This document shows, one piece after another, positions 1 to 64,000 of a stretch of 64,000 nt of DNA. Location of the stretch: contig NZ_FOAZ01000001.1 of NCBI RefSeq assembly GCF_900109465.1, forward strand, positions 124,001 through 188,000. Reading direction: 5' to 3'. Each line of letters opens with the position of its first letter. The first letter of the stretch is position 1. The notes beneath the pieces were generated by a model, which worked only from the letters and a program-made list of their open reading frames with translations, was not told the DNA's origin and searched no databases. The position numbers were made by a program, and so were the translations under genes. Source of the DNA: Streptacidiphilus jiangxiensis. Its GTDB lineage: Bacteria > Actinomycetota > Actinomycetes > Streptomycetales > Streptomycetaceae.

Positions 1-89
1 GGCTGTCCTACACCATCGCGGCCGGCACCTCCCAGATCCAGCGCAACATCGTGGCCCAGCGCATCCTGGGCCTGCCGAAGGGGCGTTGA
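1..89 (+). CDS. Acyl-CoA dehydrogenase, C-terminal fragment (5' end outside window)
   Basis: Only the last 28 codons are inside the window, read in the frame that stops at 87-89. They end in the sequence AGTSQIQRNIVAQRILGLP, the hallmark C-terminal helix of acyl-CoA dehydrogenases, where the G-[TS]-x-[QE]-I-Q-[RK]-N-I stretch contacts FAD of the neighbouring subunit. The next gene begins three bases after the stop, so the two are almost certainly one transcript and may form the two subunits of a heteromeric dehydrogenase. Catalytic residues cannot be checked. Confidence 0.9.
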   Translation, partial: LSYTIAAGTSQIQRNIVAQRILGLPKGR

Positions 90-92
90 GCG

Positions 93-971
93 ATGCACTT
101 CCGGTTGACGGACGATCAGGAACAACTCCGTCGCGCCCTGCGCGAGCTGCTGGCGGACCGTGAGGCGAGCTGGGCGGAGCTGACGGAAGTCGGTCTCTTC
201 TCGCTCCGCGTGCCGGAGGACGCCGGCGGTCTCGGCCTCGGCCTGCCCGAGGCGGTGGTCGCCTTCGAGGAGGCCGGCCGGGCCGTGCTCCCCGGCCCGC
301 TGGTGGGCACCGAACTTGCGGCCGCGGTGCTCGGGTTGACCGGGCGGGCCGAGGTCGTCAGGGTCCCGGCGCGCGGCCCCGTGCTCGTGCCGGACCTGCC
401 GACGCTCGAGCACGTCCTGCTGCTCCACGCCGACGACGCCCTTGCCGTCCTCCCCGCCGCCGGGCTGGACGCGACACCCGTGCCCGCCGTCGACCCGGAC
501 CGCCCGCTGTGGCGCCTGGAGGGGGTGCTGCCGCTCGGCGAGCAGTCGCCGCAGGCGCACCGCGTCGCCGACGAGGCGACGCTGTTGACGGCCGCCCTGC
601 AGGCGGGCCTGGCGGCCCGCACGGTGGCCGAGGCGGTCGCGTACGCGCGTACGCGCGAACAGTTCGGACAACCGATCGGCGCCTTCCAGGCGGTCCAGCA
701 CCTGTGCGCGGACATGCTGGCCCGCGCGGAGCTCGCCCGCGTCGCCGTCTACGCCGCCGCGGTCGACGGTGACGAGGCCGAGATCGTCGGCGCCAAGCTG
801 CTGGCGGACGACGCCGCGGTGCACGGCGCCCGCGACTGCCTGCAGGTTCACGGCGGCATGGGCTTCACCTGGGAGGCGCGGGTGCACCGCCTGCTCAAGC
901 GGGCCTGGGCCTGGGAGCAGGCCGGCGCGGACCGCGGTCGCTGCCTCGACGTCCTGGCCGGGCGGCTCTAG
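93..971 (+). CDS. Acyl-CoA dehydrogenase family protein, short form
   Basis: At 292 residues this is far shorter than a typical dehydrogenase (about 380). The N-terminal helical domain is present (residues 1-75), the central beta domain is reduced to a GC-rich remnant, and the C-terminal helical domain is clear, with REQFGQPIGAFQAVQH near residues 189-204 and QVHGGMGFTWE near 250-260. Short partners of this type are known in the heterotetrameric alpha2beta2 dehydrogenases of actinobacterial steroid side-chain degradation (FadE26-27 and FadE28-29 types). The preceding gene, only 3 bp upstream, is the likely partner. Which subunit carries the catalytic base is not visible because the partner is truncated. 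Confidence 0.88.
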   Translation: MHFRLTDDQEQLRRALRELLADREASWAELTEVGLFSLRVPEDAGGLGLGLPEAVVAFEEAGRAVLPGPLVGTELAAAVLGLTGRAEVVRVPARGPVLVPDLPTLEHVLLLHADDALAVLPAAGLDATPVPAVDPDRPLWRLEGVLPLGEQSPQAHRVADEATLLTAALQAGLAARTVAEAVAYARTREQFGQPIGAFQAVQHLCADMLARAELARVAVYAAAVDGDEAEIVGAKLLADDAAVHGARDCLQVHGGMGFTWEARVHRLLKRAWAWEQAGADRGRCLDVLAGRL

Positions 972-1316
972 CACTGGTGTCGCAAGGGTGTTTTTGCCGC
1001 GACGCCCCTCGGTTTCCCGGCGTCGCGGCAGGGTTCGGTTACGCTCACGGGGGTGCGCAGCAAGCAGTCCGCCCATGGCGGTCCGGTGGTCGACGCGGTC
1101 GTCGGCTCGGCCGTGGGCCCGGTCGTCGGCGTGACGGGCCTCCGGGGCAGAGCGGTCGGGGCAGTATGCACCCCTGGGTGCCCCCTCGGGTGGAATATGC
1201 CTGAAGACCATGCTCCTGGCCGTCGGGGCGGATCATCCTGGTCCGTATACGTGCCGGTACGCGGCTCGCGCGGAGGTCCGGCCCGGCTGATCCCGCTAGC
1301 ACGGGTGGTGTGACAG
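972..1316. other. Gene-poor gap of about 345 bp
   Basis: Apart from the hairpin at its left end I see no convincing gene. An open frame from 1053 to 1313 (86 codons) runs up to the next gene, but it has no recognisable domain and no good ribosome binding site, so I leave it out. The promoter of the ATPase gene at 1317 must lie here; no clear -35/-10 pair stands out. Confidence 0.5.
995..1030 (+). terminator. Hairpin terminator after the acyl-CoA dehydrogenase pair
   Basis: A 12-bp perfect inverted repeat (TGCCGCGACGCC / GGCGTCGCGGCA) with a 12-nt loop lies 24 bp after the stop codon. The run of T residues precedes rather than follows it, so it fits the U-less hairpins common in streptomycetes. 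Confidence 0.6.
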
Positions 1317-1781
1317 GTGCAGGTTCAGGCACAGGTGCTTCAAGTCCAGACGGCGGTCCAGGCCGACCCCGCAGAGGTCGGTCGGGCGCGGCGTTGGGCC
1401 CGCAGTCGCCTCACCGGCTGCGGCTTCGACCTCGACGCGTCCCTCGCGGACACCTTGGTGCTGGTGGTCTCGGAGCTGGTCACCAACGCCGTGGTCCACA
1501 CCGGCTCGCCGGCCGTGCTGCGGCTGGTCTTCCCCGTCGGGGAGGACGCCTGCCACCGCCCGGTCCGGGTCGAGGTGACCGACACCAGCGAGGCGCCCCC
1601 GGCCCAGCGGGTCGCCCCGGACGAGGCGACAGGCGGCCGCGGGCTCGAGCTGGTGAGCGTCCTGACGGACCGCTGGGGCTGGTTCCCGGACGGCAGCGGC
1701 AAGCGGGTGTGGTGCGAACTGGTCCCTGAAGGGACAGTTGCCCTGTCCGGGGGCGCGAGGAACTGCGCGACAAGCCACTGA
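1317..1781 (+). CDS. ATP-binding protein, SpoIIAB/RsbW-like HATPase
   Basis: This 154-residue protein is a single HATPase_c domain of the anti-sigma-factor kinase type. The N box is SELVTNAVVHT (about residues 50-60) and the G1/G2 region is VTDTSEAP followed by GGRGLELVSVLTDRWG (about 106-121). Streptomycetes carry dozens of such orphan kinases; they may phosphorylate STAS-domain antagonists or bind sigma factors, but no partner gene is adjacent. The GTG start follows the previous gap without a strong ribosome binding site. The last ten residues (GGARNCATSH) and the stop codon are supplied by a copy of the dispersed intergenic repeat, so the native C-terminus may have been replaced. Confidence 0.85.
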   Translation: MQVQAQVLQVQTAVQADPAEVGRARRWARSRLTGCGFDLDASLADTLVLVVSELVTNAVVHTGSPAVLRLVFPVGEDACHRPVRVEVTDTSEAPPAQRVAPDEATGGRGLELVSVLTDRWGWFPDGSGKRVWCELVPEGTVALSGGARNCATSH

Positions 1782-1865
1782 CGTGCGGGTGGTCCTCGAC
1801 GAGCAGGGCCACCCGCACGCCGAAGGTTCCTCGCCCAGTTCCTCGCGCACTTCCTCGCGCCCCTG
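1750..1865. repeat. Dispersed intergenic repeat, copy A
   Basis: The left arm GGGGCGCGAGGAACTGCGCG continues with ACAAGCCA (1750-1777). The right arm (1836-1865) is a partly duplicated inverse with CAGTTCCTCGCGC. The left arm overlaps the end of the ATPase gene and supplies its stop. Related copies occur at 6365-6438, 12911-13029 and 23669-23776, with a remnant at 2998-3026. Confidence 0.75.
1782..1819 (+). terminator. Hairpin after the ATPase gene
   Basis: Perfect 11-bp inverted repeat CGTGCGGGTGG / CCACCCGCACG with a 16-nt spacer, directly after the stop codon and nested inside repeat copy A. Confidence 0.55.
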
Positions 1866-1912
1866 CGGGTCCGCCGCGGTTGATCCTCCGCCTTCACGGG
1901 AAGTGATCCCGC

Positions 1913-2947
1913 ATGAACGTTTCTTCCGGTGCGTGGGACGCCGCCGCGACGGTGCGCGCGCTGGAGGGTGCCATCGACGTCGAGTGGGCGGCAGACCGTG
2001 GGTGGGCGATGCCCTGGCGGCTACCTGTCGCAGACCTCGAGCTCCACCACCGGGATCTCGTCCTGCCGGCCATGTGCCCGAGCGGTGTGCGGATCCGGTT
2101 GCGGACCGCGTCCACGCGGATCCTGCTGGATGCGGAGTCGGTGCAACTGCAGGGCGGGCCGGTGTTCGAGGCCTGGTGCGACCTGTCCGTCGACGGGGAG
2201 GTCGTGCGATCCACCGCGCTGGGCGTCGCGGGTGTCGTCTTCGGCGGTCTGCCGCCGGGGGACAAGGAGATCGAGATCGCGCTGCCGATCGTTCCCGCGG
2301 TCCGCCTGCGCGGCCTGCGCACGCTCGACGGTGAGGCGCTGCATCCGCTGCCGGACCCGCGTCCCCGCTGGACGGTCTACGGCAGCAGCATCAGCCACGG
2401 CTACGAGGCCACCCCGACGCAGACCTGGCCGGCCACCGCCGCCCGCCTGTTGGGGCGCAACCTCACCAATCTGGGGTACGGCGGAGCCTGCCTGCTCGAC
2501 CCGCTGGTCGGGCGAATGCTGGCAAAGCACCCCGCTGACTTCATAACCCTCGAACTCGGTATCAACGTCTACAACTCGGCCGCGCTGCGGGAGCGGACCT
2601 TCCTTCCCGCCGTGCACGGCCTGTTGGCCGAAATTCGCTCCCGGCAGCCGGATCTCCCGGTGACCGTGCTCGGTCCGGTGTTCGGTGGGGCGCGGGAGAC
2701 CGAACTGGCGGACGGCATGTCCGAGGCCTTCGGCGACCTGACCCTCGGTGCCCTGCGCGAGCAGCTGCACGACGCCGTCGAGTTGCGCCGCAAACGCGGT
2801 GACACGGCACTGACCTGGATCGACGGCCGTGAGCTCTGCTCGGCCACGGATGCCGCGCACGGCGTCCTGCCGGACGGTCTGCATCCGCACGCGGCCCACC
2901 AGCAGGAGATGGGCCGGCTCTATGCGGAGCTCTGCGGGCGCTGCTGA
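1913..2947 (+). CDS. SGNH/GDSL-family hydrolase
   Basis: The 344-residue protein has a beta-rich N-terminal half (residues 1-150) and a C-terminal SGNH hydrolase domain. Block I is YGSSISHG (about 156-163, Ser nucleophile). Block III is the variant LGINVYN in place of GxND. The Asp-His pair sits in PDGLHPHAAHQ near residues 323-333. This two-domain layout matches carbohydrate-esterase-like members that remove acyl groups from sugars or small esters. No signal peptide is visible, so it is probably cytoplasmic. It is monocistronic, convergent with the cyclase gene downstream; substrate unknown. Confidence 0.85.
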   Translation: MNVSSGAWDAAATVRALEGAIDVEWAADRGWAMPWRLPVADLELHHRDLVLPAMCPSGVRIRLRTASTRILLDAESVQLQGGPVFEAWCDLSVDGEVVRSTALGVAGVVFGGLPPGDKEIEIALPIVPAVRLRGLRTLDGEALHPLPDPRPRWTVYGSSISHGYEATPTQTWPATAARLLGRNLTNLGYGGACLLDPLVGRMLAKHPADFITLELGINVYNSAALRERTFLPAVHGLLAEIRSRQPDLPVTVLGPVFGGARETELADGMSEAFGDLTLGALREQLHDAVELRRKRGDTALTWIDGRELCSATDAAHGVLPDGLHPHAAHQQEMGRLYAELCGRC

Positions 2948-3271
2948 CATCTGCTTGCACAACGAACAGATGAAGGCTCAAACCATACGCAACCAATGCG
3001 ACTTCACGACAAGCCATTGACGTGACGTGTCCGCCTGATCACGCTTGGATTCAGCGATTCGTTGCGAGGGGACGCCAAGGGCGCGCCCAGTCTTCGCGCT
3101 GTCCGCTTCCTTGGCGAGTGCGAATCGTGTCGGCGCCGGTTTCAGGGCGCGTGCGGCGCCGACGGGGGCACCCCCGGCCGCAGGTCGGGGGCTGGTGGCG
3201 GGGCGCCGTGACGCGTGGAGACATCCGCGCACGGCGCCCCGCCATCCGACCTTCCGTCCGGCCTCCGCTCG
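2948..3271. other. Intergenic region between two convergent genes
   Basis: The first 70 bases are unusually AT-rich for this genome and contain a short inverted repeat CATCTG...CAGATG (2950-2973) and a remnant of the dispersed repeat (ACGACAAGCCATTGACGTGA, about 3007-3026). The right half carries the terminator hairpin of the cyclase gene. I see no gene here. Confidence 0.6.
3197..3243 (-). terminator. Terminator of the cyclase-family gene
   Basis: Perfect 14-bp stem GGCGGGGCGCCGTG / CACGGCGCCCCGCC with a 19-nt loop, 28 bp beyond the stop of the minus-strand gene. Confidence 0.65.
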
Positions 3272-4207
3272 CTACTTGACCGCGACGGGCGCCACCGGCG
3301 CGCCCACGCCGCCGACGAACGGCTCCGGCGCCGCCGACAGCAGGAACGCGTGGACGCCGTCCTGTGCGCAGTCCGCGGCCAGCGCCTCCAGGTTCCAGTT
3401 CTGGCCCTGCATCATGCCCATCTCCACCAGGTCCAGCGCGTGGACGGGCAGGTAGAGGCCGTCGACCTCGGGCGGGAAGATCTCGAAGGTCAGCGTGTCG
3501 TTGGCGACGGCCGCCACGTCGCGGGCGTGGAACCACTCGGGGCAGCGCAGGCCGAGGCCGGGGGAGGGGAAGGCGTAGGCGTCCCGGTCGCCGCCCAGGT
3601 AGAACTGCATCTGGCCGGTGCGGACCAGCACGACGTCGCCCGCGCGGACGGTGACGCCGGCCTGCGCCTCGGCGGCGTCCAGGTCCTCCGGGGTGACCAC
3701 GTGGTCACCGGGGAGCCGGCCGACCCCGTGCAGGCGGGCGATGTCGAGCAGCACGCCGCGCGTCAGCAGCGGCCCCACCTTCTCGATGCCGGAGCGGGTC
3801 GCCCCCTCCTGGGCGTTGATGCTGTCGGCGGGCCGGTTGTTGTAGATCCGGCCCCCGTGGCTGACGTGACCGAGGCCGTCCCAGTGGGTGGCCGCCTGCA
3901 GGCCGAGGGTGGCGACGTCGTCGCTGGTGGCGATGGCGCCGGGGCCGAACATCTCGTAGTTGAGCGCGACCATGCTGTGCAGCGGGTTGACCCGACCGGG
4001 GATCATCCCGGTCTGCACGCCCTGCTGCTGGAGCGGCAGGCCGAGCTGGAAGCGCTTGCCGGTGCGCACGCAGGAGGCTGCGGCGCGGACCACCTCGGGG
4101 GTGATCAGGTTGAGCGTGCCGATCTCGTCGTCGGCGCCCCAACGTCCCCAGTTGTTGACGCGTTTGGCGATGTCACGGAACTCGTCGAACTCGGCCGGTG
4201 CGGGCAC
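3272..4207 (-). CDS. Cyclase-family metal-dependent hydrolase (PF04199 type)
   Basis: The 311-residue protein has the family's metal-binding signature in THWDGLGHVSHGG (about residues 108-120), which replaces the HxGTHxDxPxH of kynurenine formamidase-like enzymes. An NWGRWGADDEIGTLNLI motif near the N-terminus is typical of the longer bacterial subgroup found with acyl-CoA and aromatic catabolism genes. The GTG start is preceded by GAGGAGGCGAGG at a good distance. It is divergent from the SDR gene and shares with it the palindromic operator at 4245-4273, 38 bp upstream of its start. The likely role is hydrolysis of an amide, lactone or ring intermediate in the pathway encoded nearby; the substrate is not deducible. 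Confidence 0.85.
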   Translation of the reverse strand: MPAPAEFDEFRDIAKRVNNWGRWGADDEIGTLNLITPEVVRAAASCVRTGKRFQLGLPLQQQGVQTGMIPGRVNPLHSMVALNYEMFGPGAIATSDDVATLGLQAATHWDGLGHVSHGGRIYNNRPADSINAQEGATRSGIEKVGPLLTRGVLLDIARLHGVGRLPGDHVVTPEDLDAAEAQAGVTVRAGDVVLVRTGQMQFYLGGDRDAYAFPSPGLGLRCPEWFHARDVAAVANDTLTFEIFPPEVDGLYLPVHALDLVEMGMMQGQNWNLEALAADCAQDGVHAFLLSAAPEPFVGGVGAPVAPVAVK

Positions 4208-4244
4208 GGTCCTCGCCTCCTCTTCCCCTGGGACAGTCCATCGG

Positions 4245-4273
4245 CAAGAATCTAACGGTCCGTCAGATTCTTG
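4245..4273. promoter_or_regulatory. Palindromic operator, extended copy (cyclase/SDR divergent promoter)
   Basis: A 29-bp near-perfect palindrome: arms CAAGAATCT...AGATTCTTG around core AACGGTCCGTC, one mismatched pair. The central 21 bp match the element repeated at 16030, 16081, 21776, 21837, 33872 and 33933. Its right edge ends 14 bp before the GTG of the SDR gene, so a bound repressor would block both divergent genes. Confidence 0.82.
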
Positions 4274-4287
4274 AGGAGGGGTACGGC

Positions 4288-5196
4288 GTGGCTGAGTTCC
4301 TGCGCGGCAAGGTGGTCGCGGTCACCGGTGCCGGACGCGGCATCGGGCGTGCGGTGGCGCTCGCCTGTGCCGCCGAGGGAGCCAAGGTCGTGGTCAACGA
4401 CTACGGCGTCGGCATCGACGGCTCCGCGCCGACCAGCGAGGTCGCCGACGAGGTCGTCAAGGAGATCGAGGCGGCCGGCGGCGAGGCCGTGGCCGTCGCC
4501 GACGACATCGCCACCATGGCCGGCGGCGAGCGGGTCGTCCGCACCGCCGTCGAGGCCTTCGGGCGCCTGGACGGCGTCGTCTGCGTCGCCGGCATCCTGC
4601 GTGAGCGGATGCTCTTCAACATGTCCGAGGAGGAGTGGGATCCCGTCATCGCCACCCATCTCAAGGGCACCTTCACCGTCTTCCGTGCCGCGTCCGCGCT
4701 GATGCGCAAGCAGGGCGGCGGGAGTCTCATCGGCTTCACCAGCGGCAACCACCAGGGCTCCGTCAGCCAGCCCAACTACAGCGCGGCCAAGGGCGGCATC
4801 ATCTCCCTGGTCCGCAGCGCGGCCCTGGGCCTTGCCAAGTACGGCGTCACCGCCAACGCCGTGGCCCCGGTCGCCCGCACCCGCATGTCGGCGAACGTCC
4901 CGATGGAGCTCAAGGAGATCGGAGCGCCGGAGGACGTGGCGGCGCTCGTCGTCTACCTGCTCTCCGACGCCGCCCACGAGATCACCGGGCAGGTCTACAC
5001 CGTCGCCGGATCCAAGATCGCCGTGTGGGCCCAGCCGCGCGAACTTCGGGCCATGTACGCCGAGCCGGGCTCCTGGACCCCGGAGCGGATCGCGGACTTC
5101 CTGCCCGGGACGGTGGGCGTCGACCCGATGCCGATGCTCGCGCAGCTGGAGGCCATGGCGAAGGCCGCCGCCGCCAAGGACCGCCCCAATGCGTAA
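4288..5196 (+). CDS. Short-chain dehydrogenase/reductase
   Basis: The GTG start was chosen because GAGGAGG lies 8 bp upstream and the protein then opens with MAEFLRGKVVAVTGAGRGIG; an upstream in-frame start would run through the operator. It gives 302 residues with the NAD(P) loop TGAGRGIG (about 13-20), NAG-equivalent VAG, Ser152 and the Y164-x3-K168 catalytic pair. The 50-residue C-terminal extension is longer than classical SDRs and resembles the dehydrogenase half of multifunctional peroxisomal beta-oxidation enzymes and steroid-pathway SDRs. It probably oxidises a 3-hydroxyacyl-CoA or a cyclic alcohol. The next dehydrogenase gene starts 7 bp after the stop, so the two form an operon. Confidence 0.9.
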   Translation: MAEFLRGKVVAVTGAGRGIGRAVALACAAEGAKVVVNDYGVGIDGSAPTSEVADEVVKEIEAAGGEAVAVADDIATMAGGERVVRTAVEAFGRLDGVVCVAGILRERMLFNMSEEEWDPVIATHLKGTFTVFRAASALMRKQGGGSLIGFTSGNHQGSVSQPNYSAAKGGIISLVRSAALGLAKYGVTANAVAPVARTRMSANVPMELKEIGAPEDVAALVVYLLSDAAHEITGQVYTVAGSKIAVWAQPRELRAMYAEPGSWTPERIADFLPGTVGVDPMPMLAQLEAMAKAAAAKDRPNA

Positions 5197-5202
5197 GGCC
5201 TG

Positions 5203-6366
5203 GTGAACGGAATGGACTTCGGTTTCGACGCGGCGGACGAGGAGTTCCGCGGGCGTGCACGTACCTGGCTGGCGGAGCGGCTCGGCCCCGGCGGCGCCTT
5301 CGCCGACCTGTGCGGCGTCAAGATCCCCGAGGACGCCGAGCGGCGCCGCGCCTGGGAACGCGAGCTGGGCACGGGCGGCTGGATCGGCGTCGGCTGGCCC
5401 GAGTCCAGCCTGACCCGTCAGGTGGTCTGGTTCGAGGAGTACGCCCGCGCGCAGGCGCCCGACCCGCTCGGCATCGTCGGCGAACAGCTCCTCGCCCCGA
5501 CACTGCTGCTGCACGGCACCCCGGAGCAGCGCGAGCGCTATCTGCCGGGCGTGGCCACCGGCACCGAGATCTGGTGCCAGGGCTACAGCGAACCCGACGC
5601 CGGCTCCGACCTGGCGGGCGTCCGCACGGTCGCCGAACCGGCGGACGACGGCGAGGGTTGGGTGGTCACCGGCCAGAAGACGTGGACGTCGCTGTCGCAG
5701 TGGGCGGACTGGTGCTTCGTGCTGGCCCGCACCGAGCCCGGCTCGCGCCGCCACGAGGGCCTGAGCCTGCTGTTGCTGCCCATGCGGCAGGAGTCCGGCC
5801 GGATCGACGTGCGGCCCATCCGGCAGCTCAACGGCGTCAGCGAGTTCAGCGAGGTCTTCTTCGACCGCGCCCGCGCCGTCGACGTGCTCGGGGCGGTCGG
5901 CGACGGCTGGAAGGTCGCCATGACGCTGCTCTCCTTCGAACGCGGCGCGGGCATGCTCGGGCGCCAGATCGGCTACCAGCGCGAGCTGGACACCGTCCTG
6001 CGCGCCGCGGCGGACTCCGGCGCCGACCGCGACCCCGTCCTGCGGGAGGCGCTGACGCGCCAGTGGGCCGACCTGTGGGTGATGCGCGCGAACGCGTTGC
6101 GCACGCTGGGCCGGGCCGAGCCGGGGACCGCGGCGGTGGCGAAGCTGGTGTGGGGCAACTGGCACCAGCGCCTCGGAGAGCTGGCGCTCCAGGTCCAGGG
6201 CCTCCCGGGCGCGTTCGTGCCGGGGGCCTCGCATGACCCGACCGGTTACCCGCTCACGCCTGCCCAGCACACGATGCTCTTCTCCCGCGCGGACACCATC
6301 TACGGCGGCAGCGACCAGATCCAACGCAACATCATCAGCGAACGGGTCCTTGGACTGCCTCGCTAG
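5203..6366 (+). CDS. Acyl-CoA dehydrogenase
   Basis: Full-length (387 residues) with all three domains. The FAD-contacting segment WCQGYSEPDAGSDL lies near residues 124-137, the central domain carries TGQKTWTS, and the C-terminal signature YGGSDQIQRNIISERVLGLP closes the protein. A GTG at 5203 with AAGG 4 bp upstream is taken as start; ATG at 5212 is an alternative. It introduces an alpha,beta double bond into an acyl-CoA, passing electrons to ETF. Operonic with the SDR gene and therefore under the 4245-4273 operator. The WCQGYSEP variant is common in FadE-type enzymes acting on bulky or cyclic acyl-CoAs, which is an inference here. Confidence 0.92.
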   Translation: MNGMDFGFDAADEEFRGRARTWLAERLGPGGAFADLCGVKIPEDAERRRAWERELGTGGWIGVGWPESSLTRQVVWFEEYARAQAPDPLGIVGEQLLAPTLLLHGTPEQRERYLPGVATGTEIWCQGYSEPDAGSDLAGVRTVAEPADDGEGWVVTGQKTWTSLSQWADWCFVLARTEPGSRRHEGLSLLLLPMRQESGRIDVRPIRQLNGVSEFSEVFFDRARAVDVLGAVGDGWKVAMTLLSFERGAGMLGRQIGYQRELDTVLRAAADSGADRDPVLREALTRQWADLWVMRANALRTLGRAEPGTAAVAKLVWGNWHQRLGELALQVQGLPGAFVPGASHDPTGYPLTPAQHTMLFSRADTIYGGSDQIQRNIISERVLGLPR

Positions 6367-6438
6367 TTGCACCTCCAGGGCCGTCCGCACGCCCGTGGTT
6401 CTCGCGCAGTTCCTCGCGCCCCTGAGGTGGGTGCAACT
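6365..6438. repeat. Dispersed intergenic repeat, copy B
   Basis: Core TCTCGCGCAGTTCCTCGCGC plus CCCTG (6400-6424) is the inverse orientation of copy A. It is enclosed by inverted arms AGTTGCACC (6365-6373) and GGTGCAACT (6430-6438), giving a potential long hairpin between the dehydrogenase and aldehyde dehydrogenase genes. Confidence 0.7.
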
Positions 6439-6465
6439 TCCCCTTGATCTCAAAGTGAGGGCTCA

Positions 6466-7953
6466 ATGAGCGAAGCAACTCCGCACCGCCTCTTCATCGA
6501 CAACGAGTGGCGTGAGGGCGGCGCCGGTACCTATCCGATCATCAACCCTGGCACCGAGGGCCTGGTCGGTCACGCGCCGGAAGCGTCCGCGCAGGACGTC
6601 GCCGACGCGATCGCCGCCGCGCGCAGCGCTCAGGCGGAATGGGCGGCCACCGCTCCCGCGAAGAGAGCAGCGCTCTTGGACCGGATCGCCGATCTCGTCA
6701 TGGAGCGGGCGGCCGACTTCGTACCGCTGCTCCAAGCCGAGACCGGTGCCACGATCCGCGTCGCCTCGACCATGCAGCTGCCCGTCGTCGCCGACCGCTT
6801 CCGCCGCTACGCGCGCGGCGCGCTCGAGCCGACCGTGGAGTCGTTCCCGGCGCACCCCGTCGCGGCGACGCCCCTGGCCGCCGGCGGGCTGACCAACGCC
6901 GCTGCCGCCCGTCGGCCCGTCGGCGTCGTCGGCTGCATCACCTCGTACAACTTCCCCATCGTCAACCTGGCCGGCAAGCTCGCGCCCGCGCTCGCGATGG
7001 GCAACACCGTGGTCGCCAAGCCCGCGCCGCAGGACCCGCTCGCCTGCCTGAAGCTCGGCGAGATCTTCGTCGAGGCCGGGGCGCCCGCGGGCCTGTTCAA
7101 CGTCGTCACCGACTCCGGTGCCGCGGCCGGTGCCGCGCTCGTCGCCTCGTCCGACGTCGACATGATCAGCTTCACCGGCTCGACCACCGTCGGCCGACGC
7201 ATCGCCACCGACGGCGGCGCCACCATGAAGCGGCTGCTGATGGAGCTCGGCGGCAAGGGCGCCGCGATCGTGCTGGCGGACGCCGACCTCAGCAAGGCGA
7301 TCATGGCCATCGGCTCCACCTGGGCGTTCCACTCGGGACAGATCTGCACCGCGCCCACCCGGGCGTTGGTCCACCGGTCCCGCTACGACGAGGTCGTGGC
7401 GGGGCTCGCGCAGTTCGCCTCCCGGCTGCCCGTCGGCGACCCGCTGTCGCAGTCCACCGTCGTCGGGCCGGTCATCTCCGCCGCGCACCGCGACCGCGTC
7501 GAGGGCTACATCACGGGCGCGTTGGCCGAGGGCGCCCGGCTCGTCGTCGGCGGGACCCGCAAGGAGCACACCCCGGACACGCCCGAACTGCCCGCCGCAG
7601 GGTTCTTCGTGGCGCCCACGCTGCTCGCGGACGTGACGGCCGGGATGACGATCGCCCGCGAGGAGGTCTTCGGGCCGGTCGTCGCGGTGATCCCGTTCGA
7701 GGACGAGGAGGAGGCGCTCGCCATCGCCGGCTCCACCGAGTACGGGCTCTACGACTACCTCTTCACCGCCGACACCGCCCGCGCCTACGCGCTCGCCGCG
7801 CGCCTGCGCAGCGGAAACGTCGGCATCAACACCGCCCAGCGCCACCCGGAGACGCCGTTCGGCGGCTTCAAGCAGAGCGGTGTCGGCCGCGACGGCGGCT
7901 CCTTCGGCCTGCACGCCTACAGCGAGCAGCAGGCCGTGGTCTGGCAGTCCTAG
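6466..7953 (+). CDS. Aldehyde dehydrogenase family protein
   Basis: Complete 495-residue NAD(P)-dependent aldehyde dehydrogenase. The expected active-site residues are in place: N162 in SYNFPIVN, E260 in LMELGGKG and nucleophile C294 in GQICTAP. The cofactor loop is SFTGSTTVG. The reaction is aldehyde to carboxylate, or to acyl-CoA in the CoA-acylating branch. With the zinc alcohol dehydrogenase 66 bp downstream it would convert an alcohol to an acid before CoA activation. The 99-bp gap upstream is filled by repeat copy B, so it may have its own promoter; no palindromic operator is seen there. Confidence 0.92.
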   Translation: MSEATPHRLFIDNEWREGGAGTYPIINPGTEGLVGHAPEASAQDVADAIAAARSAQAEWAATAPAKRAALLDRIADLVMERAADFVPLLQAETGATIRVASTMQLPVVADRFRRYARGALEPTVESFPAHPVAATPLAAGGLTNAAAARRPVGVVGCITSYNFPIVNLAGKLAPALAMGNTVVAKPAPQDPLACLKLGEIFVEAGAPAGLFNVVTDSGAAAGAALVASSDVDMISFTGSTTVGRRIATDGGATMKRLLMELGGKGAAIVLADADLSKAIMAIGSTWAFHSGQICTAPTRALVHRSRYDEVVAGLAQFASRLPVGDPLSQSTVVGPVISAAHRDRVEGYITGALAEGARLVVGGTRKEHTPDTPELPAAGFFVAPTLLADVTAGMTIAREEVFGPVVAVIPFEDEEEALAIAGSTEYGLYDYLFTADTARAYALAARLRSGNVGINTAQRHPETPFGGFKQSGVGRDGGSFGLHAYSEQQAVVWQS

Positions 7954-7998
7954 GCAGTCCCCAGCAGTCCCCAGCAGTCGTCAGCAGTCCTCGGCGGT
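7952..7998. repeat. Short tandem repeat, unit about CAGCAGTCCCC
   Basis: Four imperfect copies of an 11-bp unit (GGCAGTCCCC, AGCAGTCCCC, AGCAGTCGTC, AGCAGTCCTC) fill the gap between the aldehyde and alcohol dehydrogenase genes. No regulatory meaning is evident. Confidence 0.6.
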
Positions 7999-8019
7999 CA
8001 CAAGGGAGGTACGGACAGC

Positions 8020-9093
<1,074 letters not shown>

Positions 9094-9193
9094 CGGTGTG
9101 TAATTCCCTGTGTGGAGCGCCGCGCCCGTGGATGATCGGTCCGGATCCGACGGGCCGTCCCCTGCGGCCGGCACTCTGCAGACAGGAACGCAC

Positions 9194-9838
9194 ATGAAGA
9201 TCGCAGTCCTCGGCACCGGCGAGGTCGGCCACACGATCGCGACCCGGCTGGCCGGCCTCGGCCACGAGGTCACCATGGGATCGCGCAGCGCGGACAACCC
9301 GGCCGCGAAGGAGTGGGCGGCGGCCAACGCCGCCGCCCACGGCACGTTCGCCGAGGCGGCGGCGGACGCCGAGATCGTGGTCAACGCCACCGGCGGCCTC
9401 GTCTCCCTCGCCGCGCTGACCGCGGCGGGCGCGGACAACCTGCGCGGCAAGGTCGTCGTCGACGTCTCCAACGGTCTGGACTTCTCCGAGGGCTTCCCGC
9501 CGAAGATCGTCACGCCCGACGGCGTGAGCGTCGCGGAGCAGCTGCAGCGCGCCTTCCCGGAGGCCCGGGTCGTGAAGACGCTCAACACGATGAACAACGC
9601 CGTGATGGTGGACCCCTCGCGGGTCCCCGGCCACCACAACGTCTTCCTCAGCGGCGACGACGAGACGGCGAAGGCGGCCGTCGCCGAGCTGCTGCGCTCC
9701 TTCGGCTGGGGTGACGACCAGATCCTCGACCTCGGCGACCTCACCAGCGCCCGCGCGGTCGAGCAGCTGGTCGGACTGTGGGTCCGCCTCTACGGTGCCC
9801 TGGGCACGGGGGACTTCAACTTCGCCGTCGTGAAGTAG
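9194..9838 (+). CDS. NADP-binding oxidoreductase of the F420:NADP reductase-like family
   Basis: The ATG at 9194 is chosen because the Rossmann motif (MKIAVLGTGEVGHTIA, residues 1-16) starts there, preceded by AGGAACGCAC. The 214-residue protein is one NADP-binding domain plus a small helical tail, as in F420H2:NADP oxidoreductases and their paralogues, with GSRS after the second strand typical for NADP preference. It might exchange hydride between F420 and NADP, which would suit the deazaflavin-type enzyme encoded at 23.2 kb; many members have no assigned role. Convergent with the GlxA-type regulator. Confidence 0.8.
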   Translation: MKIAVLGTGEVGHTIATRLAGLGHEVTMGSRSADNPAAKEWAAANAAAHGTFAEAAADAEIVVNATGGLVSLAALTAAGADNLRGKVVVDVSNGLDFSEGFPPKIVTPDGVSVAEQLQRAFPEARVVKTLNTMNNAVMVDPSRVPGHHNVFLSGDDETAKAAVAELLRSFGWGDDQILDLGDLTSARAVEQLVGLWVRLYGALGTGDFNFAVVK

Positions 9839-9840
9839 TT

Positions 9841-9858
9841 CCCCGCGCCGCTGCGGGG
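9841..9858. terminator. Hairpin between convergent genes
   Basis: CCCCGC GCCGCT GCGGGG, a 6-bp G+C stem with a 6-nt loop between the stops of the NADP-binding protein (plus) and the GlxA-type regulator (minus). Short, but correctly placed for both. Confidence 0.4.
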
Positions 9859-9859
9859 G

Positions 9860-10861
9860 CTAGCCCACCGCCCGGAACGTCCGCCGGTACGTCGTCGGGG
9901 AGACGCCCAGCACGGAGTGCATGTGCTGGCGCAGCCCCGCCGCACTGCCGAAGCCGACCTCGTGGGCGATCCGGTCCACCGTCAGCTCCCCCTGCTCCAG
10001 CAGCCGCCGGGCCCGGTGCACGCGCTGGACCACCAGCCACTGCACGGGGCTCTGCCCGGTCTCCTCGCGGAACCGGCGGGTGAAGGTGCGGACGCTCATC
10101 CCGCAGCGTTCCGCGAGGAGACCCAGCGTGAGGTCCTCGGCCAGGTGCTCCAGGGCGTAGGCGCGGGCGGGGGACGTGCCGGAGGTGCCGGGCTCGGGGA
10201 CAGCGGCTTCGACGTACTGCGCCTGGCCGCCCTCGCGCCACGGCGCGACCACGCAGCGGCGGGCGACATGGTTGGCGACGGCGGCGCCGTGGTCGCGGCG
10301 CACGATGTGCAGGCAGAGGTCGAGTCCGGCCGCCACGCCGCCGGAGGTGAGCACGTCGCCGTCGTCGGTGAAGAGCACGTCCGGATCGAGCAGCACCTGC
10401 GGGAAGAGCCGGCGGAAGGACTCGGTGTAGCGCCAGTGCGTCGTGGCGCGCCGTCCGTCGAGCAGGCCGGCCGCGGCCAGCACGAAGGAGCCCGTGCAGA
10501 TCGAGACCATCCGCGTTCCGGGCCGGACCAGGCCGAGCGCGTGTTCCAGCTCCGGCGTCAGCCGTCCCTCGGCGAAGACGGGGCCGAGCTCGAACGAGGC
10601 CGGGACGACCACCGTGTCGGCCTCGGTCAGCAGCTCGGGTCCGTGGTCCACCTGGACCCGGAAGTCGGAGCCGGTCTCCACCGGCCCGCCGTCGAGCGAG
10701 CAGGTGCGCACCCGGTAGCGCGGGGCGGTGTCCGGCTCGTGCGCGGACTCGAAGATCCGTGAGGGCGTCGCGAGCTCGAACGCGACCACGCCGGGCAGCG
10801 CGAGGACGGCGACCTCGTGCGGCCGGGCGGCAGAAGCGAGGGCAGAGCTGGGGGAGTCCAT
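9860..10861 (-). CDS. GlxA/FtrA-family transcriptional regulator (DJ-1/PfpI plus AraC HTH)
   Basis: The protein (333 residues from the ATG at 10861, preceded by AGGAGG) has an amidase-like DJ-1/PfpI domain (about 18-190) and a C-terminal AraC-type double helix-turn-helix (about 230-333). The first HTH contains LGLLAERCGMSVRTFTRRF and the second IAHEVGFGSAAGLRQH. In this family the first domain usually senses a small molecule and is not catalytic. The cysteine region reads VSICTGSFVLAAAG, so the elbow cysteine is retained. The gene is divergent from the MFS transporter, which makes that gene its most likely target. Confidence 0.9.
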   Translation of the reverse strand: MDSPSSALASAARPHEVAVLALPGVVAFELATPSRIFESAHEPDTAPRYRVRTCSLDGGPVETGSDFRVQVDHGPELLTEADTVVVPASFELGPVFAEGRLTPELEHALGLVRPGTRMVSICTGSFVLAAAGLLDGRRATTHWRYTESFRRLFPQVLLDPDVLFTDDGDVLTSGGVAAGLDLCLHIVRRDHGAAVANHVARRCVVAPWREGGQAQYVEAAVPEPGTSGTSPARAYALEHLAEDLTLGLLAERCGMSVRTFTRRFREETGQSPVQWLVVQRVHRARRLLEQGELTVDRIAHEVGFGSAAGLRQHMHSVLGVSPTTYRRTFRAVG

Positions 10862-10950
10862 GGAGCCACTCTCCCTCCTGGCCTGATCCTTGCGCAAGGT
10901 GGCCATCGGGCCACTCGTAGGCGCGTGCGCCGATCCGCCAAGCTCGCGGG
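10862..10950. promoter_or_regulatory. Divergent promoter region, GlxA-type regulator / MFS transporter
   Basis: The 89 bp between the two start codons must hold both promoters. No copy of the 21-bp palindrome is present, so this pair appears to be regulated separately from the acyl-CoA regulon. No clear core promoter can be assigned. Confidence 0.45.
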
Positions 10951-12282
10951 GTGACCGATCAGCTGAGCCCCGCATCCGCCCTCGACCGCCCGCTGCCGCC
11001 GCGCGCGGGCGGCCCGCGCCTGCACTACGCGTGGATCATCGCGGCCGTCGCGCTCGTGGTCCTCGTCGGCGCCGCCGGGTTCCGTTCCACGCCCTCGCTG
11101 CTGATGGAGCCGCTGCACCACGAGTTCGGCTGGTCGCACGGGCTGGTCGGCGCGGCGGTCTCGATCAACGTGCTGCTCAACGGTCTGGCGGCGCCGTTCG
11201 CCGCCGCGCTGATGGACCGCTTCGGCATCCGACCGGTCGTCTCCGTCGCGCTCGCGGTGATGGCGCTCGGCGCGGGCGTGACGCTGGTGATGGACCAGCC
11301 CTGGGAGCTGCTGCTCGGCTGGGGCTTCCTGGTGGGCCTGGGCTCCGGGTCGATGGCGCTGGCCTTCAGCGCGACCGTCACCAGTCGCTGGTTCGTCAAG
11401 CAGCGCGGCCTGGTCACCGGGGTGCTGACCGCCGCCAGTGCGGCCGGCAACCTGGTCTTCCTGCCGGTCCTGGCCTGGCTCGTGCAGCAGTACGGCTGGC
11501 GCAGCGCCTCCGTGACCGTGGCTGTGTGCGCGCTCGCGGTCGTGCCCGTCGTGGCGCTGCTGATGCGGGAGCGCCCGTCCGACCTGGGCCTGCTGCCCTA
11601 CGGCGCCCCCGAGGACCACGTCGAGCCGCAGCCGCCCGCCGGGCGCGGCCTGCGCGCCGTGCGGGTGCTGCGCGAGGCGGCCCGGACCAAGGCGTTCTGG
11701 CTGCTCACCGGTTCCTTCGCGATCTGCGGCGCGACCACCAACGGACTGGTCGGCACGCACTTCATCCCCGCCGCCGGGGACCACGGCATGGCCGAGACCG
11801 CGGCGGCGTCCCTGCTCGCCCTGGTCGGCGTCTTCGACGTGATCGGCACGGTCTTCTCGGGTTGGCTCACCGACCGCCTGGACTCGCGCAAGCTGCTCGG
11901 CGTCTACTACCTGCTCCGTGGCGCGTCGCTGCTCTTCCTGCCCGTCCTCTTCGCGCGGACGGTGCACCCGAGCATGGTCGTCTTCATCATGTTCTACGGG
12001 CTGGACTGGGTGGCGACCGTCCCGCCGACGGTCGCGCTGTGCCGGGAGTGGTTCGGGGAGGACGCGCCCGTCGTCTTCGGCTGGGTGCTCTGCGGCCACC
12101 AGATCGGTGCGGCGATCGTCGCCGCGGCCGCCGGCGTCATCCGCGACCAGCTCGGCAGCTACGACGTCGCCTGGTACGGCGCGGGCGCGCTGTGCGCGGT
12201 CGCGGCGGCCTGCTCCCTGCTGCTGCGCCGACCCGAGGGCACGGCGGTGCCGCTCAGTCCTCCGGTTGCTGCAACTGCCTGA
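10951..12282 (+). CDS. MFS transporter (oxalate/formate antiporter-like)
   Basis: 443 residues with 12 predicted membrane segments starting at HYAWIIAAVALVVLVG. The first loop motif is a G-x-L-MDRFGIRPV sequence, the typical MFS D-R-x-G pattern, and a large cytoplasmic loop follows TM6 (about residues 205-235). The N-terminal family features (HYAW start, GFRSTPSLL) fit the OFA/monocarboxylate-like group that moves small organic acids. Start GTG at 10951 has no strong ribosome binding site. It is divergent from the GlxA-type regulator and its 3' end overlaps the convergent flavin reductase gene by 29 bp. Likely imports a substrate or exports a product of the surrounding pathway. Confidence 0.88.
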   Translation: MTDQLSPASALDRPLPPRAGGPRLHYAWIIAAVALVVLVGAAGFRSTPSLLMEPLHHEFGWSHGLVGAAVSINVLLNGLAAPFAAALMDRFGIRPVVSVALAVMALGAGVTLVMDQPWELLLGWGFLVGLGSGSMALAFSATVTSRWFVKQRGLVTGVLTAASAAGNLVFLPVLAWLVQQYGWRSASVTVAVCALAVVPVVALLMRERPSDLGLLPYGAPEDHVEPQPPAGRGLRAVRVLREAARTKAFWLLTGSFAICGATTNGLVGTHFIPAAGDHGMAETAAASLLALVGVFDVIGTVFSGWLTDRLDSRKLLGVYYLLRGASLLFLPVLFARTVHPSMVVFIMFYGLDWVATVPPTVALCREWFGEDAPVVFGWVLCGHQIGAAIVAAAAGVIRDQLGSYDVAWYGAGALCAVAAACSLLLRRPEGTAVPLSPPVAATA

Positions 12283-12871
12283 AGCCGCTGCGGTAGAAGA
12301 GCAGCGGACCGGCCTCGGCGCCGCGCGGTGCGGCGAGTTCGCGGACCCGGCCGAGGACGATCAGGTGGTCCCCGCCGATGTGCACGGCATGCACGGTGCA
12401 GTCCACCCACGCCAGCGCCCCCTGCAGACGCGGTGACTGCGTCGCCGGGGCCGGCTCCCAGGCCACCCCGGCGAACTTGTCCGCACCGGTGGACGCGCTG
12501 ACGGCGAAGGACCGGCACAACTCGCCCTGGTCCTCGGCCAGCACGTTGACGCAGAACGCGCCCGCCCGCGCGATGCGCGGCCAACTGGAGGACGTCCGCG
12601 CGACGTTGAAGCAGATCAGCGGTGGATCGAGGGAGAGCGAGGAGAACGACTGGCAGGCGAAGCCGACGGGCTGCCCGTCCTCCCCCGCCGCGGTGATCAC
12701 CGTGACACCGGTGGCGAAGTGGCCGAGCGCGTCGCGCAGCACGCGCGCGTCGGCGTCCGCCCGTGCCTCCGGTTCGCTGAACACCTCCGCCACCGCCGGC
12801 GCGACACTCACCGGCGCCCCGGCCGCCCGCAGGTAGCGGACGGCGGCCATCGCCATGCCTTCGTGCCCCAT
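12254..12871 (-). CDS. Flavin reductase family protein (HpaC/DIM6 type)
   Basis: The ATG at 12871 (MGHEGMAMAAV) is preferred because AAGGAGCGAGG lies just upstream; a further in-frame ATG exists at 12904. The 205-residue protein holds the FMN-binding split-barrel domain, with LGHFATGVTVITA (about 50-62), FSSLSLDPPLICFNV and a C-terminal GDHLIVLGRV segment. Such enzymes supply reduced FMN or FAD to a two-component monooxygenase. No oxygenase component lies in the window, so its partner is presumably elsewhere. Overlaps the end of the transporter gene. Confidence 0.88.
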   Translation of the reverse strand: MGHEGMAMAAVRYLRAAGAPVSVAPAVAEVFSEPEARADADARVLRDALGHFATGVTVITAAGEDGQPVGFACQSFSSLSLDPPLICFNVARTSSSWPRIARAGAFCVNVLAEDQGELCRSFAVSASTGADKFAGVAWEPAPATQSPRLQGALAWVDCTVHAVHIGGDHLIVLGRVRELAAPRGAEAGPLLFYRSGFRQLQQPED

Positions 12872-12910
12872 GCCTCGCTCCTTCGGACGTCGAATGTGTT
12901 GCACTCACCT

Positions 12911-13029
12911 CAGGGGCGCGAGGCTCCGCCTGTTTGACTGCGTGCGCGAAAGCCACCCACGCACGTAGCGCGCCGAGCGAGCGGGGCCATCCGCATGCCA
13001 GTGGTCTCGCGCCGAGCCTCGCGCCCCTG
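12911..13029. repeat. Dispersed intergenic repeat, copy C
   Basis: Perfect 16-bp inverted arms CAGGGGCGCGAGGCTC (12911-12926) and GAGCCTCGCGCCCCTG (13014-13029) around an 87-bp spacer, between the flavin reductase start and the enoyl-CoA hydratase stop. The arms are diverged from copies A, B and D but share CAGGGGCGCGAGG. Confidence 0.7.
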
Positions 13030-13035
13030 ATGGGG

Positions 13036-13842
13036 CTATCGCCCCTCGAACCGTGCTTCCCGTCGTTCTACGAAAGCACGAACGCCCTCCTGCGCGTCGC
13101 GAGTCGCCATGTTGATCTCCTGCGCCGTCGCCTCCGCCGCGAAGGACGCGGCCCGGTCGCCGTCCAGGGAGGCATTGACCAACGCCTTCGTCAACGCGTA
13201 GGCACGGGTGGGACCGGCGGCGAGACGTTCTGCCCACTCACTCACGGTCTTCTCCAACTCCGCGCCCGGCACGACCCGGTTCACCAGCCCCAGCCGCTCC
13301 GCCTCCGCCGCGCGGACCTTCTCGCCGAGGAGGAGCAGCTCCTTGGCCCGCTGCACGCCGACCAGGCGCGGCAGCAGCCAGGCAGCGCCGCCGTCCGGGA
13401 CGAGCCCGCGCCTGGCGAAGACCTGCACCAGCGAGGCTTCCTCCGCAGCAAGCACCAGGTCGCAGGCGAGGGCCAGCTGCACGCCGACTCCGGCCGCCAC
13501 GCCGTTGAGCGCGCACAGCACCGGCTTCTCGCAGTCCAGCACCGCCCCGACCATCCGCTGCACGCCCAGCCGCAGCATCCGCGCGACGTCCCCGGCGGTC
13601 CGCTCGCCCCCGGCGCCGCCGCTGAGGTCCGCGCCGGAGCAGAACGCGCGCCCGGCGCCGGTCAGCACGACCACGCGCACCGTCCGGTCCGCCGACGCCT
13701 CCTCCAGCGCGGCGATCAGCCGCTCCCGCAGCTCGGCGGTCACGGCGTTCAGCGCCTCGGGCCGGTTCAGCGTCAGCCGCCTGACCCCGTCGTCGCCGTC
13801 CTCGACCAGCAGTACGGTCCCGTTCTCCGGCGACGCGCTCAT
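13036..13842 (-). CDS. Enoyl-CoA hydratase/isomerase family protein
   Basis: A 268-residue crotonase. The first oxyanion-hole segment is GRAFCSGADLS (about 70-80) and the second ALNGVAAGVGVQLALACD (about 113-130). The following VPDGGAAWLLPRLVG motif carries Asp rather than Glu at the catalytic position, as in PaaG-type isomerases and hydratases. Its ATG overlaps the stop of the upstream acyl-CoA synthetase (ATGA, 13839-13842), so the two are translationally coupled. It would hydrate the enoyl-CoA made by the acyl-CoA dehydrogenases. Confidence 0.92.
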   Translation of the reverse strand: MSASPENGTVLLVEDGDDGVRRLTLNRPEALNAVTAELRERLIAALEEASADRTVRVVVLTGAGRAFCSGADLSGGAGGERTAGDVARMLRLGVQRMVGAVLDCEKPVLCALNGVAAGVGVQLALACDLVLAAEEASLVQVFARRGLVPDGGAAWLLPRLVGVQRAKELLLLGEKVRAAEAERLGLVNRVVPGAELEKTVSEWAERLAAGPTRAYALTKALVNASLDGDRAASFAAEATAQEINMATRDAQEGVRAFVERREARFEGR

Positions 13843-15995
13843 CGGCACACCGCCAGCGCGTCCAACGCGACGACGCCCTTGCCGCGTTCCAGCACCACCA
13901 GCGGGTTGATGTCCAGCTCGGTGAGCTGGTCGCCCAGATCGAGCGCCATCCGCTGGACCCGCAGCACCACCTCGACCAGCGCGTCCACGTCCATCGGCGG
14001 CAGGCCGCGGACGCCGTCCAGCAGCGGGCGGCAGCGCAGCCGGGCCAGGGCGCGGCGTACGTCGCCGGGCCCGAACGGCGGGACGAGCACCGTCGTGTCG
14101 CGCAGCACCTCGACGAAGACGCCGCCCATGCCGACCGTGACGACCGGCCCGAAGACCGGGTCGTCGGTGACGCCGACGACCATCTCCACGCCCGCCTCGA
14201 CCATCTGGCACACCAGCACGCCGTCGAGTCTCGGGATGCCGCCCGCCCGCGCGTTCTCCGTCAGCTCCCGGAACGCCTCCCGCACCTGGCTGGCGCTGGT
14301 CAACCCGACCTTCACCAGCCCGAGTTCGGTCTTGTGCGCGACGCCGGGCGCCGATCCCTTCAGCACGACCGGATAGCCGACCACCCCGGCCGCGCGCACC
14401 GCGCCCGCCGCGCTGGTGACCAACTGCTCGCGCGGCACCCGGATGCCGTAGGAGCGCAACAACTGCTTGGCCGCGAACTCGCTGAGCTTCTCGCCCCCGT
14501 GCAGCAGCCGCTGCGCCTTCGCCTTGCCGGCGCAGGCCTCGCGCGGCGCGTCGTCGAACGGGGACCGGTAGGTGCGGGCGAACGCGTGGTGCTCCAGGTA
14601 GGCGGCGACCGCGCGGACGCAGTTGCCGAAGGTGCGGAAGACGGCGACCCGGGAGGAGCCGAGCAGCGTCTCCCGGTAGGCCGCCTCCGTCCCGACCGGA
14701 GAGCCCCAGATGACGCAGACCAGCTTGTCCGTCGTCTCGGCCACCTCGACCAGGTCCTGCGCCAGCTTGTCGCTCATCGGCGGGAACGGGCCGGTGATCG
14801 GGCAGATCAGCACGCCCACGTCGGGGTCGTCGAGGATCGCGTCGAGGATCTTGCGACCGCGCCAGTCGCCGACCGGGTGGCCGCCGTTGTCGACGGGGTT
14901 GGCGACGCTCAGGTACTCCGGGATCCACTGGTGCAGCTCGTCCTGCTTGGCCTCGGACAGCCGCGGCAGGGAGAGCCCGGCCGACGAGGCCATGTCGGCC
15001 AGGTGCGCACCGGTGCCGCCGGAGATGGAGTAGACGACGACGCCGGGCGCCCGCGGCGGCTTGGCTCGCGCCAACAGGGCTGCGGTGTCCTGCAGTTCGT
15101 CCAGGCCGTCGACACGGATCACACCGAACTGGCGGAACGCCGCGTCCACCACGTCGTCGGCACCGGTCAGTTTGCCGGTGTGGGACTGCGCCATCCGCGC
15201 ACCCTCGTCCGTGCGGCCCACCTTGACCGCGACGACCGGGACGCCGCGCCGGGCGGCGTGGTCGGCGGCCAGCAGGAAGGCCCGGCCGTCCTTGATGCCC
15301 TCGATGTAGGCGGCAATCGCGCCGATCTCGGGCTGGTCGGCGAACCACTGCACGAAGTCGGCGACCTCCAGGTCGGCCTCGTTGCCGGTCGGCGCCCAGT
15401 GGCTGAGCCGGATGCCCAGTTCCTGGAGGGTGAACAACGGGCGGCCCTGGTGGCCGGACTGGGTGATCAGCGCGATGGCCGGCCCCGTCAGGTCGTCGCG
15501 GAACCGCTCGAAGGCGTTGAGGTTCGTGTTGGGCCCGAGCAGGCGCAGGCCCGTCGGGGCCTCGGCGACCAGGCGCTCCAGGTGCCGCTGCGCCGCTCGT
15601 CCGCTCTCGCCGGTCTCGGCGAAGCCGGAGGCGAAGGCGACGGCGTACTTCACCTTGGCCTCGACCAACTGCGGTACGACGGCTGCCGGATCGGCGAGCA
15701 GGATCACCGCGAGGTCGATCGGGTCCGCGTCCGGGTCGGCCGGGATCGCCGCGAGGTCGGGATAGCAGGGCAGCCCGTCCACCTCGTCCCGGCCCGGGTT
15801 CACCGGGTACATCCGCGCTCCGACCCGCTCCGACCACGCACGCAGCTGCCGGGTGATCCCGGTGTTGGGCCGTCCCGGCGTGTCGGATGCGCCGATCACG
15901 GCCACGGCCGTGGGCCGGAAGAAGCGGTCCAGGTCCACCGCGCGCGGGCGCAGCGGCCGCCCGCTCGCGTCGGTCTCGGTGTCCGTCTCCCGCAT
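13839..15995 (-). CDS. Acetate--CoA ligase-family protein (ADP-forming acyl-CoA synthetase)
   Basis: 718 residues with the fused alpha-beta layout of ADP-forming acyl-CoA synthetases: CoA-binding Rossmann domain (25-150, starting VAVIGASDTPGRPN), two flavodoxin-like ligase domains (155-470) and a C-terminal ATP-grasp domain (495-715). The phosphorylated histidine is the H of QSHTGKLTG (about residue 272). The ATG has GGAGG 6 bp upstream. It would make an acyl-CoA from a free acid with ATP to ADP plus Pi, or run in reverse. First gene of the operon with the enoyl-CoA hydratase, its start lying 35 bp from the operator at 16030-16050. Confidence 0.88.
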   Translation of the reverse strand: MRETDTETDASGRPLRPRAVDLDRFFRPTAVAVIGASDTPGRPNTGITRQLRAWSERVGARMYPVNPGRDEVDGLPCYPDLAAIPADPDADPIDLAVILLADPAAVVPQLVEAKVKYAVAFASGFAETGESGRAAQRHLERLVAEAPTGLRLLGPNTNLNAFERFRDDLTGPAIALITQSGHQGRPLFTLQELGIRLSHWAPTGNEADLEVADFVQWFADQPEIGAIAAYIEGIKDGRAFLLAADHAARRGVPVVAVKVGRTDEGARMAQSHTGKLTGADDVVDAAFRQFGVIRVDGLDELQDTAALLARAKPPRAPGVVVYSISGGTGAHLADMASSAGLSLPRLSEAKQDELHQWIPEYLSVANPVDNGGHPVGDWRGRKILDAILDDPDVGVLICPITGPFPPMSDKLAQDLVEVAETTDKLVCVIWGSPVGTEAAYRETLLGSSRVAVFRTFGNCVRAVAAYLEHHAFARTYRSPFDDAPREACAGKAKAQRLLHGGEKLSEFAAKQLLRSYGIRVPREQLVTSAAGAVRAAGVVGYPVVLKGSAPGVAHKTELGLVKVGLTSASQVREAFRELTENARAGGIPRLDGVLVCQMVEAGVEMVVGVTDDPVFGPVVTVGMGGVFVEVLRDTTVLVPPFGPGDVRRALARLRCRPLLDGVRGLPPMDVDALVEVVLRVQRMALDLGDQLTELDINPLVVLERGKGVVALDALAVCR

Positions 15996-16029
15996 GGCGC
16001 GCCTCCGATCCGGTCTGTGCCGTCTCTCG

Positions 16030-16050
16030 AATCTGACGTACCATCAGATT
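16030..16050. promoter_or_regulatory. Palindromic operator, copy near the acyl-CoA synthetase gene
   Basis: AATCTGACGTACCATCAGATT, a 21-bp palindrome with one mismatched pair. It is 35 bp upstream of the minus-strand synthetase start and shares the divergent region with the second copy at 16081-16101; the two centres are 51 bp apart. Confidence 0.8.
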
Positions 16051-16080
16051 ACTGTCGGGAGTGCTCCGCAGGAAGACGCC

Positions 16081-16101
16081 AAACTGACGCTGCGTCAGAA
16101 A
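16081..16101. promoter_or_regulatory. Palindromic operator, copy near the DoxX-like gene
   Basis: AAACTGACGCTGCGTCAGAAA, with a perfect 15-bp inner palindrome CTGACGCTGCGTCAG. It sits 38 bp upstream of the GTG of the DoxX-like gene. Confidence 0.75.
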
Positions 16102-16139
16102 ATCCTGGAGCCTGGTGGAACCGATTGGGGAGGACGCGC

Positions 16140-16604
16140 GTGCAGACGGTGCACACCTACGGGCTGTCGGCGGCCCAGTGGCTGGCGGTGCTGCGGATCG
16201 GGCTCGGCCTGTGGTGGCTGGAGAGCTGGCGTCACAAGGACAAGAAGGGCTGGCTGCAGCGCTCGACCGGCATCGAGTGGGCCAAGGACGTCGCCTCCCG
16301 CCACCGCTGGGCCTTTGTCCGGGGCTCCTTCGACCGCATCGTCGCCCCTCGTCCCCGGGCGATGGCCTACGTCGTGGTCCTCGCCGAGCTCGCCCTCGGT
16401 CTCGGCCTCACCTTCGGCCTGCTCAGCCCGATCGCGCTGGCGGCCGGACTGCTGCTCAACCTCCTCTACTTCGTCCTGATGATCCACGACTGGGCCGAGC
16501 AGGGGCAGAACCTGATGATGGCGCTCGTCTCCCTGGTCTGCCTGCTCGCCGCGAGCTGGCAGTGCTGGTCGCTCGACCGCGCCTTCCACCTCTTCGGCGC
16601 CTGA
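16140..16604 (+). CDS. DoxX-like integral membrane protein
   Basis: GTG at 16140 follows GGGGAGG at ideal spacing and gives a 154-residue protein with four hydrophobic stretches (about residues 10-27, 72-92, 95-113 and 124-140). The overall pattern fits the DoxX family, seen with quinone-linked or redox enzymes. The insert WRHKDKKGWLQRSTGIEW between the first two segments is distinctive. Located between two operators and two CoA-pathway genes, it may be a membrane partner of the catabolic regulon, for example in electron transfer or substrate entry; this is inference. Confidence 0.72.
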   Translation: MQTVHTYGLSAAQWLAVLRIGLGLWWLESWRHKDKKGWLQRSTGIEWAKDVASRHRWAFVRGSFDRIVAPRPRAMAYVVVLAELALGLGLTFGLLSPIALAAGLLLNLLYFVLMIHDWAEQGQNLMMALVSLVCLLAASWQCWSLDRAFHLFGA

Positions 16605-16619
16605 CCTCGGAGCTGTCTG

Positions 16620-17066
16620 ATGACGACCCACCGCACCGACCTGCCCGAGCCCGACGCCTTCACCCGTCCCTACTGGGACGCGGCCGCCGAGGGTCGCCTG
16701 CTGCTGCGCCGCTGCGGCGCCTGCGGCCGTGCGCACCACTACCCGCGCGAGTTCTGCCCCCACTGCTGGAGTGAGGACGTGGCCTGGGAGCCGGCGAGCG
16801 GACGCGCCGTCCTCTACACCTGGTCGGTGGTCCACGCGAACGACCTCCCACCGTTCCGGGACCGGCTGCCCTATGTCGCCGCCGTGGTCGAGCTCGCGGA
16901 GGGACCTCGGATGATGACCACCCTGGTGGACTGTGATCCGACAGGCCTTCAGATCGGTATGGAGCTTGTGGCCGACTTTGTCGCATTTGCCGTCGGCGAC
17001 GAGCCCGGGCCGCGCGTCCCCGTATTCCGGCCGTCGCCCGACTCGCGCTCCCACTCGGGAGCCTGA
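16620..17066 (+). CDS. DUF35 zinc-ribbon/OB-fold protein
   Basis: 148 residues. A rubredoxin-like zinc ribbon (CGACGRAHHYPREFCPHC, C-x2-C-x13-C-x2-C, about residues 33-51) is followed by an OB fold with LYTWSVVHAN. DUF35 proteins bind CoA substrates and form complexes with non-decarboxylating thiolases, in archaeal acetoacetyl-CoA thiolase/HMG-CoA synthase and in steroid side-chain retro-aldolases (Ltp2 with ChsH2). It follows the DoxX-like gene by 15 bp in the same operon. Its natural partner could be the thiolase encoded at 20.5 kb, which has no adjacent DUF35 gene. Confidence 0.88.
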   Translation: MTTHRTDLPEPDAFTRPYWDAAAEGRLLLRRCGACGRAHHYPREFCPHCWSEDVAWEPASGRAVLYTWSVVHANDLPPFRDRLPYVAAVVELAEGPRMMTTLVDCDPTGLQIGMELVADFVAFAVGDEPGPRVPVFRPSPDSRSHSGA

Positions 17067-17351
17067 CGCTGTGTGGCACCTGTGACCTTAGACACATCGG
17101 GTGATCTGTGTGCTGACCGTCCGCTGGACTGCGACGGAGTGGTTCGGCCCTGGCCTCTTCGGCGTGTCGCAGGCTGACCGGCGCTCAAAAAGGGCTGATC
17201 CCGGGCACGGCGTTGCCGGGTGCCCTCACTCGATGGGGGTACCGTGACGCGGGTGACGCCTGCACATCAGGGTGCGGGCGGACGGCCTGAGAGGTGGTGG
17301 CCAGCGGCTCACCCGGCCCGCGTCACGACGACCACCTGCGAGGATCCAGCT

Positions 17352-18746
17352 ATGCCCAGCCACGCCCGCCACGGCTCCGGGGCCCGCCCCGAGCCAGCTC
17401 CGCACGCCGACGCGCACCACCACGACGCGCCCTACCAGGACGCCGGGTACGACGACGGCGCCGCGTACGGCGGCTACGGCGCTCACGACGGCTACGGCAC
17501 GCCGGTCCACGCGGACAGCGCCTACGACGCTCAGGGCTACGAGAGCCAGGGCTACGGCGGTCAGGCCTACCGAGGTCAGGGCTACGGCGGTCAGGCCCAG
17601 GGCGGTCAGGCCTACGACGGCCAGAGTCACGGTGGCCACGGCTACGGCGGCCAGGGCTACGAGCAGGCCGGCTACCAGCAGTCGGGTCACACCTCCGCCG
17701 GACACAGCTCCGCCGGTTACGCCTCCGCGTACGAGTACGACCCCGTGTACGCCGCGGATCCCGGGTACGACCCCGTGTACGCCTCCGGCGGCCCCGCCCA
17801 CGAGCAGGGCGGCCCGGAAGAGCACCCCCACCCCTCCGCCGCTGCGGCGAGCGCGCCGCGACGCGGCGGCAGCCGCGCCGCCTCGGCCGGCGGCCAGGGG
17901 CCGCGTCCCACCCGCGCCCAGGCGCGGGCCGCGGCGCGCGCCCGCACGCGGCGCAAGCGGCGCATGCGCAACGGGTTCCTGGGTGTCGGTTCGGTGGCGG
18001 CCGTCGCGGTGATAGCGGTCGCCGGCTTCGTGAACCCCCACCACGGCGCGGCCAGTACGACCGCCCAGTCGGACACCTCGGCCGTGCCGGTCGCGGGGCG
18101 CACCGGCGACGGCGACGCGTCCCGTTCGGTCGACCGCGCGACCCCGGCCGCAGCCGTCAGGCAGCTGCCGGGCCTCGGCAAGACCTTCCTGGCCAAGGTT
18201 CCGGCCGGCGCGCAGCAGGTGCTGCTCGTCACCGGCAAGGGCAAGAACCAGAACACCGGCACCGCCGTCCTCTACACCCGCACCGCCGGCGGCGGCTGGA
18301 TGCCCGGACCGACCTGGGCCGCCCGCAACGCCAAGGACGGCTGGACCACCGACCACCACGCGGGTGACCTGCACAGCCCGATCGGTGTCTACTCGCTGAC
18401 CGACGCCGGCGGTCTGGACCCGAACCCGGGCACCAAGCTCCCCTACCTCCGCTCCTCCGCGTTCCAGGCGCCGGGCACGGGCTTCGAGGGCGAGTCGCTG
18501 GCGGACGCGTTCGACTACGTCGTCGCCATCAACTACAACCACGTCCCCGGCACCTCGCCGCTGAGCCCGGAGCGCCCGATGGGCGCCTCGCGGGGCGGCG
18601 GCATCTGGGTCCACGTCGACCACGGCGGCCCGACGCACGGCTGCGTCGCGCTGGCCAAGAACGACATGCGGGCGTTGCTCCAGGCCCTGGATCCGTCGAA
18701 GCACCCGGTCATCGTGATGGGGGACGCGGCGTCGCTCGCACAGTGA
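17352..18746 (+). CDS. L,D-transpeptidase with a long low-complexity N-terminus
   Basis: From the ATG at 17352 (GAGGATCC upstream) the protein is 464 residues. Residues 1-200 form an unusual Tyr/Gly/Gln/His-rich repeat region (GYGGQAYRGQGYGGQ-like units and two VYAADPGYDPVYA-like units), then a basic patch (RARTRRKRRMR) and one membrane helix (about 207-227). The exported C-terminal half is a YkuD domain with the catalytic HVDHGGPTHGCVAL motif, Cys431 as nucleophile. It would make 3-3 cross-links in peptidoglycan or an equivalent reaction. The N-terminal repeats should remain in the cytoplasm. Monocistronic. Confidence 0.87.
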   Translation: MPSHARHGSGARPEPAPHADAHHHDAPYQDAGYDDGAAYGGYGAHDGYGTPVHADSAYDAQGYESQGYGGQAYRGQGYGGQAQGGQAYDGQSHGGHGYGGQGYEQAGYQQSGHTSAGHSSAGYASAYEYDPVYAADPGYDPVYASGGPAHEQGGPEEHPHPSAAAASAPRRGGSRAASAGGQGPRPTRAQARAAARARTRRKRRMRNGFLGVGSVAAVAVIAVAGFVNPHHGAASTTAQSDTSAVPVAGRTGDGDASRSVDRATPAAAVRQLPGLGKTFLAKVPAGAQQVLLVTGKGKNQNTGTAVLYTRTAGGGWMPGPTWAARNAKDGWTTDHHAGDLHSPIGVYSLTDAGGLDPNPGTKLPYLRSSAFQAPGTGFEGESLADAFDYVVAINYNHVPGTSPLSPERPMGASRGGGIWVHVDHGGPTHGCVALAKNDMRALLQALDPSKHPVIVMGDAASLAQ

Positions 18747-18855
18747 TGCGAGTGTCGCACGAAGTGAGGGTTTGTCCGGGATCTACAGCTCCTACCGATG
18801 GATCCTGTACCAAGTCCTCTCAAGCGACCCGTCGGTAATCGGCTTGAGTGGAAGC
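18747..18855 (+). promoter_or_regulatory. Upstream region of the FabH-like gene
   Basis: A short inverted repeat CTCAAGC (18820-18826) / GCTTGAG (18842-18848) lies just before the start codon. It could be an operator or mRNA structure near the ribosome binding site; the sequence alone cannot decide. Confidence 0.35.
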
Positions 18856-19803
18856 ATGACAGGTTCCCGCATCGTCGCGTTGGGTCACTACCAGCCGTCC
18901 AAGGTGCTCACCAACGCCGAACTGGCGCTGCAGGTCGACACCAGCGACGAGTGGATCACCTCCCGGGTCGGTATCCGCACCCGGCACATCGCAGGCCCGG
19001 ACGAGACGGTCGCCGACATGGCGTCCCGCGCCGCGGCGAAGGCCCTGGCGGCCAGCGGCTTCGACCCGCAGAGCGTGGACCTGGTCGTCGTCGCGACCTG
19101 CACCGCGATCGACCGCAGCCCCAACACGGCCGCGCAGGTCGCCGCCCGCCTCGGCATCCCCGCTCCCGCCGCGTTCGACGTGAACACCGTCTGCTCCGGC
19201 TTCTCCTACGCCCTGGCCACCGCGGACCACGCCCTGCGGGCGGGCGCCGCGCGCCGCGCGGTGGTGGTGGGCGCCGAGAAGATGTCGGACACCGTCGACT
19301 GGACCGACCGCACCACTTGCGTGATCTTCGCCGACGGCGCCGGCGCGGCGGTCCTGGAGGCCACCGACGACGGCTTCGAGGGCGTCGGGCCGGTCGTCTG
19401 GGGCTCCGACCCGGCCAAGGGCGACGCCGTCCGCATCGACGGCTGGGACCCGACGATCAGCCAGCAGGGCCAGACCGTCTTCCGCTGGGCCACCACCCAG
19501 CTCGCCCCGATCGCCCGCCTGGCCTGCGAGCGCGCGGGCGTGCGCCCGGAGGAACTGGCCGCGTTCATCCCGCACCAGGCCAACCTGCGCATCATCGACG
19601 CCATCGCCGCCAAGCTCGGCCTCTCCCCGGACGCCGTCGTCGCCCGCGACGTGGTCGAGTCGGGCAACACCTCGGCCGCCTCCGTCCCCCTGGCCCTGTC
19701 CAAGCTCGCCGAACGCGGCGAACTCCGCTCCGGTGCCCCCGCCCTCCTCTTCGGCTTCGGCGGCGGCCTCGCCTACGCCGGCCAGGTCATCCGCTGCCCG
19801 TAG
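18856..19803 (+). CDS. Beta-ketoacyl-ACP synthase III family protein
   Basis: 315 residues, starting at the ATG that follows GTGGAAG. The full KAS III triad is present: C113 in NTVCSGFSYAL, H240 in IPHQAN and N271 in SGNTSAASVP. It condenses an acyl-CoA starter with malonyl-ACP, in fatty-acid initiation or a specialised pathway. It is not next to fabD/acpP/fabF, so it is an accessory copy; some such copies act in specialised metabolism or as CoA-dependent acyltransferases. A strong hairpin follows directly, so it is monocistronic. Confidence 0.9.
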   Translation: MTGSRIVALGHYQPSKVLTNAELALQVDTSDEWITSRVGIRTRHIAGPDETVADMASRAAAKALAASGFDPQSVDLVVVATCTAIDRSPNTAAQVAARLGIPAPAAFDVNTVCSGFSYALATADHALRAGAARRAVVVGAEKMSDTVDWTDRTTCVIFADGAGAAVLEATDDGFEGVGPVVWGSDPAKGDAVRIDGWDPTISQQGQTVFRWATTQLAPIARLACERAGVRPEELAAFIPHQANLRIIDAIAAKLGLSPDAVVARDVVESGNTSAASVPLALSKLAERGELRSGAPALLFGFGGGLAYAGQVIRCP

Positions 19804-19819
19804 CGACGGACGCGGCGCC

Positions 19820-19851
19820 ATGCTCGCGGGGGACGCGTCCCCCGCGAGCAT
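19820..19851 (+). terminator. Strong hairpin terminator of the FabH-like gene
   Basis: A perfect 32-bp palindrome, 16-bp arms ATGCTCGCGGGGGACG / CGTCCCCCGCGAGCAT with no loop bases beyond the centre, 16 bp after the stop codon. No T tract. Confidence 0.75.
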
Positions 19852-20012
19852 CGTCCGTTCCGGCCTCGAATCGAGCCACCGCCGACTGCGTCATGTCGGC
19901 ACGCCGCCCGAGCTCCGTCTGGGACGAGCTCGGCCTGGGAGATGCCGGGCTCGGGCCGCCGCAGGCGAACGGACTCTCCGAGCTGCGGTTCCTCCTCGTC
20001 GAGCGTATGCGC
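19852..20012 (-). pseudogene. Remnant of a XRE/HigA-type helix-turn-helix gene
   Basis: On the minus strand one frame reads QLGESVRLRRPEPGISQAEL and a second frame continues with ELGRRADMTQSAVARFEAG, together a typical XRE helix-turn-helix. The join is disturbed by two copies of GAGCTC (19910-19915 and 19926-19931) separated by 16 bp; removing one unit of 16 bp restores a single frame. No start codon or C-terminal part can be traced; the downstream end runs into the hairpin at 19820. I read it as a decayed antitoxin-like regulator. Confidence 0.5.
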
Positions 20013-20047
20013 CTCGCGTCGACACCCTCCGAGCGCCCGCTGTCGGT

Positions 20048-20395
20048 TCACCCGTCCGTGGGGAGGTGGGTCCGCGCGTCGGCTGCGGACGACTGTGCCT
20101 CGTGCGCGTCCAGTGCCGCCCGTAGGAGGCGGGCGCGGTCGGGGTCGGTCGGCGGGACGCGGTGGGCGGCGGCGATCGCCTCGGTGAGGAGGGTGGCGCG
20201 GAGTGCGGGCGCGGGCCCGCCCTTGTCGCACCAGAGCAGCAGGGAACGGACGAGATGGGTCAGGTAGCGGGGGTCGACGCGGATCAGCAGGCGGTAGGCG
20301 TCCGTCCGTTCCTGGTGCGGGAGCCGGTCGACCCCCAGAAGCTTCACTCGGGCGCGGATGACCATGTCGGGATGGATGTTCTCGGCAGAAGTCAT
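20048..20395 (-). CDS. Small conserved-looking hypothetical protein
   Basis: 115 residues beginning MTSAENIHPDMVIRARVKLL, with a charged, helical and well-ordered composition (RTDAYRLLIRVDPRYLTHLVRSLLLWCDKGG) that does not look like an antisense shadow. No domain is recognised and no transmembrane segment is present. The ATG has no obvious ribosome binding site, so the mRNA may be leaderless. Flanked by the XRE remnant and a thiolase operon; function unknown. Confidence 0.6.
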   Translation of the reverse strand: MTSAENIHPDMVIRARVKLLGVDRLPHQERTDAYRLLIRVDPRYLTHLVRSLLLWCDKGGPAPALRATLLTEAIAAAHRVPPTDPDRARLLRAALDAHEAQSSAADARTHLPTDG

Positions 20396-20506
20396 GACGG
20401 AGATGTTCGGCCCTGACGGCAGGTCGGAACAATGGTCCGCCGGTGTGCGATCGGTCCTACCCGAACCCCCGCTGACCTGCCATGATGGTGACGCTCACAC
20501 ATCCGG

Positions 20507-20524
20507 CGGGCCCGCGCGGGCCCG
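20507..20524 (-). terminator. Hairpin after the thiolase gene
   Basis: 18-bp perfect palindrome CGGGCCCGCGCGGGCCCG, two bases beyond the stop codon of the minus-strand thiolase. Confidence 0.55.
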
Positions 20525-20526
20525 CG

Positions 20527-21774
20527 TCAGCGCCCCAGGACGAGCGTTCCCGAGGAGCAGAACCAGCCGCCCGTGCCGCTCACCAGCGCCAGCTCGGGGG
20601 AGCCCGGCACCTGACGCTGTGGCGCCGACGTCGCGTACTCGCGCCGGAGTTGGCGCACCGCCTCGACGACGAGGAAGAGGCCGCGCATGCCCGGGTGGCA
20701 GGCGGAGAGGCCGCCGCCGTCGGTGTTGGTGGGCAGCTCGCCGTCCCGCAGCAGGCGGCCCGCCTTGGCCTCGACGAACGTGCCGCCCTCGCCCTTCGCG
20801 CAGAAGCCGAGGTCCTCCAGCATCACCAACGGCATGTAGGTGAAGGCGTCGTAGAGCTCGCACAGGTCGATGTCGGCGGGGGAGACCCCCGCGCGCTCGA
20901 AGGCGAGGCGGCCGGAGACCGCGGCCGGGGAGACCGTGAAGTCCTCCCAGTCCGACATCGTGCTGTGGCTGAGCGCCTCGCCCGTGCCGAGGACCCAGAC
21001 CGGATCGTGCCGGCTGTCCGCCACGTACTCCTCCGCGGCCAGCAGCACCGCGCAGCCGCCGTCGGAACGGATGCAGCAGTGCAGCTTGGTGAACGGGTCG
21101 GCCACCATCGGCCCGTCCAGGACCTCGTCGACGCTGATCGGTGTCCGGTACATCGCGTCCGGGTTGGTTGCGGCGTTGGCCCGAGCCTGCACCGCGACGC
21201 CCGCCAACTGCTCGGCCGTCGTGCCGTACTCGTGCATGTGCCGACGGGCGGCCATCGCGTACTTGGCGATCAGCGTGTGCCCGTACGGCGCCTCGAACTG
21301 CAGCGGCCCGCGGGCGCCGAGCGACAGCGCGGCGGTGCGGCGGCGTGCCTTCAGGTCCGCGCGGGCGGTCGAGCCGTAGACGAGCAGGACCGCGTTGGCG
21401 TGCCCCGCCGCGATCGCGTCGGCGGCGTGCGCGGCCATGACTTCCCAGGTCGAGCCGCCGACGGAGGTGGAGTCGGTCCAGGTCGGCCGCAGCCCCAGGT
21501 ACTCGGAGACCTCCACCGGCGCCAGGATGCCCAGGCCCGCCGAGGCCACGCCGTCGATCACGTCCTTGGACAGGCCCGAGTCCGCGAGCGCGCGCCGCGC
21601 GGCCTGGGCGTGCAGCTGGAACGCCGTCGCCTCGTCGACCCGTCCGCAGTCGCTGAGCGCGACCCCGACCACGGCCACCCGACGGCGTCGGCGCGGCGCG
21701 TCGTCGGCCGGGACGGGGTGGTGCAGCGGGCCGGGGGCGACGGTGGCGGAGGGCGAAGGACCAGCAGCAGTCAT
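20527..21774 (-). CDS. Thiolase-family protein, SCP2/lipid-transfer (Ltp) type
   Basis: 415 residues with the thiolase double fold. At the usual nucleophile position the sequence is SVGGSTWEVMAAH, without cysteine. The C-terminal active-site loop is retained as TNTDGGGLSACHPG (His and Cys), followed by GTGGWFCSSGT. Loss of the first cysteine is typical of Ltp-type proteins in steroid and lipid side-chain catabolism, some of which act as retro-aldolases with DUF35 partners. The ATG lies two bases from the operator at 21776-21796, leaving no room for a ribosome binding site, so the transcript may be leaderless. Confidence 0.85.
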   Translation of the reverse strand: MTAAGPSPSATVAPGPLHHPVPADDAPRRRRRVAVVGVALSDCGRVDEATAFQLHAQAARRALADSGLSKDVIDGVASAGLGILAPVEVSEYLGLRPTWTDSTSVGGSTWEVMAAHAADAIAAGHANAVLLVYGSTARADLKARRRTAALSLGARGPLQFEAPYGHTLIAKYAMAARRHMHEYGTTAEQLAGVAVQARANAATNPDAMYRTPISVDEVLDGPMVADPFTKLHCCIRSDGGCAVLLAAEEYVADSRHDPVWVLGTGEALSHSTMSDWEDFTVSPAAVSGRLAFERAGVSPADIDLCELYDAFTYMPLVMLEDLGFCAKGEGGTFVEAKAGRLLRDGELPTNTDGGGLSACHPGMRGLFLVVEAVRQLRREYATSAPQRQVPGSPELALVSGTGGWFCSSGTLVLGR

Positions 21775-21775
21775 A

Positions 21776-21796
21776 AATCTGACGGTACATCAGATC
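21776..21796. promoter_or_regulatory. Palindromic operator, copy at the thiolase start
   Basis: AATCTGACGGTACATCAGATC. Read toward the thiolase the centre is TACCGT, a TANNNT-type -10 hexamer located 8-13 bp before the ATG, so the operator probably overlaps the core promoter. Confidence 0.8.
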
Positions 21797-21836
21797 TGCT
21801 CTCGCGCGCCCCTGTCCGGCGCAGACGGTGGAACCT

Positions 21837-21857
21837 AGTATGACGAACCGTCAGATC
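21837..21857. promoter_or_regulatory. Palindromic operator, copy at the acyl-CoA dehydrogenase gene
   Basis: AGTATGACGAACCGTCAGATC; the right half is perfect and the left half keeps TGACG. It is 50 bp upstream of the dehydrogenase ATG, with its centre 61 bp from that of the neighbouring copy. Confidence 0.72.
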
Positions 21858-21907
21858 TACTGTCTGCGCCTCAACGCGGACGAAGCGGCTGGAACCCAGG
21901 AGGCGGC

Positions 21908-23197
21908 ATGGATCCCGCGCTCACCCAGGAACAGGACGAGATCGCCCGCGCCCTGCGCGACGCGCTCTCCAAGCAGGCCGGGATGGAGGAGGTTCGCGCG
22001 GCCGCCGCCACGCCCGTCGGATACGACGCCGAGCTGTGGCGCAGACTGGCCGAGCAGCTGGGCCTGGCCGGCCTCGCCCTGCCCGAGCGGCACGGCGGCA
22101 CCGGGCTCGGCCCCGTCGAGCTGGCCCTCGCCTGCGAGGAGGCCGGACGCGTGCTGCTGCCCTCGCCGCTGCTCGCCAGCTCCGTCCTCGCCGCCACCGC
22201 GATCGCCGGCTGCGCCGACGCGGCCCAGCGCGACGACCTGCTCCCCGCACTCGCCTCCGGCGCCCGGACCGCCGCTCTCGCCCTCCCCGGCACGCCCGCG
22301 CTCGCCCTCGGGCTCGTTCCGGACGCCAATCCCCAGCCCTTCCTCGGCGACGTCCCGTCCGGTGGCGGCCGCGCCGGGGGCATCCAGGCCAAGCCCGCCG
22401 ACGACGGCTACTGGACCCTCTACGGCGAGGCCGTCCACGTCCTCGACGGCGCCCGCGCCGACCTGCTCGTCCTCGCCGCCCACGCGGGCGGCTTCCCGCG
22501 CGGGCGCACCGTTCTCTTCGTCATGGACGCGGCCGGTGCGGGAGGCGGTGCCGCAGCCACCGGCTCGGGCGCCTCCGGTGCCGGGGGCGGCGCGCCCGGC
22601 CTGCGCCGTGAGCGCAGCGCCGGCATCGACTCGACCCGCAGCGTCGCCCGGGTCGAGCTGCGCGACGTCCTCGCCCGTCCGCTCGGCGACCCGGCCCGTG
22701 ACGCCGGCCCCGTGCTCGCCTCGGTGGGCCGTCTCGCGGCCGTCGCCGTCGCGGCCGAGGCCGTCGGGGCAGCGGCCCAGGCACTCGCCAGGACCGTGGA
22801 GTACGTGCAGGCCAGGCAGCAGTTCGGTCGCGCGGTCGGCTCCTTCCAGGCGGTCAAGCACCGTCTCGCCGACGTCTACGTGGCCGTGGAGACCGCCCGC
22901 TCGGCGATGCTCTACGCCGCCTGGTCCGCCGTGACCGCGCCCGAGGACCCGGTACCCGCGCTGTTGGCCCTCGCCCACGCCCTCACCGCCCAGCGCACCG
23001 CCGCCGCGGAGGCGATCCAGCTCCACGGCGGCATCGCGATCACCTGGGAGCACGACGCCCACCTGTACTTCAAGCGCGCGGCCGCGGACGAGCTGCTCTT
23101 CGGCCCGCCGCATCTGCTGCGCGCCCGCGCGGCCGAACTGTCCGGCGTGCTCGCCGCGACGGGTACCACCCGCACGGGAGGGGCGACGACCCGATGA
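21908..23197 (+). CDS. Acyl-CoA dehydrogenase family protein
   Basis: 429 residues. The N-terminal helical domain (1-120) and C-terminal helical domain (QQFGRAVGSFQAVKHRLAD near 300-318 and IQLHGGIAITWEHD near 369-382) are clear. The central domain is interrupted by a Gly/Ala-rich insertion (about residues 211-232, AAGAGGGAAATGSGASGAGG), not expected in an active FAD cleft and probably a surface loop. The C-terminal features match the beta-type partner of heteromeric dehydrogenases. It overlaps the next gene by ATGA and is divergent from the thiolase under two shared operators. Confidence 0.88.
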   Translation: MDPALTQEQDEIARALRDALSKQAGMEEVRAAAATPVGYDAELWRRLAEQLGLAGLALPERHGGTGLGPVELALACEEAGRVLLPSPLLASSVLAATAIAGCADAAQRDDLLPALASGARTAALALPGTPALALGLVPDANPQPFLGDVPSGGGRAGGIQAKPADDGYWTLYGEAVHVLDGARADLLVLAAHAGGFPRGRTVLFVMDAAGAGGGAAATGSGASGAGGGAPGLRRERSAGIDSTRSVARVELRDVLARPLGDPARDAGPVLASVGRLAAVAVAAEAVGAAAQALARTVEYVQARQQFGRAVGSFQAVKHRLADVYVAVETARSAMLYAAWSAVTAPEDPVPALLALAHALTAQRTAAAEAIQLHGGIAITWEHDAHLYFKRAAADELLFGPPHLLRARAAELSGVLAATGTTRTGGATTR

Positions 23198-23661
23198 AAC
23201 TGCTGGAGACCGCGATGCAGAAGGTGTCCGCGACGCCGACCTTCGCCCGGATCGCCCCCTCCGTCGTCCCGCGCCTGGACAAGGCGGTGCACAGGCTGAG
23301 CGGCGGCAAGTTCATGTTGAGTCAGTGGATGCTGCCGTCGCTCTTCCTGACGACGACCGGCCGCAGGAGCGGGGAGCCGCGCACCACCCCGCTGGCCTGC
23401 CTGCCGCAGGGGGACGGGTTCCTCGTCGTCGGCAGCAACTTCGGCCGGACCTCCCACCCCTCCTGGACGGGCAACCTGCTCGCCGACTCCGACGCCGTCG
23501 TCGAGCACCGTGGCCGCACGGTGCCCGTCCGGGCCCGGATGCTCGCCGACGACGAGCGCGCGGACGCCTGGGCGGCGCTGTTGCGGATGTGGCCCCCGTA
23601 CGCGCAGTACCAGGCCCGGGTGGAACGCGAGATCCGCGTCTTCCGCCTGGAGCCGCGCTAG
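23194..23661 (+). CDS. Nitroreductase/deazaflavin-dependent (DDN-like) family protein
   Basis: 155 residues, ATG overlapping the preceding stop (ATGA). The split-barrel core shows LFLTTTGRRSGEPRTTPLA (about 50-68), LVVGSNFGRTSHPSW (about 77-91) and a C-terminal RVEREIRVFRLEPR, the pattern of the mycobacterial Ddn/Rv3547 family. Members bind F420 or other cofactors, and in catabolic operons may reduce enone or quinone intermediates. It is co-transcribed with the dehydrogenase, so it belongs to the palindrome-controlled set. Confidence 0.87.
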   Translation: MKLLETAMQKVSATPTFARIAPSVVPRLDKAVHRLSGGKFMLSQWMLPSLFLTTTGRRSGEPRTTPLACLPQGDGFLVVGSNFGRTSHPSWTGNLLADSDAVVEHRGRTVPVRARMLADDERADAWAALLRMWPPYAQYQARVEREIRVFRLEPR

Positions 23662-23668
23662 CGGCGAT

Positions 23669-23776
23669 CCAGGGGCGCGCGGAACTGCGCGACAAGCCAT
23701 CCGCGGCCCTGAGATCCCGAGTGGACAGGGCTGTCCGCCTGGCGTGGGTTTCTCGCGCAGTTCCGCGCGGCCCTGG
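23669..23776. repeat. Dispersed intergenic repeat, copy D
   Basis: 24-bp inverted arms (23669-23692 and 23753-23776) with one mismatch, built on GGGGCGCGCGGAACTGCGCGA and its reverse complement, around a 60-bp spacer that includes CAAGCCAT as in copy A. Confidence 0.75.
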
Positions 23777-23800
23777 GGGTGCAACCCAAGGCAAAGGAAA

Positions 23801-23838
23801 AGGGGCGGCGTCGTCAGGTCATCGACGACGCCGCCCTT
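23801..23838. terminator. Hairpin between the DDN-like and TetR genes
   Basis: 13-bp perfect stem GGGCGGCGTCGTC / GACGACGCCGCCC with an 8-nt loop, flanked by A-rich sequence on the left and TT on the right; the A/T flanks allow function in either direction. Confidence 0.7.
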
Positions 23839-23972
23839 GGCGGCACGGGCCGTGGGCGCGCAGGACCTACCTCCCCCGAGGCACAGCCCCGGCGCTCACG
23901 CCGGCGGACAGGCGACCGGGCCCCACGGCTCCGTAATGATCTTGTTGTGATCCCGTTGGTGGCCGGGACGGC

Positions 23973-24620
23973 CTACTTCGGGGGCTTCTTGCCCGTCATA
24001 CCGAGGTAGACCAGCAGAGCCAGGTTGGGGGTGAGCTCCTTGGCCTTGACGCCCCAGGAGTCGAATCCCTTCTGGTGCTCCGCGACGGCGGCCAGCATCG
24101 CGACCAGCGACCCGGCGACAGCCGGCGCGCTGACCGACTTGTCCGCCTTGCCGGACGCCTGCATGGCCTTGAGCGAGTCCGTGAGGGAGTTGGTCACGGC
24201 GTTGAGGATCTTCATGCGGATCTTGAAGAACCGCTTGTCCCCTTCGGCCGCACCCAGCGTCACCACACGAAGGATGGCCTCGTTGTCGCGCCAGAAGGAG
24301 AGGAAGCCGTCGACCAGCTCCTCCGCCGTCTGGTAGCCGGCCTTGCCGACCCACGACTTGTCGGCGACGAGGTCCTTGAGACCGGCGCCGTCCTTGGCCA
24401 TTTCATCCGCGATCTCGAGGACAGCGCCCTCGACGTCGGGGAAGTACTGATAGAAGGTTGCGGGGGAGGTACCCGCCATCCGGGCGACGTCGATGACCTT
24501 GACGTCCCGGTAGGGCGAGGTCGCGAGCATTTCGCGGAGGCAGTCCAGCAGCTTCTGCCGCGTGGCCTGTCCACGACGCCCGGCGACACGCCCGTCGACG
24601 GTGCGAACTTGTCCTGTCAT
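23973..24620 (-). CDS. TetR-family transcriptional regulator
   Basis: 215 residues. The N-terminal helix-turn-helix spans about 18-66 (VIDVARMAGTSPATFYQYFPDVEGAV) and the C-terminal ligand-binding domain follows. The recognition helix TSPATFYQYF resembles that of regulators of lipid and steroid catabolism in actinobacteria. It is the only TetR gene in the window and sits within the 4-34 kb stretch containing seven copies of a TetR-like 21-bp palindrome, so it is the best local candidate for their repressor. Its own promoter has only a degenerate half-site arrangement (CGTCAGGCTGACG at 24678-24690). Confidence 0.92.
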   Translation of the reverse strand: MTGQVRTVDGRVAGRRGQATRQKLLDCLREMLATSPYRDVKVIDVARMAGTSPATFYQYFPDVEGAVLEIADEMAKDGAGLKDLVADKSWVGKAGYQTAEELVDGFLSFWRDNEAILRVVTLGAAEGDKRFFKIRMKILNAVTNSLTDSLKAMQASGKADKSVSAPAVAGSLVAMLAAVAEHQKGFDSWGVKAKELTPNLALLVYLGMTGKKPPK

Positions 24621-24768
24621 GCCGTCAGTTTACCGTGGCAAGATCCGGGCGCTATTCGGCGGGAAATCTGAATGCTCCGTCAGGCTGACGAGGGCTCTGC
24701 TGGGGCCCAGGAAAGGCGCCAGCAGGCCCCTGATCAGCTACTCCGTCCCGGGGGTCGATCCGCGCCCG

Positions 24769-26232
24769 TCAGACCTCCCCGTTCTCTTCCGGCCGTACGG
24801 GGTCGAGATCCAGCCACGCGCCACGGCTGAGCGGCAGTCCACTGAGGCCCTCCGGGCCGGTCCTGACGGCCAGGACCTGGTTGACACCGATCCGGTTCTC
24901 CTCGAAGGCCAGCGCCGAGGCGGCCATGTAGAGGCGCCACACCCGGGCCCGGCCCAGCCCCGCCAGCTTGACCGCCTGCGTCCACTCCTCCTGCAGGTTG
25001 GTCACCCACCGCCGCAGCGTCAGCGCGTAGTGCTCGCGCAGCGACTCCACGTCGCGGACCTCGAAGCCCGCCCCCTCCAGCGCCGCGACCGTGCTGCCGA
25101 TCGGCGCCAGTTCGCCGTCGGGGAAGACGTAGGCGGCGATGAACGGGCTCAGCCGGTACGCCTCCCCGCGGGCGTCGGGACGCCGGGCGATCTGGTGGTT
25201 CAGCAGCCTTCCGCCCGGCCGCAGCAGGCCGTACAGCGTCCGCGCGTACCGCCGGTACATGGCCGAGCCCACGTGCTCGGCCATCCCGATGCTGGAGATC
25301 GCGTCGAACGGGCCGTCATCGATCTCGCGGTAGTCCTGCAGCCGGACCTCCAGCCGGTCCGTCAACCCGGCCTCCGCGATCCGCTCCCGGGCCAGCCGCG
25401 CCTGCTCGGCGGAGAGCGTCACACCCACCCCGCGGACACCGTAGTGCTGGGCGGCGTGCAGCAGCATCGAGCCCCAACCGCAGCCCACGTCGAGCAGCCG
25501 GGCGTCCGGGCCCAGCCGGTGCAGCCCGAGCTTGCGGCAGACCAGGTCCAGCTTGGCCTTCTGGGCCGCCTCCAGCGTGGTCGTCCCCGGCGGCCAGTAG
25601 GCGCACGAGTAGACCATCGACGAGCCCAGCACCAGGCGGTAGAAGTCGTTGCCGACGTCGTAGTGGTGACTGATCGCCGCCCGGTCGCGGCGCAGCGTGT
25701 GCACCGGCCCGCGGGTGTGCCGCATCTCCTCCGGCGGGATCGGCGGACGCGGCCCGAGCGCGCCCAGACGCGCGGCCGTGGCGACCATCCGGCGTGTGTC
25801 CGGGCCGAACAGGGCCCGTGGGTTGCCCGGGGTGAGCGCCGATTTCAGGTCGAAAGGCCGCAGGGACAGCTCGGGCCGTTGCTCGGTCAGCCGGCCGATG
25901 CGGCGCAGCAGCTCGTACAGGCCGGTCAGGTCGGCGCGGTCCGGGTCGTCCGGGTCGTCCGGGTTGTCGTCGTCGCCGTCGCCGTCGTCGGCGTGGGTCG
26001 GGTCGCCGTCCTCGTCGGGCAGCGTGATCGCACCGGACACGTAGGCGCGGGCCAGGCCGAGCTCGTTCGGCGCCCAGAGCAGGTGCCGGAGCGCACGGCG
26101 GTCGGTCAGCGCCATCAGCGGCGCGTCGGCCGGACCGGCCTCGGAGCCGTCCCAGGTGCGGACGCGGAACGGGGGCTCCTCGCCGAGCAGCTCGGTCAGC
26201 AGGGTGTACAGGTCATGGGCACTGTCGCTCAT
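24769..26232 (-). CDS. cfa: Cyclopropane-fatty-acyl-phospholipid synthase
   Basis: 487 residues from the ATG at 26232, chosen over the GTG three bases upstream because GAGGAG is correctly spaced for it. The SAM-dependent methyltransferase domain contains HHYDVGNDFYRLVLGSSMVYSCAYW (near residues 190-214), the SAM motif LDVGCGWGS and MAEHVG. A DUF7800-like N-terminal region precedes it. The enzyme adds a methylene across a double bond of membrane lipids, or methylates it as in tuberculostearate synthesis. An acidic Asp/Pro tract (about residues 80-99) is encoded by short tandem repeats and is not a family feature. Confidence 0.9.
   Translation of the reverse strand: MSDSAHDLYTLLTELLGEEPPFRVRTWDGSEAGPADAPLMALTDRRALRHLLWAPNELGLARAYVSGAITLPDEDGDPTHADDGDGDDDNPDDPDDPDRADLTGLYELLRRIGRLTEQRPELSLRPFDLKSALTPGNPRALFGPDTRRMVATAARLGALGPRPPIPPEEMRHTRGPVHTLRRDRAAISHHYDVGNDFYRLVLGSSMVYSCAYWPPGTTTLEAAQKAKLDLVCRKLGLHRLGPDARLLDVGCGWGSMLLHAAQHYGVRGVGVTLSAEQARLARERIAEAGLTDRLEVRLQDYREIDDGPFDAISSIGMAEHVGSAMYRRYARTLYGLLRPGGRLLNHQIARRPDARGEAYRLSPFIAAYVFPDGELAPIGSTVAALEGAGFEVRDVESLREHYALTLRRWVTNLQEEWTQAVKLAGLGRARVWRLYMAASALAFEENRIGVNQVLAVRTGPEGLSGLPLSRGAWLDLDPVRPEENGEV
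25939..26003. repeat. Short tandem repeats inside the cfa-like gene
   Basis: Repeats of a 9-bp unit (GTCCGGGTC) followed by GTC/GCC triplets encode an Asp/Pro-rich linker (DDPDDPDR on the coding strand). The number of units is a multiple of three bases, so the frame is kept. Confidence 0.6.
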
Positions 26233-26572
26233 CACGACTCCTCGAGGATCGTCAGGCCGCTCGAAGGTGGTGCGGGAGGTTGGTGCAAGTGGGTGGTGCA
26301 GGCCGTGCCGGGTGTACCGAAGGTTGTTGCATCCACCAATCTAGATCGCATGTGCCCCGTCGTCGTGGATTCACACGGTCCCGACGGCGCGTCGCGGATT
26401 CCCAGGCCGGGCCGTGTGGTTGCCGGACTGTGGCGTGATTGTGGCGAGGGTGTGGCTGATGTCCCTCCCGGCGGGTTGGCCTGGGGGGCGTCCGGACATG
26501 GAGAATCAGTGCTGCGCCTGTCCTGCTCTCCTGCCGGCGGCGCTGACGACCCAACGGGGAGGTGCTGAGGAC
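26233..26572. promoter_or_regulatory. Divergent promoter region, cfa / Ser-Thr kinase
   Basis: About 340 bp without a supported gene. A less GC-rich patch (about 26320-26350, with AATCTAGATCGCATG) is the likeliest promoter zone. No copy of the 21-bp palindrome is present. Confidence 0.45.
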
Positions 26573-29266
26573 GTGGACCAGCTGACGGCGCACGATCCCA
26601 GACGGATCGGGCCCTTCGAGGTGCTGGGCCGGCTCGGCGCGGGCGGAATGGGCTTGGTCTACCTGGCGCGTTCGGCGGCAGGCCGCCGGGTCGCCATCAA
26701 GACGGTCCGTGCGGAGCTGGCCGAGGACCAGCTCTTCCGGGTCCGTTTCGCCCGCGAGATCGCGGCGGCACGCACGGTCAGCGGCTTCTACACCGCCGCG
26801 GTCGTCGACGCCGACGCCGACGCGGCCGTGCCGTGGCTCGCCACCGCGTACATTCCGGCGCCCTCGCTGGAGGACCTGGTCACCGAGGCCGGGCCGCTTC
26901 CCGTCGCCACGGTGCGCTGGCTGATCGCCGGCATCGCGGAGGCGCTGCAGTCCATCCACGCGGCCAACCTGGTCCACCGCGACCTCAAGCCCTCCAACGT
27001 GCTGATCACGGAGGACGGCCCGCGTGTGATCGACTTCGGCATCGCGGCGGGCGTCTCGCACACCCGCCTCACGATGACCAACGTCGCCGTGGGCACCCCC
27101 GCCTACATGTCGCCCGAGCAGGCGCGCGACAGCCGTGGCGTCAAGGGCTCCTCCGACGTGTTCTCGCTCGGCTCGCTGACGGTCTTCGCCGCCACCGGCC
27201 ATCCTCCGTACCACGGGGCCAACCCCGTGGAGACGGTGTTCATGCTGCTCCGCGAGGCCCCGGACCTCGCCGGGCTCCCGGAGGAGCTGGCCCCCCTGGT
27301 CCGCGCCTGCATGCGTACCGCGCCCGAGCGACGCCCGCTCCCGGAGGAGATCGCCGCCGAGCTCGCACCGCACCTCTACGGTTCCGGTGACGGCAGCGGG
27401 GACGACGCGGGGGAGTACTTGCCCCCGGCGGCCCTGGCGCTGATCGAGCGCATGAAGGGCAAGCGCACGCCGCCCCCGCCGCCGTTCCAGCCGCAGCCCC
27501 CGCGCCAGCCGTCGGCGGGGCAGGTGCCGCAGGGCGGCGGCTTCCCGGGGCAGGGGCAGGGGCAGGGGCAGGGGCACGTTCACGCCGGTGGCGGTGCCGG
27601 TGGTGGTGGCGGTGGTGCCGGCGGCGGTCAGATGCAGGGCGGGCCGGACCCGTACGGTCGCCACGGCGGCTCCGCGCCGCTCGGGCCCGTTCCGCCGGTC
27701 GGTCAGCCGGTTCCGCCGGTCGGTCAGCCGGGGCAGCAGCCCGGCTACCCCGGCCACGTGGCAGGGCTCCCCGCCGCCGAAGGCGGGCCCGCGCCCGTCG
27801 GCGGGCGGCACGCCGCGCCCGTGCCGGGCACGCCGCCCGAGGCGGCGACGACCGCGCGACCCGTCGTGCACCTGCCCGGTGTGGCCGCGCCGATAGGGCC
27901 AGGCGTCCGCCTGCCCGCCCATCCGTCGTCCGAGCCCGTGGCACCGCCCACGACGGGCTGGGTCCGCCACGGCGGCTCCCACGCCGCGCCGGGCGTGCCG
28001 GCGGCCTCGGGCGCACCAGCCGTGCCCGCCGTCCCGGCGCCTGCGCAGCCGACCCCCTCGCACGCGTCCGCCCCGTCGGCACCCGCCGTTCCCCCGGAGC
28101 GACCGGGACCCGGGCCGGTGTCCGTCCCCGGGTCCGTGCCGGGGTCGGATCCGGGAGCGGTTCCGGGGGCGGACACACCGTGGCGCCCGTGGCGTTTCCG
28201 CATGTCCCACGACGTGTGGGGCTCGCCGGTCGTCTCGGACGGTGCGCTCTACGTCACCAGCTTCGGCGTCCACGCCCTCGACATCGCCAGCGGCCGCCGC
28301 CGCTTCCGCACCGAGAGCGTCGCCTGGGCCCTCGCCGTCGCAGACGGCCGGGTCCACGCTGCCGACGGCCCGAACCTCTTCACCCTGCAGGCCGCCGACG
28401 GCGCCGAACGCTGGCGCGTCGCCCTCGACGGCTGGACGTACACCCTCGACGCCGCCGGCGGCGCCCTCGTGGCCGGCACCCGCGGCGGCGGCGTCCACGT
28501 GCGCTCCGCGATCGACGGCAGCGAGATGTGGCAGGCCCGGGACGCCCAGCAGGCCTACGAGAACCCGGCCTCCGGCCCGTGCGTGATCGGCGACTCGGTC
28601 TACTACTACGGCGGCGGGTGCCTACGGTCCGTCGAGTTGACGACGGGTCAGCCCCAGTGGGCACTGCCGCTCGGCGAGGACGTCCCCTCCCGCCCGGTGC
28701 TCCACCGCGGTGTGCTCCTGCTATGCAGCGGCACCCGCGTCTACGCGGTGGACGAGCAGACCGGCGCGGAGCGGTGGCGCTTCGACGCCCCGGTGGTGCT
28801 GTTCACCTCACCGGCCGTCAGCGAGCACGGGGTCTTCGTCGCCGACTACCTCGGCACCGTCTTCGCTCTGGACCCGGCCACCGGCGGCGTCCGCTGGCAC
28901 GCCCGCACCGGCGGGCGGCAGGGCGCGGAGCCCGTCGTGGTGGCCGAGGACAGCGTCCTGGTCGGCAGCGGCGACACGGCGTACGCCTTCGACGCCCGCA
29001 CGGGCGCGGAGCGCTGGCGTTATGCGGCCCGTGCGGAGCTCGCCGGAGTCCCGGCCGCGGCCGACGGCCTGGTCCACCTCGGCAGCCGGGACCACTCCCT
29101 GCACACCCTCGAGCTCGCCACGGGCCGCCTGCGCTGGAAGCTCGACACCGGCGGCGAGATCACCGGCCCCCCGGTCACGGCCGACGGCCGCGTCTTCGCG
29201 TGCAGCAAGGACCACTGCGTCTACGCCCTCGACGCCGCCCGCGGTACGGCGACGACGAGGGAGTAG
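26573..29266 (+). CDS. Serine/threonine protein kinase with C-terminal PQQ-type beta-propeller
   Basis: 897 residues from the GTG at 26573 (GGGGAGG upstream). The N-terminal Hanks-type kinase (16-265) has LGAGGMGLVYLA, K42, HRDLKPSN (H135-D137), DFG at 154 and MSPEQA. A Gly/Pro/Gln-rich linker follows (about 285-540). The C-terminal part consists of repeated beta-propeller blades (LDIASGRRRFRTE, LDPATGGVRWHART, FDARTGAERWRYA-like). No membrane helix is visible between the domains, unlike PknD- or PknB-type receptors, so the propeller is likely cytoplasmic and may select protein partners. Confidence 0.9.
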   Translation: MDQLTAHDPRRIGPFEVLGRLGAGGMGLVYLARSAAGRRVAIKTVRAELAEDQLFRVRFAREIAAARTVSGFYTAAVVDADADAAVPWLATAYIPAPSLEDLVTEAGPLPVATVRWLIAGIAEALQSIHAANLVHRDLKPSNVLITEDGPRVIDFGIAAGVSHTRLTMTNVAVGTPAYMSPEQARDSRGVKGSSDVFSLGSLTVFAATGHPPYHGANPVETVFMLLREAPDLAGLPEELAPLVRACMRTAPERRPLPEEIAAELAPHLYGSGDGSGDDAGEYLPPAALALIERMKGKRTPPPPPFQPQPPRQPSAGQVPQGGGFPGQGQGQGQGHVHAGGGAGGGGGGAGGGQMQGGPDPYGRHGGSAPLGPVPPVGQPVPPVGQPGQQPGYPGHVAGLPAAEGGPAPVGGRHAAPVPGTPPEAATTARPVVHLPGVAAPIGPGVRLPAHPSSEPVAPPTTGWVRHGGSHAAPGVPAASGAPAVPAVPAPAQPTPSHASAPSAPAVPPERPGPGPVSVPGSVPGSDPGAVPGADTPWRPWRFRMSHDVWGSPVVSDGALYVTSFGVHALDIASGRRRFRTESVAWALAVADGRVHAADGPNLFTLQAADGAERWRVALDGWTYTLDAAGGALVAGTRGGGVHVRSAIDGSEMWQARDAQQAYENPASGPCVIGDSVYYYGGGCLRSVELTTGQPQWALPLGEDVPSRPVLHRGVLLLCSGTRVYAVDEQTGAERWRFDAPVVLFTSPAVSEHGVFVADYLGTVFALDPATGGVRWHARTGGRQGAEPVVVAEDSVLVGSGDTAYAFDARTGAERWRYAARAELAGVPAAADGLVHLGSRDHSLHTLELATGRLRWKLDTGGEITGPPVTADGRVFACSKDHCVYALDAARGTATTRE

Positions 29267-29825
29267 CCCACGGGCCGGGCCTCCCCAGGAGGCCCGGCCC
29301 GTCCGCCCGTCGTCGACACGCCCCGTCGGCGGGTCCCGCCGCGGATACGTCCGGCAGCCCGGGTCCCGCCGACTCTCGCCGATACGTCCGGCAGGCCGGG
29401 GCCCGCCGCCCTCGTCCAGCGCCGGGTCCCGTCGACACGTCGTCCCGCCGCCGGGTCCCGCCCGGCGTGGCGGCTCGGTGAGCCTTCAGCGCCGCGCTCC
29501 GGCGCGCCCGAGGCCATGGTCGGCGGCTTGGCGGGGCCGGTGGGCCGAGCGCCCCGCCGTCGGCGTGCACCGTTGAGGTACCGGCGGGAAGCCCGGCACG
29601 GGCTCCGGCATGCGTGGGCGGGCTAGCGGCTCCGGCAGGGGTTCTGCCGGATCTGTACCGCCCGTGCGTCCCGCGCGCCCGCCGACTTGCCCGCGCGGGC
29701 CTGAGGCCCTGGGGGCCGCCGCGTCGCAGGCACGCGTCGCAGACACGGGAGCGGGGCGCAGAACGGTCCCTGCGCCCCGATCAGTGCGCGGAGAGCAGCG
29801 CGCGGAGTGCACGCGCGGCCGCGCG
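29267..29825. other. Large gap with GC-rich imperfect repeats
   Basis: After the terminator hairpin, a pair of direct repeats (GATACGTCCGGCAG followed by CCCGGGTCCCGCCG-like sequence, about 29344-29371 and 29381-29409) and several copies of GGGTCCCG occur. Open frames here lack domain similarity and look like composition artefacts. I see no gene. Confidence 0.55.
29271..29301 (+). terminator. Terminator of the kinase gene
   Basis: 14-bp perfect stem CGGGCCGGGCCTCC / GGAGGCCCGGCCCG with a 3-nt loop, 4 bp after the stop codon. Confidence 0.75.
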
Positions 29826-30800
29826 TCAGGGGGCCGGGTGCCGCAGGCGCCAGCCGGCCCACGCGGAGGCGATCATCTCGCGCACGTCGAAACGCGCCTT
29901 CCAGCCCAGCTCCTGGGCGATCAGCTCGGCCGAGGCGACCACCCGCGCCGGGTCCCCGGCGCGCCGCGGGGTGACCTCGCCGGTCGCGTCCAGGCCGGTG
30001 ACCTCGCCGATGACGTCCAGCATCTGCTGAACGGAGACGCCCTCGCCGCGACCGATGTTGAGGATCAGGTCGGTGCCGTCGGGGTCGTCGGTCAGCCGCC
30101 GCACCGCGGCGACGTGCGCCTCCGCCACGTCCGCGACGTGGATGTAGTCGCGGATGCAGGTGCCGTCGGGCGTGGGGTAGTCCGCACCGAAGACGCGCGG
30201 CGCCTCACCGGCGTCCAAGCGCTCGAAGACCATCGGGACGAGGTTGAAGACACCAGGGTCGCCCAGCTCCGGCGTCGCCGCACCGGCCACGTTGAAGTAG
30301 CGCAGCGAGACCGTGCCCATGCCGTGCGCGCGGCCCGTCGCGCGGACCAGCCACTCGCCGACGAGCTTGGTCTCGCCGTAGGGGCTCATCGGACGGCAGG
30401 GCGTCTCCTCGGTGACCAGGTCGACGTCCGGCATGCCGTAGACCGCCGCCGAGGAGGACAGCAGGAAGCGACGCACACCGGCCTCCGCCGCCGCCTCCAG
30501 GACGACGCGCAGGCCCTCGACGTTCTCGCGGTAGTACCAGAGCGGCTTCTCGACCGACTCGCCGACCTGCTTCTTTGCGGCGATGTGGAGCACGCCGGTG
30601 ACGGCGTGCTCACGCAGCACGGACGCGAGCAGCGGCTGGTCCAGGGTCGAACCCTGCACCAGCGGAACGCCCTGCGGCAGCCGCGCCTGGTCGCCCGTGC
30701 TGAGGTCGTCGAGGACGACCACGCCGTGGCCGGCCTCGACCATCGCGCGGACAACGTGTGCTCCGATGTAGCCGGCACCGCCGGTGACAAGCCAAGTCAT
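29826..30800 (-). CDS. galE: UDP-glucose 4-epimerase
   Basis: 324 residues, an extended SDR with the NAD motif TGGAGYIGAHV (about 6-16), the SSSAAVYG strand containing the catalytic Ser, and the YGETK catalytic pair. It also has the substrate-binding YFNVAGA segment and the PRRAGDPA loop, all in the spacing of bacterial GalE. It interconverts UDP-glucose and UDP-galactose for glycan synthesis. A glycosyltransferase gene of the DPM1 type lies 90 bp upstream on the same strand, so the two may form a transcription unit. Confidence 0.95.
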   Translation of the reverse strand: MTWLVTGGAGYIGAHVVRAMVEAGHGVVVLDDLSTGDQARLPQGVPLVQGSTLDQPLLASVLREHAVTGVLHIAAKKQVGESVEKPLWYYRENVEGLRVVLEAAAEAGVRRFLLSSSAAVYGMPDVDLVTEETPCRPMSPYGETKLVGEWLVRATGRAHGMGTVSLRYFNVAGAATPELGDPGVFNLVPMVFERLDAGEAPRVFGADYPTPDGTCIRDYIHVADVAEAHVAAVRRLTDDPDGTDLILNIGRGEGVSVQQMLDVIGEVTGLDATGEVTPRRAGDPARVVASAELIAQELGWKARFDVREMIASAWAGWRLRHPAP

Positions 30801-30890
30801 GCCGCCACTCTAGCGACGCCCTTCCGATGTGCGCGTAGGGTGACGACCCGACTGCGGCCCGCTACGGTCCGACCGCTCCCGCTCGGCTGC

Positions 30891-31664
30891 CTACTTGCTG
30901 CGGGAACGCAGCCGCAGACGCCACGGCACGAGTGCCGACTCCAGCTGCACGCCGAAGCTCATCTTCGACTCGCCCGCGCGCCGCTCCTCGAAGCGGATCG
31001 GGATCTCCAGCGCGCTGAAGCCCTTGTGGACGGCGCGGAACTTGAGCTCGACCTGGAAGCTGTAACCGGCGCTCTCCAGCGAGGCGAGGTCGACCGCGTG
31101 CAGCGCCTCCGCGCTCCACAGGTTGAAACCCGCGGTGATGTCGCGGACGCGGGTCGACAGGATCGTGCCGGCATAGGCGTTGGCCCAGCGCGACAGCAGG
31201 CGACGGTGCCAGCCCCACTCGTCGGCGAGCTCGCCGCCCGGGACGTAGCGGCTGCCGACGACCACGCCGGCGCCGGTGGAGAGGGCCGTGCCGAGCATCT
31301 GCGGGATGGCGAGCGCGGGGTGGCTGCCGTCGGCGTCCATCTGGACGACGTACTGGGCGCCCTCCTCGACGGCCAGCGACATACCGGCGGCGTAGGCCTT
31401 GCCCAGGCCGTCCTTGCCCTTGCGGTGCAGCACGCTGATGCGCGACCGGCCGTTGAGGGTGTGGCGCTCGGCCAGCTTCTCTGCCAGCTCGCCCGTGCCG
31501 TCGGGGCTGCTGTCGTCGACGACCTTCAGGTGCAGGCCGGGCAGGGGCAGCGCCATGACCTGCTCGACCGTCGCCTCCAGGCTGCCGATCTCGTTGTAGG
31601 TCGGCATGACGACCGTCACGGGCGTGTCGGCCCAGTCGTCGGGCAGCGCGGCGGGGATGGTCAC
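30891..31664 (-). CDS. Polyprenol-phosphate mannose synthase-like glycosyltransferase (GT2, DPM1 type)
   Basis: The GTG at 31664 is chosen for its CAGGAG at 5-bp spacing, giving 257 residues that open VTIPAALPDDW. GT2 motifs are TVVMPTYNEIGSLEATV (about 15-31), VVDDSSPDGTGELA (about 48-61) and the metal-binding QMDADGSHP (about 107-115). There is no C-terminal membrane domain, as in DPM1-type catalytic subunits of actinobacteria that transfer mannose from GDP-mannose to polyprenyl phosphate for protein O-mannosylation and cell-envelope glycans. Upstream of galE in the same direction. Confidence 0.9.
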   Translation of the reverse strand: MTIPAALPDDWADTPVTVVMPTYNEIGSLEATVEQVMALPLPGLHLKVVDDSSPDGTGELAEKLAERHTLNGRSRISVLHRKGKDGLGKAYAAGMSLAVEEGAQYVVQMDADGSHPALAIPQMLGTALSTGAGVVVGSRYVPGGELADEWGWHRRLLSRWANAYAGTILSTRVRDITAGFNLWSAEALHAVDLASLESAGYSFQVELKFRAVHKGFSALEIPIRFEERRAGESKMSFGVQLESALVPWRLRLRSRSK

Positions 31665-32031
31665 GATGACTCCTGGTCCAGATTGCGGGGTCCGGCCGTG
31701 CATGCGCGGGGACAGGCTCGGACGACGTTGCACTGTAGTAGATGGAAGCAGACGTGCGGTGATGGTGCGGGGGAGTTCACCGCCGCGAAACGCACTGTTC
31801 CCAGGCCAGGAGTGACTGCTTCGGATTCACCCGGACGGACGACCACGCCGCGCCGCTGTCATTGACCTTCCCCGTCGTGGACGTCCTACTCCCGCCGGGT
31901 CCGCCCGCCCACCCCTCCATCCGCCGGCAGGACCGCCTGACGATCACCCACCGGCCGCCCACCTGCCGCCCGCCGGTCACCCGGCAGGCACCCGTCGGTC
32001 GCCCGCTGATCAGCCGCTCGTCAGCCGCCAC
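31665..32031. other. Gap of about 370 bp upstream of the DPM1-type gene
   Basis: The promoter of the glycosyltransferase should lie in the first 120 bp, where base composition is more balanced (around 31725-31760). The remainder is C-rich and contains no gene, strong hairpin or operator I recognise. Confidence 0.5.
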
Positions 32032-32493
32032 TCATCCGCCGCACAGCGCCCAGCGCACCACCGTGACCTCGGGCGTGACCGCCTGGAAGACCGCCTGGAC
32101 CGGCGCGCCGATGCGCAGCCGCTGCGGCGGAACCGAGTTCCACGGTGCATTGGGCCGCCGGACCGAGCCGGTCAGCGTGCCGACCAGACGTATGTGCGGG
32201 TCCTCCTCCAGCTCCACGACCGCCACGGGGTAGGGGGCCCGCTCCGCGTAGGCGGGCAGCAGCGGTGGGTGGGCGACGACGTAGGACCACAGGCGCCCAC
32301 GTCCCGACATCAACTGCCACTCGTCGGTGAAGCTGCCGCAGTGCGGGCAGCAGGGGCGCGGCGGGAAGCGCAGCCGCCCGCACTCCGCGCAGGCCTGGAC
32401 GCGCAGCTCGCCCTGGCGGGCGTAGGCCCAGAACGGCTCGCCGTCGTCGTCGGGCCACGGCAGCAGCAGCCCCTCGGCGGTCAGGGTGTCCAT
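32032..32493 (-). CDS. DUF35 zinc-ribbon/OB-fold protein
   Basis: 153 residues with the zinc ribbon CAECGRLRFPPRPCCPHC (C-x2-C-x12-C-x2-C, about 36-54) and an OB fold (WSYVVAHPPLLPAY). The N-terminal segment WPDDDGEPFWAYARQGELRVQ is the helical hairpin used to dock to thiolases. It lies downstream of the thiolase gene at 32650-33792 on the same strand, separated by a repetitive 156-bp spacer. This thiolase-DUF35 order matches pairs known to act as one complex in archaeal and steroid pathways. The last base of the coding region is 18 bp from the C-rich gap. Confidence 0.88.
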   Translation of the reverse strand: MDTLTAEGLLLPWPDDDGEPFWAYARQGELRVQACAECGRLRFPPRPCCPHCGSFTDEWQLMSGRGRLWSYVVAHPPLLPAYAERAPYPVAVVELEEDPHIRLVGTLTGSVRRPNAPWNSVPPQRLRIGAPVQAVFQAVTPEVTVVRWALCGG

Positions 32494-32519
32494 CTCGCAG
32501 CCTCCAGGTGCTCCGGGCC

Positions 32520-32632
32520 GGTCGGTCGGATCGCTCGGCTCGCTCGGATCGGTTCGCTCGCTCGGATCGGTTCGCTGGTTCCGTCGGCTCGGATCGGTTC
32601 GGTTCTGTTCGGTTCGGCGGTCGGTCCGGCCG
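32520..32632. repeat. TCGG-rich tandem repeat between thiolase and DUF35 genes
   Basis: Three copies of GCTCGGATCGGTTCG (32542-32556, 32560-32574, 32587-32601) plus shorter TCGGTTCGG units. The tract occupies most of the spacer between two otherwise operonic genes. Confidence 0.7.
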
Positions 32633-32649
32633 ATGACAGGTGCCCGTCG

Positions 32650-33792
32650 TCAGACGCGCAGCAGCACGGCCGAGGTCGGCACGCCCTCGCCTGCGGTGAC
32701 CAGGCAGGTTGCCGCGTCGGGCACCTGCGCCGTGGAAATGCCGCGCAACTGCTTGACGCCCTCGTTGATCAGGTTGAAGCCGTGCACATAGCCCTCGGAG
32801 AGCCCGCCGCCGCCGGTGTTGATCGGCAGCCGCCCGCCCAGTTCGAGCGCGCCGCCCTCGGTGAAGGCCGCGCCCTCGCCGCGCCCACAGAAGCCGTAGC
32901 CCTCCAGGGAGAGCGGGATGAGGGGGGTGAAGGCGTCGTAGATCTGGGCGACGTCGACGTCTCCGGGGCCGAAGTCGGCGGTCTTCCACAGCTGTCGGGC
33001 GGCCGTCCAGGCGGGACCGGTCAGCGGGTCGTCGTTCCAGTAGTTGACCATCCCGTGGTGCTGCGCGGGCAGGCCCTGGGCGACCGAGTGGATGTAGACG
33101 GGCCGTTGGCGGCAGTCGCGGGCGCGCTCCGCGCTGACCACGACGCAGGCGAGGGCGCCGTCCGTCTCCAGGCAGTTGTCGTAGAGGCAGAGCGGTTCGC
33201 TGATCCAGCGGGCGTCCATGTACAGCTCGCGGGTGAGCGGGCGGTCGTACATGATCGCGTCGGGGTTCTGGTTGGCACGGTTGCGGCAGGCCAGTGCGAC
33301 GTTGAACAGGTGGTCCCGGGTGGCGCCGTACTCGTGCATGTAGCGGCGGGCCAGCATGGCGATCTCGTCCGCGGGCCGCAGCAGCCCGAAGGGGCGGGTC
33401 CACTGCGCGGGCGTGGGCAGCTGCTGTGTCGTGTTGGTCCAGGGACGCTTGCCGCTGCCGCGTTTGCGGCTGCGCCAGGCGACGCCGACGCTGGCCTGGC
33501 CGGTGGCGACGGCCATGGCCAGGTGGGCGACGGTGGCGCAGGAACCGCCGCCACCGAAGCCGATCCGGGAGAAGAAGGTGACGTCGCCCGCGCCGATGGC
33601 CTTGGCGAGCTCGACCTCGTCGGTCTCCTCCATGGTGTAGGAGGCGAGGGCGTCGACCTCGTGGGGCTCGATCCCGGCGTCGTCCAGGGCAGCGAGCACG
33701 GCCCGGCAGGCGAGCGCCTTCTCGGACTCCTCGAGATGTTTGGCGAAGCGGGTCTGGCCGATGCCGACGATGGCCGTGCGGTCCCTGAGCAT
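32650..33792 (-). CDS. Thiolase-family protein, Ltp2-like
   Basis: 380 residues from the ATG at 33792 (CGGGAGCC upstream, protein begins MLRDRTAIVGIGQTRF); an in-frame ATG at 33846 would add 18 residues unrelated to the family. The N-terminal loop is GGGGSCATVAHLA. The C-terminal loop is NTGGGGLSEGYVHGFN, where the GHP of true thiolases is replaced by EGYVHG, a feature I associate with Ltp2-type steroid retro-aldolases that use tyrosine residues. A DUF35 gene lies downstream. The probable role is carbon-carbon cleavage of a beta-hydroxy- or beta-keto-acyl-CoA; a plain acetyl-transferase cannot be excluded. Confidence 0.87.
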   Translation of the reverse strand: MLRDRTAIVGIGQTRFAKHLEESEKALACRAVLAALDDAGIEPHEVDALASYTMEETDEVELAKAIGAGDVTFFSRIGFGGGGSCATVAHLAMAVATGQASVGVAWRSRKRGSGKRPWTNTTQQLPTPAQWTRPFGLLRPADEIAMLARRYMHEYGATRDHLFNVALACRNRANQNPDAIMYDRPLTRELYMDARWISEPLCLYDNCLETDGALACVVVSAERARDCRQRPVYIHSVAQGLPAQHHGMVNYWNDDPLTGPAWTAARQLWKTADFGPGDVDVAQIYDAFTPLIPLSLEGYGFCGRGEGAAFTEGGALELGGRLPINTGGGGLSEGYVHGFNLINEGVKQLRGISTAQVPDAATCLVTAGEGVPTSAVLLRV

Positions 33793-33871
33793 GGGCGGCT
33801 CCCGGAGTGCGAGTGCTCCTACAAGGCTGGAACAGGGCTGGGCCACGGAGGCGGTGGGCCACAGGGAAGAT

Positions 33872-33892
33872 CTTCTGACGTACCGTCAGAAT
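33872..33892. promoter_or_regulatory. Palindromic operator, copy near the Ltp2-like gene
   Basis: CTTCTGACGTACCGTCAGAAT; inner TTCTGACG(TAC)CGTCAGAA is a perfect inverted repeat. It is 79 bp upstream of the preferred thiolase start. Confidence 0.82.
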
Positions 33893-33932
33893 AGGGCGCC
33901 CGCCTCCCTTCCGGGAAGTCCGCCGTCAGCCT

Positions 33933-33953
33933 AATCTGACGATCAGTCACCTG
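33933..33953. promoter_or_regulatory. Palindromic operator, weak copy near the acyl-CoA ligase gene
   Basis: AATCTGACGATCAGTCACCTG keeps a perfect left half and TGAC(GATCA)GTCA symmetry. Centre-to-centre distance to the preceding copy is 61 bp, the same as between the two copies at 21.8 kb, which supports a real paired arrangement. It lies 52 bp upstream of the ligase ATG. Confidence 0.6.
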
Positions 33954-34005
33954 CGAGGCGCAGGAGCGGAACGGGCCGAACGGCTCACCGGCGGAGGGGA
34001 CGGTC

Positions 34006-35583
34006 ATGCGCGCGGATCTCGAGTGGGGCACCATCGCCAACCTCGTGCAGGCGGCAGGTGACCGCTACGGGGACCGCGAGGCGGTCGTCGGCCCACGCAG
34101 CCGCATCGGCTACGCGGAGCTGGCCTGTCGGGTCCGGCGGGCGGCGGCCGGGGTCATGGCCGCCGGGGTCAGGCCCGGCGACCGCATCGGCATCTGGGCC
34201 CCGAACACCCCGGACTACGTCGTCGCCGCGCTCGGCGCGGTGAGCGCGGGCGCCGTGCTCGTACCGCTCAACACCAGGCTCAAGGGCGGAGAGGCGGCCG
34301 AACTGCTCCGGCGCACCCGGACCCGCCTGCTCTTCGTCACCTCCAACTTCCTCGGCGTCAGCTACGTCGCCGCCCTCAAGGCCGCGGGCCCCTTGCCGGA
34401 GCTGCTCACCACCGTCGTCCTCGGCGAGACCGCGGCTGTCCCCGGCGACCTGCTCTCCTGGCGCGGCTTCCTCGCCGCGGGCGCGGACATCCCCGATCGG
34501 GCCGTACAGGCCCGGATCGCGGCCGTCGCACCCGGGGACCCGGCCGACATCATGTTCACCTCGGGCACCACCGGCCTGCCCAAGGGCGCCGTCACCACCC
34601 ACGCCCAGACCCTGCGGGCCTTCGACACCTGGGCCGACCTCTCGGGCCTCGCCGAGGGCGACCGCTACCTGGTGGTCAACCCGTTCACCCACACCTTCGG
34701 CTGGAAGGCGGGCATCCTCGCGTCCCTGATGCGGGGCGCCACGATCCTGCCCCAGCCCGTCTTCGACGCCGAGGCCGTGCTCGCCAAGATCGCGACCGAG
34801 CGCGTCACCGTCCTCCCCGGCGCGCCGACCGTCTACCAGACCCTGCTCGACCACCCCGCCCGCGAGCAGTACGACCTCACCTCGCTGCGCCTGGCCGTGA
34901 CCGGCGCCGCCGTCGTCCCGCTGGAGCTCGTCCACCGCATCCGCGACGAGCTCGGCTTCGACACCGTCCTCACCGCCTACGGCCTGACCGAGAGCTGCGG
35001 CATGGTGACCATGTGCCGCCGCGACGACACCGCCGACACCGTCGCCGCGACCTCGGGCCGTGCCGTCCCCGGCGTCGAGGTCCGGGTCCGCAGCGCCGAG
35101 GGCAAGGACCAGGCGGCCGGCGAGCCCGGCGAGGTCCAGGTCCGCGGCTACACCGTCATGCGCGGCTACTTCGAGGACCCGGCCGCCACCGCCGAGACCT
35201 TCACCGAGGACGGCTGGCTCCGCACCGGCGACATCGGCGTCCTCGACGCGGGCGGCAACGTGCGGATCACCGACCGCCTCAAGGACATGTACACCGTGGG
35301 CGGCTTCAACGCGTACCCGGCCGAGATCGAACGCATCCTCGCCCGCCACCCGCTGGTCGCCGACTCGGCTGTGATCGGCGTCCCGGACCCCCGGCTCGGC
35401 GAGGTCGGCCGGGCCTACGTGATCCCCCGTCAGCAGCCGAGTCCGGAAGCGGCGTCGGAGCTCGTCGACTGGTGCCGTCGTGAGATGGCCAACTACAAGG
35501 TCCCCCGCGAGGTGGTCTTCGTCGACGACCTGCCGCGTAACGCCATCGGGAAGGTCCTCAAGGGCGAACTCCGCAAGCACTGA
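34006..35583 (+). CDS. Acyl-CoA ligase, FadD3-like (AMP-forming)
   Basis: 525 residues of the ANL superfamily. Motifs are FTSGTTGLPKGAV (about 184-196), YGLTES (about 325-330), GDIGVLDAGGNVRITDRLKDM with GGFNAYPAEIE (about 410-443), and the catalytic lysine in NAIGKVLKGELRKH at the C-terminus. Overall it resembles FadD3, the mycobacterial ligase for the steroid C/D-ring propionate HIP, though the assignment to that substrate is inference. It is divergent from the Ltp2-like thiolase and shares two palindromic operators with it. It would provide the CoA ester that enters the beta-oxidation steps encoded across this region. Confidence 0.92.
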   Translation: MRADLEWGTIANLVQAAGDRYGDREAVVGPRSRIGYAELACRVRRAAAGVMAAGVRPGDRIGIWAPNTPDYVVAALGAVSAGAVLVPLNTRLKGGEAAELLRRTRTRLLFVTSNFLGVSYVAALKAAGPLPELLTTVVLGETAAVPGDLLSWRGFLAAGADIPDRAVQARIAAVAPGDPADIMFTSGTTGLPKGAVTTHAQTLRAFDTWADLSGLAEGDRYLVVNPFTHTFGWKAGILASLMRGATILPQPVFDAEAVLAKIATERVTVLPGAPTVYQTLLDHPAREQYDLTSLRLAVTGAAVVPLELVHRIRDELGFDTVLTAYGLTESCGMVTMCRRDDTADTVAATSGRAVPGVEVRVRSAEGKDQAAGEPGEVQVRGYTVMRGYFEDPAATAETFTEDGWLRTGDIGVLDAGGNVRITDRLKDMYTVGGFNAYPAEIERILARHPLVADSAVIGVPDPRLGEVGRAYVIPRQQPSPEAASELVDWCRREMANYKVPREVVFVDDLPRNAIGKVLKGELRKH

Positions 35584-35845
35584 CGTGCCCGTCCCCGCCC
35601 TCGTCTCCGACGCGACCTGCCCGACGCCGATCTGCCCCGACCTCGACCCCGACCCAGACCCTGACCCTGGCTGGTGCCGGTGCCGGGGGTGCCGGTCCCG
35701 GGCCCCTGGCCTCGCGTCCTCGCGCCTGGCTCCGGCCCGTGGCCTCGCACGAGGCAACGGCCCGTCGCCTCGCCTGCTCGACCTGCCAGCCTGGCCCTAA
35801 TCGGCGCACAGGTGCAGCACAGCACCGCGCTCAAGAGTTCAGGGC
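35584..35845. other. Gap with GC-rich low-complexity sequence
   Basis: 262 bp of imperfect CCCTGAC/CGACC and GGTGCCGG repeats, with a small hairpin (GCCTCG-CA-CGAGGC near 35742-35755). It separates the catabolic region from the glycosyltransferase pair; no gene seen. Confidence 0.5.
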
Positions 35846-37237
35846 ATGAACCATTCGTCCGCGCCGGCGGCACACGCCGCCCCTCCCGTCGCAGGCCGGG
35901 ACGGCACTCGCACCGAGCTGGTCGAGGTGGTCGTCCCCGTCTACAACGAGGAGCACGTCCTCGCCCCAAGCGTGCGCACCCTGCACGCCTACCTGCGTGA
36001 ACACTTCCCGTACCCGTTCCGCATCACCATCGCCGACAACGCCAGCATCGACACCACCTGGCAGGTCGCCACCGCGCTCGCCGCGGAACTTCCCGAGGTG
36101 CGCGCCGTGCACCTGGACCAGAAGGGCCGGGGACGCGCCCTGCGTACCGTCTGGGGCAGCAGCGACGCCACTGTGGTGGCCTACATGGACGTGGATCTCT
36201 CCACGGGGCTCGAAGCCTTCCTCCCGCTGGTCGCCCCGCTGCTCTCGGGACACAGCGACCTCGCGATCGGCAGTCGGCTGCACCGCGGCTCGGCCGTGGT
36301 CCGCGGTCCCAAGCGCGAGTTCATCTCCCGCACCTACAACCTGCTGCTGCGCGCCACCCTGGCCGCCAAGTTCTCCGATGCCCAGTGCGGCTTCAAGGCC
36401 GCCCGCACCGACGTGGTGCAGGCCCTGCTCGCCGACGTCGAGGACCAGACCTGGTTCTTCGACACGGAGTTGCTGCTCCTCGCGGAGCGCAGCGGCCTGC
36501 GCATCCACGAGGTGCCCGTCGACTGGATCGACGACCCCGACAGCCGGGTCGACATCGTCCGTACGGTCAAGGACGACCTCAAGGGCATGTGGAGGGTCGG
36601 CAAGAAGGCCGCATTCGGAGCGACCCGCATGCCGGTGCCGCCGCGCGTGCTGCGCGCCGAACTGCCGACCGGCATGCGCTGGCAGCTCTCCAGCTTCGCC
36701 GTGATCGGCGTGGTCAGCACCCTGGCCTATCTCGGCCTCTACCTGCTGACCCGTCAGATGGCACCGGCGATCCTGGCCAACGCCTTCGCCCTGCTGGTCA
36801 CCGCCGTCGCCAACACCGCCGCCAACCGCCGCTTCACCTTCGGCGTCACCGGCTCGCGCGACGCGCTGCGGCACCAGGTCGAGGGCGGTATGGCGTTCCT
36901 TCTCGGGCTGGTCCTGAGCACTCTCGCGCTCGCCGTCTCCCGGGTGGTCGCTCCCGGCGCCTCCCACGCCGCCGAGCTCGGCTGGCTCGTCGGCGCCAAC
37001 GCACTCGCGACGGTGGTCCGCTTCGTGCTGCTGCGGGCTTGGGTGTTCAACCCGCAGCGCACCGCCAAGCACGCCCGCGAGGCCGACCTGTCCGAGCTCT
37101 CCGCCCTCACCACGAACCACCAGGGCGAACCGAGTCACCCGAACCATCTGACGTACCCGAACCACCCGACCTCCCCGAACCACCCGACCTACCCCCCGAA
37201 CCCTTCGATCCACATGAACCAGGAGTCACGCCGGTGA
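35846..37237 (+). CDS. Bifunctional GT2 glycosyltransferase / GtrA-like membrane protein
   Basis: 463 residues. An N-terminal GT2 catalytic domain (about 25-250) shows EVVVPVYNEEHVL, the metal-binding MDVDLSTG and QCGFKAAR. Four membrane helices of a GtrA domain follow (about 272-395, LSSFAVIGVVSTLAYLGLYLL first). A tail of PNHPT-like repeats (about 432-456) closes it. Such fusions make polyprenyl-phosphate-linked sugars and flip them for membrane GT39-type enzymes. The next gene starts inside its stop codon (GTGA), so the two are translationally coupled. Confidence 0.9.
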   Translation: MNHSSAPAAHAAPPVAGRDGTRTELVEVVVPVYNEEHVLAPSVRTLHAYLREHFPYPFRITIADNASIDTTWQVATALAAELPEVRAVHLDQKGRGRALRTVWGSSDATVVAYMDVDLSTGLEAFLPLVAPLLSGHSDLAIGSRLHRGSAVVRGPKREFISRTYNLLLRATLAAKFSDAQCGFKAARTDVVQALLADVEDQTWFFDTELLLLAERSGLRIHEVPVDWIDDPDSRVDIVRTVKDDLKGMWRVGKKAAFGATRMPVPPRVLRAELPTGMRWQLSSFAVIGVVSTLAYLGLYLLTRQMAPAILANAFALLVTAVANTAANRRFTFGVTGSRDALRHQVEGGMAFLLGLVLSTLALAVSRVVAPGASHAAELGWLVGANALATVVRFVLLRAWVFNPQRTAKHAREADLSELSALTTNHQGEPSHPNHLTYPNHPTSPNHPTYPPNPSIHMNQESRR

Positions 37238-39633
37238 GTGCCTACATCGACGCTCCGGCGGAGTCCTCCGCCGTCCCGCCCCATAGCCGCTCGGCCTCGC
37301 TACGAGCGCGTCGCGCACGCTGGGTCCGCCCGGCCTACTGGGGCAGTCTGATCCTGGCCGCATTGGTCTACTGCTACGGCCTGGGCCAGAACGGGAACGC
37401 CAACTCGTACTACGCGGCGGCCGTGCTCAGCGGCACCAAGAGCTGGTCCGCGATGTTCTACGGCTCGCTCGACGCGGGCAACTTCATCACGGTCGACAAG
37501 CCTCCCGTCGCGCTGTGGCTGATGGAGACCTCATGCCGGATCCTCGGCTTCGGCAGTTGGCAGATGCTGCTGCCGATCGCCGCCTGCGGAGTGGCGTCGG
37601 TGGCGGTCCTCTACAGCGCAGTCCGGCGCAGCTTCGGCACCGTCGCGGCCACCGTCGCCGCGGTCGTGCTGGCGCTGACCCCGATCACGGTGGCGATCAA
37701 CCGCGACAACAACCCCGACCCGGTGCTGGTGCTCCTCACCGTCTCCGCCGCCTGGTTCTGCCTGGAGGCGATCCGGCGCGGCACCCTGCGGCACCTGGTG
37801 ATCAGCGCCGTGCTGGTCGGCTTCGCGTTCAACACCAAGATGCTGCAGGCCTACATGGTCCTGCCGGCACTGTTCCTGGCCTACCTCTGGGCTGCCCGCG
37901 GCAGCTGGCTCGTCCGCGTCCGGAACCTGCTGGTCGCGGGAGTCGCCCTGATCGTCTCCAGCGGTTGGTGGATGGTGGTCGTCGACTCGATCAAGGGCCA
38001 CCCGTTCATCGGCTCCAGCTCGGACGGCACGGTGTGGAACCTGGTCATCGGCTACAACGGCCTGGAGCGTGTGCTCGGCGCCAATGCCGGCAACGTGACC
38101 GGGAGCGGCAGCGGGACGGGCAGCGGTGCCGCGGCCCGGTTCGGCGGTGGCGGTGGCGCGGGTGGCGGGGGAGCCAACTTCGGTGGCACCTCCGGGGCGG
38201 GCCGGCTCTTCAACGACACCCTCGGCGGCCAGATCTCCTGGCTGATCCCCTTCGCCGTGATCGCCCTCGTCGGCGCCCTGGTGCTGCGCGGCCGACGCCG
38301 TCGGACCGATCTGCAGCGCGCCTCACTGCTGCTCTGGGGCATGTGGCTGCTGACCCACTACGTCGTCTTCAGCTTCTCCTCCGGCACGTTCCACCCCTAC
38401 TACACGACCATGCTGGCCCCGCCGATCGCGGCGCTGACCGGTGCCGGCGGCACGATGCTGCTGCGCGCGCTGCGCTCGCCCTCTCGCAAGCCCGTCTGGG
38501 CGGCCGTCCTGCCGCTCGGCATCGCGGTCTCGGCGGTCTGGGCCGTGCTGCTGCTCCGGCGTTCCACGAGCTTCGCGCCGTGGCTGTGGCCGCTGGTGGT
38601 GGTGCTGGCGATCGGCGGCGTGGTCGCGCTGCTCGTCGCCCGGTTCGGGGCCGGTTCGGTCGCGACCGCCGTTCGCAAGCGCGTCCTCGCGGTCGGCGCC
38701 GTGGCCGCCGCGCTTGCTCTGGTCGCCGGACCCGCCGCCTACGCGGCGGACACGGTCACGGCCGGCGCCATCCAGGGCACCAACCCGACCGCCGGACCCT
38801 CCTCGGGCGACGGCTTCGGCGGCCCCGGCGGCGGCACGCGCGGCGGTTTCCCCGGCGGCATGCGCGGCGGTGAGCTCCCCGGTGGCATGGGCGGCTTCCC
38901 AGGCGGGACGTCGTCCGGCAGCTCCGCCGGTCAGTCGGGTCAGTCCGGCCAGGGGGGTCAGTCCGGCCAGTCCGGTCAGGGCGGTTTCGCGGGCGGTTTC
39001 CCGGGCGGTACGTCCGAGGGGACCTCCGGTGGTGCGGCCCCGGGGGGCAACGCCGCCGCAGGCGTCGCAGGCGGTGCGACCGGTGCCGACGGTGCGGGCG
39101 GCGCGCTGCCGGGTGGCACTGCCGGGACCTCCGGCGGCCTCGGGGACGCGACCGGCGGCGACGGCCGCACGCGCACCGGCGGCTTCGGCGGAGGTGGCTT
39201 CGGTGGCGGCATGGGCGGGACGGTCAGCTCGGCCCTCATGTCATACCTGGAGAAGAACCAGGGCAGTGCCACCTGGCTGGTCGCGGTCTCCAGCGCGCAG
39301 TCGGCGGCCGAGATGATCCTCCAGTCCGGCAAGCCGGTCATCGCGATGGGCGGCTTCACCGGCAGCGACCCGGCGATGACCCTGGCCAAGATGAAGTCGC
39401 TCATCGCCTCCGGAAAGCTCCGCTACGTGCTGCTCGGCTCCAGCGGCATGGGCGGCATGGGCGGTCCGGGCGGTGGCGACGCCAACAGCGCGGCGACCTC
39501 CTACGTGAAGTCCACCTGCACGGCGGTCAGCGCGTCGGCCTACGGCGGCACCTCGTCCTCCTCGTCCACCGCCTCGAGCACCTCTTCGTCCACCGCCTCG
39601 TCCGGCCAGACGCTCTACGAGTGCACCGGCTGA
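37234..39633 (+). CDS. GT39-family (ArnT/PMT-like) membrane glycosyltransferase with glycine-rich region
   Basis: 799 residues from the GTG overlapping the upstream stop, with AGGAG upstream. Roughly 12 membrane helices cover residues 35-510. The luminal loop carries the expected acidic motif (AMFYGSLDAGNFITVDKPPVALW), and a glycine-rich loop of unknown use lies near 287-325. After the last helix, an extracellular Gly/Ser/Gln-rich stretch (about 515-665, GGFPGG and GQSGQSGQ units) joins a small conserved C-terminal domain (IAMGGFTGSDPAMTLAKM). It uses lipid-linked sugar, probably made by the neighbouring GT2-GtrA protein, to glycosylate proteins or envelope glycans. Confidence 0.9.
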   Translation: MSAYIDAPAESSAVPPHSRSASLRARRARWVRPAYWGSLILAALVYCYGLGQNGNANSYYAAAVLSGTKSWSAMFYGSLDAGNFITVDKPPVALWLMETSCRILGFGSWQMLLPIAACGVASVAVLYSAVRRSFGTVAATVAAVVLALTPITVAINRDNNPDPVLVLLTVSAAWFCLEAIRRGTLRHLVISAVLVGFAFNTKMLQAYMVLPALFLAYLWAARGSWLVRVRNLLVAGVALIVSSGWWMVVVDSIKGHPFIGSSSDGTVWNLVIGYNGLERVLGANAGNVTGSGSGTGSGAAARFGGGGGAGGGGANFGGTSGAGRLFNDTLGGQISWLIPFAVIALVGALVLRGRRRRTDLQRASLLLWGMWLLTHYVVFSFSSGTFHPYYTTMLAPPIAALTGAGGTMLLRALRSPSRKPVWAAVLPLGIAVSAVWAVLLLRRSTSFAPWLWPLVVVLAIGGVVALLVARFGAGSVATAVRKRVLAVGAVAAALALVAGPAAYAADTVTAGAIQGTNPTAGPSSGDGFGGPGGGTRGGFPGGMRGGELPGGMGGFPGGTSSGSSAGQSGQSGQGGQSGQSGQGGFAGGFPGGTSEGTSGGAAPGGNAAAGVAGGATGADGAGGALPGGTAGTSGGLGDATGGDGRTRTGGFGGGGFGGGMGGTVSSALMSYLEKNQGSATWLVAVSSAQSAAEMILQSGKPVIAMGGFTGSDPAMTLAKMKSLIASGKLRYVLLGSSGMGGMGGPGGGDANSAATSYVKSTCTAVSASAYGGTSSSSSTASSTSSSTASSGQTLYECTG

Positions 39634-39667
39634 CCCGGTTCTCACCCCGGCGTGAAAAGCCGACCCG

Positions 39668-39700
39668 GAGCGCGGGCCCGTCTAGAACGGGTCCGCGCTC
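39668..39700. terminator. Bidirectional terminator, GT39 / PAP2 genes
   Basis: 14-bp stem GAGCGCGGGCCCGT / ACGGGTCCGCGCTC with one G-T pair and a 5-nt loop CTAGA, located between convergent genes and overlapping the last codons of the PAP2 gene. Confidence 0.7.
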
Positions 39701-40413
39701 TGGCGTCGAGCCTGCTGCCGCTGCACCCGCTCAGCGGAGCGGGAGGTCAGTCGGTGCAGTTCGGCTGCCCGCTGGTCGGGCCGCCAGGTGTCGAACGCCG
39801 CCGTCACAGCGCAGAGCGTGAAGCCCGCCAGCAGCCAACCGGCCACGACGTCGCTCGGCCAGTGCACGCCGAGCCCGATCCTGGTCCAGCTGACGAGCAG
39901 CACGAGCACGCCGGCGATCCCCGCCGTGAGCATCCGGGTTGTCCGAAGGCGTAGGTGCGGCCAGGCGATGACGACGAACAGTGGGATCACCGTCGCCGCG
40001 GTCATGGCGTGGCCAGAGGGGAAGGACCAGCCCGTCGCCGTGGACACGGGCTGGGGCAGTGCGGGTCGAGGGCGGGCGACGGCGGTCTTCACCGTGATCT
40101 CCAGTGCGCCCTGCACCAGGCCGCAGGTGGCCGCCCAGAGCGCGGCGATCCGTGCTCCGCGCCACCACAGCCACAGCACCATGGCACCGAGCGCCACTCG
40201 GAGGACCGTGGGCTCGAGTACCGAGCTGACGGTGCGCATCGACCCCGTCCAGGCCGCGTCATGCAGCGCAGTGGTGTGCAGGTGCCGGTCGACGACGAGG
40301 TCGAGATGGAGCAGCGAGCTCCAGCCGGCCTCGACCATCCCCAGCAGCACCCCGAACAGGGCCAGGCAGGCGCCTGCGCCCGCCCAGAGCCCCCACGGTT
40401 GCTTGTGCCGCAC
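39682..40413 (-). CDS. PAP2-family membrane phosphatase
   Basis: 243 residues when started at the GTG at 40413, which has GGGGAGG 8 bp upstream; the GTG at 40422 is an alternative. About six membrane helices. The three phosphatase motifs are complete: KTAVARPRP, PSGH in FPSGHAMTAA, and SWTRIGLGVHWPSD. It would dephosphorylate lipid phosphates such as undecaprenyl diphosphate or phosphatidic acid on the outer face of the membrane, which fits the adjacent polyprenyl-dependent glycosyltransferases. Convergent with the GT39 gene. Confidence 0.88.
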   Translation of the reverse strand: MRHKQPWGLWAGAGACLALFGVLLGMVEAGWSSLLHLDLVVDRHLHTTALHDAAWTGSMRTVSSVLEPTVLRVALGAMVLWLWWRGARIAALWAATCGLVQGALEITVKTAVARPRPALPQPVSTATGWSFPSGHAMTAATVIPLFVVIAWPHLRLRTTRMLTAGIAGVLVLLVSWTRIGLGVHWPSDVVAGWLLAGFTLCAVTAAFDTWRPDQRAAELHRLTSRSAERVQRQQARRQSADPF

Positions 40414-40609
40414 GCGCGCCACCTCCCCGGTCCCGGACGTCTTTCCCGTACCAGACTCACCGTGCGGGGAACTGTTACGGGGCGGACAATCGTCCCAGAG
40501 AGTGACAGAACCGGACGCCCGCCGCGCTGTGATCGAGCGATGACGCTCTGCTGATGATCGCGGGCGAACCGCACAGCATACTGCTACGTGCGAAGAAAAA
40601 CACCGCTTC

Positions 40610-40637
40610 GGGAATGTTTCTTCGGACATCGTCGTTG
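40610..40637 (+). promoter_or_regulatory. SigR-type promoter of the hrdD-like gene
   Basis: GGGAAT (40610-40615), 18-bp spacer, then GTTG (40634-40637). This matches the Streptomyces SigR consensus GGGAAT-N18-GTT. Transcription would start near 40644, giving a leader of about 60 nt. hrdD of S. coelicolor is a known SigR target. Confidence 0.75.
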
Positions 40638-40704
40638 ACTCGTTACGTAAGCAGTTCCCAGGTACGGGCCAGCCAGGCCCGTCAGGTCACCCGAGGGAGT
40701 ACGT

Positions 40705-41676
40705 ATGGCCACCCGTGCCGTCGTCCGCGACAAGGCCGATCGGACGCGTACCGCGCGCCCGACCGCAGGTGAGGCCGACCGAGACCTCGTCGGTATGTAC
40801 CTGGACGAGATCGCGCGCACCCCGCTGCTCGACGCGGCGCAGGAGGTCGAACTGTCGACCCGGATCGAGGCAGGCGTCTTCGCCGAGCAGTTGCTCGACG
40901 AGGGCGGGACGGCGGTCGGGGCGTCGGAGGACGAGCTGCGTGCCATAGCCGCCGACGGCCAGCGCGCCAAGGACGTCTTCATCCGCTCCAACCTCCGCCT
41001 CGTGGTCGCCGTCGCCCGCCGGTACCCGCGCAGCGGCCTGCCGCTGCTCGACCTCATCCAGGAGGGCAACGCCGGCCTGGTGCGCGCGGTGGAGAAGTTC
41101 GACTTCAGCAAGGGCTACAAGTTCTCCACCTATGCCACCTGGTGGATCCGCCAGGCGATCACCCGTTCCATCGCCGACCAGTCCCGCACGATCCGCCTGC
41201 CCGTCCACCTGGTGGAGGAGCTGGGCCGGATCCGTCGCGTCCAGCGCGAGAAGTCCAAGGAGCTGGGCCGTGAGGTCGAGCCGGCCGAGGTCGCCGCCGA
41301 GCTGGACACCACCGAGGACCGCATCAAGGACGTCCTGGACTGGGCACGCGACCCGGTCAGCCTCAACATGACCGTCGACGACGACGGCGAGACCCAGTTC
41401 GGCGACCTGGTGGAGGACACCGGGGCCACCTCGCCCGAGGACGCCGTCCTGGTCATGCTCCGCCGCGAGGAGCTGGACGCCCTGATCGACCGGCTCGACG
41501 ACCGCACCGCCTCGATCATCCGTTCCCGCTACGGCATGGAGGACGGTCGGGAGCGGACCTTGACCGAGGTCGGCAAGCAGCACGGCCTGACCCGTGAGCG
41601 CATCCGCCAGATCGAGAAGCACGCGCTGGCGGAGCTCCGCAAGATCGCCGACCACTCGGGCTTCGAAGCCGCCTGA
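40705..41676 (+). CDS. hrdD: RNA polymerase sigma-70 family factor, HrdD type
   Basis: 323 residues starting MATRAVVRDK, preceded by GAGGGAG. Region 1.2 (DLVGMYLDEIARTPLLDA, about 27-44) and region 2 (RSNLRLVVAVARRYPRSGLPLLDLIQEGN and KFSTYATWWIRQAITRSI) are complete. So are region 3 and region 4.2 (LTEVGKQHGLTRERIRQIEKHALAELR). The lack of the long N-terminal region 1.1 marks a group 2 factor. Sequence and promoter agree with HrdD, a non-essential vegetative-like sigma factor of streptomycetes. A strong terminator follows. Confidence 0.92.
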   Translation: MATRAVVRDKADRTRTARPTAGEADRDLVGMYLDEIARTPLLDAAQEVELSTRIEAGVFAEQLLDEGGTAVGASEDELRAIAADGQRAKDVFIRSNLRLVVAVARRYPRSGLPLLDLIQEGNAGLVRAVEKFDFSKGYKFSTYATWWIRQAITRSIADQSRTIRLPVHLVEELGRIRRVQREKSKELGREVEPAEVAAELDTTEDRIKDVLDWARDPVSLNMTVDDDGETQFGDLVEDTGATSPEDAVLVMLRREELDALIDRLDDRTASIIRSRYGMEDGRERTLTEVGKQHGLTRERIRQIEKHALAELRKIADHSGFEAA

Positions 41677-41700
41677 GCCCACCCCGCACCCCGAAACCAC

Positions 41701-41734
41701 CAGCCCCAGCACCCGCCCCCGGGTGCTGGGGCTG
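41701..41734 (+). terminator. Strong terminator of hrdD
   Basis: 15-bp perfect stem CAGCCCCAGCACCCG / CGGGTGCTGGGGCTG with a 4-nt C loop followed by TT, 24 bp after the stop. Confidence 0.85.
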
Positions 41735-41854
41735 TTCGGTGCAGACCCTTCCCGCGTTCGGCGCAATCGCTTTGTCGCTGAACTGCGAGATCAACTGACC
41801 CTCCCTAATGTCGCGAACAGGAGAGCGTAGGCGCTGCGACGGAGGGCGTGGTTC

Positions 41855-42889
41855 GTGGACAGACGGAAGCTGCAACAGCGAGCTGCCCTGGTGGGCGCTC
41901 TGGTCTCGTTGGCGCTGGTCGTGGCGATCGTGCTGGGCAGCCGGGGCCTGCGGGACTTCGACTCCGCGCTGTTGCCCTATGCCGTGGCGACGGTCTTCCT
42001 CGCCTTCGGCGTGGCCTACCGCTACACGATGTGGGTCAGCGAGCCGGCAGCCTGGCGGATGTTCCGCAAGGGGCTGCGCTCCGCCTTCTCGATGGAGAGC
42101 TTCAAGCGGGCCCCCACCGTACTGCCCCGGATGATCGCCACCTACCTCGGGTTCCAGAAGTTCCTGGGCGCCCGCAGCCACGCCCGCTGGGCCGCGCACC
42201 AGCTCATCTTCTGGGGCTGCCTGCTGGCCGCCGCGATCACCTTTCCGCTGACCTGGGGCTGGTTCACCTTCACCGCCTCCAGTGCCACCGGCCCCGGCTA
42301 CGAGATGCGCCTGTGGGGCTTCAAGCTCTTCGGCTTCAACTCCAGCAGCGTCCTCGGCTGGGCCATGTTCCACGGGCTGGACCTGGCCGCCGTGCTCGTG
42401 ATCGGCGGAGTGGGCTACTTCCTGTGGCGGCGGTACCACGACCGGGCCGCGATCACCGGGCAGCGCTTCGCCTACGACTTCCTGCCGCTGCTCGCGCTGC
42501 TGACCGTCTCCGTGACCGGCCTGCTGCTGACCTTCTCGGAGATCTTCCTGCACGGCGGCGGCTACGAGTTCCTCGCCGTGCTGCACATGGTCTCGGTGGT
42601 CTTCACCCTGGTCTACCTGCCCTTCGGCAAGTTCTTCCACATCATCCAGCGTCCCGCGGCCGTCGGCATGCAGCTGTTCAAGTTCAACTCCCGCAAGGCC
42701 GGGGAGCCGCTGTTCGCCTGCAAGCGCTGCGGCACCGAGATCGACACCGTCCCGGCCGTGGAGAACCTCCGCGGCACCATGCGCGACCTCGGGCTCGGCT
42801 TCGACGCCTGGGCCGAGTACTGCCCGCGCTGCAAGCGCGAACTGCGCGGCGGCGCCTACCTGACCGACGTGAAGCGGGGGTTCAAGTGA
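41855..42889 (+). CDS. Polytopic membrane subunit with C-terminal zinc-ribbon, nitrate reductase-like cluster
   Basis: 344 residues, GTG start with GGAGGG 8 bp upstream. About six membrane helices; several histidines lie in or near helices (WAAHQLIFWG, MFHGLDLAA, LHMVSVVF, FFHIIQ) and could bind b-type haem as in NarI/DmsC-like quinol-oxidising subunits. After the last helix, two C-x2-C motifs (CKRCG near 289-293 and CPRC near 326-329) form a rubredoxin- or zinc-ribbon-like module. The molybdopterin oxidoreductase gene starts within its stop codon, so they are translationally coupled. I infer it anchors the complex and feeds quinol electrons. Confidence 0.75.
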   Translation: MDRRKLQQRAALVGALVSLALVVAIVLGSRGLRDFDSALLPYAVATVFLAFGVAYRYTMWVSEPAAWRMFRKGLRSAFSMESFKRAPTVLPRMIATYLGFQKFLGARSHARWAAHQLIFWGCLLAAAITFPLTWGWFTFTASSATGPGYEMRLWGFKLFGFNSSSVLGWAMFHGLDLAAVLVIGGVGYFLWRRYHDRAAITGQRFAYDFLPLLALLTVSVTGLLLTFSEIFLHGGGYEFLAVLHMVSVVFTLVYLPFGKFFHIIQRPAAVGMQLFKFNSRKAGEPLFACKRCGTEIDTVPAVENLRGTMRDLGLGFDAWAEYCPRCKRELRGGAYLTDVKRGFK

Positions 42890-45204
42890 CCGGCACCGAC
42901 GCGGCCGCCCAGCAGAGGGTTTCCCTCGATCCGTCCGTGGCACCGCCCGGCACCCGGAACTTCCGCGATGCCGGTGGCATCCCGGCCGCTCTGTGGCGCG
43001 CCGACCAGACCAAGCAGACCCTGGTGCCGACGCACTGCTGCTTCTGCGGCGTCCAGTGCGGCATGTACCTGCGCGTCGACGAACACGGCAAGGTCTTCGG
43101 GGTCGAGCCGCGCAACCACGACATCAACCGCAGCCGACTCTGCCCAAAGGGCCTCAACGCCTACCAGCAGGTCAACCACCCCGACCGGCTCACCGCCCCG
43201 CTGATCCGCCGCAGCCGCGACGAGGAGTTCCGCGAGGCGAGCTGGGAGGAGGCCCTCGACTTCACCGTCGCCGAGATCCGCCGGATCCAGGCCGAGTTCG
43301 GTCGCGACGCCTTCGGCCTGCTCGGCGGCGCCAGCCTGTTCTCCGAGAAGACCTACCTGGTCGGCAAGTTCGCCCGCGTCGCGCTGCGCACCAAGCACGT
43401 CGACTACAACGGGCGGCTGTGCATGGTCAGCGCGGCCGGGGCGAACAAGCTCGCCTTCGGCATCGACCGGGCCGGGAACCCCTTCAGCGACATCCTGCTG
43501 ACGAACTGCCTGCTGATCGCCGGCTCCAACGTCGGCGAGTGCTTCCCGGTCATGACCCAGTACCTGTGGGGCGCCCGCGACCGCGGCGCCACCCTCATCG
43601 TGGTCGACCCCCGCGAGACCGCGATCGCCCGTACCGCCGACATCCACGTGGCGCTGCGCTCCGGGACCGACGCGGCCTTCTTCAACGCCGTGCTGAACGT
43701 CGTCATCCGGGAGGGCTTGGCTGACGAGGCGTTCCTCGCCGAGCGCGCCACCGGCTGGGAGGAGGTCAAGCGGACGGTCTCCGCCTACACCCCCGAGCGT
43801 GCCGCCGAGATCTGCGGCATCCCCGCCGAGCAGGTCGTCCAGGTCGCCCGGATGTTCGCCGGCGCGGAGCGGGCGATGGCCTGGCACGCCCGCGGGATCG
43901 AGCACCACACCCAGGGCGTCGAGAACTGCCTGACCGTCATCAACCTGTGCACCGCCACCGGCAACCTCGGCAAGCCCGGCGCCGGTTACGGCACCATCAC
44001 CGGCCAGGGCAACGGCCAGGGCGGCCGCGAGCACGGCCAGAAGTCGGACCTGCTGCCGGGCGGCCGATCCATCAACGACCCGGCGGCACGAGCCTGGATC
44101 TCGGACTTCTGGGGCATCAGGGAGGAGGACCTGCCGCAGGCCGGCACCTCCATGATGGAGATGGTCTGGCAGATGCAGCGCGAGGAGATCCGCGGCCTCG
44201 TCGGCATCTGCAACAACCCCTTCGTCTCCCTGCCGCACTACGCCACCGTCAAGGACGGCTACGACAAGCTCCAGTTCCACGCCCAGTTCGACTTCTTCCT
44301 CTCGGAGACGGCAGCCAACGCGCACGTGGTCTTCCCCGTCACCACCTGGGCCGAGGACGACGGCGTGATGGCCAACGCCGAGGCGCGCGTCGTCAAGCAC
44401 AACAAGGCGCAGGACCCGCCGCCCGGAGTCCGCACCGACACCTGGGTGATGTGCGAGCTCGCCCGCCGCCTCGGCGCGGGGGACAAGTTCGACTTCGACA
44501 CCTCCGAGCAGGTCTTCGACGAGCTGCGCGCGGCGTCCCGTGGTGCCGTCAACGACTACTACGGCATCACCTACGAGCGGTTGGAGCAGACCGGCGGCAT
44601 TGCCTGGCCCTGTCCGGATCTGGACCACCCCGGCACCCCGCGGCTCTTCGCCGACGGCCGGACCTACCACCCGGACGGCAAGGTGCACATGCAGGTCGTC
44701 GAGTGGCACGAGCCCGCCGACGCCTTCGACGAGGACTACCCGATGCGGCTCACCACCGGACGGACCGTCGCGCACTACCTGTCCGGCAACCAGACCCGCC
44801 GGCTCGGCGCGCTGGTCGAGCAGACCCCACGGCCCTGGGCCGAGGTGCACCCCTCCCACGGCTATCGGACCGGAGACCCGGTCCGGGTCACCACCCGTCG
44901 CGGCAGCGAGGTCTTTCCCGCCCTGGTGACCGAGGCGATCCGCCCCGACCACGTCTTCGTCCCGTACCACTGGCCCGTACCGACGGCTGCCAACGCGCTG
45001 ACCATCGACGCCCTGGACCCGCGCTCGAAGATCCCCGAGTACAAGGTCTGTGCCTGCCGGATCGAGCGCGCCGCCCACGTCGACGAGGTCCCGGCGCCGC
45101 CGACACCGCCGGGCCGCCCCGCCTATCCCGAGGCCCAGGCCTCGCGGACCACCACAAGGCCGCCGTCCTCCTCGCAGGGCCGCGGTACCGGAGAAGGGAG
45201 CTGA
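42886..45204 (+). CDS. Molybdopterin oxidoreductase, NarB/NapA-like catalytic subunit
   Basis: 772 residues from the GTG overlapping the previous stop. The proximal [4Fe-4S] site is C51-x2-C54-x3-C58-x27-C86, and the molybdenum ligand is probably C179 in NGRLCMVSA. Bis-MGD-binding regions follow (AGSNVGECFPVM, VDPRETAIARTADIHVAL, TGNLGKPGAGYGTITGQGNGQ), with the C-terminal MopB domain near 620-740. No Tat signal is seen, so the active site is cytoplasmic. The nearest named families are assimilatory NarB/NasA and NapA nitrate reductases and formate dehydrogenases; a NarK gene downstream favours nitrate. Confidence 0.9.
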   Translation: MTGTDAAAQQRVSLDPSVAPPGTRNFRDAGGIPAALWRADQTKQTLVPTHCCFCGVQCGMYLRVDEHGKVFGVEPRNHDINRSRLCPKGLNAYQQVNHPDRLTAPLIRRSRDEEFREASWEEALDFTVAEIRRIQAEFGRDAFGLLGGASLFSEKTYLVGKFARVALRTKHVDYNGRLCMVSAAGANKLAFGIDRAGNPFSDILLTNCLLIAGSNVGECFPVMTQYLWGARDRGATLIVVDPRETAIARTADIHVALRSGTDAAFFNAVLNVVIREGLADEAFLAERATGWEEVKRTVSAYTPERAAEICGIPAEQVVQVARMFAGAERAMAWHARGIEHHTQGVENCLTVINLCTATGNLGKPGAGYGTITGQGNGQGGREHGQKSDLLPGGRSINDPAARAWISDFWGIREEDLPQAGTSMMEMVWQMQREEIRGLVGICNNPFVSLPHYATVKDGYDKLQFHAQFDFFLSETAANAHVVFPVTTWAEDDGVMANAEARVVKHNKAQDPPPGVRTDTWVMCELARRLGAGDKFDFDTSEQVFDELRAASRGAVNDYYGITYERLEQTGGIAWPCPDLDHPGTPRLFADGRTYHPDGKVHMQVVEWHEPADAFDEDYPMRLTTGRTVAHYLSGNQTRRLGALVEQTPRPWAEVHPSHGYRTGDPVRVTTRRGSEVFPALVTEAIRPDHVFVPYHWPVPTAANALTIDALDPRSKIPEYKVCACRIERAAHVDEVPAPPTPPGRPAYPEAQASRTTTRPPSSSQGRGTGEGS

Positions 45205-45211
45205 CGCCGCC

Positions 45212-45862
45212 ATGATGGGCCGCACCCTGTTCATCGATCCGGGCCGGTGCATCGGCTGTCAGGCCTGTGTCTCCGGCTGTCGCGAGTGCGATTCGCACCG
45301 GGGCAAGTCGATGATCCACCTGGACTACACCGACGAGGGCCGCTCGGTCGCCTCGCAGCCGACGGTCTGCATGCACTGCGAGGACCCGGTCGCGCCCTGC
45401 GCCGAGGTGTGCCCGGCCGAGGCCATCCTGATCACCCCCGACGGCGTGGTGCACGAGGCCGACCCGACCCGCTGCATCGGGTGCGCCAACTGTGTCAACG
45501 CCTGCCCGTTCGGGGTTCCCAAGATCGACCTTGAGGCGAAGCTCCAGCTCAAGTGCAACATGTGCTACGACCGCACGGAGCTGGGCCTGGCCCCCATGTG
45601 CGCGACCGTCTGCCCGACCGGCGCGCTGTTCTACGGAACCCTGGAGGAGCTCCAGGCCGACCGTCCCGGGGTCGCCGTGTCGAACTGGTTCGCCTTCGGG
45701 GACGTCGGGATCACCACCGGCGCCGCCATGGTCGTGCCCGATGGCCGCGACAGCCGCCCCGTTCCCGGCGGCCTGCCACTGGTCTCCGTCAACGGCCGGG
45801 ACGTGCCCGGCGCCGGCGCCACCCGCGCCGCTGCCGAGCAGAGTGGAGGAGCGGTCGCATGA
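45212..45862 (+). CDS. 4Fe-4S dicluster (DmsB/NrfC-type) electron-transfer subunit
   Basis: 216 residues from ATG-ATG after GAAGGGAG. Sixteen cysteines fall into four [4Fe-4S] motifs: CIGCQACVSGC, CMHCEDPVAPCAEVC, CIGCANCVNAC and CNMCYDRTELGLAPMCATVC with CP partners. This is the arrangement of DmsB, NrfC and HybA. A C-terminal extension of 60 residues has no known motif. It would wire the membrane or Rieske subunit to the molybdenum subunit. No signal peptide, as expected for a cytoplasmic location; overlaps the Rieske gene by ATGA. Confidence 0.92.
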   Translation: MMGRTLFIDPGRCIGCQACVSGCRECDSHRGKSMIHLDYTDEGRSVASQPTVCMHCEDPVAPCAEVCPAEAILITPDGVVHEADPTRCIGCANCVNACPFGVPKIDLEAKLQLKCNMCYDRTELGLAPMCATVCPTGALFYGTLEELQADRPGVAVSNWFAFGDVGITTGAAMVVPDGRDSRPVPGGLPLVSVNGRDVPGAGATRAAAEQSGGAVA

Positions 45863-46494
45863 CCGACGAGCAGCCCACCCCGGCACCGATGGACGACGCC
45901 ACAGCCGAGGACCAGAGCCGACTGCACGACCGGCTCAGCGCCGACTCCCTGACCAGCCGCCGGAACTACCTCCGGGTCATGGCAACGGTCTCCGGCGGTC
46001 TTGTCGTCGGTTCCGTCGCCGTCTCGGCCGGCGTGCTGCCCCGGCACGGAGACGCGGCGGCCGCGGACGTGCAGCCGATGCGGGTGGCCGACCGGCTGCC
46101 CCGGGGTCGGGCGGTGACCTTCGCCTACCCCACCGAGCACGACCGCGCCATCGCCATCCGGCTCCAGGACGGCACTCTGGTCGGCTACTCCACCGTCTGC
46201 ACCCACCTGGCGTGCGGGGTGCTGTGGCGTGAGGACCGCGGCACGGAAGGGGAGCTGTACTGCCCCTGCCACGAAGGCGCCTTCGAGCCGCGGGAGGGAG
46301 CGGTGGTGCAAGGCCCGCCGCCTCGCGGCCTGCCCAAGGTGCTGCTGGCGGAACGGGCCGATGGCAGCGTCTGGGCCATCGGCACCGCCTACTCAGACGA
46401 GAGCCGGCTCCACGCGGCCTGCCGCGAGCTGAACGCCAAGGACCTGGGCATCCGCCTCGGCCACGTGGCCTGCCCCAATTCCGCGAGGAGCTGA
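45859..46494 (+). CDS. Rieske [2Fe-2S] protein with Tat-type signal
   Basis: 211 residues. A twin-arginine motif (SRRNYLRVMATVSGGLVVGS, about 33-52) is followed by a hydrophobic helix, so the C-terminal domain is probably exported and membrane-anchored. The Rieske domain has C114-T-H116-L-A-C and C135-P-C137-H138, i.e. cluster ligands plus the disulfide pair typical of bc1-type, high-potential Rieske proteins. Its presence in a molybdoenzyme operon is unusual. It may oxidise quinol on the outside, or carry electrons to an unknown partner. Start overlaps the ferredoxin stop (ATGA). Confidence 0.9.
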   Translation: MTDEQPTPAPMDDATAEDQSRLHDRLSADSLTSRRNYLRVMATVSGGLVVGSVAVSAGVLPRHGDAAAADVQPMRVADRLPRGRAVTFAYPTEHDRAIAIRLQDGTLVGYSTVCTHLACGVLWREDRGTEGELYCPCHEGAFEPREGAVVQGPPPRGLPKVLLAERADGSVWAIGTAYSDESRLHAACRELNAKDLGIRLGHVACPNSARS

Positions 46495-46500
46495 GCTGCC

Positions 46501-46905
46501 ATGGCACATCCGGCCGACCGTCCCGACGAGTTCAGGACCGAACCCGGCTCCGGAACCGCAGCCGCCTGGAGCTCCCCGGGCAGCGCCGAGCCCCGGCTCA
46601 ACCGCCCGGTGGCGGAGCGGTATCCGCAGATCCGTCCGACCAGCGGCTACGGCGACTTCCGCATCCGGCACAGCGGCCCGGGCCCCGGGGCGGGCACCGA
46701 CCACGACCCCGAACGCTCGGCGATGCTCACCGGCCGGCTCGTCGTGGTGCTCAGTGTCGTCGCCGGTCAGCTCTGGGCGCTGGGCGTCGGTGTCGACGCC
46801 TGGATGCAGGGCCACACCTCGACCGCCTGGTGGTGCACGGGCTTCGAGGGACTGTCCTTCCTCGTCGCCTTGGCCGCCTGGCGTTTCGGCCCCAGCGACC
46901 ACTGA
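46501..46905 (+). CDS. Small membrane protein in the nitrate reductase-like cluster
   Basis: 134 residues; the ATG lies 7 bp after the Rieske stop. The N-terminal 75 residues are polar and Pro/Gly-rich with no motif recognised (RPTSGYGDFRIRHSGPG). Two membrane helices follow (about 80-98 and 108-128, TGRLVVVLSVVAGQLWALGV first). No family is recognised; by position it is an accessory membrane subunit of the complex. Confidence 0.75.
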   Translation: MAHPADRPDEFRTEPGSGTAAAWSSPGSAEPRLNRPVAERYPQIRPTSGYGDFRIRHSGPGPGAGTDHDPERSAMLTGRLVVVLSVVAGQLWALGVGVDAWMQGHTSTAWWCTGFEGLSFLVALAAWRFGPSDH

Positions 46906-46935
46906 CCCTGGCACCGCTGCGCCGGCACCACGACC

Positions 46936-46991
46936 CCGAGGCACCGACTCCGAGGCACTGCCCCCGAGGCACTGACCCCGGGGCAACGACC
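46936..46991. repeat. Four tandem 14-bp repeats upstream of narK
   Basis: Units CCGAGGCACCGACT, CCGAGGCACTGCCC, CCGAGGCACTGACC and CCGGGGCAACGACC, in direct array in the 166-bp gap between the small membrane protein and narK. Possibly regulatory, more likely simple-sequence drift. Confidence 0.7.
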
Positions 46992-47071
46992 TCGACACCG
47001 CGGGCCTGACACCGCTGACTCCGACGAGACCCGACCGCACCACTACCTGACGAAACCAGGAGCCGACCGAG

Positions 47072-48472
47072 ATGACGGTGACCCAGGACCGAGGCCGGGC
47101 CGACACCTACAGACCCGGGACGACCATCAACGAATGGCATCCGGAGGACCCGTCCTTCTGGCGAACCACCGGTTCCAAGGTGGCCTCGCGGAATCTGTGG
47201 GTCTCGGTGCCGGCGCTGATGCTGGCCTTCGTGGTCTGGCAGGTCTGGTCGGTGACGGTGGTGCAGCTGAGCAAGGTGGGTTTCACCTTCTCGGAGTCGC
47301 AGAAGTTCTGGCTCACCGCCATCCCCGGGCTCACCGGCGGGCTCGGACGCCTCTTCTACACCTTCATCGGCCCGGTCGTCGGCGAGCGGCGCTTCACCGC
47401 GTTCAGCACGATCATCCTGGTGGGCCCGCTGCTCTGGCTCGGCTTCGCGGTGCAGCACCCGTCCACGCCCTACGGCGTGATGGTCGTCATCGCGGCCCTG
47501 TGCGGTATCGGCGGGGCCAACTTCTCGTCCTCGATGGCCAACATCGGATTCTTCTACCCCAAGCAGAAGAAGGGCAACGCGAACGGCATCAACGGCGGCC
47601 TGGGCAATATGGGCGTCAGCGTGGTGCAGTTGCTGGCCCCGTTGGTGATCACGGCGGGCATCCTCGGCGCGCCGGCCGGCAGCCCTCAGCACAAGAAGGG
47701 TGGGGGCGACGTCTGGCTGCAGAACAGCGCCTTCCTCTGGATCCCACTCCTGGTGATCATGGCGCTGCTTGCCTGGTTCCTCATGAACGACCTCAAGGTC
47801 GCGGCCGCCCCGTTCAGCCAGCAGAAGATCATCTTCAAGCGCAAGCACAACTGGCTGATGACTTTGCTCTACGTGGGCACGTTCGGGTCGTTCATCGGCT
47901 TCGCCTCGGCCCTGCCCAACCTGATCAACAACACGTTCACCAGTTACTCGGCCACCACCTACGCCTGGATCGGTCCATTCCTGGGCGCGCTGTTCCGGTG
48001 GGTGGGCGGCTGGATCTCCGACAAGGTCGGCGGTGCGCGCTGCACGATCATCTCGTTCGTCGGCATGGCCGCCTCACTGATCGTGGTTGTCAACGCGGTG
48101 CCCTCGGGAAGCGACAAGGGCAATTTCTGGGTCTTCTACATCGGCTTCCTGTGCGCGTTCGTCTTCTCGGGAATCGGCAACGGGTCGACGTTCCGGCAGA
48201 TTCCGGTGATCTTCCTCAATCACCACCGGGCCGCTGCGGCCGGAAAGGGTGAGGCGGCGCTGGCGGAAGCCCAGAAGCAGGCGGAGATGGAATCCGGTGC
48301 GGTGATCGGCTTCAGCGCCGCCATCGCGGCTTTCGGGTTCTTCTTCATCCCCGCAATGTTCGCGATCTTCGAGGTCACTGCCTCGCTGTGGGTGTTCGTC
48401 GCGTACTACGCCCTCTGTCTGGGCGTGTGCTGGTGGTACTACGCCCGGTCCGGGGCCGAGGCCCCGAGCTGA
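47072..48472 (+). CDS. narK: Nitrate/nitrite transporter, NarK family
   Basis: 466 residues with 12 predicted helices. The nitrate signature GGLGNMGVSVVQLLAPLVI (about 173-191) and the second signature region (GNGSTFRQIPVIFL near 370-383) are both present, including the arginine used for substrate binding. It has an NarK2-like N-terminus (INEWHPEDPSFWRTTGSKVASRNLW). An AGGAG precedes the ATG. It follows the molybdoenzyme operon by 166 bp in the same direction, so the substrate of that enzyme is probably nitrate. It may import nitrate or exchange it for nitrite. Confidence 0.94.
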   Translation: MTVTQDRGRADTYRPGTTINEWHPEDPSFWRTTGSKVASRNLWVSVPALMLAFVVWQVWSVTVVQLSKVGFTFSESQKFWLTAIPGLTGGLGRLFYTFIGPVVGERRFTAFSTIILVGPLLWLGFAVQHPSTPYGVMVVIAALCGIGGANFSSSMANIGFFYPKQKKGNANGINGGLGNMGVSVVQLLAPLVITAGILGAPAGSPQHKKGGGDVWLQNSAFLWIPLLVIMALLAWFLMNDLKVAAAPFSQQKIIFKRKHNWLMTLLYVGTFGSFIGFASALPNLINNTFTSYSATTYAWIGPFLGALFRWVGGWISDKVGGARCTIISFVGMAASLIVVVNAVPSGSDKGNFWVFYIGFLCAFVFSGIGNGSTFRQIPVIFLNHHRAAAAGKGEAALAEAQKQAEMESGAVIGFSAAIAAFGFFFIPAMFAIFEVTASLWVFVAYYALCLGVCWWYYARSGAEAPS

Positions 48473-48499
48473 CCGGTCCGGTTCGCCTACCCTGGACGT

Positions 48500-48712
48500 G
48501 TGAGTGGTGGCGAGCAGCGGAGCACGGGGCAGGACGGCGTGCCGGACGAGAAGAGCGACGAGAAGGCCAGGCGCAGGATCGTCTTCGACGATCCGACGAG
48601 CGGCCGAAGCCGGGACGATTCAGACGCCGGCTGGGGCCGGGAGCGCGGCGAGGGCTCGCGGGACCGCGACTGGTACCTGAGCGAGACCCCGCCGCACCAC
48701 GGGGAGAAGTGA
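48500..48712 (+). CDS. Small hydrophilic hypothetical protein
   Basis: 70 residues with GTG start. Highly charged, ending DRDWYLSETPPHHGEK, with an internal RRRIVFDDPTSGRSRDDSDAGWG segment that I have the impression is conserved next to mscL in streptomycetes. No domain or membrane helix; role unknown. It lies 28 bp after narK and converges with mscL. Confidence 0.65.
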   Translation: MSGGEQRSTGQDGVPDEKSDEKARRRIVFDDPTSGRSRDDSDAGWGRERGEGSRDRDWYLSETPPHHGEK

Positions 48713-48739
48713 CGGGGGAGTGGTGCGGTCGAGCCGGCG

Positions 48740-49171
48740 TCAGCCGCGCTGGGAGACGAGCAGGTCGCGAATCTCGCCGAGGATCTGCACCTCGCTGACC
48801 TCGGGCGACTTGGCCTCCTGAGCCGGCACCTCCTTCTTGGCCATGTAGCGCTTCATGAAAGCGTTCATGGGCAGAACGAGGCAGAAGTAGACGACGGCCG
48901 CCGTGATCAGGAAGCTGAGTACGGCGCCGAGGACCGAACCCCACTGGATCAGGATGCCGTCGACCTTGCCGGTCGCCTTGTCCACCAGGCAGGTGCCCTT
49001 GAGACAGGTCGAGTACGCGTTGAGGTCCTGAGTGCCGAATGCGCCGACCACCGGGTTGATGACGCCGTCGACGATCGAGTTGATGACCTTGGTGAACGCG
49101 GCGCCGATGACCACGGCCACCGCCAGGTCCACGACGTTGCCGCGGAGCAGGAATGCCTTGAAGCCCTTCAT
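48740..49171 (-). CDS. mscL: Large-conductance mechanosensitive channel
   Basis: 143 residues from the ATG at 49171. The first transmembrane helix GFKAFLLRGNVVDLAVAVVIG (read in two parts, residues 2-22) has the channel-pore sequence of MscL. The periplasmic loop contains an extra pair of cysteines (STCLKGTCLVD), not usual for E. coli MscL. The second helix is near 72-95 and a cytoplasmic helix bundle ends with SEVQILGEIRDLL. It releases solutes upon hypo-osmotic shock. Its position resembles the M. tuberculosis mscL (Rv0985c) neighbourhood. Confidence 0.95.
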   Translation of the reverse strand: MKGFKAFLLRGNVVDLAVAVVIGAAFTKVINSIVDGVINPVVGAFGTQDLNAYSTCLKGTCLVDKATGKVDGILIQWGSVLGAVLSFLITAAVVYFCLVLPMNAFMKRYMAKKEVPAQEAKSPEVSEVQILGEIRDLLVSQRG

Positions 49172-49221
49172 GGGCACCGGAAACTACGGCAGTTCCGGGG
49201 GTTCCTCGGTCCACGGGGAAT

Positions 49222-49500
49222 TCACCCGTGCGGAGCCGTGGCCGCGGGGGCGTGGGGCGCCACCTGAGGAAACGTTCCGGAAGCGGGGTGGGAGCGCGCA
49301 CCCGCGGCCGCAACCTTTTCACCCGAACCGGGGAACTGTCGCAAGGACCCGACGGCCAGGGTCGTCGCCGCGACGATGAATCCGGCCGTGATCGGACCGG
49401 GGCGCCGTCGCACCGGCGTGGGCAGCCGATGCCGGCCCCGGCCGGCGAAGATCGGCGGGAACGAGGCGATGCAGTAGGTGGGTGGGATCGAGAGGGACAC
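49222..49500 (-). CDS. Small membrane protein
   Basis: The GTG at 49500 is preceded by a perfect GGAGGT at 4-bp spacing, which argues strongly for a real gene of 92 residues. The protein has a proline-rich start, a basic patch (RGRHRLPTPVRRRPG) and one membrane helix (about 36-54, PITAGFIVAATTLAVGSLR), then a 40-residue exported tail. In streptomycetes a SAF-domain (pilus/flagellar basal-body-like) gene is often found at this place; if so this copy has lost the SAF domain. Located 50 bp upstream of mscL. Confidence 0.65.
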   Translation of the reverse strand: MSLSIPPTYCIASFPPIFAGRGRHRLPTPVRRRPGPITAGFIVAATTLAVGSLRQFPGSGEKVAAAGARSHPASGTFPQVAPHAPAATAPHG

Positions 49501-49688
49501 GGTGACCTCCGGCGCGGGGGACCCCGGAGCGGGATCCGCTGTGACCACCACGCTGCCCCGGCCCTGTCGCACCGCCAAGCAGGGCCTGCCCAGCCTGTGG
49601 ACAACTCGCCCCTGTGGAAAACCTATCCACGGTCGAGTGAAGCCGGGCGAAAGGGCTTCCGCGCCGGCTTCCAGGCCTCCTAGGCTGC

Positions 49689-50555
49689 TCAGCGGGAGAT
49701 CGGTTCCACTCCCAGGCCGGTGGTCATCCCGTCCAGCGCGTGAACGCAGATGCACTCGCGTTCCTCCGCAGCGGGCAGGCCCGCCACCGTGGCCGCCAGG
49801 ACCGTGCGCAAGCGGTCGATGTTGCGGCCGAACTCGGCCAGGACCTCTGCGTGTGTCACGCCCTGGCCTGTCTCCACACCCGCGTCGAGGTCCGTGACCA
49901 GCGCGAGCGAGGTGTAGCACAGCGACAGCTCGCGAGCGAGCACGGCCTCCGGGTGTCCCGTCATCCCCACCACCGACCAGCCCTGGGAGCTGTACCAGCG
50001 CGACTCGGCCCGAGTGGAGAAGCGGGGGCCTTCGATCACCACCATGCTGCCGCCGTCGACGGGCGGCCAGCCCGAGGCACGGGCACCGGCGATGGCCGCC
50101 GCCCGGCCGCGCGGGCAGTAGGGATCGGCGGCGGAGACATGGACCACCTCAGGGGTGATCCCGTCGGCTCGGGTCCGGCCGTCGTAGTACGTCTGGACCC
50201 GGCCGGAGGTCCGGTCCACCATCTGATCGGGGACGAGCAGCGTGCCGGGGCCGTACTGCGGGCGAAGACCGCCCGTCGCGCAGGGGCCGAGCACCTGCCG
50301 TACCCCGAGCGAGCGCAGGGCCCAGAGGTTCGCCCGATAGTTGATCGCGTGCGGCGGGATCCTGTGGGCCCGGCCGTGGCGCGGGAGAAACGCCACACGG
50401 CGCCCCGCGAACTCACCTACCAGGAGGGAGTCGCTCGGAGCGCCGTAGGGGGTGTCGACGTCGACCTCGTCGAGGTCGTCCACGAGGGCGTAGAGCCCCG
50501 TGCCGCCGATGATGCCGATCTCGGCCGTGGCCGCGGCTGCTGACTGGTCTGCCAT
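49689..50555 (-). CDS. mtnP: S-methyl-5'-thioadenosine phosphorylase
   Basis: 288 residues of the PNP/MTAP family. GIIGGTGLY (about 14-22), FLPRHGRAHRIPPHAINYRAN (phosphate and ribose contacts, about 57-77), GPCATGGL, and GMTGHPEAVLARELSLCY (nucleoside-binding, about 215-232) are intact. It cleaves MTA to adenine and methylthioribose-1-phosphate in methionine salvage and polyamine by-product recycling. The remaining gene order (FmdB-type upstream) matches other streptomycetes. The stop is close to the C-terminal VEPISR. Confidence 0.93.
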   Translation of the reverse strand: MADQSAAAATAEIGIIGGTGLYALVDDLDEVDVDTPYGAPSDSLLVGEFAGRRVAFLPRHGRAHRIPPHAINYRANLWALRSLGVRQVLGPCATGGLRPQYGPGTLLVPDQMVDRTSGRVQTYYDGRTRADGITPEVVHVSAADPYCPRGRAAAIAGARASGWPPVDGGSMVVIEGPRFSTRAESRWYSSQGWSVVGMTGHPEAVLARELSLCYTSLALVTDLDAGVETGQGVTHAEVLAEFGRNIDRLRTVLAATVAGLPAAEERECICVHALDGMTTGLGVEPISR

Positions 50556-50583
50556 GCGCCGCAGCGTAGCCCGGCGGATCGGG

Positions 50584-50907
50584 TCAGGCGGCGGAACCGG
50601 ACGAACCGGACGAGGACGTCGAGGAGCTCGAGGACGAGCTCGACGAGCCGGTGGAGCCGGAGGTCGACGGGGTCGTCGACGAGGACGAGCCGCTCGAGGT
50701 GGAGTTCGAGGAGATGCTGCTGCTCGACGAGGAGCGGCTGTCGGTCCGGTAGAAGCCGGAGCCCTTGAAGACCACGCCCACGGCGGAGAAGATCTTGCGC
50801 AGCTTGCCGCCGCACTCGGGGCACTCGGTCAGCGCGGCGTCCGTGAACTTCTGGACGGCCTCGAGGCCGTTGCCGCACGCGGTGCACTGGTACTGGTACG
50901 TCGGCAC
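50584..50907 (-). CDS. FmdB-family zinc-ribbon protein (Ruc-like)
   Basis: 107 residues from a GTG with a perfect AGGAGG. The N-terminal 55 residues are an FmdB zinc ribbon with CTACG and CPECG. The rest is a Ser/Gly/Thr-rich, disordered tail with a run of about ten serines. In M. tuberculosis the orthologue Rv0991c (Ruc) is a redox-regulated chaperone under HrcA control. The same logic is supported here by the CIRCE-like element directly upstream. The two cysteine pairs would be the zinc/redox switch. Confidence 0.85.
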   Translation of the reverse strand: MPTYQYQCTACGNGLEAVQKFTDAALTECPECGGKLRKIFSAVGVVFKGSGFYRTDSRSSSSSSISSNSTSSGSSSSTTPSTSGSTGSSSSSSSSSTSSSGSSGSAA

Positions 50908-50917
50908 TTGTTTCCTC

Positions 50918-50944
50918 CTGGCACTCTAAGGCTGTGAGTGCTAA
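50918..50944 (-). promoter_or_regulatory. CIRCE-like operator (HrcA site)
   Basis: CTGGCACTC-N9-GAGTGCTAA compared with the CIRCE consensus TTAGCACTC-N9-GAGTGCTAA: one arm perfect, the other with two mismatches, exact 9-bp spacer. It ends at the AGGAGG of the FmdB-type gene, the usual place of CIRCE in the 5' leader. Confidence 0.8.
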
Positions 50945-51001
50945 CGATCCTCAATGATGCGGTATTCCTGGTCGATAAGTCCACTGATCCGGATGTGAGG
51001 C

Positions 51002-52501
51002 TCAGTACTCTCCGCGGGTCCCGCTCAGCCAGCCTGCCAGCTTGCCGCCCCGGTCCACGGCCCGCAGCCGCCGTTCGGCCCGGTCGCGGACCTGGTCGGT
51101 GGCGACCACGAGAAGGTCGTCGCCGTGCCGCAGCGCGGTCGTCGGGCCGGGCACGAAACTGGACCCCTCCCGCACGACGAGCGTCACCGCCGCGCCCTTC
51201 GGCAGACGCAGCTCGCTCGCCTCGACGCCGGCCAGCCGCGACTCCGGGCCGACCGTGACCGAGAGCAGGTGCCCGTGGAGCCGCTCCAGAGGAGCGGACT
51301 CGACCGCCAGGTCGTCGGCGTGCGCGGCATCCGAGATCCGCAGGACCTTCGCCACCAGGGGCAGCGTCGGCCCCTGGATCAGGGTGAACACCACGACCAG
51401 CAGGAACACGGTGTTGAACAGCTGGCCCGCACCGGGGACCGCGTGCACGACCGGGATGGTCGCCAGCACGATGGGAACCGCCCCGCGCAGCCCCGCCCAG
51501 CTCAGCAGGGCCTGCTCACGCCACGCCACCCGGAACGGGGAGAGCGTCAGCAGTACCGAGAGCGGCCGGGCGACCAGCACCAGCACCAGGCCGACGACCA
51601 GGGCCGGGACGACGGCGTCCGCCATCGTGTGCGGGTCCACCAGCAGGCCCAGCATCACGAACATGCTGATCTGCGCGATCCACGCGAGCCCCTCGGCGAA
51701 GCCCCGGGTGGCCGGGCCGTGCGGCAGCCTGGCGTTGCCCAGGACCAGGGCGCTGATGTACACGGCCAGGAAGCCGGAGCCGTGCAGCAGCGACCCGCCC
51801 GCATAGGCGAGGAGGGTGAGCGCGACGACCGCGATCGGATAGAGGCCGGAGGAGGGCAGCGCCACGTGGCGCAGGGCCAAGGCGCCCAGCCTTCCGACCG
51901 TGAGCCCTACTGCCGACCCGATGGCCAGCTCCAGCAGCACGGTGCCGACCAGAACCCACCACGAGTCGATCGGGCCGGCCGTCGCGAAGGCCACGGCGAG
52001 GATCACCACCGGGGCGTCGTTGAAGCCGGACTCGGCCTCCAGCAGCCCGCTCAGCCGGGCGGGCAGGGGCACGCGGCGCAGCACCGAGAACACCGCGGCG
52101 GCGTCCGTCGAGGAGACGACCGCGCCCATCAGCAGCGCGATCCGCCAGTCGCTGCCGGTCAGCAGGTGCGCACCGATGGCCACGACGCCGACGCTGATCG
52201 CCGTGCCGACGGTCGCCAGCACGGCCGCTGCGGGGACGGCGGGTCGGATGTCGTGCCAGCGGGTGCCGAGCCCACCCTCGGCCAGGATCACGACCAGCGC
52301 CGCATAGCCGAGTACCTGGGCGAGTTGGGCGTCGTTGAAGGTGATGTCGGCGATGCCGTCCTGGCCGAGCAGGACGCCGATCCCCAGGTAGACGAGCAGG
52401 CTGGGCAGCCCGCTGCGGGAGGAGAGCCGGACTGCCGCCACGGCCACCAGCAGTACCAGCGAGAACAGCAGGAGCAGCAGGTCGAGCCGGTGGACGGACA
52501 C
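51002..52501 (-). CDS. Potassium/proton antiporter, CPA1 type with RCK_C domain
   Basis: 499 residues. A 12-helix exchanger domain (1-395) shows the carboxylate motif GFNDAPVVILAVAFA (about 157-171) and ALLMGAVVSSTDAAAVFSVLRR, both typical of NhaP2/CvrA-type K+/H+ antiporters. The C-terminal TrkA_C/RCK_C domain (about 400-485) contains LPKGAAVTLVVREG and GDDLLVVATDQVRD. It expels K+ in exchange for H+ and is normally regulated by nucleotides. GTG start with GAGGTG upstream. Monocistronic, divergent from the penicillin acylase gene. Confidence 0.92.
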   Translation of the reverse strand: MSVHRLDLLLLLFSLVLLVAVAAVRLSSRSGLPSLLVYLGIGVLLGQDGIADITFNDAQLAQVLGYAALVVILAEGGLGTRWHDIRPAVPAAAVLATVGTAISVGVVAIGAHLLTGSDWRIALLMGAVVSSTDAAAVFSVLRRVPLPARLSGLLEAESGFNDAPVVILAVAFATAGPIDSWWVLVGTVLLELAIGSAVGLTVGRLGALALRHVALPSSGLYPIAVVALTLLAYAGGSLLHGSGFLAVYISALVLGNARLPHGPATRGFAEGLAWIAQISMFVMLGLLVDPHTMADAVVPALVVGLVLVLVARPLSVLLTLSPFRVAWREQALLSWAGLRGAVPIVLATIPVVHAVPGAGQLFNTVFLLVVVFTLIQGPTLPLVAKVLRISDAAHADDLAVESAPLERLHGHLLSVTVGPESRLAGVEASELRLPKGAAVTLVVREGSSFVPGPTTALRHGDDLLVVATDQVRDRAERRLRAVDRGGKLAGWLSGTRGEY

Positions 52502-52771
52502 GCAGGGGCACCTCGCGCTGCAGAATCGATGCTTCCACTTGTTTGGAGCAAGATTTTACCGTTCCGGCTCTTGGAGCTCCTGGCTCGTCCAAGGGCTGGG
52601 CACCCGGGGAGCGGTCCCACGGGCCCCACGGAGTCCCGTCGGCACGGTGCGTCCCGGGCGCCCCGGCCAACGCCCGCGCGCCATGGGTTCCGCTTCGGGT
52701 GTTAGCGTCAGCACCGCCGCCTTGCCCGGTGGCCCCTCGCGGTACAGTCACTGCCCCTCACAAGGACCCTG

Positions 52772-55612
52772 ATGCCCCGCTCCAAGAAGTTCCGCCGCCT
52801 GCGCCTCATGGTGGTGCTGGTCGTGCTGCTGTTGGTGGCCGGTGTCGCGCTCGGCGGCTGGTACGGCGTGCACCAGGTGCACGCCTCCGAGCCGCAGACC
52901 ACCGGCAGCATCCACCTCCAGGGCCTCTCCGGCCCGGTCGACGTCGTCCGGGACGACAAGGGCATCCCCCAGGTCTATGCCTCGAGCGCCCAGGACCTGT
53001 TCATGGCCCAGGGGTACGTGCAGGCGCAGGACCGGTTCTGGCAGATGGACGTGAACCGCCACATCACCTCCGGCACGCTCGCCTCGATGTTCGGCTCCGG
53101 CCAGGTGCAGACGGACGCGTTCATCCGCACCATGAACTGGCGCGGCGTGGCTCAGAAGGAGTGGGACCAACAGCTCTCGGCGTCCACGAAGGCGTATCTG
53201 CAGGCCTACAGCGACGGCGTCAACGCCTGGCTGAAGGACCACCCGGGCGGCGCCGGCGCGTCGCTGGAGTACGCCCTGCTCGGCACCGTCTACGGCGGCT
53301 ACAAGCCCGCGCAGTGGACGCCGGTCGACTCGATCTCCTGGCTCAAGGCGATGGCCTGGGACCTGAGCGGCAACATGCAGCAGGAGATCGACCGCTCCCT
53401 GCTGGCGGGGACCCTCTCCACCCAGCAGATCGCCGAGTTGTACCCCGAGTACCCCCTGTCCAACGGCACGATCATCGCCAAGGCCGGGACGGTCAACAAG
53501 GCCGGCAACAAGTACACGCCCGGTGACGGGCTGAAGACGCCCACCGGCGGCTCCGCGGGGACCGGCACGACCGGGGCGAACACCGGCTCCGCCACCGTTC
53601 CGGCCTCCTACCGGACGGCCGGCGGCAAGCCCGCCGCAGAGGGTGCGCAACAGGCGGCGCAGGCGCTCGCCGACAACGTCGCCGTCCTGCCGACCATGCT
53701 CGGCAGGCCCGGCGCGGCCGGCATCGGCTCGAACTCCTGGGTCGTCGACGGCAGCCACACCACCACGGGCAAGCCCCTGCTGGCGAACGACCCGCACCTG
53801 GCCCCGGGCATCCCGTCCATCTGGTACCAGATGGGTCTGCACTGCAACACCGTCAGCGCGCAGTGCCCCTTCGACGTCACCGGCTTCACCTTCCCGGGCA
53901 TGCCGGGCGTGATCATCGGTCACAACCAGAACATCGCCTGGGGCTTCACCAACCTCGGCGCCGACGTCCAGGACCTGTACCTGGAGCAGGTCAACAGCGA
54001 CGGCACCTACCTGCTCGACGGCAAGAACCAGCCCTTCATCACCCGCCAGGAGACCATCAAGGTGGCGGGCGGCTCGGACCAGACGATCACGGTCCGCAGT
54101 ACCAAGGACGGCATGCCGATCATCTCCGACCACAGCACGCAGGAGCAGAGCGTCGGGGCTGACGCCCCTGTCGACGGCTCGGCCCCGCCGCGCGGCGGCG
54201 GCTACGCCATCGCGCTCAAGTGGACGGCGCTGATTCCGAACAAGACCATGGACGCGGTCTTCGAGCTGGACAAGGCGAGCAATTTCGGTGAGTTCCGCGG
54301 TGCGGCCAAGGACTTCTCCGTCCCCGCGCAGAACCTGATCTACGCCGACACCCAGGGGCACATCGGATACCAGATGCCCGGTGACATCCCGATCCGGCCC
54401 ACGGTCGCCGGGAGCACGTCCGACGGCAGCTACCCGCAGCCCGGTTGGGACTCCCACTACGCGTGGGAGAAGGAATCGCCGACGTCCGACCAGCCGAAGT
54501 TCGTCGACTTCGGCGCCCTGCCCTGGGAAGAGGACCCGAGCTCGGGCTACATCGTGACGGCCAACCAGGCGGCCGTGGATCCCGGGAAGTACCCCTACCT
54601 GATCACCAAGGACTGGGACTACGGGACCCGCGCCAAGCAGATCAGCACGCTGATCCAGGGCAAGCTGGCCGGCGGCGGCAAGATCTCGCCGGAGGACATG
54701 GCGTCGATCCAGCTCGACGACACCAGCGTCTTCGCCAAGACCCTCGTGCCCTACCTGCTCAACATCCCGATGACCGAGCCGTACTACAAGCAGGCGCAGG
54801 ACCTGCTGCGCGGCTGGAACGACGAGCAGGACTCCGGCTCGGCCGCCGCCGCTTACTACAACGCGGTCTGGTCGAATCTGCTCCACCTGGCCTTCGACCA
54901 GAAGTTCCCCGCCGAGGTCCGCAGCACCACCGACTGCATCATGGTGATCCCCGCCGACAAGGCCGGCATCCCGCAGGACGACGTCAACGGCAAGGCCCAG
55001 CGTGTGCGCACCTGCGGTCTGCGCGACGACGCGACGGCGCAGCCGGACGGCAGCGACCAGTGGACCACCGTGGTCGGTTCGCTGCTGACCCACCCCACCG
55101 ACCAGTGGTGGAACTGGACGGACAGCAACGGCAACCAGATGCAGGGCCGCGACAGCCTCCTCAAGGAGGCCATGATCGACGCTCGTAAGCAGCTGACCTC
55201 GCTGATGGGCAAGGACATCAGCGGCTGGAGCTGGGGCCGGATCCACACCCTGGAGCTCCAGGAGCGCACGCTGGGCACGGACAACTCCTCGATCGCCTCG
55301 GGAGTCGTGCACTGGCTGCTCAACCGCGGCCCGTACCAGCTGAACGGAGGCAGCGCCGCCGTCGACGCGGCCAGCTGGAACGCGGCCAACGGCTACACCG
55401 TCGACGAGGCGCCGTCCATGCGGATGGTGGTCGACCTGTCCGACTTCGACTCCTCGCACTGGATCAACATCGGTGGGTCCTCGGGGCACGCGTTCGATGC
55501 GCACTACGACGACCAGATGCAGATGTGGGTCGACGGAGAGCTGCTGACCTGGTCGTACACGCGCCAGGCGGTTGCGGCGACGTCCAAGGACAAGCTGACC
55601 CTGACGCCGTAG
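52772..55612 (+). CDS. Penicillin acylase family protein (Ntn hydrolase)
   Basis: 946 residues. A membrane anchor or signal segment (about 10-30) puts the enzyme outside the cell. The alpha part starts with IHLQGLSGPVDVVRDDKGIPQVYA. Autocatalytic cleavage should occur between G319 and the nucleophile S320 (GIGSNSWVVDG). The beta subunit shows LLANDPHL and the conserved oxyanion Asn region. Family members hydrolyse penicillins, N-acyl-homoserine lactones or cyclic lipopeptides. Aculeacin-like substrates are plausible for a streptomycete. A strong hairpin terminates the gene. Confidence 0.92.
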   Translation: MPRSKKFRRLRLMVVLVVLLLVAGVALGGWYGVHQVHASEPQTTGSIHLQGLSGPVDVVRDDKGIPQVYASSAQDLFMAQGYVQAQDRFWQMDVNRHITSGTLASMFGSGQVQTDAFIRTMNWRGVAQKEWDQQLSASTKAYLQAYSDGVNAWLKDHPGGAGASLEYALLGTVYGGYKPAQWTPVDSISWLKAMAWDLSGNMQQEIDRSLLAGTLSTQQIAELYPEYPLSNGTIIAKAGTVNKAGNKYTPGDGLKTPTGGSAGTGTTGANTGSATVPASYRTAGGKPAAEGAQQAAQALADNVAVLPTMLGRPGAAGIGSNSWVVDGSHTTTGKPLLANDPHLAPGIPSIWYQMGLHCNTVSAQCPFDVTGFTFPGMPGVIIGHNQNIAWGFTNLGADVQDLYLEQVNSDGTYLLDGKNQPFITRQETIKVAGGSDQTITVRSTKDGMPIISDHSTQEQSVGADAPVDGSAPPRGGGYAIALKWTALIPNKTMDAVFELDKASNFGEFRGAAKDFSVPAQNLIYADTQGHIGYQMPGDIPIRPTVAGSTSDGSYPQPGWDSHYAWEKESPTSDQPKFVDFGALPWEEDPSSGYIVTANQAAVDPGKYPYLITKDWDYGTRAKQISTLIQGKLAGGGKISPEDMASIQLDDTSVFAKTLVPYLLNIPMTEPYYKQAQDLLRGWNDEQDSGSAAAAYYNAVWSNLLHLAFDQKFPAEVRSTTDCIMVIPADKAGIPQDDVNGKAQRVRTCGLRDDATAQPDGSDQWTTVVGSLLTHPTDQWWNWTDSNGNQMQGRDSLLKEAMIDARKQLTSLMGKDISGWSWGRIHTLELQERTLGTDNSSIASGVVHWLLNRGPYQLNGGSAAVDAASWNAANGYTVDEAPSMRMVVDLSDFDSSHWINIGGSSGHAFDAHYDDQMQMWVDGELLTWSYTRQAVAATSKDKLTLTP

Positions 55613-55656
55613 CGACGGTGCCCGGGCGCTTGGGCCCGGCACGACCCCGGCACGCT

Positions 55657-55694
55657 CCGTGGCGCGGGAACCCGATCGGGTTCCCGCGCCACGG
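55657..55694. terminator. Bidirectional terminator after the penicillin acylase gene
   Basis: A perfect 38-bp palindrome (arms CCGTGGCGCGGGAACCCGA), the longest in the window, between convergent genes. Confidence 0.8.
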
Positions 55695-55759
55695 GCGTTC
55701 CCGGACACGAACTGGAGGCCTCCCACGGTGGCGGCGGGCCGGCGGCCCGCGCGGCCGTC

Positions 55760-56344
55760 TCAGTCGAACCGGAGTGTGCGTTGCGGGGTCACCACGGCGT
55801 CGACGGGCCGGTCGTGGGGCTCCGCGGGGAGGCCCTCCACCAGCTCACCGTCGAAGAGGAGCGTCACGAGCAGGGCCGGTGAGCCCGCCGCCGCCAACCG
55901 GGCCAGGACGCGGTCGTAGCTGCCGCCGCCCCGACCGAGACGCACGCCCGTGGCCGGGTCGACCGCCAGGCCGGGCAGCAGGACGAGATCCGCCGCAGCG
56001 ACGGCCGCCGGCCCCAGACGCGGACCGGTCGGCTCCAGCAGGCCGAGTCGGGCGGGTGCCAGGAGTTCGGAGCCCTCGTAGGCAGCCCAGTCGAGGTCGT
56101 TGTCGGGGAGCAGGACCGGCAGCAGCACGTGCATGCCGGCCGCACGCAGGGCGTCGAGAAGGGGCCGGGTGCCCGGCTCGGACCCCATCGAGACGTAGCA
56201 GGCGACCGTCCGTACGTTCCCCGCGGAGGCCAGGGCGAGGGCCTCGCTCGCGAGAGCGTTCGAGGCGGCCTGCCGCTCCTCGGGTGACATCGCCGCTCGT
56301 TCGGCGAGCAACCGTGACCGCAGAGCCTTCTTCTCGTTCAGCAT
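55760..56344 (-). CDS. 5-formyltetrahydrofolate cyclo-ligase
   Basis: 194 residues. The N-terminal lysine/arginine-rich segment (NEKKALRSRLLAERAAM) and the conserved folate/ATP-binding motif RLGRGGGSYDRVLAR (near 137-151) identify MTHFS (YgfA). It converts 5-formyl-THF to 5,10-methenyl-THF with ATP. Divergent from the GGDEF and galU genes, as Rv0992c is from galU in mycobacteria. Confidence 0.92.
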   Translation of the reverse strand: MLNEKKALRSRLLAERAAMSPEERQAASNALASEALALASAGNVRTVACYVSMGSEPGTRPLLDALRAAGMHVLLPVLLPDNDLDWAAYEGSELLAPARLGLLEPTGPRLGPAAVAAADLVLLPGLAVDPATGVRLGRGGGSYDRVLARLAAAGSPALLVTLLFDGELVEGLPAEPHDRPVDAVVTPQRTLRFD

Positions 56345-56399
56345 CGGATGGGACGGCCTTCCGTCTCGTTAACCGGCCAGCACTGTGCGGAGGGACGAC

Positions 56400-57098
56400 A
56401 TGCCGCCCGTCCTCGCGGACATCCTCGCTGCTCTCTGTCTGCCCGCGCTGCTCGCCACCGGGGTCCTCGCCCGTGGCCGGGCACGGGTGCGGGTGCGGCT
56501 GGCCGCCCAGGCGGCGGAGCTGGCGGAGCTGCGCACGGGGCGGACCGAGCTGGAGCGGACGTCCTGCACGGACGCCCTGACCGGCGTCTGGAACTACCGC
56601 TACCTCCAGCTGGCCCTGGACCGGGAGATCGCTCGCTGCAAGCGGCGCCCGGCGGAGCGGGTGCTCGCGGTGCTGCTGCTGGAGATCGAGGGCTTCGCCG
56701 AGATTCGTCGCGAGCACGGCTACCAGCGGGCCGGTGCGGTGCTGCGTGACCTGGCCCAGCGGCTGGCGATGGAGGTCCGGGAGGAGGACGTCTTCGGCCG
56801 CTACGGCGGCGAGGAGTTCCTGGTGCTGCTGCCGGACACCGACGAGGCGGGCGCCCGGACCGTCGCCGACCGGCTGGCCTGGACGGTCCGCAGGCACCCT
56901 CTCGCCCTGCCCTCGGTGCCGGTGCTCCCGGACGAGAGCGGCTCGCTTCCCGGCAACGGACTGACGGCCAAGGTCGGCCTGGGTTTGCTGCCGAAGGACG
57001 GTTCGCATGCTGCTCTCCTGCTTCGTGCGGCTGACAAGTCGTTGACAGCAGAGAGACATCCGGTGGACACGCAGGGGAAGCTACAGTCATCGGTATGA
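56400..57098 (+). CDS. GGDEF-domain protein, probable diguanylate cyclase
   Basis: 232 residues from an ATG with GGAGGG upstream. One N-terminal membrane helix (about 4-22), a short coiled stretch rich in Ala/Glu, then a GGDEF domain (about 55-215). The active site is GGEEF (136-140), a functional variant. The allosteric inhibitory I-site R127-x-x-D130 is present five residues before it, so product inhibition by c-di-GMP is expected. The domain lacks partners (no PAS or GAF). Its ATGA overlap with galU makes translational coupling likely. Confidence 0.9.
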   Translation: MPPVLADILAALCLPALLATGVLARGRARVRVRLAAQAAELAELRTGRTELERTSCTDALTGVWNYRYLQLALDREIARCKRRPAERVLAVLLLEIEGFAEIRREHGYQRAGAVLRDLAQRLAMEVREEDVFGRYGGEEFLVLLPDTDEAGARTVADRLAWTVRRHPLALPSVPVLPDESGSLPGNGLTAKVGLGLLPKDGSHAALLLRAADKSLTAERHPVDTQGKLQSSV

Positions 57099-58048
57099 CC
57101 AACGCTCGTTCCCGCCAGATCTCCAAGGCGGTCATTCCCGCTGCCGGACTCGGCACCCGCTTCCTGCCGGCCACCAAGGCGACTCCCAAGGAGATGTTGC
57201 CGGTCGTCGACAAGCCGGCCATTCAGTACGTGGTGGAGGAGGCGGCGTCGGCCGGGCTGACCGACGTGCTGATGATCACTGGGCGGAACAAGCGGCCCCT
57301 CGAGGACCACTTCGACCGCGCCTACGAGCTCGAGGAGCAGCTCGCCCGTAAGGGCGACCAGGCCAAGCTCGACCGGGTCCGCGAGTCCAGCGAGCTGGCG
57401 ACGATGCACTACGTCCGGCAGGGCGACCCCAAGGGCCTCGGTCACGCCGTCCTGTGCGCCGAGCCGCACGTCGCCGACCAGCCCTTCGCGGTGCTGCTCG
57501 GTGACGACCTGATCGACCCGCGCGACCCGCTGCTGGCCAAGATGATCGAGATCCAGAGCGAGCTCGGCGGCAGCGTTGTCGCGCTGATCGAGGTCGACCC
57601 GGCGCTGGCCCATCTCTACGGCTGCGCGTCGGTCCGCCCGGCCGAGTACCACGGTCCGCACGGGGTCGACCAGGACGTGGTCCGGATCACCGACCTGGTC
57701 GAGAAGCCCGCCCCCGGCGAGGCCCCGAGCAACTTCGCCGTCATCGGCCGCTACGTCCTCGACCCGAGCGTGTTCGACGTGCTCCGGGAGACGGAACCCG
57801 GCAAGAACGGCGAGATCCAGCTGACCGACGCGCTGCGGGTGCTCGCCCAGCGCACCCCGGGCCGCGGTGGCCCCGTCCACGGCGTGATTTTCCGTGGCCG
57901 TCGCTACGACACCGGCGACAAGGGCGACTACCTGCGCGCGATCGTCCGTCTCGCGTGCGAGCGTGAGGACCTGGGCCCGGAGTTCCGGGCCTGGCTGAAG
58001 GAGTTCGTGGGCAGCGGCGAACTGGACGGTCCGATCGAGCCCTTCTGA
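57095..58048 (+). CDS. galU: UTP--glucose-1-phosphate uridylyltransferase
   Basis: 317 residues with AVIPAAGLGTRFLPATKATPKEMLPV (nucleotide-binding, about 12-37), QGDPKGLGHAV and the GDDLID metal site. Full family length. It makes UDP-glucose, substrate of galE (29.8 kb) and of cell-wall glycan enzymes. It is coupled to the GGDEF gene upstream, so c-di-GMP synthesis and UDP-glucose supply may share a transcript. moeA follows 74 bp downstream. Confidence 0.95.
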   Translation: MTNARSRQISKAVIPAAGLGTRFLPATKATPKEMLPVVDKPAIQYVVEEAASAGLTDVLMITGRNKRPLEDHFDRAYELEEQLARKGDQAKLDRVRESSELATMHYVRQGDPKGLGHAVLCAEPHVADQPFAVLLGDDLIDPRDPLLAKMIEIQSELGGSVVALIEVDPALAHLYGCASVRPAEYHGPHGVDQDVVRITDLVEKPAPGEAPSNFAVIGRYVLDPSVFDVLRETEPGKNGEIQLTDALRVLAQRTPGRGGPVHGVIFRGRRYDTGDKGDYLRAIVRLACEREDLGPEFRAWLKEFVGSGELDGPIEPF

Positions 58049-58122
58049 CCGGCAGGCCACCGGCACCGGGGACTGCGGCGCCTGAGCGGCGTCCGCACCG
58101 CACGACCATGGGGGAAGGCACC

Positions 58123-59526
58123 ATGACCGACCTGCAGCAGCACCACGGGCACGACAACGGGCACGACCACGGCGGCAGCCAGGGCCAGGGATCCGGCCAC
58201 GACCACGGTCACGCCGCGGGGCTCGCGGATCCGTGCGCCGCCCCGACCGGAGCCCAGCGTCAGTGGAGCGTCGACGAGCACCGCGCCGACGTGCTGGCCG
58301 CCGTCTCCCCGCTGCCGCCCCTGGAGCTCCAGCTGCTGGAGGCGCAGGGCTGCCTCACCGTGGAGGACATCGTCTCCGCGGTCGCCCTGCCGCCCTTCGA
58401 CAACAGCTCGATGGACGGCTACGCGGTGCGGGTCGCCGACCTCGCGGGTGCCACCAAGGACTACCCGTCCGTGCTGACGATGGTCGGCGACGTGGCCGCC
58501 GGCGCTGCCGCGCTGCCCGTCATCGGCCCCGGCCAGTGCGCCCGGATCATGACGGGGGCCCCGCTGCCGCCCGGCGCCGAGGCCGTCGTCCCCGTCGAGT
58601 GGACCGACGCCGGGACCGGAACGGGCGAGGCCGCGACGACCATGGCGCCGCAGGGCGCGGCGCCGGTCGAGTCCGGCGAGGTCCGCATCTTCCAGCCGGT
58701 CGAGTCCGGCGCCTTCGTACGGCGTCGCGGCGAGGACATCTCGGTCGGGCAGGCGCTGCTGCCGGCGGGTACCAGGCTCGGGCCGACCCAGATCGGGCTG
58801 CTGGCCGCCACCGGCCACGACATGGTGCGGGTGCGCCCGCGTCCCCGGGTGGTCGTGCTGTCCACGGGCAGTGAACTCGTTCCGCCCGGCACTCCCGTCG
58901 GTCCCGGCCAGATCTCCGACTCGAACAGCTTCGCGCTCACCGCAGCGGCACGCGACGCCGGTGCGCTGGCCTACCGGGTCGGCGGCGTTCCGGACGAGGC
59001 GGACCGTCTGCGCGAGGTCATCGACGACCAGCTGATCCGCGCCGATCTGATCGTCACCAGCGGCGGGGTCAGCGTCGGCGCGTACGACGTGGTCAAGGAG
59101 GCGCTCGGCGAGCAGATCTCCTTCCGGAAGCTGCGCATGCAGCCTGGCAAGCCGCAGGGCTTCGGGGTTCTGGAGGGTTCGGACGGGCCGGTGCCGCTGC
59201 TGGCCCTGCCCGGGAACCCGGTGAGCGCCTACATCTCCTTCGAGCTCTTCGTCCGCCCCGTGATCCGGGCCATGCTGGGCGCGACCGAGGTCCACCGACG
59301 CGAGGTGAGGGGCAGCCTCACCGAGCCGGTCACCTCCTCTCCGGCCGGTCGCCGCCAGTTCCTGCGGGCCGCCTACGACGCCGAGGCCGGCACGGTGACG
59401 CCGGTCGGCGGCGCCGGGTCACACCTGCTCGGGGCGCTGGCCCAGGCGAACGCGCTGCTCGTGGTCGAGGAGGACGCCGTCTCGGTGGAGGCCGGCACCG
59501 AGGTGCGGGCGATCCTGCTGGACTGA
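58123..59526 (+). CDS. moeA: Molybdopterin molybdotransferase MoeA / Glp-type
   Basis: 467 residues from the ATG at 58123 (GGGAAGG 5 bp upstream). An N-terminal extension of about 40 residues is histidine-rich (HHGHDNGHDHGG, GHDHGHAAG). The MoeA core includes PPFDNSSMDGYAV, IMTGAPLPPGAEAVVPVE, and the MPT-binding TSGGVSVGAYD, with LPGNPVSAYISF. In actinobacteria one MoeA paralogue (Glp, Rv0994) binds FtsZ and acts in cell division together with a membrane receptor GlpR. The location before a RimJ-like gene and a GlpR/SepX-like gene identifies this copy as that paralogue. A role in Mo-cofactor synthesis is not excluded since moaC and mogA follow. Confidence 0.9.
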   Translation: MTDLQQHHGHDNGHDHGGSQGQGSGHDHGHAAGLADPCAAPTGAQRQWSVDEHRADVLAAVSPLPPLELQLLEAQGCLTVEDIVSAVALPPFDNSSMDGYAVRVADLAGATKDYPSVLTMVGDVAAGAAALPVIGPGQCARIMTGAPLPPGAEAVVPVEWTDAGTGTGEAATTMAPQGAAPVESGEVRIFQPVESGAFVRRRGEDISVGQALLPAGTRLGPTQIGLLAATGHDMVRVRPRPRVVVLSTGSELVPPGTPVGPGQISDSNSFALTAAARDAGALAYRVGGVPDEADRLREVIDDQLIRADLIVTSGGVSVGAYDVVKEALGEQISFRKLRMQPGKPQGFGVLEGSDGPVPLLALPGNPVSAYISFELFVRPVIRAMLGATEVHRREVRGSLTEPVTSSPAGRRQFLRAAYDAEAGTVTPVGGAGSHLLGALAQANALLVVEEDAVSVEAGTEVRAILLD

Positions 59527-59554
59527 CGGTCACCTGCCGCGCCCGGCCCTGATC

Positions 59555-59592
59555 CGTGGCGCGGCACCGTCGATTCGTGGCGCGGCACCGTC
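59555..59592. repeat. Direct repeat of 17 bp before moaC
   Basis: CGTGGCGCGGCACCGTC occurs at 59555-59571 and 59576-59592 (period 21 bp) in the spacer upstream of moaC. Two sites two helical turns apart could be a regulator target, but nothing else supports this. Confidence 0.6.
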
Positions 59593-59670
59593 CGGGCCGT
59601 CGATGGGACGCTTCGGCCAGGCAGCGATACCCTGGCGCCGCACCCCGCCGTCACGATCGCAGGAGCGCCA

Positions 59671-60249
59671 GTGCACAGCACCAGCCCCGTTCCGTCCGGG
59701 TCCGGGTTGACCCACGTCGACGCCTCGGGCGCCGCCCGGATGGTCGACGTCTCCGAGAAAGCGACGACGACGCGCACCGCCCGCGCGACCGGTCGCGTGC
59801 TGGTGTCGCCGCGCGTGGTGGAGTTGCTGCGGGGAGAAGGCGTGCCGAAGGGCGACGCCCTGTCGGTGGCGCGGATCGCCGGGATCATGGGTGCCAAGCG
59901 CACGCCGGATCTCATCCCGCTCTGCCACCCGATCGCCGTCTCCGGTGTGACGGTCGACCTCGTCGTGGCCGACGACGCCGTCGAGATCGCCGCGACCGTC
60001 CGGACCGCCGACCGTACCGGCGTCGAGATGGAGGCGCTCACCGCCGTCGCGGTCGCCGGCCTCACCGTGATCGACATGGTCAAGGCCGTCGACAAGGGCG
60101 CCAGGATCGACGCGGTACAGGTCGAGGAGAAGACCGGCGGCAAGAGCGGCGACTGGCACCGCGCCGACCTCGCCGACCAGGTGCGGGAGCCTGCGGCGGG
60201 GCCGGAGCAGGGGCAGCAGGCGAAGCCGGAGCCGGGAGCGCTGCGATGA
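59671..60249 (+). CDS. moaC: Cyclic pyranopterin monophosphate synthase
   Basis: 192 residues from a GTG preceded by AGGAGCGC. The MoaC core is complete: ARMVDVSEKATTTRTA (about 22-37), IMGAKRTPDLIPLCHPI (about 74-90, catalytic region), EMEALTAVAVAGLTVIDMVKAVDKG (about 113-137) and the substrate-binding lysines. It converts cyclic pterin monophosphate in molybdenum-cofactor synthesis. The C-terminal 30 residues are a Gln/Glu/Pro-rich addition. It overlaps mogA by ATGA. Confidence 0.94.
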   Translation: MHSTSPVPSGSGLTHVDASGAARMVDVSEKATTTRTARATGRVLVSPRVVELLRGEGVPKGDALSVARIAGIMGAKRTPDLIPLCHPIAVSGVTVDLVVADDAVEIAATVRTADRTGVEMEALTAVAVAGLTVIDMVKAVDKGARIDAVQVEEKTGGKSGDWHRADLADQVREPAAGPEQGQQAKPEPGALR

Positions 60250-60770
60250 TGCGCGCGTTCGTGCTCACCGTCTCGAACCGGGCCCATGCGGGTGTCTACG
60301 AGGACCGCGGCGGTCCGATCCTGGCCGCCGGGCTCGCCCAGCTCGGTTGCATGGTGGTCGGTCCCGTCGTGGTGCCGGACGGGGATCCGGTGCTGGTGGC
60401 GCTCCGCAAGGCCGTGGCGGACGGCTACGACGTGGTGGTCACCACCGGCGGTACGGGCCTCACGCCGCTCGACCTCACGCCCGAGATGACCGCGCAGGTC
60501 ATCACCCGGCCAGTACCCGGTATCGCGGAGGCGATCCGCGCCTACGGGCGGGAGCACGGCGTGCCGACGGCCGCGCTCTCCCGCGGCCTGTCCGGGCTGG
60601 CCGGACGCACGCTGGTCGTCAACCTCCCCGGCTCGCCCGGCGGGGTCAAGGACGGCCTCGCGGTCCTCGGCCCGCTGCTGGCTCACGCGGTCGACCAGGT
60701 GGGCGGCGGTGACCACGTTCCTCAGACGTCCCATGCGCCCGAGGCCAACGGGGAAGGGGGCCCGCACTGA
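60246..60770 (+). CDS. mogA: Molybdopterin adenylyltransferase, MogA/MoaB family
   Basis: 174 residues from ATG-ATG overlapping the moaC stop. The MoCF core shows VLTVSNRAHAGVYEDRGGP, the MPT-binding VVTTGGTGLTPLDLTPEM (about 60-77) and LPGSPGGVKDGL (about 127-138). It adenylylates molybdopterin before metal insertion by MoeA. The end of the gene overlaps the start of the next one (CTGA). A poorly conserved 20-residue C-terminal tail follows the core. Confidence 0.93.
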   Translation: MMRAFVLTVSNRAHAGVYEDRGGPILAAGLAQLGCMVVGPVVVPDGDPVLVALRKAVADGYDVVVTTGGTGLTPLDLTPEMTAQVITRPVPGIAEAIRAYGREHGVPTAALSRGLSGLAGRTLVVNLPGSPGGVKDGLAVLGPLLAHAVDQVGGGDHVPQTSHAPEANGEGGPH

Positions 60771-61399
60771 ACGCATTCTGGCCGGCCGAGCTGCGGGAGG
60801 GGTCGGTCGAGCTGCGCCCGATCCGGATCCGGGACCAGCGGGTCTGGCAGGAGGTCAGCCGCCGTAACCGGGACTGGTTGCGTCGGTGGGAGGCCACCGT
60901 GCCGCCGCCTCCGCCCGGTCACCCGCACAACCCGCGTCCGACCTACCGTCAGATGGTGAGGTTCCTGCGCCGGGAGGCGAACGCGGGCCGCATGCTGCCG
61001 TTCGTCGTGACCTACGAGGGAAACCTGGTCGGTCAGCTGACTGTCGGCGGCGTCACCTGGGGTTCCATGTGTTCCGCGAATATCGGTTACTGGGTCGATG
61101 AGGGGCATGCGGGCCGCGGAATCATTCCGACCGCGGTGGCTCTGGCAACCGACTACTGCTTCCGCACGATGGGGCTGCACCGGATCGAGATCTGCATCCG
61201 CCCCGAGAACCTTCCGAGTCGCCGAGTGGTCGAGAAACTCGGATTCCGGGAGGAAGGCCTTCGTCCACGTTATCTTCACATCGACGGCGGCTGGCGGGAC
61301 CATCTCGTCTACGCGCTGACGGCGGACGAGGTGCCCGAAGGATTGCTCGCGCGCTGGCGCGGAAACAGTGGAATCGAGAGTCACCATCACCACAAATAG
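60767..61399 (+). CDS. RimJ-like GNAT acetyltransferase, apparent CTG start
   Basis: 210 residues. The GNAT domain begins SVELRPIRIRD, upstream of any ATG, GTG or TTG, so an upstream start is required. The CTG at 60767 follows GGGGAAGGGGG and overlaps the mogA stop (CTGA), mirroring the ATGA overlaps nearby. The acetyl-CoA loop is GHAGRGIIPTA (about 109-119) and the C-terminal part has NLPSRRVVEKLGFREEG. The last residues are SHHHHK. It resembles Rv0995 (RimJ) in the mycobacterial glp region. It may N-acetylate a ribosomal or other protein. Confidence 0.85.
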   Translation: MNAFWPAELREGSVELRPIRIRDQRVWQEVSRRNRDWLRRWEATVPPPPPGHPHNPRPTYRQMVRFLRREANAGRMLPFVVTYEGNLVGQLTVGGVTWGSMCSANIGYWVDEGHAGRGIIPTAVALATDYCFRTMGLHRIEICIRPENLPSRRVVEKLGFREEGLRPRYLHIDGGWRDHLVYALTADEVPEGLLARWRGNSGIESHHHHK

Positions 61400-61477
61400 G
61401 TCGATATGAAGATGATTCAGCGACACACCGGTCGAAATAGCCGCCGGGCCGTCCTTCACGCCCGTACGGTGTGAAGC

Positions 61478-62650
61478 GTGAGCAGTAGCGGCCTCATTTA
61501 CGCGGTCATCGTCGGGGCCTGGGCTGCGTATCTGGTCCCCATGTGGCTCCGCCGTCAGGACGAGCTCAACGAGGCCCGTCCCACCGAGCGATTCAGCACG
61601 GCGATCCGATTGCTGTCCGGGCGCGCCGCGATGGAGCGCAGGATCTCACGGCAACTGGACGAGACGCAGCCGTTGGGCCTGCCGACTCCGCTGCCGAAGC
61701 CTTCGACGGACACCCACGGCGTCAGCGCCTCCCGTGCATTCGACCCGGATGAGCCCGAGTCCGTCGGGCACCCCGAGGGCGGCGAGGACCTGGGTGGGAA
61801 TTTCGCTCCCCCGGCCCAGGCCGCTCGCAGCCAGCACCGGGCCGCTGCGGCGGCCCACTCGGCCCACCCGGTCCAGGGCGGGCCCTCGCCGGACGCGGCG
61901 TCCCGCCGTCGTGCGGCGCTGCTCGCGCGTCGTCGGCGCATGGTGGTGGTGCTGTTCGCGGCCTTCACCGTCGGGATGGTGGTCGCGGCCGTGGGCGGGG
62001 TCGACCTGCTCTGGATCCCGGCCGTCCCCGCAGTGCTGTTCTCCCTCTACATCGGGCAGATGCGTCGTCAGGAGCACCGTCGCTACGAGGTCAGGCTCGA
62101 CCGCCGGCGGGCCGTCGAGGCCGCTCAGCGCGTCCGCCAGCAGGCGGCCGCGCGCCGCGAGGCGGAGACTGCCGCAGCGGCGCCGGTGCCGCGGGAGGCC
62201 GCAGCGCCCCACCTGGCCGCTCGGACTCCACGTGCGACCGAGGAGACGGACCACGGCGTCGGGGCGACCACCTCCGGCACCGGCAGCCTGGGCGCGGGCC
62301 GCGGCGAGCCGTGGGCGGACCACGACCGTCCTGAGCACGCAGCTGCCGCGTCCGCGGCCCGGGACGACGGCGGCTGGGATCCCGTGCCGGTCCCGCTCCC
62401 GACCTACGTCACGGCTCCGGTCGCGCCGCGGGCGACGCTCGGCCTGGATCTGTCCGCCCCGGACACGTACTCGTCGGCGCGCGGCCGCAAGGCCCCGGCA
62501 GCCGGGCAGGCCCCCGCGGCCGCCCCGGCGGCGAAGCCCGCCCAGACCGCACCGGGTCCGGCCACACCTCCCCGTCGTCCGGCGCCGAAGCCGGCCACGC
62601 CACTCTTCGACCAGTTCGCCGACGACACCCCTCGGGCCGCCAACGAGTAA
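61478..62650 (+). CDS. sepX: SepX/GlpR-like cell-division membrane protein
   Basis: 390 residues. N-terminal membrane helix (about 4-20, LIYAVIVGAWAAYLVPMWL) with the conserved RRQDELNE and a cytoplasmic linker. A second hydrophobic region (about 150-192, two short helices) follows, then a coiled-coil-prone basic stretch (RRQEHRRYEVRLDRRRAVEAAQ) and a long Ala/Pro-rich tail ending LFDQFADD. The order (moeA/glp, GNAT, this gene) equals Rv0994-Rv0996. There Rv0996 is GlpR, the receptor of the Glp-FtsZ complex, and the Streptomyces counterpart is SepX. I infer a septum-stabilising membrane protein. Function in this strain is untested. Confidence 0.8.
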   Translation: MSSSGLIYAVIVGAWAAYLVPMWLRRQDELNEARPTERFSTAIRLLSGRAAMERRISRQLDETQPLGLPTPLPKPSTDTHGVSASRAFDPDEPESVGHPEGGEDLGGNFAPPAQAARSQHRAAAAAHSAHPVQGGPSPDAASRRRAALLARRRRMVVVLFAAFTVGMVVAAVGGVDLLWIPAVPAVLFSLYIGQMRRQEHRRYEVRLDRRRAVEAAQRVRQQAAARREAETAAAAPVPREAAAPHLAARTPRATEETDHGVGATTSGTGSLGAGRGEPWADHDRPEHAAAASAARDDGGWDPVPVPLPTYVTAPVAPRATLGLDLSAPDTYSSARGRKAPAAGQAPAAAPAAKPAQTAPGPATPPRRPAPKPATPLFDQFADDTPRAANE

Positions 62651-62696
62651 CCCGTGCGCAAGCACCCCTCCGGACCTGCTAGAGTTTCTTCTCGTT

Positions 62697-62772
<76 letters not shown>

Positions 62773-62777
62773 CAACA

Positions 62778-62813
62778 CAGAGGCCCTGTCCGAGAGATCG
62801 GACAGGGCCTCTG
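62778..62813 (+). terminator. Terminator of tRNA-Ala
   Basis: 16-bp perfect stem CAGAGGCCCTGTCCGA / TCGGACAGGGCCTCTG with a GAGA loop, starting 7 bp after the tRNA. Confidence 0.88.
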
Positions 62814-63043
62814 GCGTTCTCGGCCGACTCCCTGGGCGGACGGGGGGAACCTTCCCCGGTCCGTGACATGGATCACAGGGCCTCGTGCGGTCTTCTTGGG
62901 CCCCGAACGCCCGACCGGGCGTCTGCCGCCCGGCCCGGCCGATGGCGGTGCATCAGAGTCCTCGTGATCGAGAACGACTCCGGCGGCACGGGTCGCCGCG
63001 GTGGCCGCCCGGGCCGGAGCCCGGACCGCCACCAGGGCGGGCC
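62814..63043. other. Gap between tRNA-Ala and the HAD-like gene
   Basis: 230 bp with no supported gene. It ends at the stop of the minus-strand HAD-like gene; no clear hairpin. Confidence 0.5.
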
Positions 63044-63664
63044 TCAGGCGATGGCGGCCGCCCAGGCGGACAGGGCAGCGAAGTCGTCCTCCGTCAGTCC
63101 GCTGCGTGCGTCGACCCGGTGGAGCATGGCGCGCGCAGGATGGGTTCGGGCGACCTCGTCCTGGTCGGTGTCGGTGATCTCGTCGTCGACCCAGGCGAAC
63201 GGCCGCCCCGCGGCCCAGGCGACGACCTCCGGGGTCTTCCAGCAGCCGCCGCCACGGGTGACCGGGCGCGGACGCTGCCAGGAGATGAAGGGCAGGTCCG
63301 GGAGGCCGATCAGGGGCGCGATGTAGTCGTTCGCCTCGGCCTCCCAGGTGGTGGCCCACACCAGGTCGAAGGGCAGGGCCATGAGCTGCCGTCCGTGGTC
63401 GGGATTGACCCAGACCAGGAGGGGGGCCGGCTCGCGTGGGCGGGCGGCGGCCGCGATCCTGAGCTCTTCGAGCGCGGCCCAGGTCGGCGGCATCAGGAAA
63501 TGCTCGGTGAACCCGGCCGGTCTGGTGTCGGGCATCCCGCCGAAGGGGTTGAGTGGCCCGTCGACGTCGACGTCGACGTCGACGTCGAGCAGCAGCAGCG
63601 GGCGGCCGGGCTCCCGGGACGGGCCCGGGACCCGGTCGGACGGCTGCAGCGGCGCCGGGCTCAT
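63044..63664 (-). CDS. HAD-like protein with expanded DVD motif
   Basis: 206 residues; ATG overlaps the stop of the sulfurtransferase (ATGA). The expected HAD motif I (DVDGPLNPF) is present at residues 33-41 but preceded by three extra DV units, giving DVDVDVDVDGPLNP, encoded by a GTCGAC microsatellite. Downstream, VWATTWEAEANDYIAPL and the late Asp motif FAWVDDEITDTDQ are typical of this small actinobacterial HAD-type family. Function unknown, probably a phosphatase or phosphatase-like fold. Confidence 0.8.
   Translation of the reverse strand: MSPAPLQPSDRVPGPSREPGRPLLLLDVDVDVDVDGPLNPFGGMPDTRPAGFTEHFLMPPTWAALEELRIAAAARPREPAPLLVWVNPDHGRQLMALPFDLVWATTWEAEANDYIAPLIGLPDLPFISWQRPRPVTRGGGCWKTPEVVAWAAGRPFAWVDDEITDTDQDEVARTHPARAMLHRVDARSGLTEDDFAALSAWAAAIA
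63560..63589. repeat. GTCGAC hexanucleotide microsatellite in the HAD-like gene
   Basis: Four perfect GTCGAC units followed by GTCGAG. Unit length 6 keeps the frame; each unit adds one Asp-Val pair directly before the catalytic motif. Confidence 0.9.
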
Positions 63665-64000
63665 ACGACCGGGAGTGCGGAGGGCAGACCCCACTCGCTC
63701 CAGGAGCCGTCGTAGACCGCCAGGTCGCGGTAGCCGGCGATGGTGGCGCCGAGGGCCAGGACGCAGGCGGTGACGCCCGAGCCGCAGCTGAACAGCAGCC
63801 GGGGCGCGTCGGCCGCCGCTGCGTGCGCACCCGAGCCTTCCTCCTCGGCCGCCAGGGCCTTGTCGAAAAGCTCCCGCAGGGCCCCCGGGGCGAGCAGCAG
63901 ACCCTTCTCGTCCTGGAGAGCGGTGAAGGGCAGGTTGACGGCGCCGGGCATGTGGCCGCCGCGCAGCCCCGGGCGCGGCTCCGGGGCGAGGCCGTGGAAG
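63661..64000 (-). CDS. Sulfurtransferase (rhodanese family), C-terminal part
   Basis: Partial: the 5' end lies beyond the window. About 113 residues of the second rhodanese domain are visible: GHMPGAVNLPF, a linker, and the active-site loop FSCGSGVTACVLAL with the persulfide-forming cysteine. CGSGVTA is found in thiosulfate and 3-mercaptopyruvate sulfurtransferases such as SseA. The final region AVYDGSWSEWG fits the C-terminus of this family. An alanine-rich insert (GSGAHAAAADAP) before the active site is unusual. The HAD-like gene follows by ATGA overlap. Confidence 0.88.
   Translation of the reverse strand, partial: FHGLAPEPRPGLRGGHMPGAVNLPFTALQDEKGLLLAPGALRELFDKALAAEEEGSGAHAAAADAPRLLFSCGSGVTACVLALGATIAGYRDLAVYDGSWSEWGLPSALPVV

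Follow-up and report, generated by a model that had tools for sequence, protein, structure and literature searches.

The igr operon of mycobacteria contains fadE28, fadE29, chsH2, chsH1 and ltp2. In the literature consulted, two aldolases of the thiolase fold have been characterized, Ltp2 and Sal, and both act on steroids. Ltp2 of Thermomonospora curvata (TcLtp2) was solved with ChsH2 (6OK1; chains A and B are the two partners of one Ltp2-ChsH2(DUF35) aldolase complex), and the Sal-Shy(DUF35) bile-acid aldolase of Comamonas testosteroni is represented by 9MYR. For TcLtp2 we drew the residue roles from PMC12329534: Tyr294 is the catalytic base, Tyr344 the acid, and His296, which lies in the oxyanion hole, contributes without being catalytic.

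We analysed a stretch of 64,000 nucleotides of the Streptacidiphilus jiangxiensis genome (the window), in which the original prediction had described a thiolase gene with a motif other than GHP at the active-site loop, a DUF35 gene beside it, and a divergent FadD3-like ligase gene under shared operators. All of these were found in place:

32032-32493, minus strand: free-standing DUF35 partner, 153 aa, with a zinc ribbon (C35-x2-C38-x10-C49-x2-C52) and an OB fold
32650-33792, minus strand: thiolase-fold protein of the YDAF clade, predicted retro-aldolase, 380 aa, with Gly81, Tyr285-Asp-Ala287-Phe and Tyr335
34006-35583, plus strand: FadD3-family acyl-CoA ligase (AMP-binding), divergent from the pair, passing the family cut-off

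Both reading frames of the pair start with ATG and show a strong coding bias. In profile searches the thiolase-like protein matched Thiolase_C_1 (1.4e-32) and the DUF35 protein matched zf-ChsH2 and OB_ChsH2_C, both over the cut-off. Among the NCBIfam models, the thiolase-like protein scored 582 bits for PRK07855, 'lipid-transfer protein' (cut-off 469), and the ligase 747 bits against the FadD3-family cut-off of 657, a broad model that implies no substrate. The arrangement of ligase and thiolase-DUF35 genes is not due to chance, because it recurs across 80 Streptomycetaceae loci wherever the contig reaches far enough. The nearest named orthologue, from S. neutrinimicus, is 97% identical. On average, Streptomyces orthologues share 89% identity with the window's thiolase-like protein and 64% with the DUF35 protein and the ligase; the former is thus under strong constraint, which argues for a catalytic role. 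The thiolase and DUF35 genes are separated by 156 bp, a gap that is far shorter in most Streptomyces; it holds 3.1 copies of an imperfect tandem repeat with an 18-bp unit (TCGCTCGGATCGGTTCGC, 32522-32618). In Streptacidiphilus fuscans the locus was seen twice in near-identical form, on two scaffolds of one assembly (L018 and L019), reflecting either duplication or assembly redundancy.

The two partners of the TcLtp2 complex were also the closest solved structures to the window pair in sequence searches: 6OK1_A for the thiolase-like protein (E 3e-99) and 6OK1_B for the DUF35 protein (5e-21). The AlphaFold2 model of the thiolase-like protein (pLDDT 92, pTM 0.93) matched 6OK1 best (TM 0.94-0.95, with 46% identity in the structural alignment), and thiolases proper ranked behind. 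Its only low-confidence stretch, at about residues 111-140, corresponds to a loop reported to be disordered in TcLtp2. For the DUF35 protein, modelled separately, 6OK1_B was the best fold match.

We compared the active-site residues by alignment. The nucleophile column, which holds Cys in true thiolases, has Gly81 in the window protein, as well as Gly in TcLtp2 and the C. testosteroni Sal (CtSal). As was to be checked according to the original prediction, the protein retains both catalytic tyrosines of Ltp2: Tyr285 aligns with the base Tyr294, and Tyr335, within the motif NTGGGGLSEGYVHGFN (residues 325-340), aligns with the acid Tyr344 at the site of the GHP His of thiolases, in a column that is reliable for the Ltp2 and YDAF rows and loose, owing to an indel, in 4U4E, CtSal and the CHPG proteins. 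A Cys-His-Cys triad, which would have spoken for an ordinary thiolase, is absent from the sequence. Indeed, in place of the Cys nucleophile, HDxF or NEAF motif and GHP His of SCP2-type and biosynthetic thiolases, the protein has Gly81, YDAF and Tyr335, and it shares the loss of the nucleophilic Cys and the motif Tyr (Tyr285) with the broad group of DUF35-dependent thiolase-fold aldolases, Ltp2 and Sal. The position of the oxyanion His296, however, is taken by Ala287, giving YDAF rather than YDHF. Swapping this His in TcLtp2 costs only ~14-fold (PMC12329534), and a natural alanine is, therefore, compatible with catalysis; that His296, though not catalytic, does contribute in TcLtp2 counts against an aldolase role of the YDAF protein.

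This substitution marks a lineage. In a tree of 57 rows, all proteins with YDAF and SEAYVHG formed one clade (14 rows, 100% SH-aLRT), sister to a YDHF Ltp2 clade that includes TcLtp2 (17 rows, 100% SH-aLRT). Among the rows compared, YDAF was present in 18/18 members of the former and YDHF in 13/13 Ltp2 proteins, while Tyr285, Asp286 and Tyr335 were invariant over the 18 YDAF rows. The two groups are split at 18 positions (conserved in at least 90% of each), including residue 287 (Ala or His, respectively) and a number of sites in the range 106-118, within a pocket loop. The sequences thus place the window protein in a separate sister clade of Ltp2 and not in Ltp2 itself. The 'Ltp2-like' label of the original prediction holds for the non-thiolase, Ltp2-type site and the DUF35 partner, but not for the clade or the oxyanion residue, and a true Ltp2 is encoded elsewhere in the genome (below).

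The partners differ too. The window DUF35 protein shares the C4 zinc ribbon of its counterpart in 6OK1 (a standard C-x2-C-x10-C-x2-C site), but is encoded by its own gene with no MaoC fusion, and no ChsH1 or ChsH2 gene adjoins it; a mostly free-standing DUF35 partner is common to YDAF proteins. Sal likewise combines the thiolase fold, a DUF35 partner and the motif Tyr, but has YDCY, with Cys as the acid, where the window protein has YDAF, and a Gln in place of the second Tyr (in the loosely aligned CtSal column), and the zinc site of Shy is C3H1. The putative thiolase of Sphaerobacter thermophilus (4U4E), Cys-less and of the YDxF type, keeps a His (THPG) where the window protein has Tyr335, again in a loose column. 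Outside Streptomycetaceae, neighbours of YDAF genes often encode NDP-forming-type acyl-CoA synthetases, amidohydrolases, luciferase-like F420 oxidoreductases and acyl-CoA dehydrogenases, and those of YDHF genes encode MaoC and MaoC-DUF35 hydratases and acyl-CoA dehydrogenases.

Taken with the FadD3-family ligase under shared operators, the Ltp2-type site and the DUF35 partner make the aldol-type C-C cleavage that had been proposed plausible. The thiolase-like protein is most likely a thiolase look-alike that has lost thiolase chemistry and cuts C-C bonds as an aldolase, and the pair is probably a DUF35-dependent retro-aldolase on the thiolase fold, sharing a pathway for what is probably a non-steroid acyl-CoA with a second such enzyme. 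By analogy with TcLtp2-ChsH2, we infer a heterotetramer in which the thiolase-fold subunit dimerizes and each half bears a DUF35 subunit walling the substrate cleft. In a beta-hydroxyacyl-CoA substrate, the beta-hydroxyl would be deprotonated by Tyr285 as the base, and the bond between Calpha and Cbeta would break; protonation of the acyl-CoA enolate by Tyr335, as the acid, would then give a short acyl-CoA plus either a ketone or an aldehyde. Since Ala287 replaces the oxyanion His of Ltp2, the enolate would have to be stabilized by some other group.

The same pair of tyrosines could in principle serve the bond-making direction or another reaction of a CoA enolate (aldol addition, decarboxylation or acyl transfer). 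We consider this quite unlikely, since the thiolase relatives (BbsB and the AACT columns) hold a Cys nucleophile and HDxF, both gone here, and the neighbouring dehydrogenases, hydratases and ligases are catabolic. It would be very surprising if the protein were a non-catalytic lipid carrier or a scaffold that organizes the pathway enzymes, as the family name 'lipid-transfer protein' and the absence of the catalytic cysteines of thiolases and of the oxyanion His of Ltp2 might suggest: the clade shows no variation at either catalytic tyrosine or at Asp286, and neither the DUF35 protein nor the ligase is as well conserved.

The predicted aldolase pair appears to be part of a larger regulon. The palindrome CTGACGnnnCGTCAG links it to a conserved catabolic regulon, of which the window contains the following elements (operators are given without strand):

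4252-4266: operator copy between a putative cyclase (3272-4207) and an SDR (4354-5196)
13839-15995, minus strand: NDP-forming-type acyl-CoA synthetase; such homologues adjoin the YDAF aldolase in other actinobacteria
16033-16098: two operator copies (16033, 16084) between the acyl-CoA synthetase at 13839 and the operon 16140-17066
16620-17066, plus strand: second DUF35 protein; the 20527 protein is its candidate partner
20527-21678, minus strand: second thiolase-like protein, Cys-less, with YDAF but with CHPG in which the His is kept, 4U4E-like
21779-21854: two operator copies (21779, 21840) between the thiolase-like gene 20527-21678 and the acyl-CoA dehydrogenase gene at 21908
21908-23661, plus strand: acyl-CoA dehydrogenase and F420H2-dependent quinone-reductase-like protein, a conserved regulon operon
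23973-24620, minus strand: TetR-family protein (TetR_C_38), candidate regulator only
33875-33889: perfect operator palindrome CTGACGTACCGTCAG between the ligase and aldolase genes (intergenic region 33793-34005)
33936-33950: weaker second operator copy CTGACGATCAGTCAC, with two mismatches

The second Cys-less thiolase-like protein, to which 4U4E is close, and the second DUF35 protein were assigned to the same regulon as the aldolase pair; these two proteins, the regulon itself and the unlinked Ltp2 operon described below were not part of the original prediction. At up to three mismatches the window has 15 operator matches, compared with 2.5±1.9 in shuffled sequences (0/100 shuffles reach 15), and the clear copies all sit in divergent promoter regions. 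At up to one mismatch, the whole genome has 228 matches versus 41 for the reversed pattern. A set of 64 Streptomyces loci has 276 sites versus 4 in the reversed control, and most of them are found in the promoter regions between ligase and thiolase, between dehydrogenase and thiolase-2, and of amidohydrolase genes. In one complete Streptomyces genome the regulon cluster spans ~70 kb. Elsewhere in the S. jiangxiensis genome, several perfect palindromes precede a dehydrogenase, ligase, SDR or amidohydrolase-luciferase operon; for others no relation is apparent, and these could be chance occurrences or terminators. The regulon enzymes would thus include ligases, acyl-CoA dehydrogenases, hydratases, F420-linked oxidoreductases and amidohydrolases, acting in CoA-dependent catabolism under a TetR-type palindromic operator.

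We considered the neighbouring TetR-family protein as the regulator, and kept it as a candidate only. A protein of this type was present in 8/8 genomes tested, four of these without an aldolase, and in the 64 Streptomyces loci no operator with up to one mismatch was found upstream of its gene. Operator counts fell to 1-4 in three of the four aldolase-less genomes tested. One aldolase-less Streptomycetaceae genome (G246) has 15 perfect operator palindromes; either the operator therefore serves other genes as well, or the count includes sites that belong to a different regulator.

The second aldolase is encoded away from the window. Contig C57 of the same genome carries a paralogue with the canonical YDHF motif (51% identity), and an operator, CTGACAGTGCGTCAG, lies 56 bp upstream of its operon. 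As in the igr operon, the genes of this unlinked, co-regulated operon encode an acyl-CoA dehydrogenase, MaoC-DUF35, an acyl-CoA dehydrogenase, MaoC and Ltp2. This Ltp2 adjoins a single 409-aa polypeptide that joins a ChsH2-like dehydratase region, a DUF35 domain and a ChsH1-like MaoC domain (L011:10591-11820); unlike in this Streptacidiphilus fusion, the ChsH2-like and ChsH1-like parts are separate genes in many Streptomyces. An operator just upstream of the ltp2 operon was found in 14/14 sampled relatives with both aldolases versus 0/3 with the YDHF type alone (Fisher p 0.0015, ignoring kinship). Among 200 Streptomycetaceae genomes, 72 have both aldolases, 8 only YDHF, 1 only YDAF (in a genome that is 76% complete) and 119 neither, a co-inheritance with a Fisher value of 6e-44 that ignores kinship. 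In a distant actinobacterium (G040) the two types occur in one cluster. The coupling is not universal, since three other actinobacteria (G220, G134 and G322) have a YDAF protein without a YDHF Ltp2. The operator shared by the pair and the unlinked YDHF operon thus suggests that the two aldolases belong to one pathway, in which they would most likely perform successive or parallel steps.

The original prediction had associated the active-site motif with the cleavage of steroid side chains. We searched the S. jiangxiensis genome for KshA_C and KstD and found no KshA_C and no credible KstD; judged by these two models, a steroid pathway was rejected as the default for this genome, and the steroid link was not borne out. 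Strong KshA hits (E below 1e-80) were present in only 3/200 Streptomycetaceae genomes; two of them come from the set of 72 that carry both aldolases, and the third, G406, has an Ltp2 operon without the operator. In a published survey, steroid pathways were absent from 55/57 Streptomyces (PMC4810484). Most likely, therefore, the igr-type operon serves another substrate, probably not a steroid, as does the YDAF aldolase, which is an addition to the igr gene set. That the pair is an ordinary Ltp2 steroid side-chain aldolase, performing the igr step on steroid substrates, is accordingly unlikely, even though Ltp2 is its nearest solved relative and the FadD3-family ligase shares a regulon with an igr-type operon of acyl-CoA dehydrogenases, MaoC/DUF35, MaoC and Ltp2: apart from the missing ring genes, the window protein belongs to a separate clade. 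For a non-steroid retro-aldolase, the enzyme types encoded in the regulon permit a guess at a cyclic or isoprenoid acid; because the pathway is found in numerous Streptomyces relatives that are not steroid degraders, the substrate is probably new.

On a wider view, which we put forward tentatively, many streptomycetes that do not degrade steroids may have a complete operator-linked pathway for a probably natural cyclic or isoprenoid carboxylic acid, with two DUF35 aldolases, one igr-type (YDHF) and one of a new YDAF class whose oxyanion hole has been rebuilt, clustered in Streptomyces around afsR/afsS/afsK-like genes. Our literature search found no publication on a streptomycete Ltp2/DUF35 locus or on the YDAF motif. 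The DUF35-dependent kind of aldolase was already known, and what is new is the clade, the active-site residue and the context, so the enzyme is not categorically new; the interest rests on the orphan two-aldolase regulon. If correct, a third, highly conserved clade in non-steroid degraders would widen the range of this aldolase class and provide a natural loss of the oxyanion His in thiolase-fold aldolases, and the defined regulon would offer a route to a new streptomycete catabolic substrate. It would also correct the routine annotations 'lipid-transfer protein' and 'acetyl-CoA acetyltransferase' in hundreds of genomes.

In Streptomyces (L023-L094, for example L026:5056-17401) the ligase, thiolase and DUF35 genes lie between what we take to be afsR-afsS-like genes and an afsK-like Ser/Thr kinase gene, which is followed by a glyoxalase-like gene. 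In Streptacidiphilus, this neighbourhood is interrupted by glycosyltransferase and epimerase genes (window positions 26573-29266). An arrangement with SCO4421 near afsK has been described in S. coelicolor (PMC3878966), and from its place near the afsK-like gene the TetR-family protein of 23973-24620 may be the SCO4421 orthologue.
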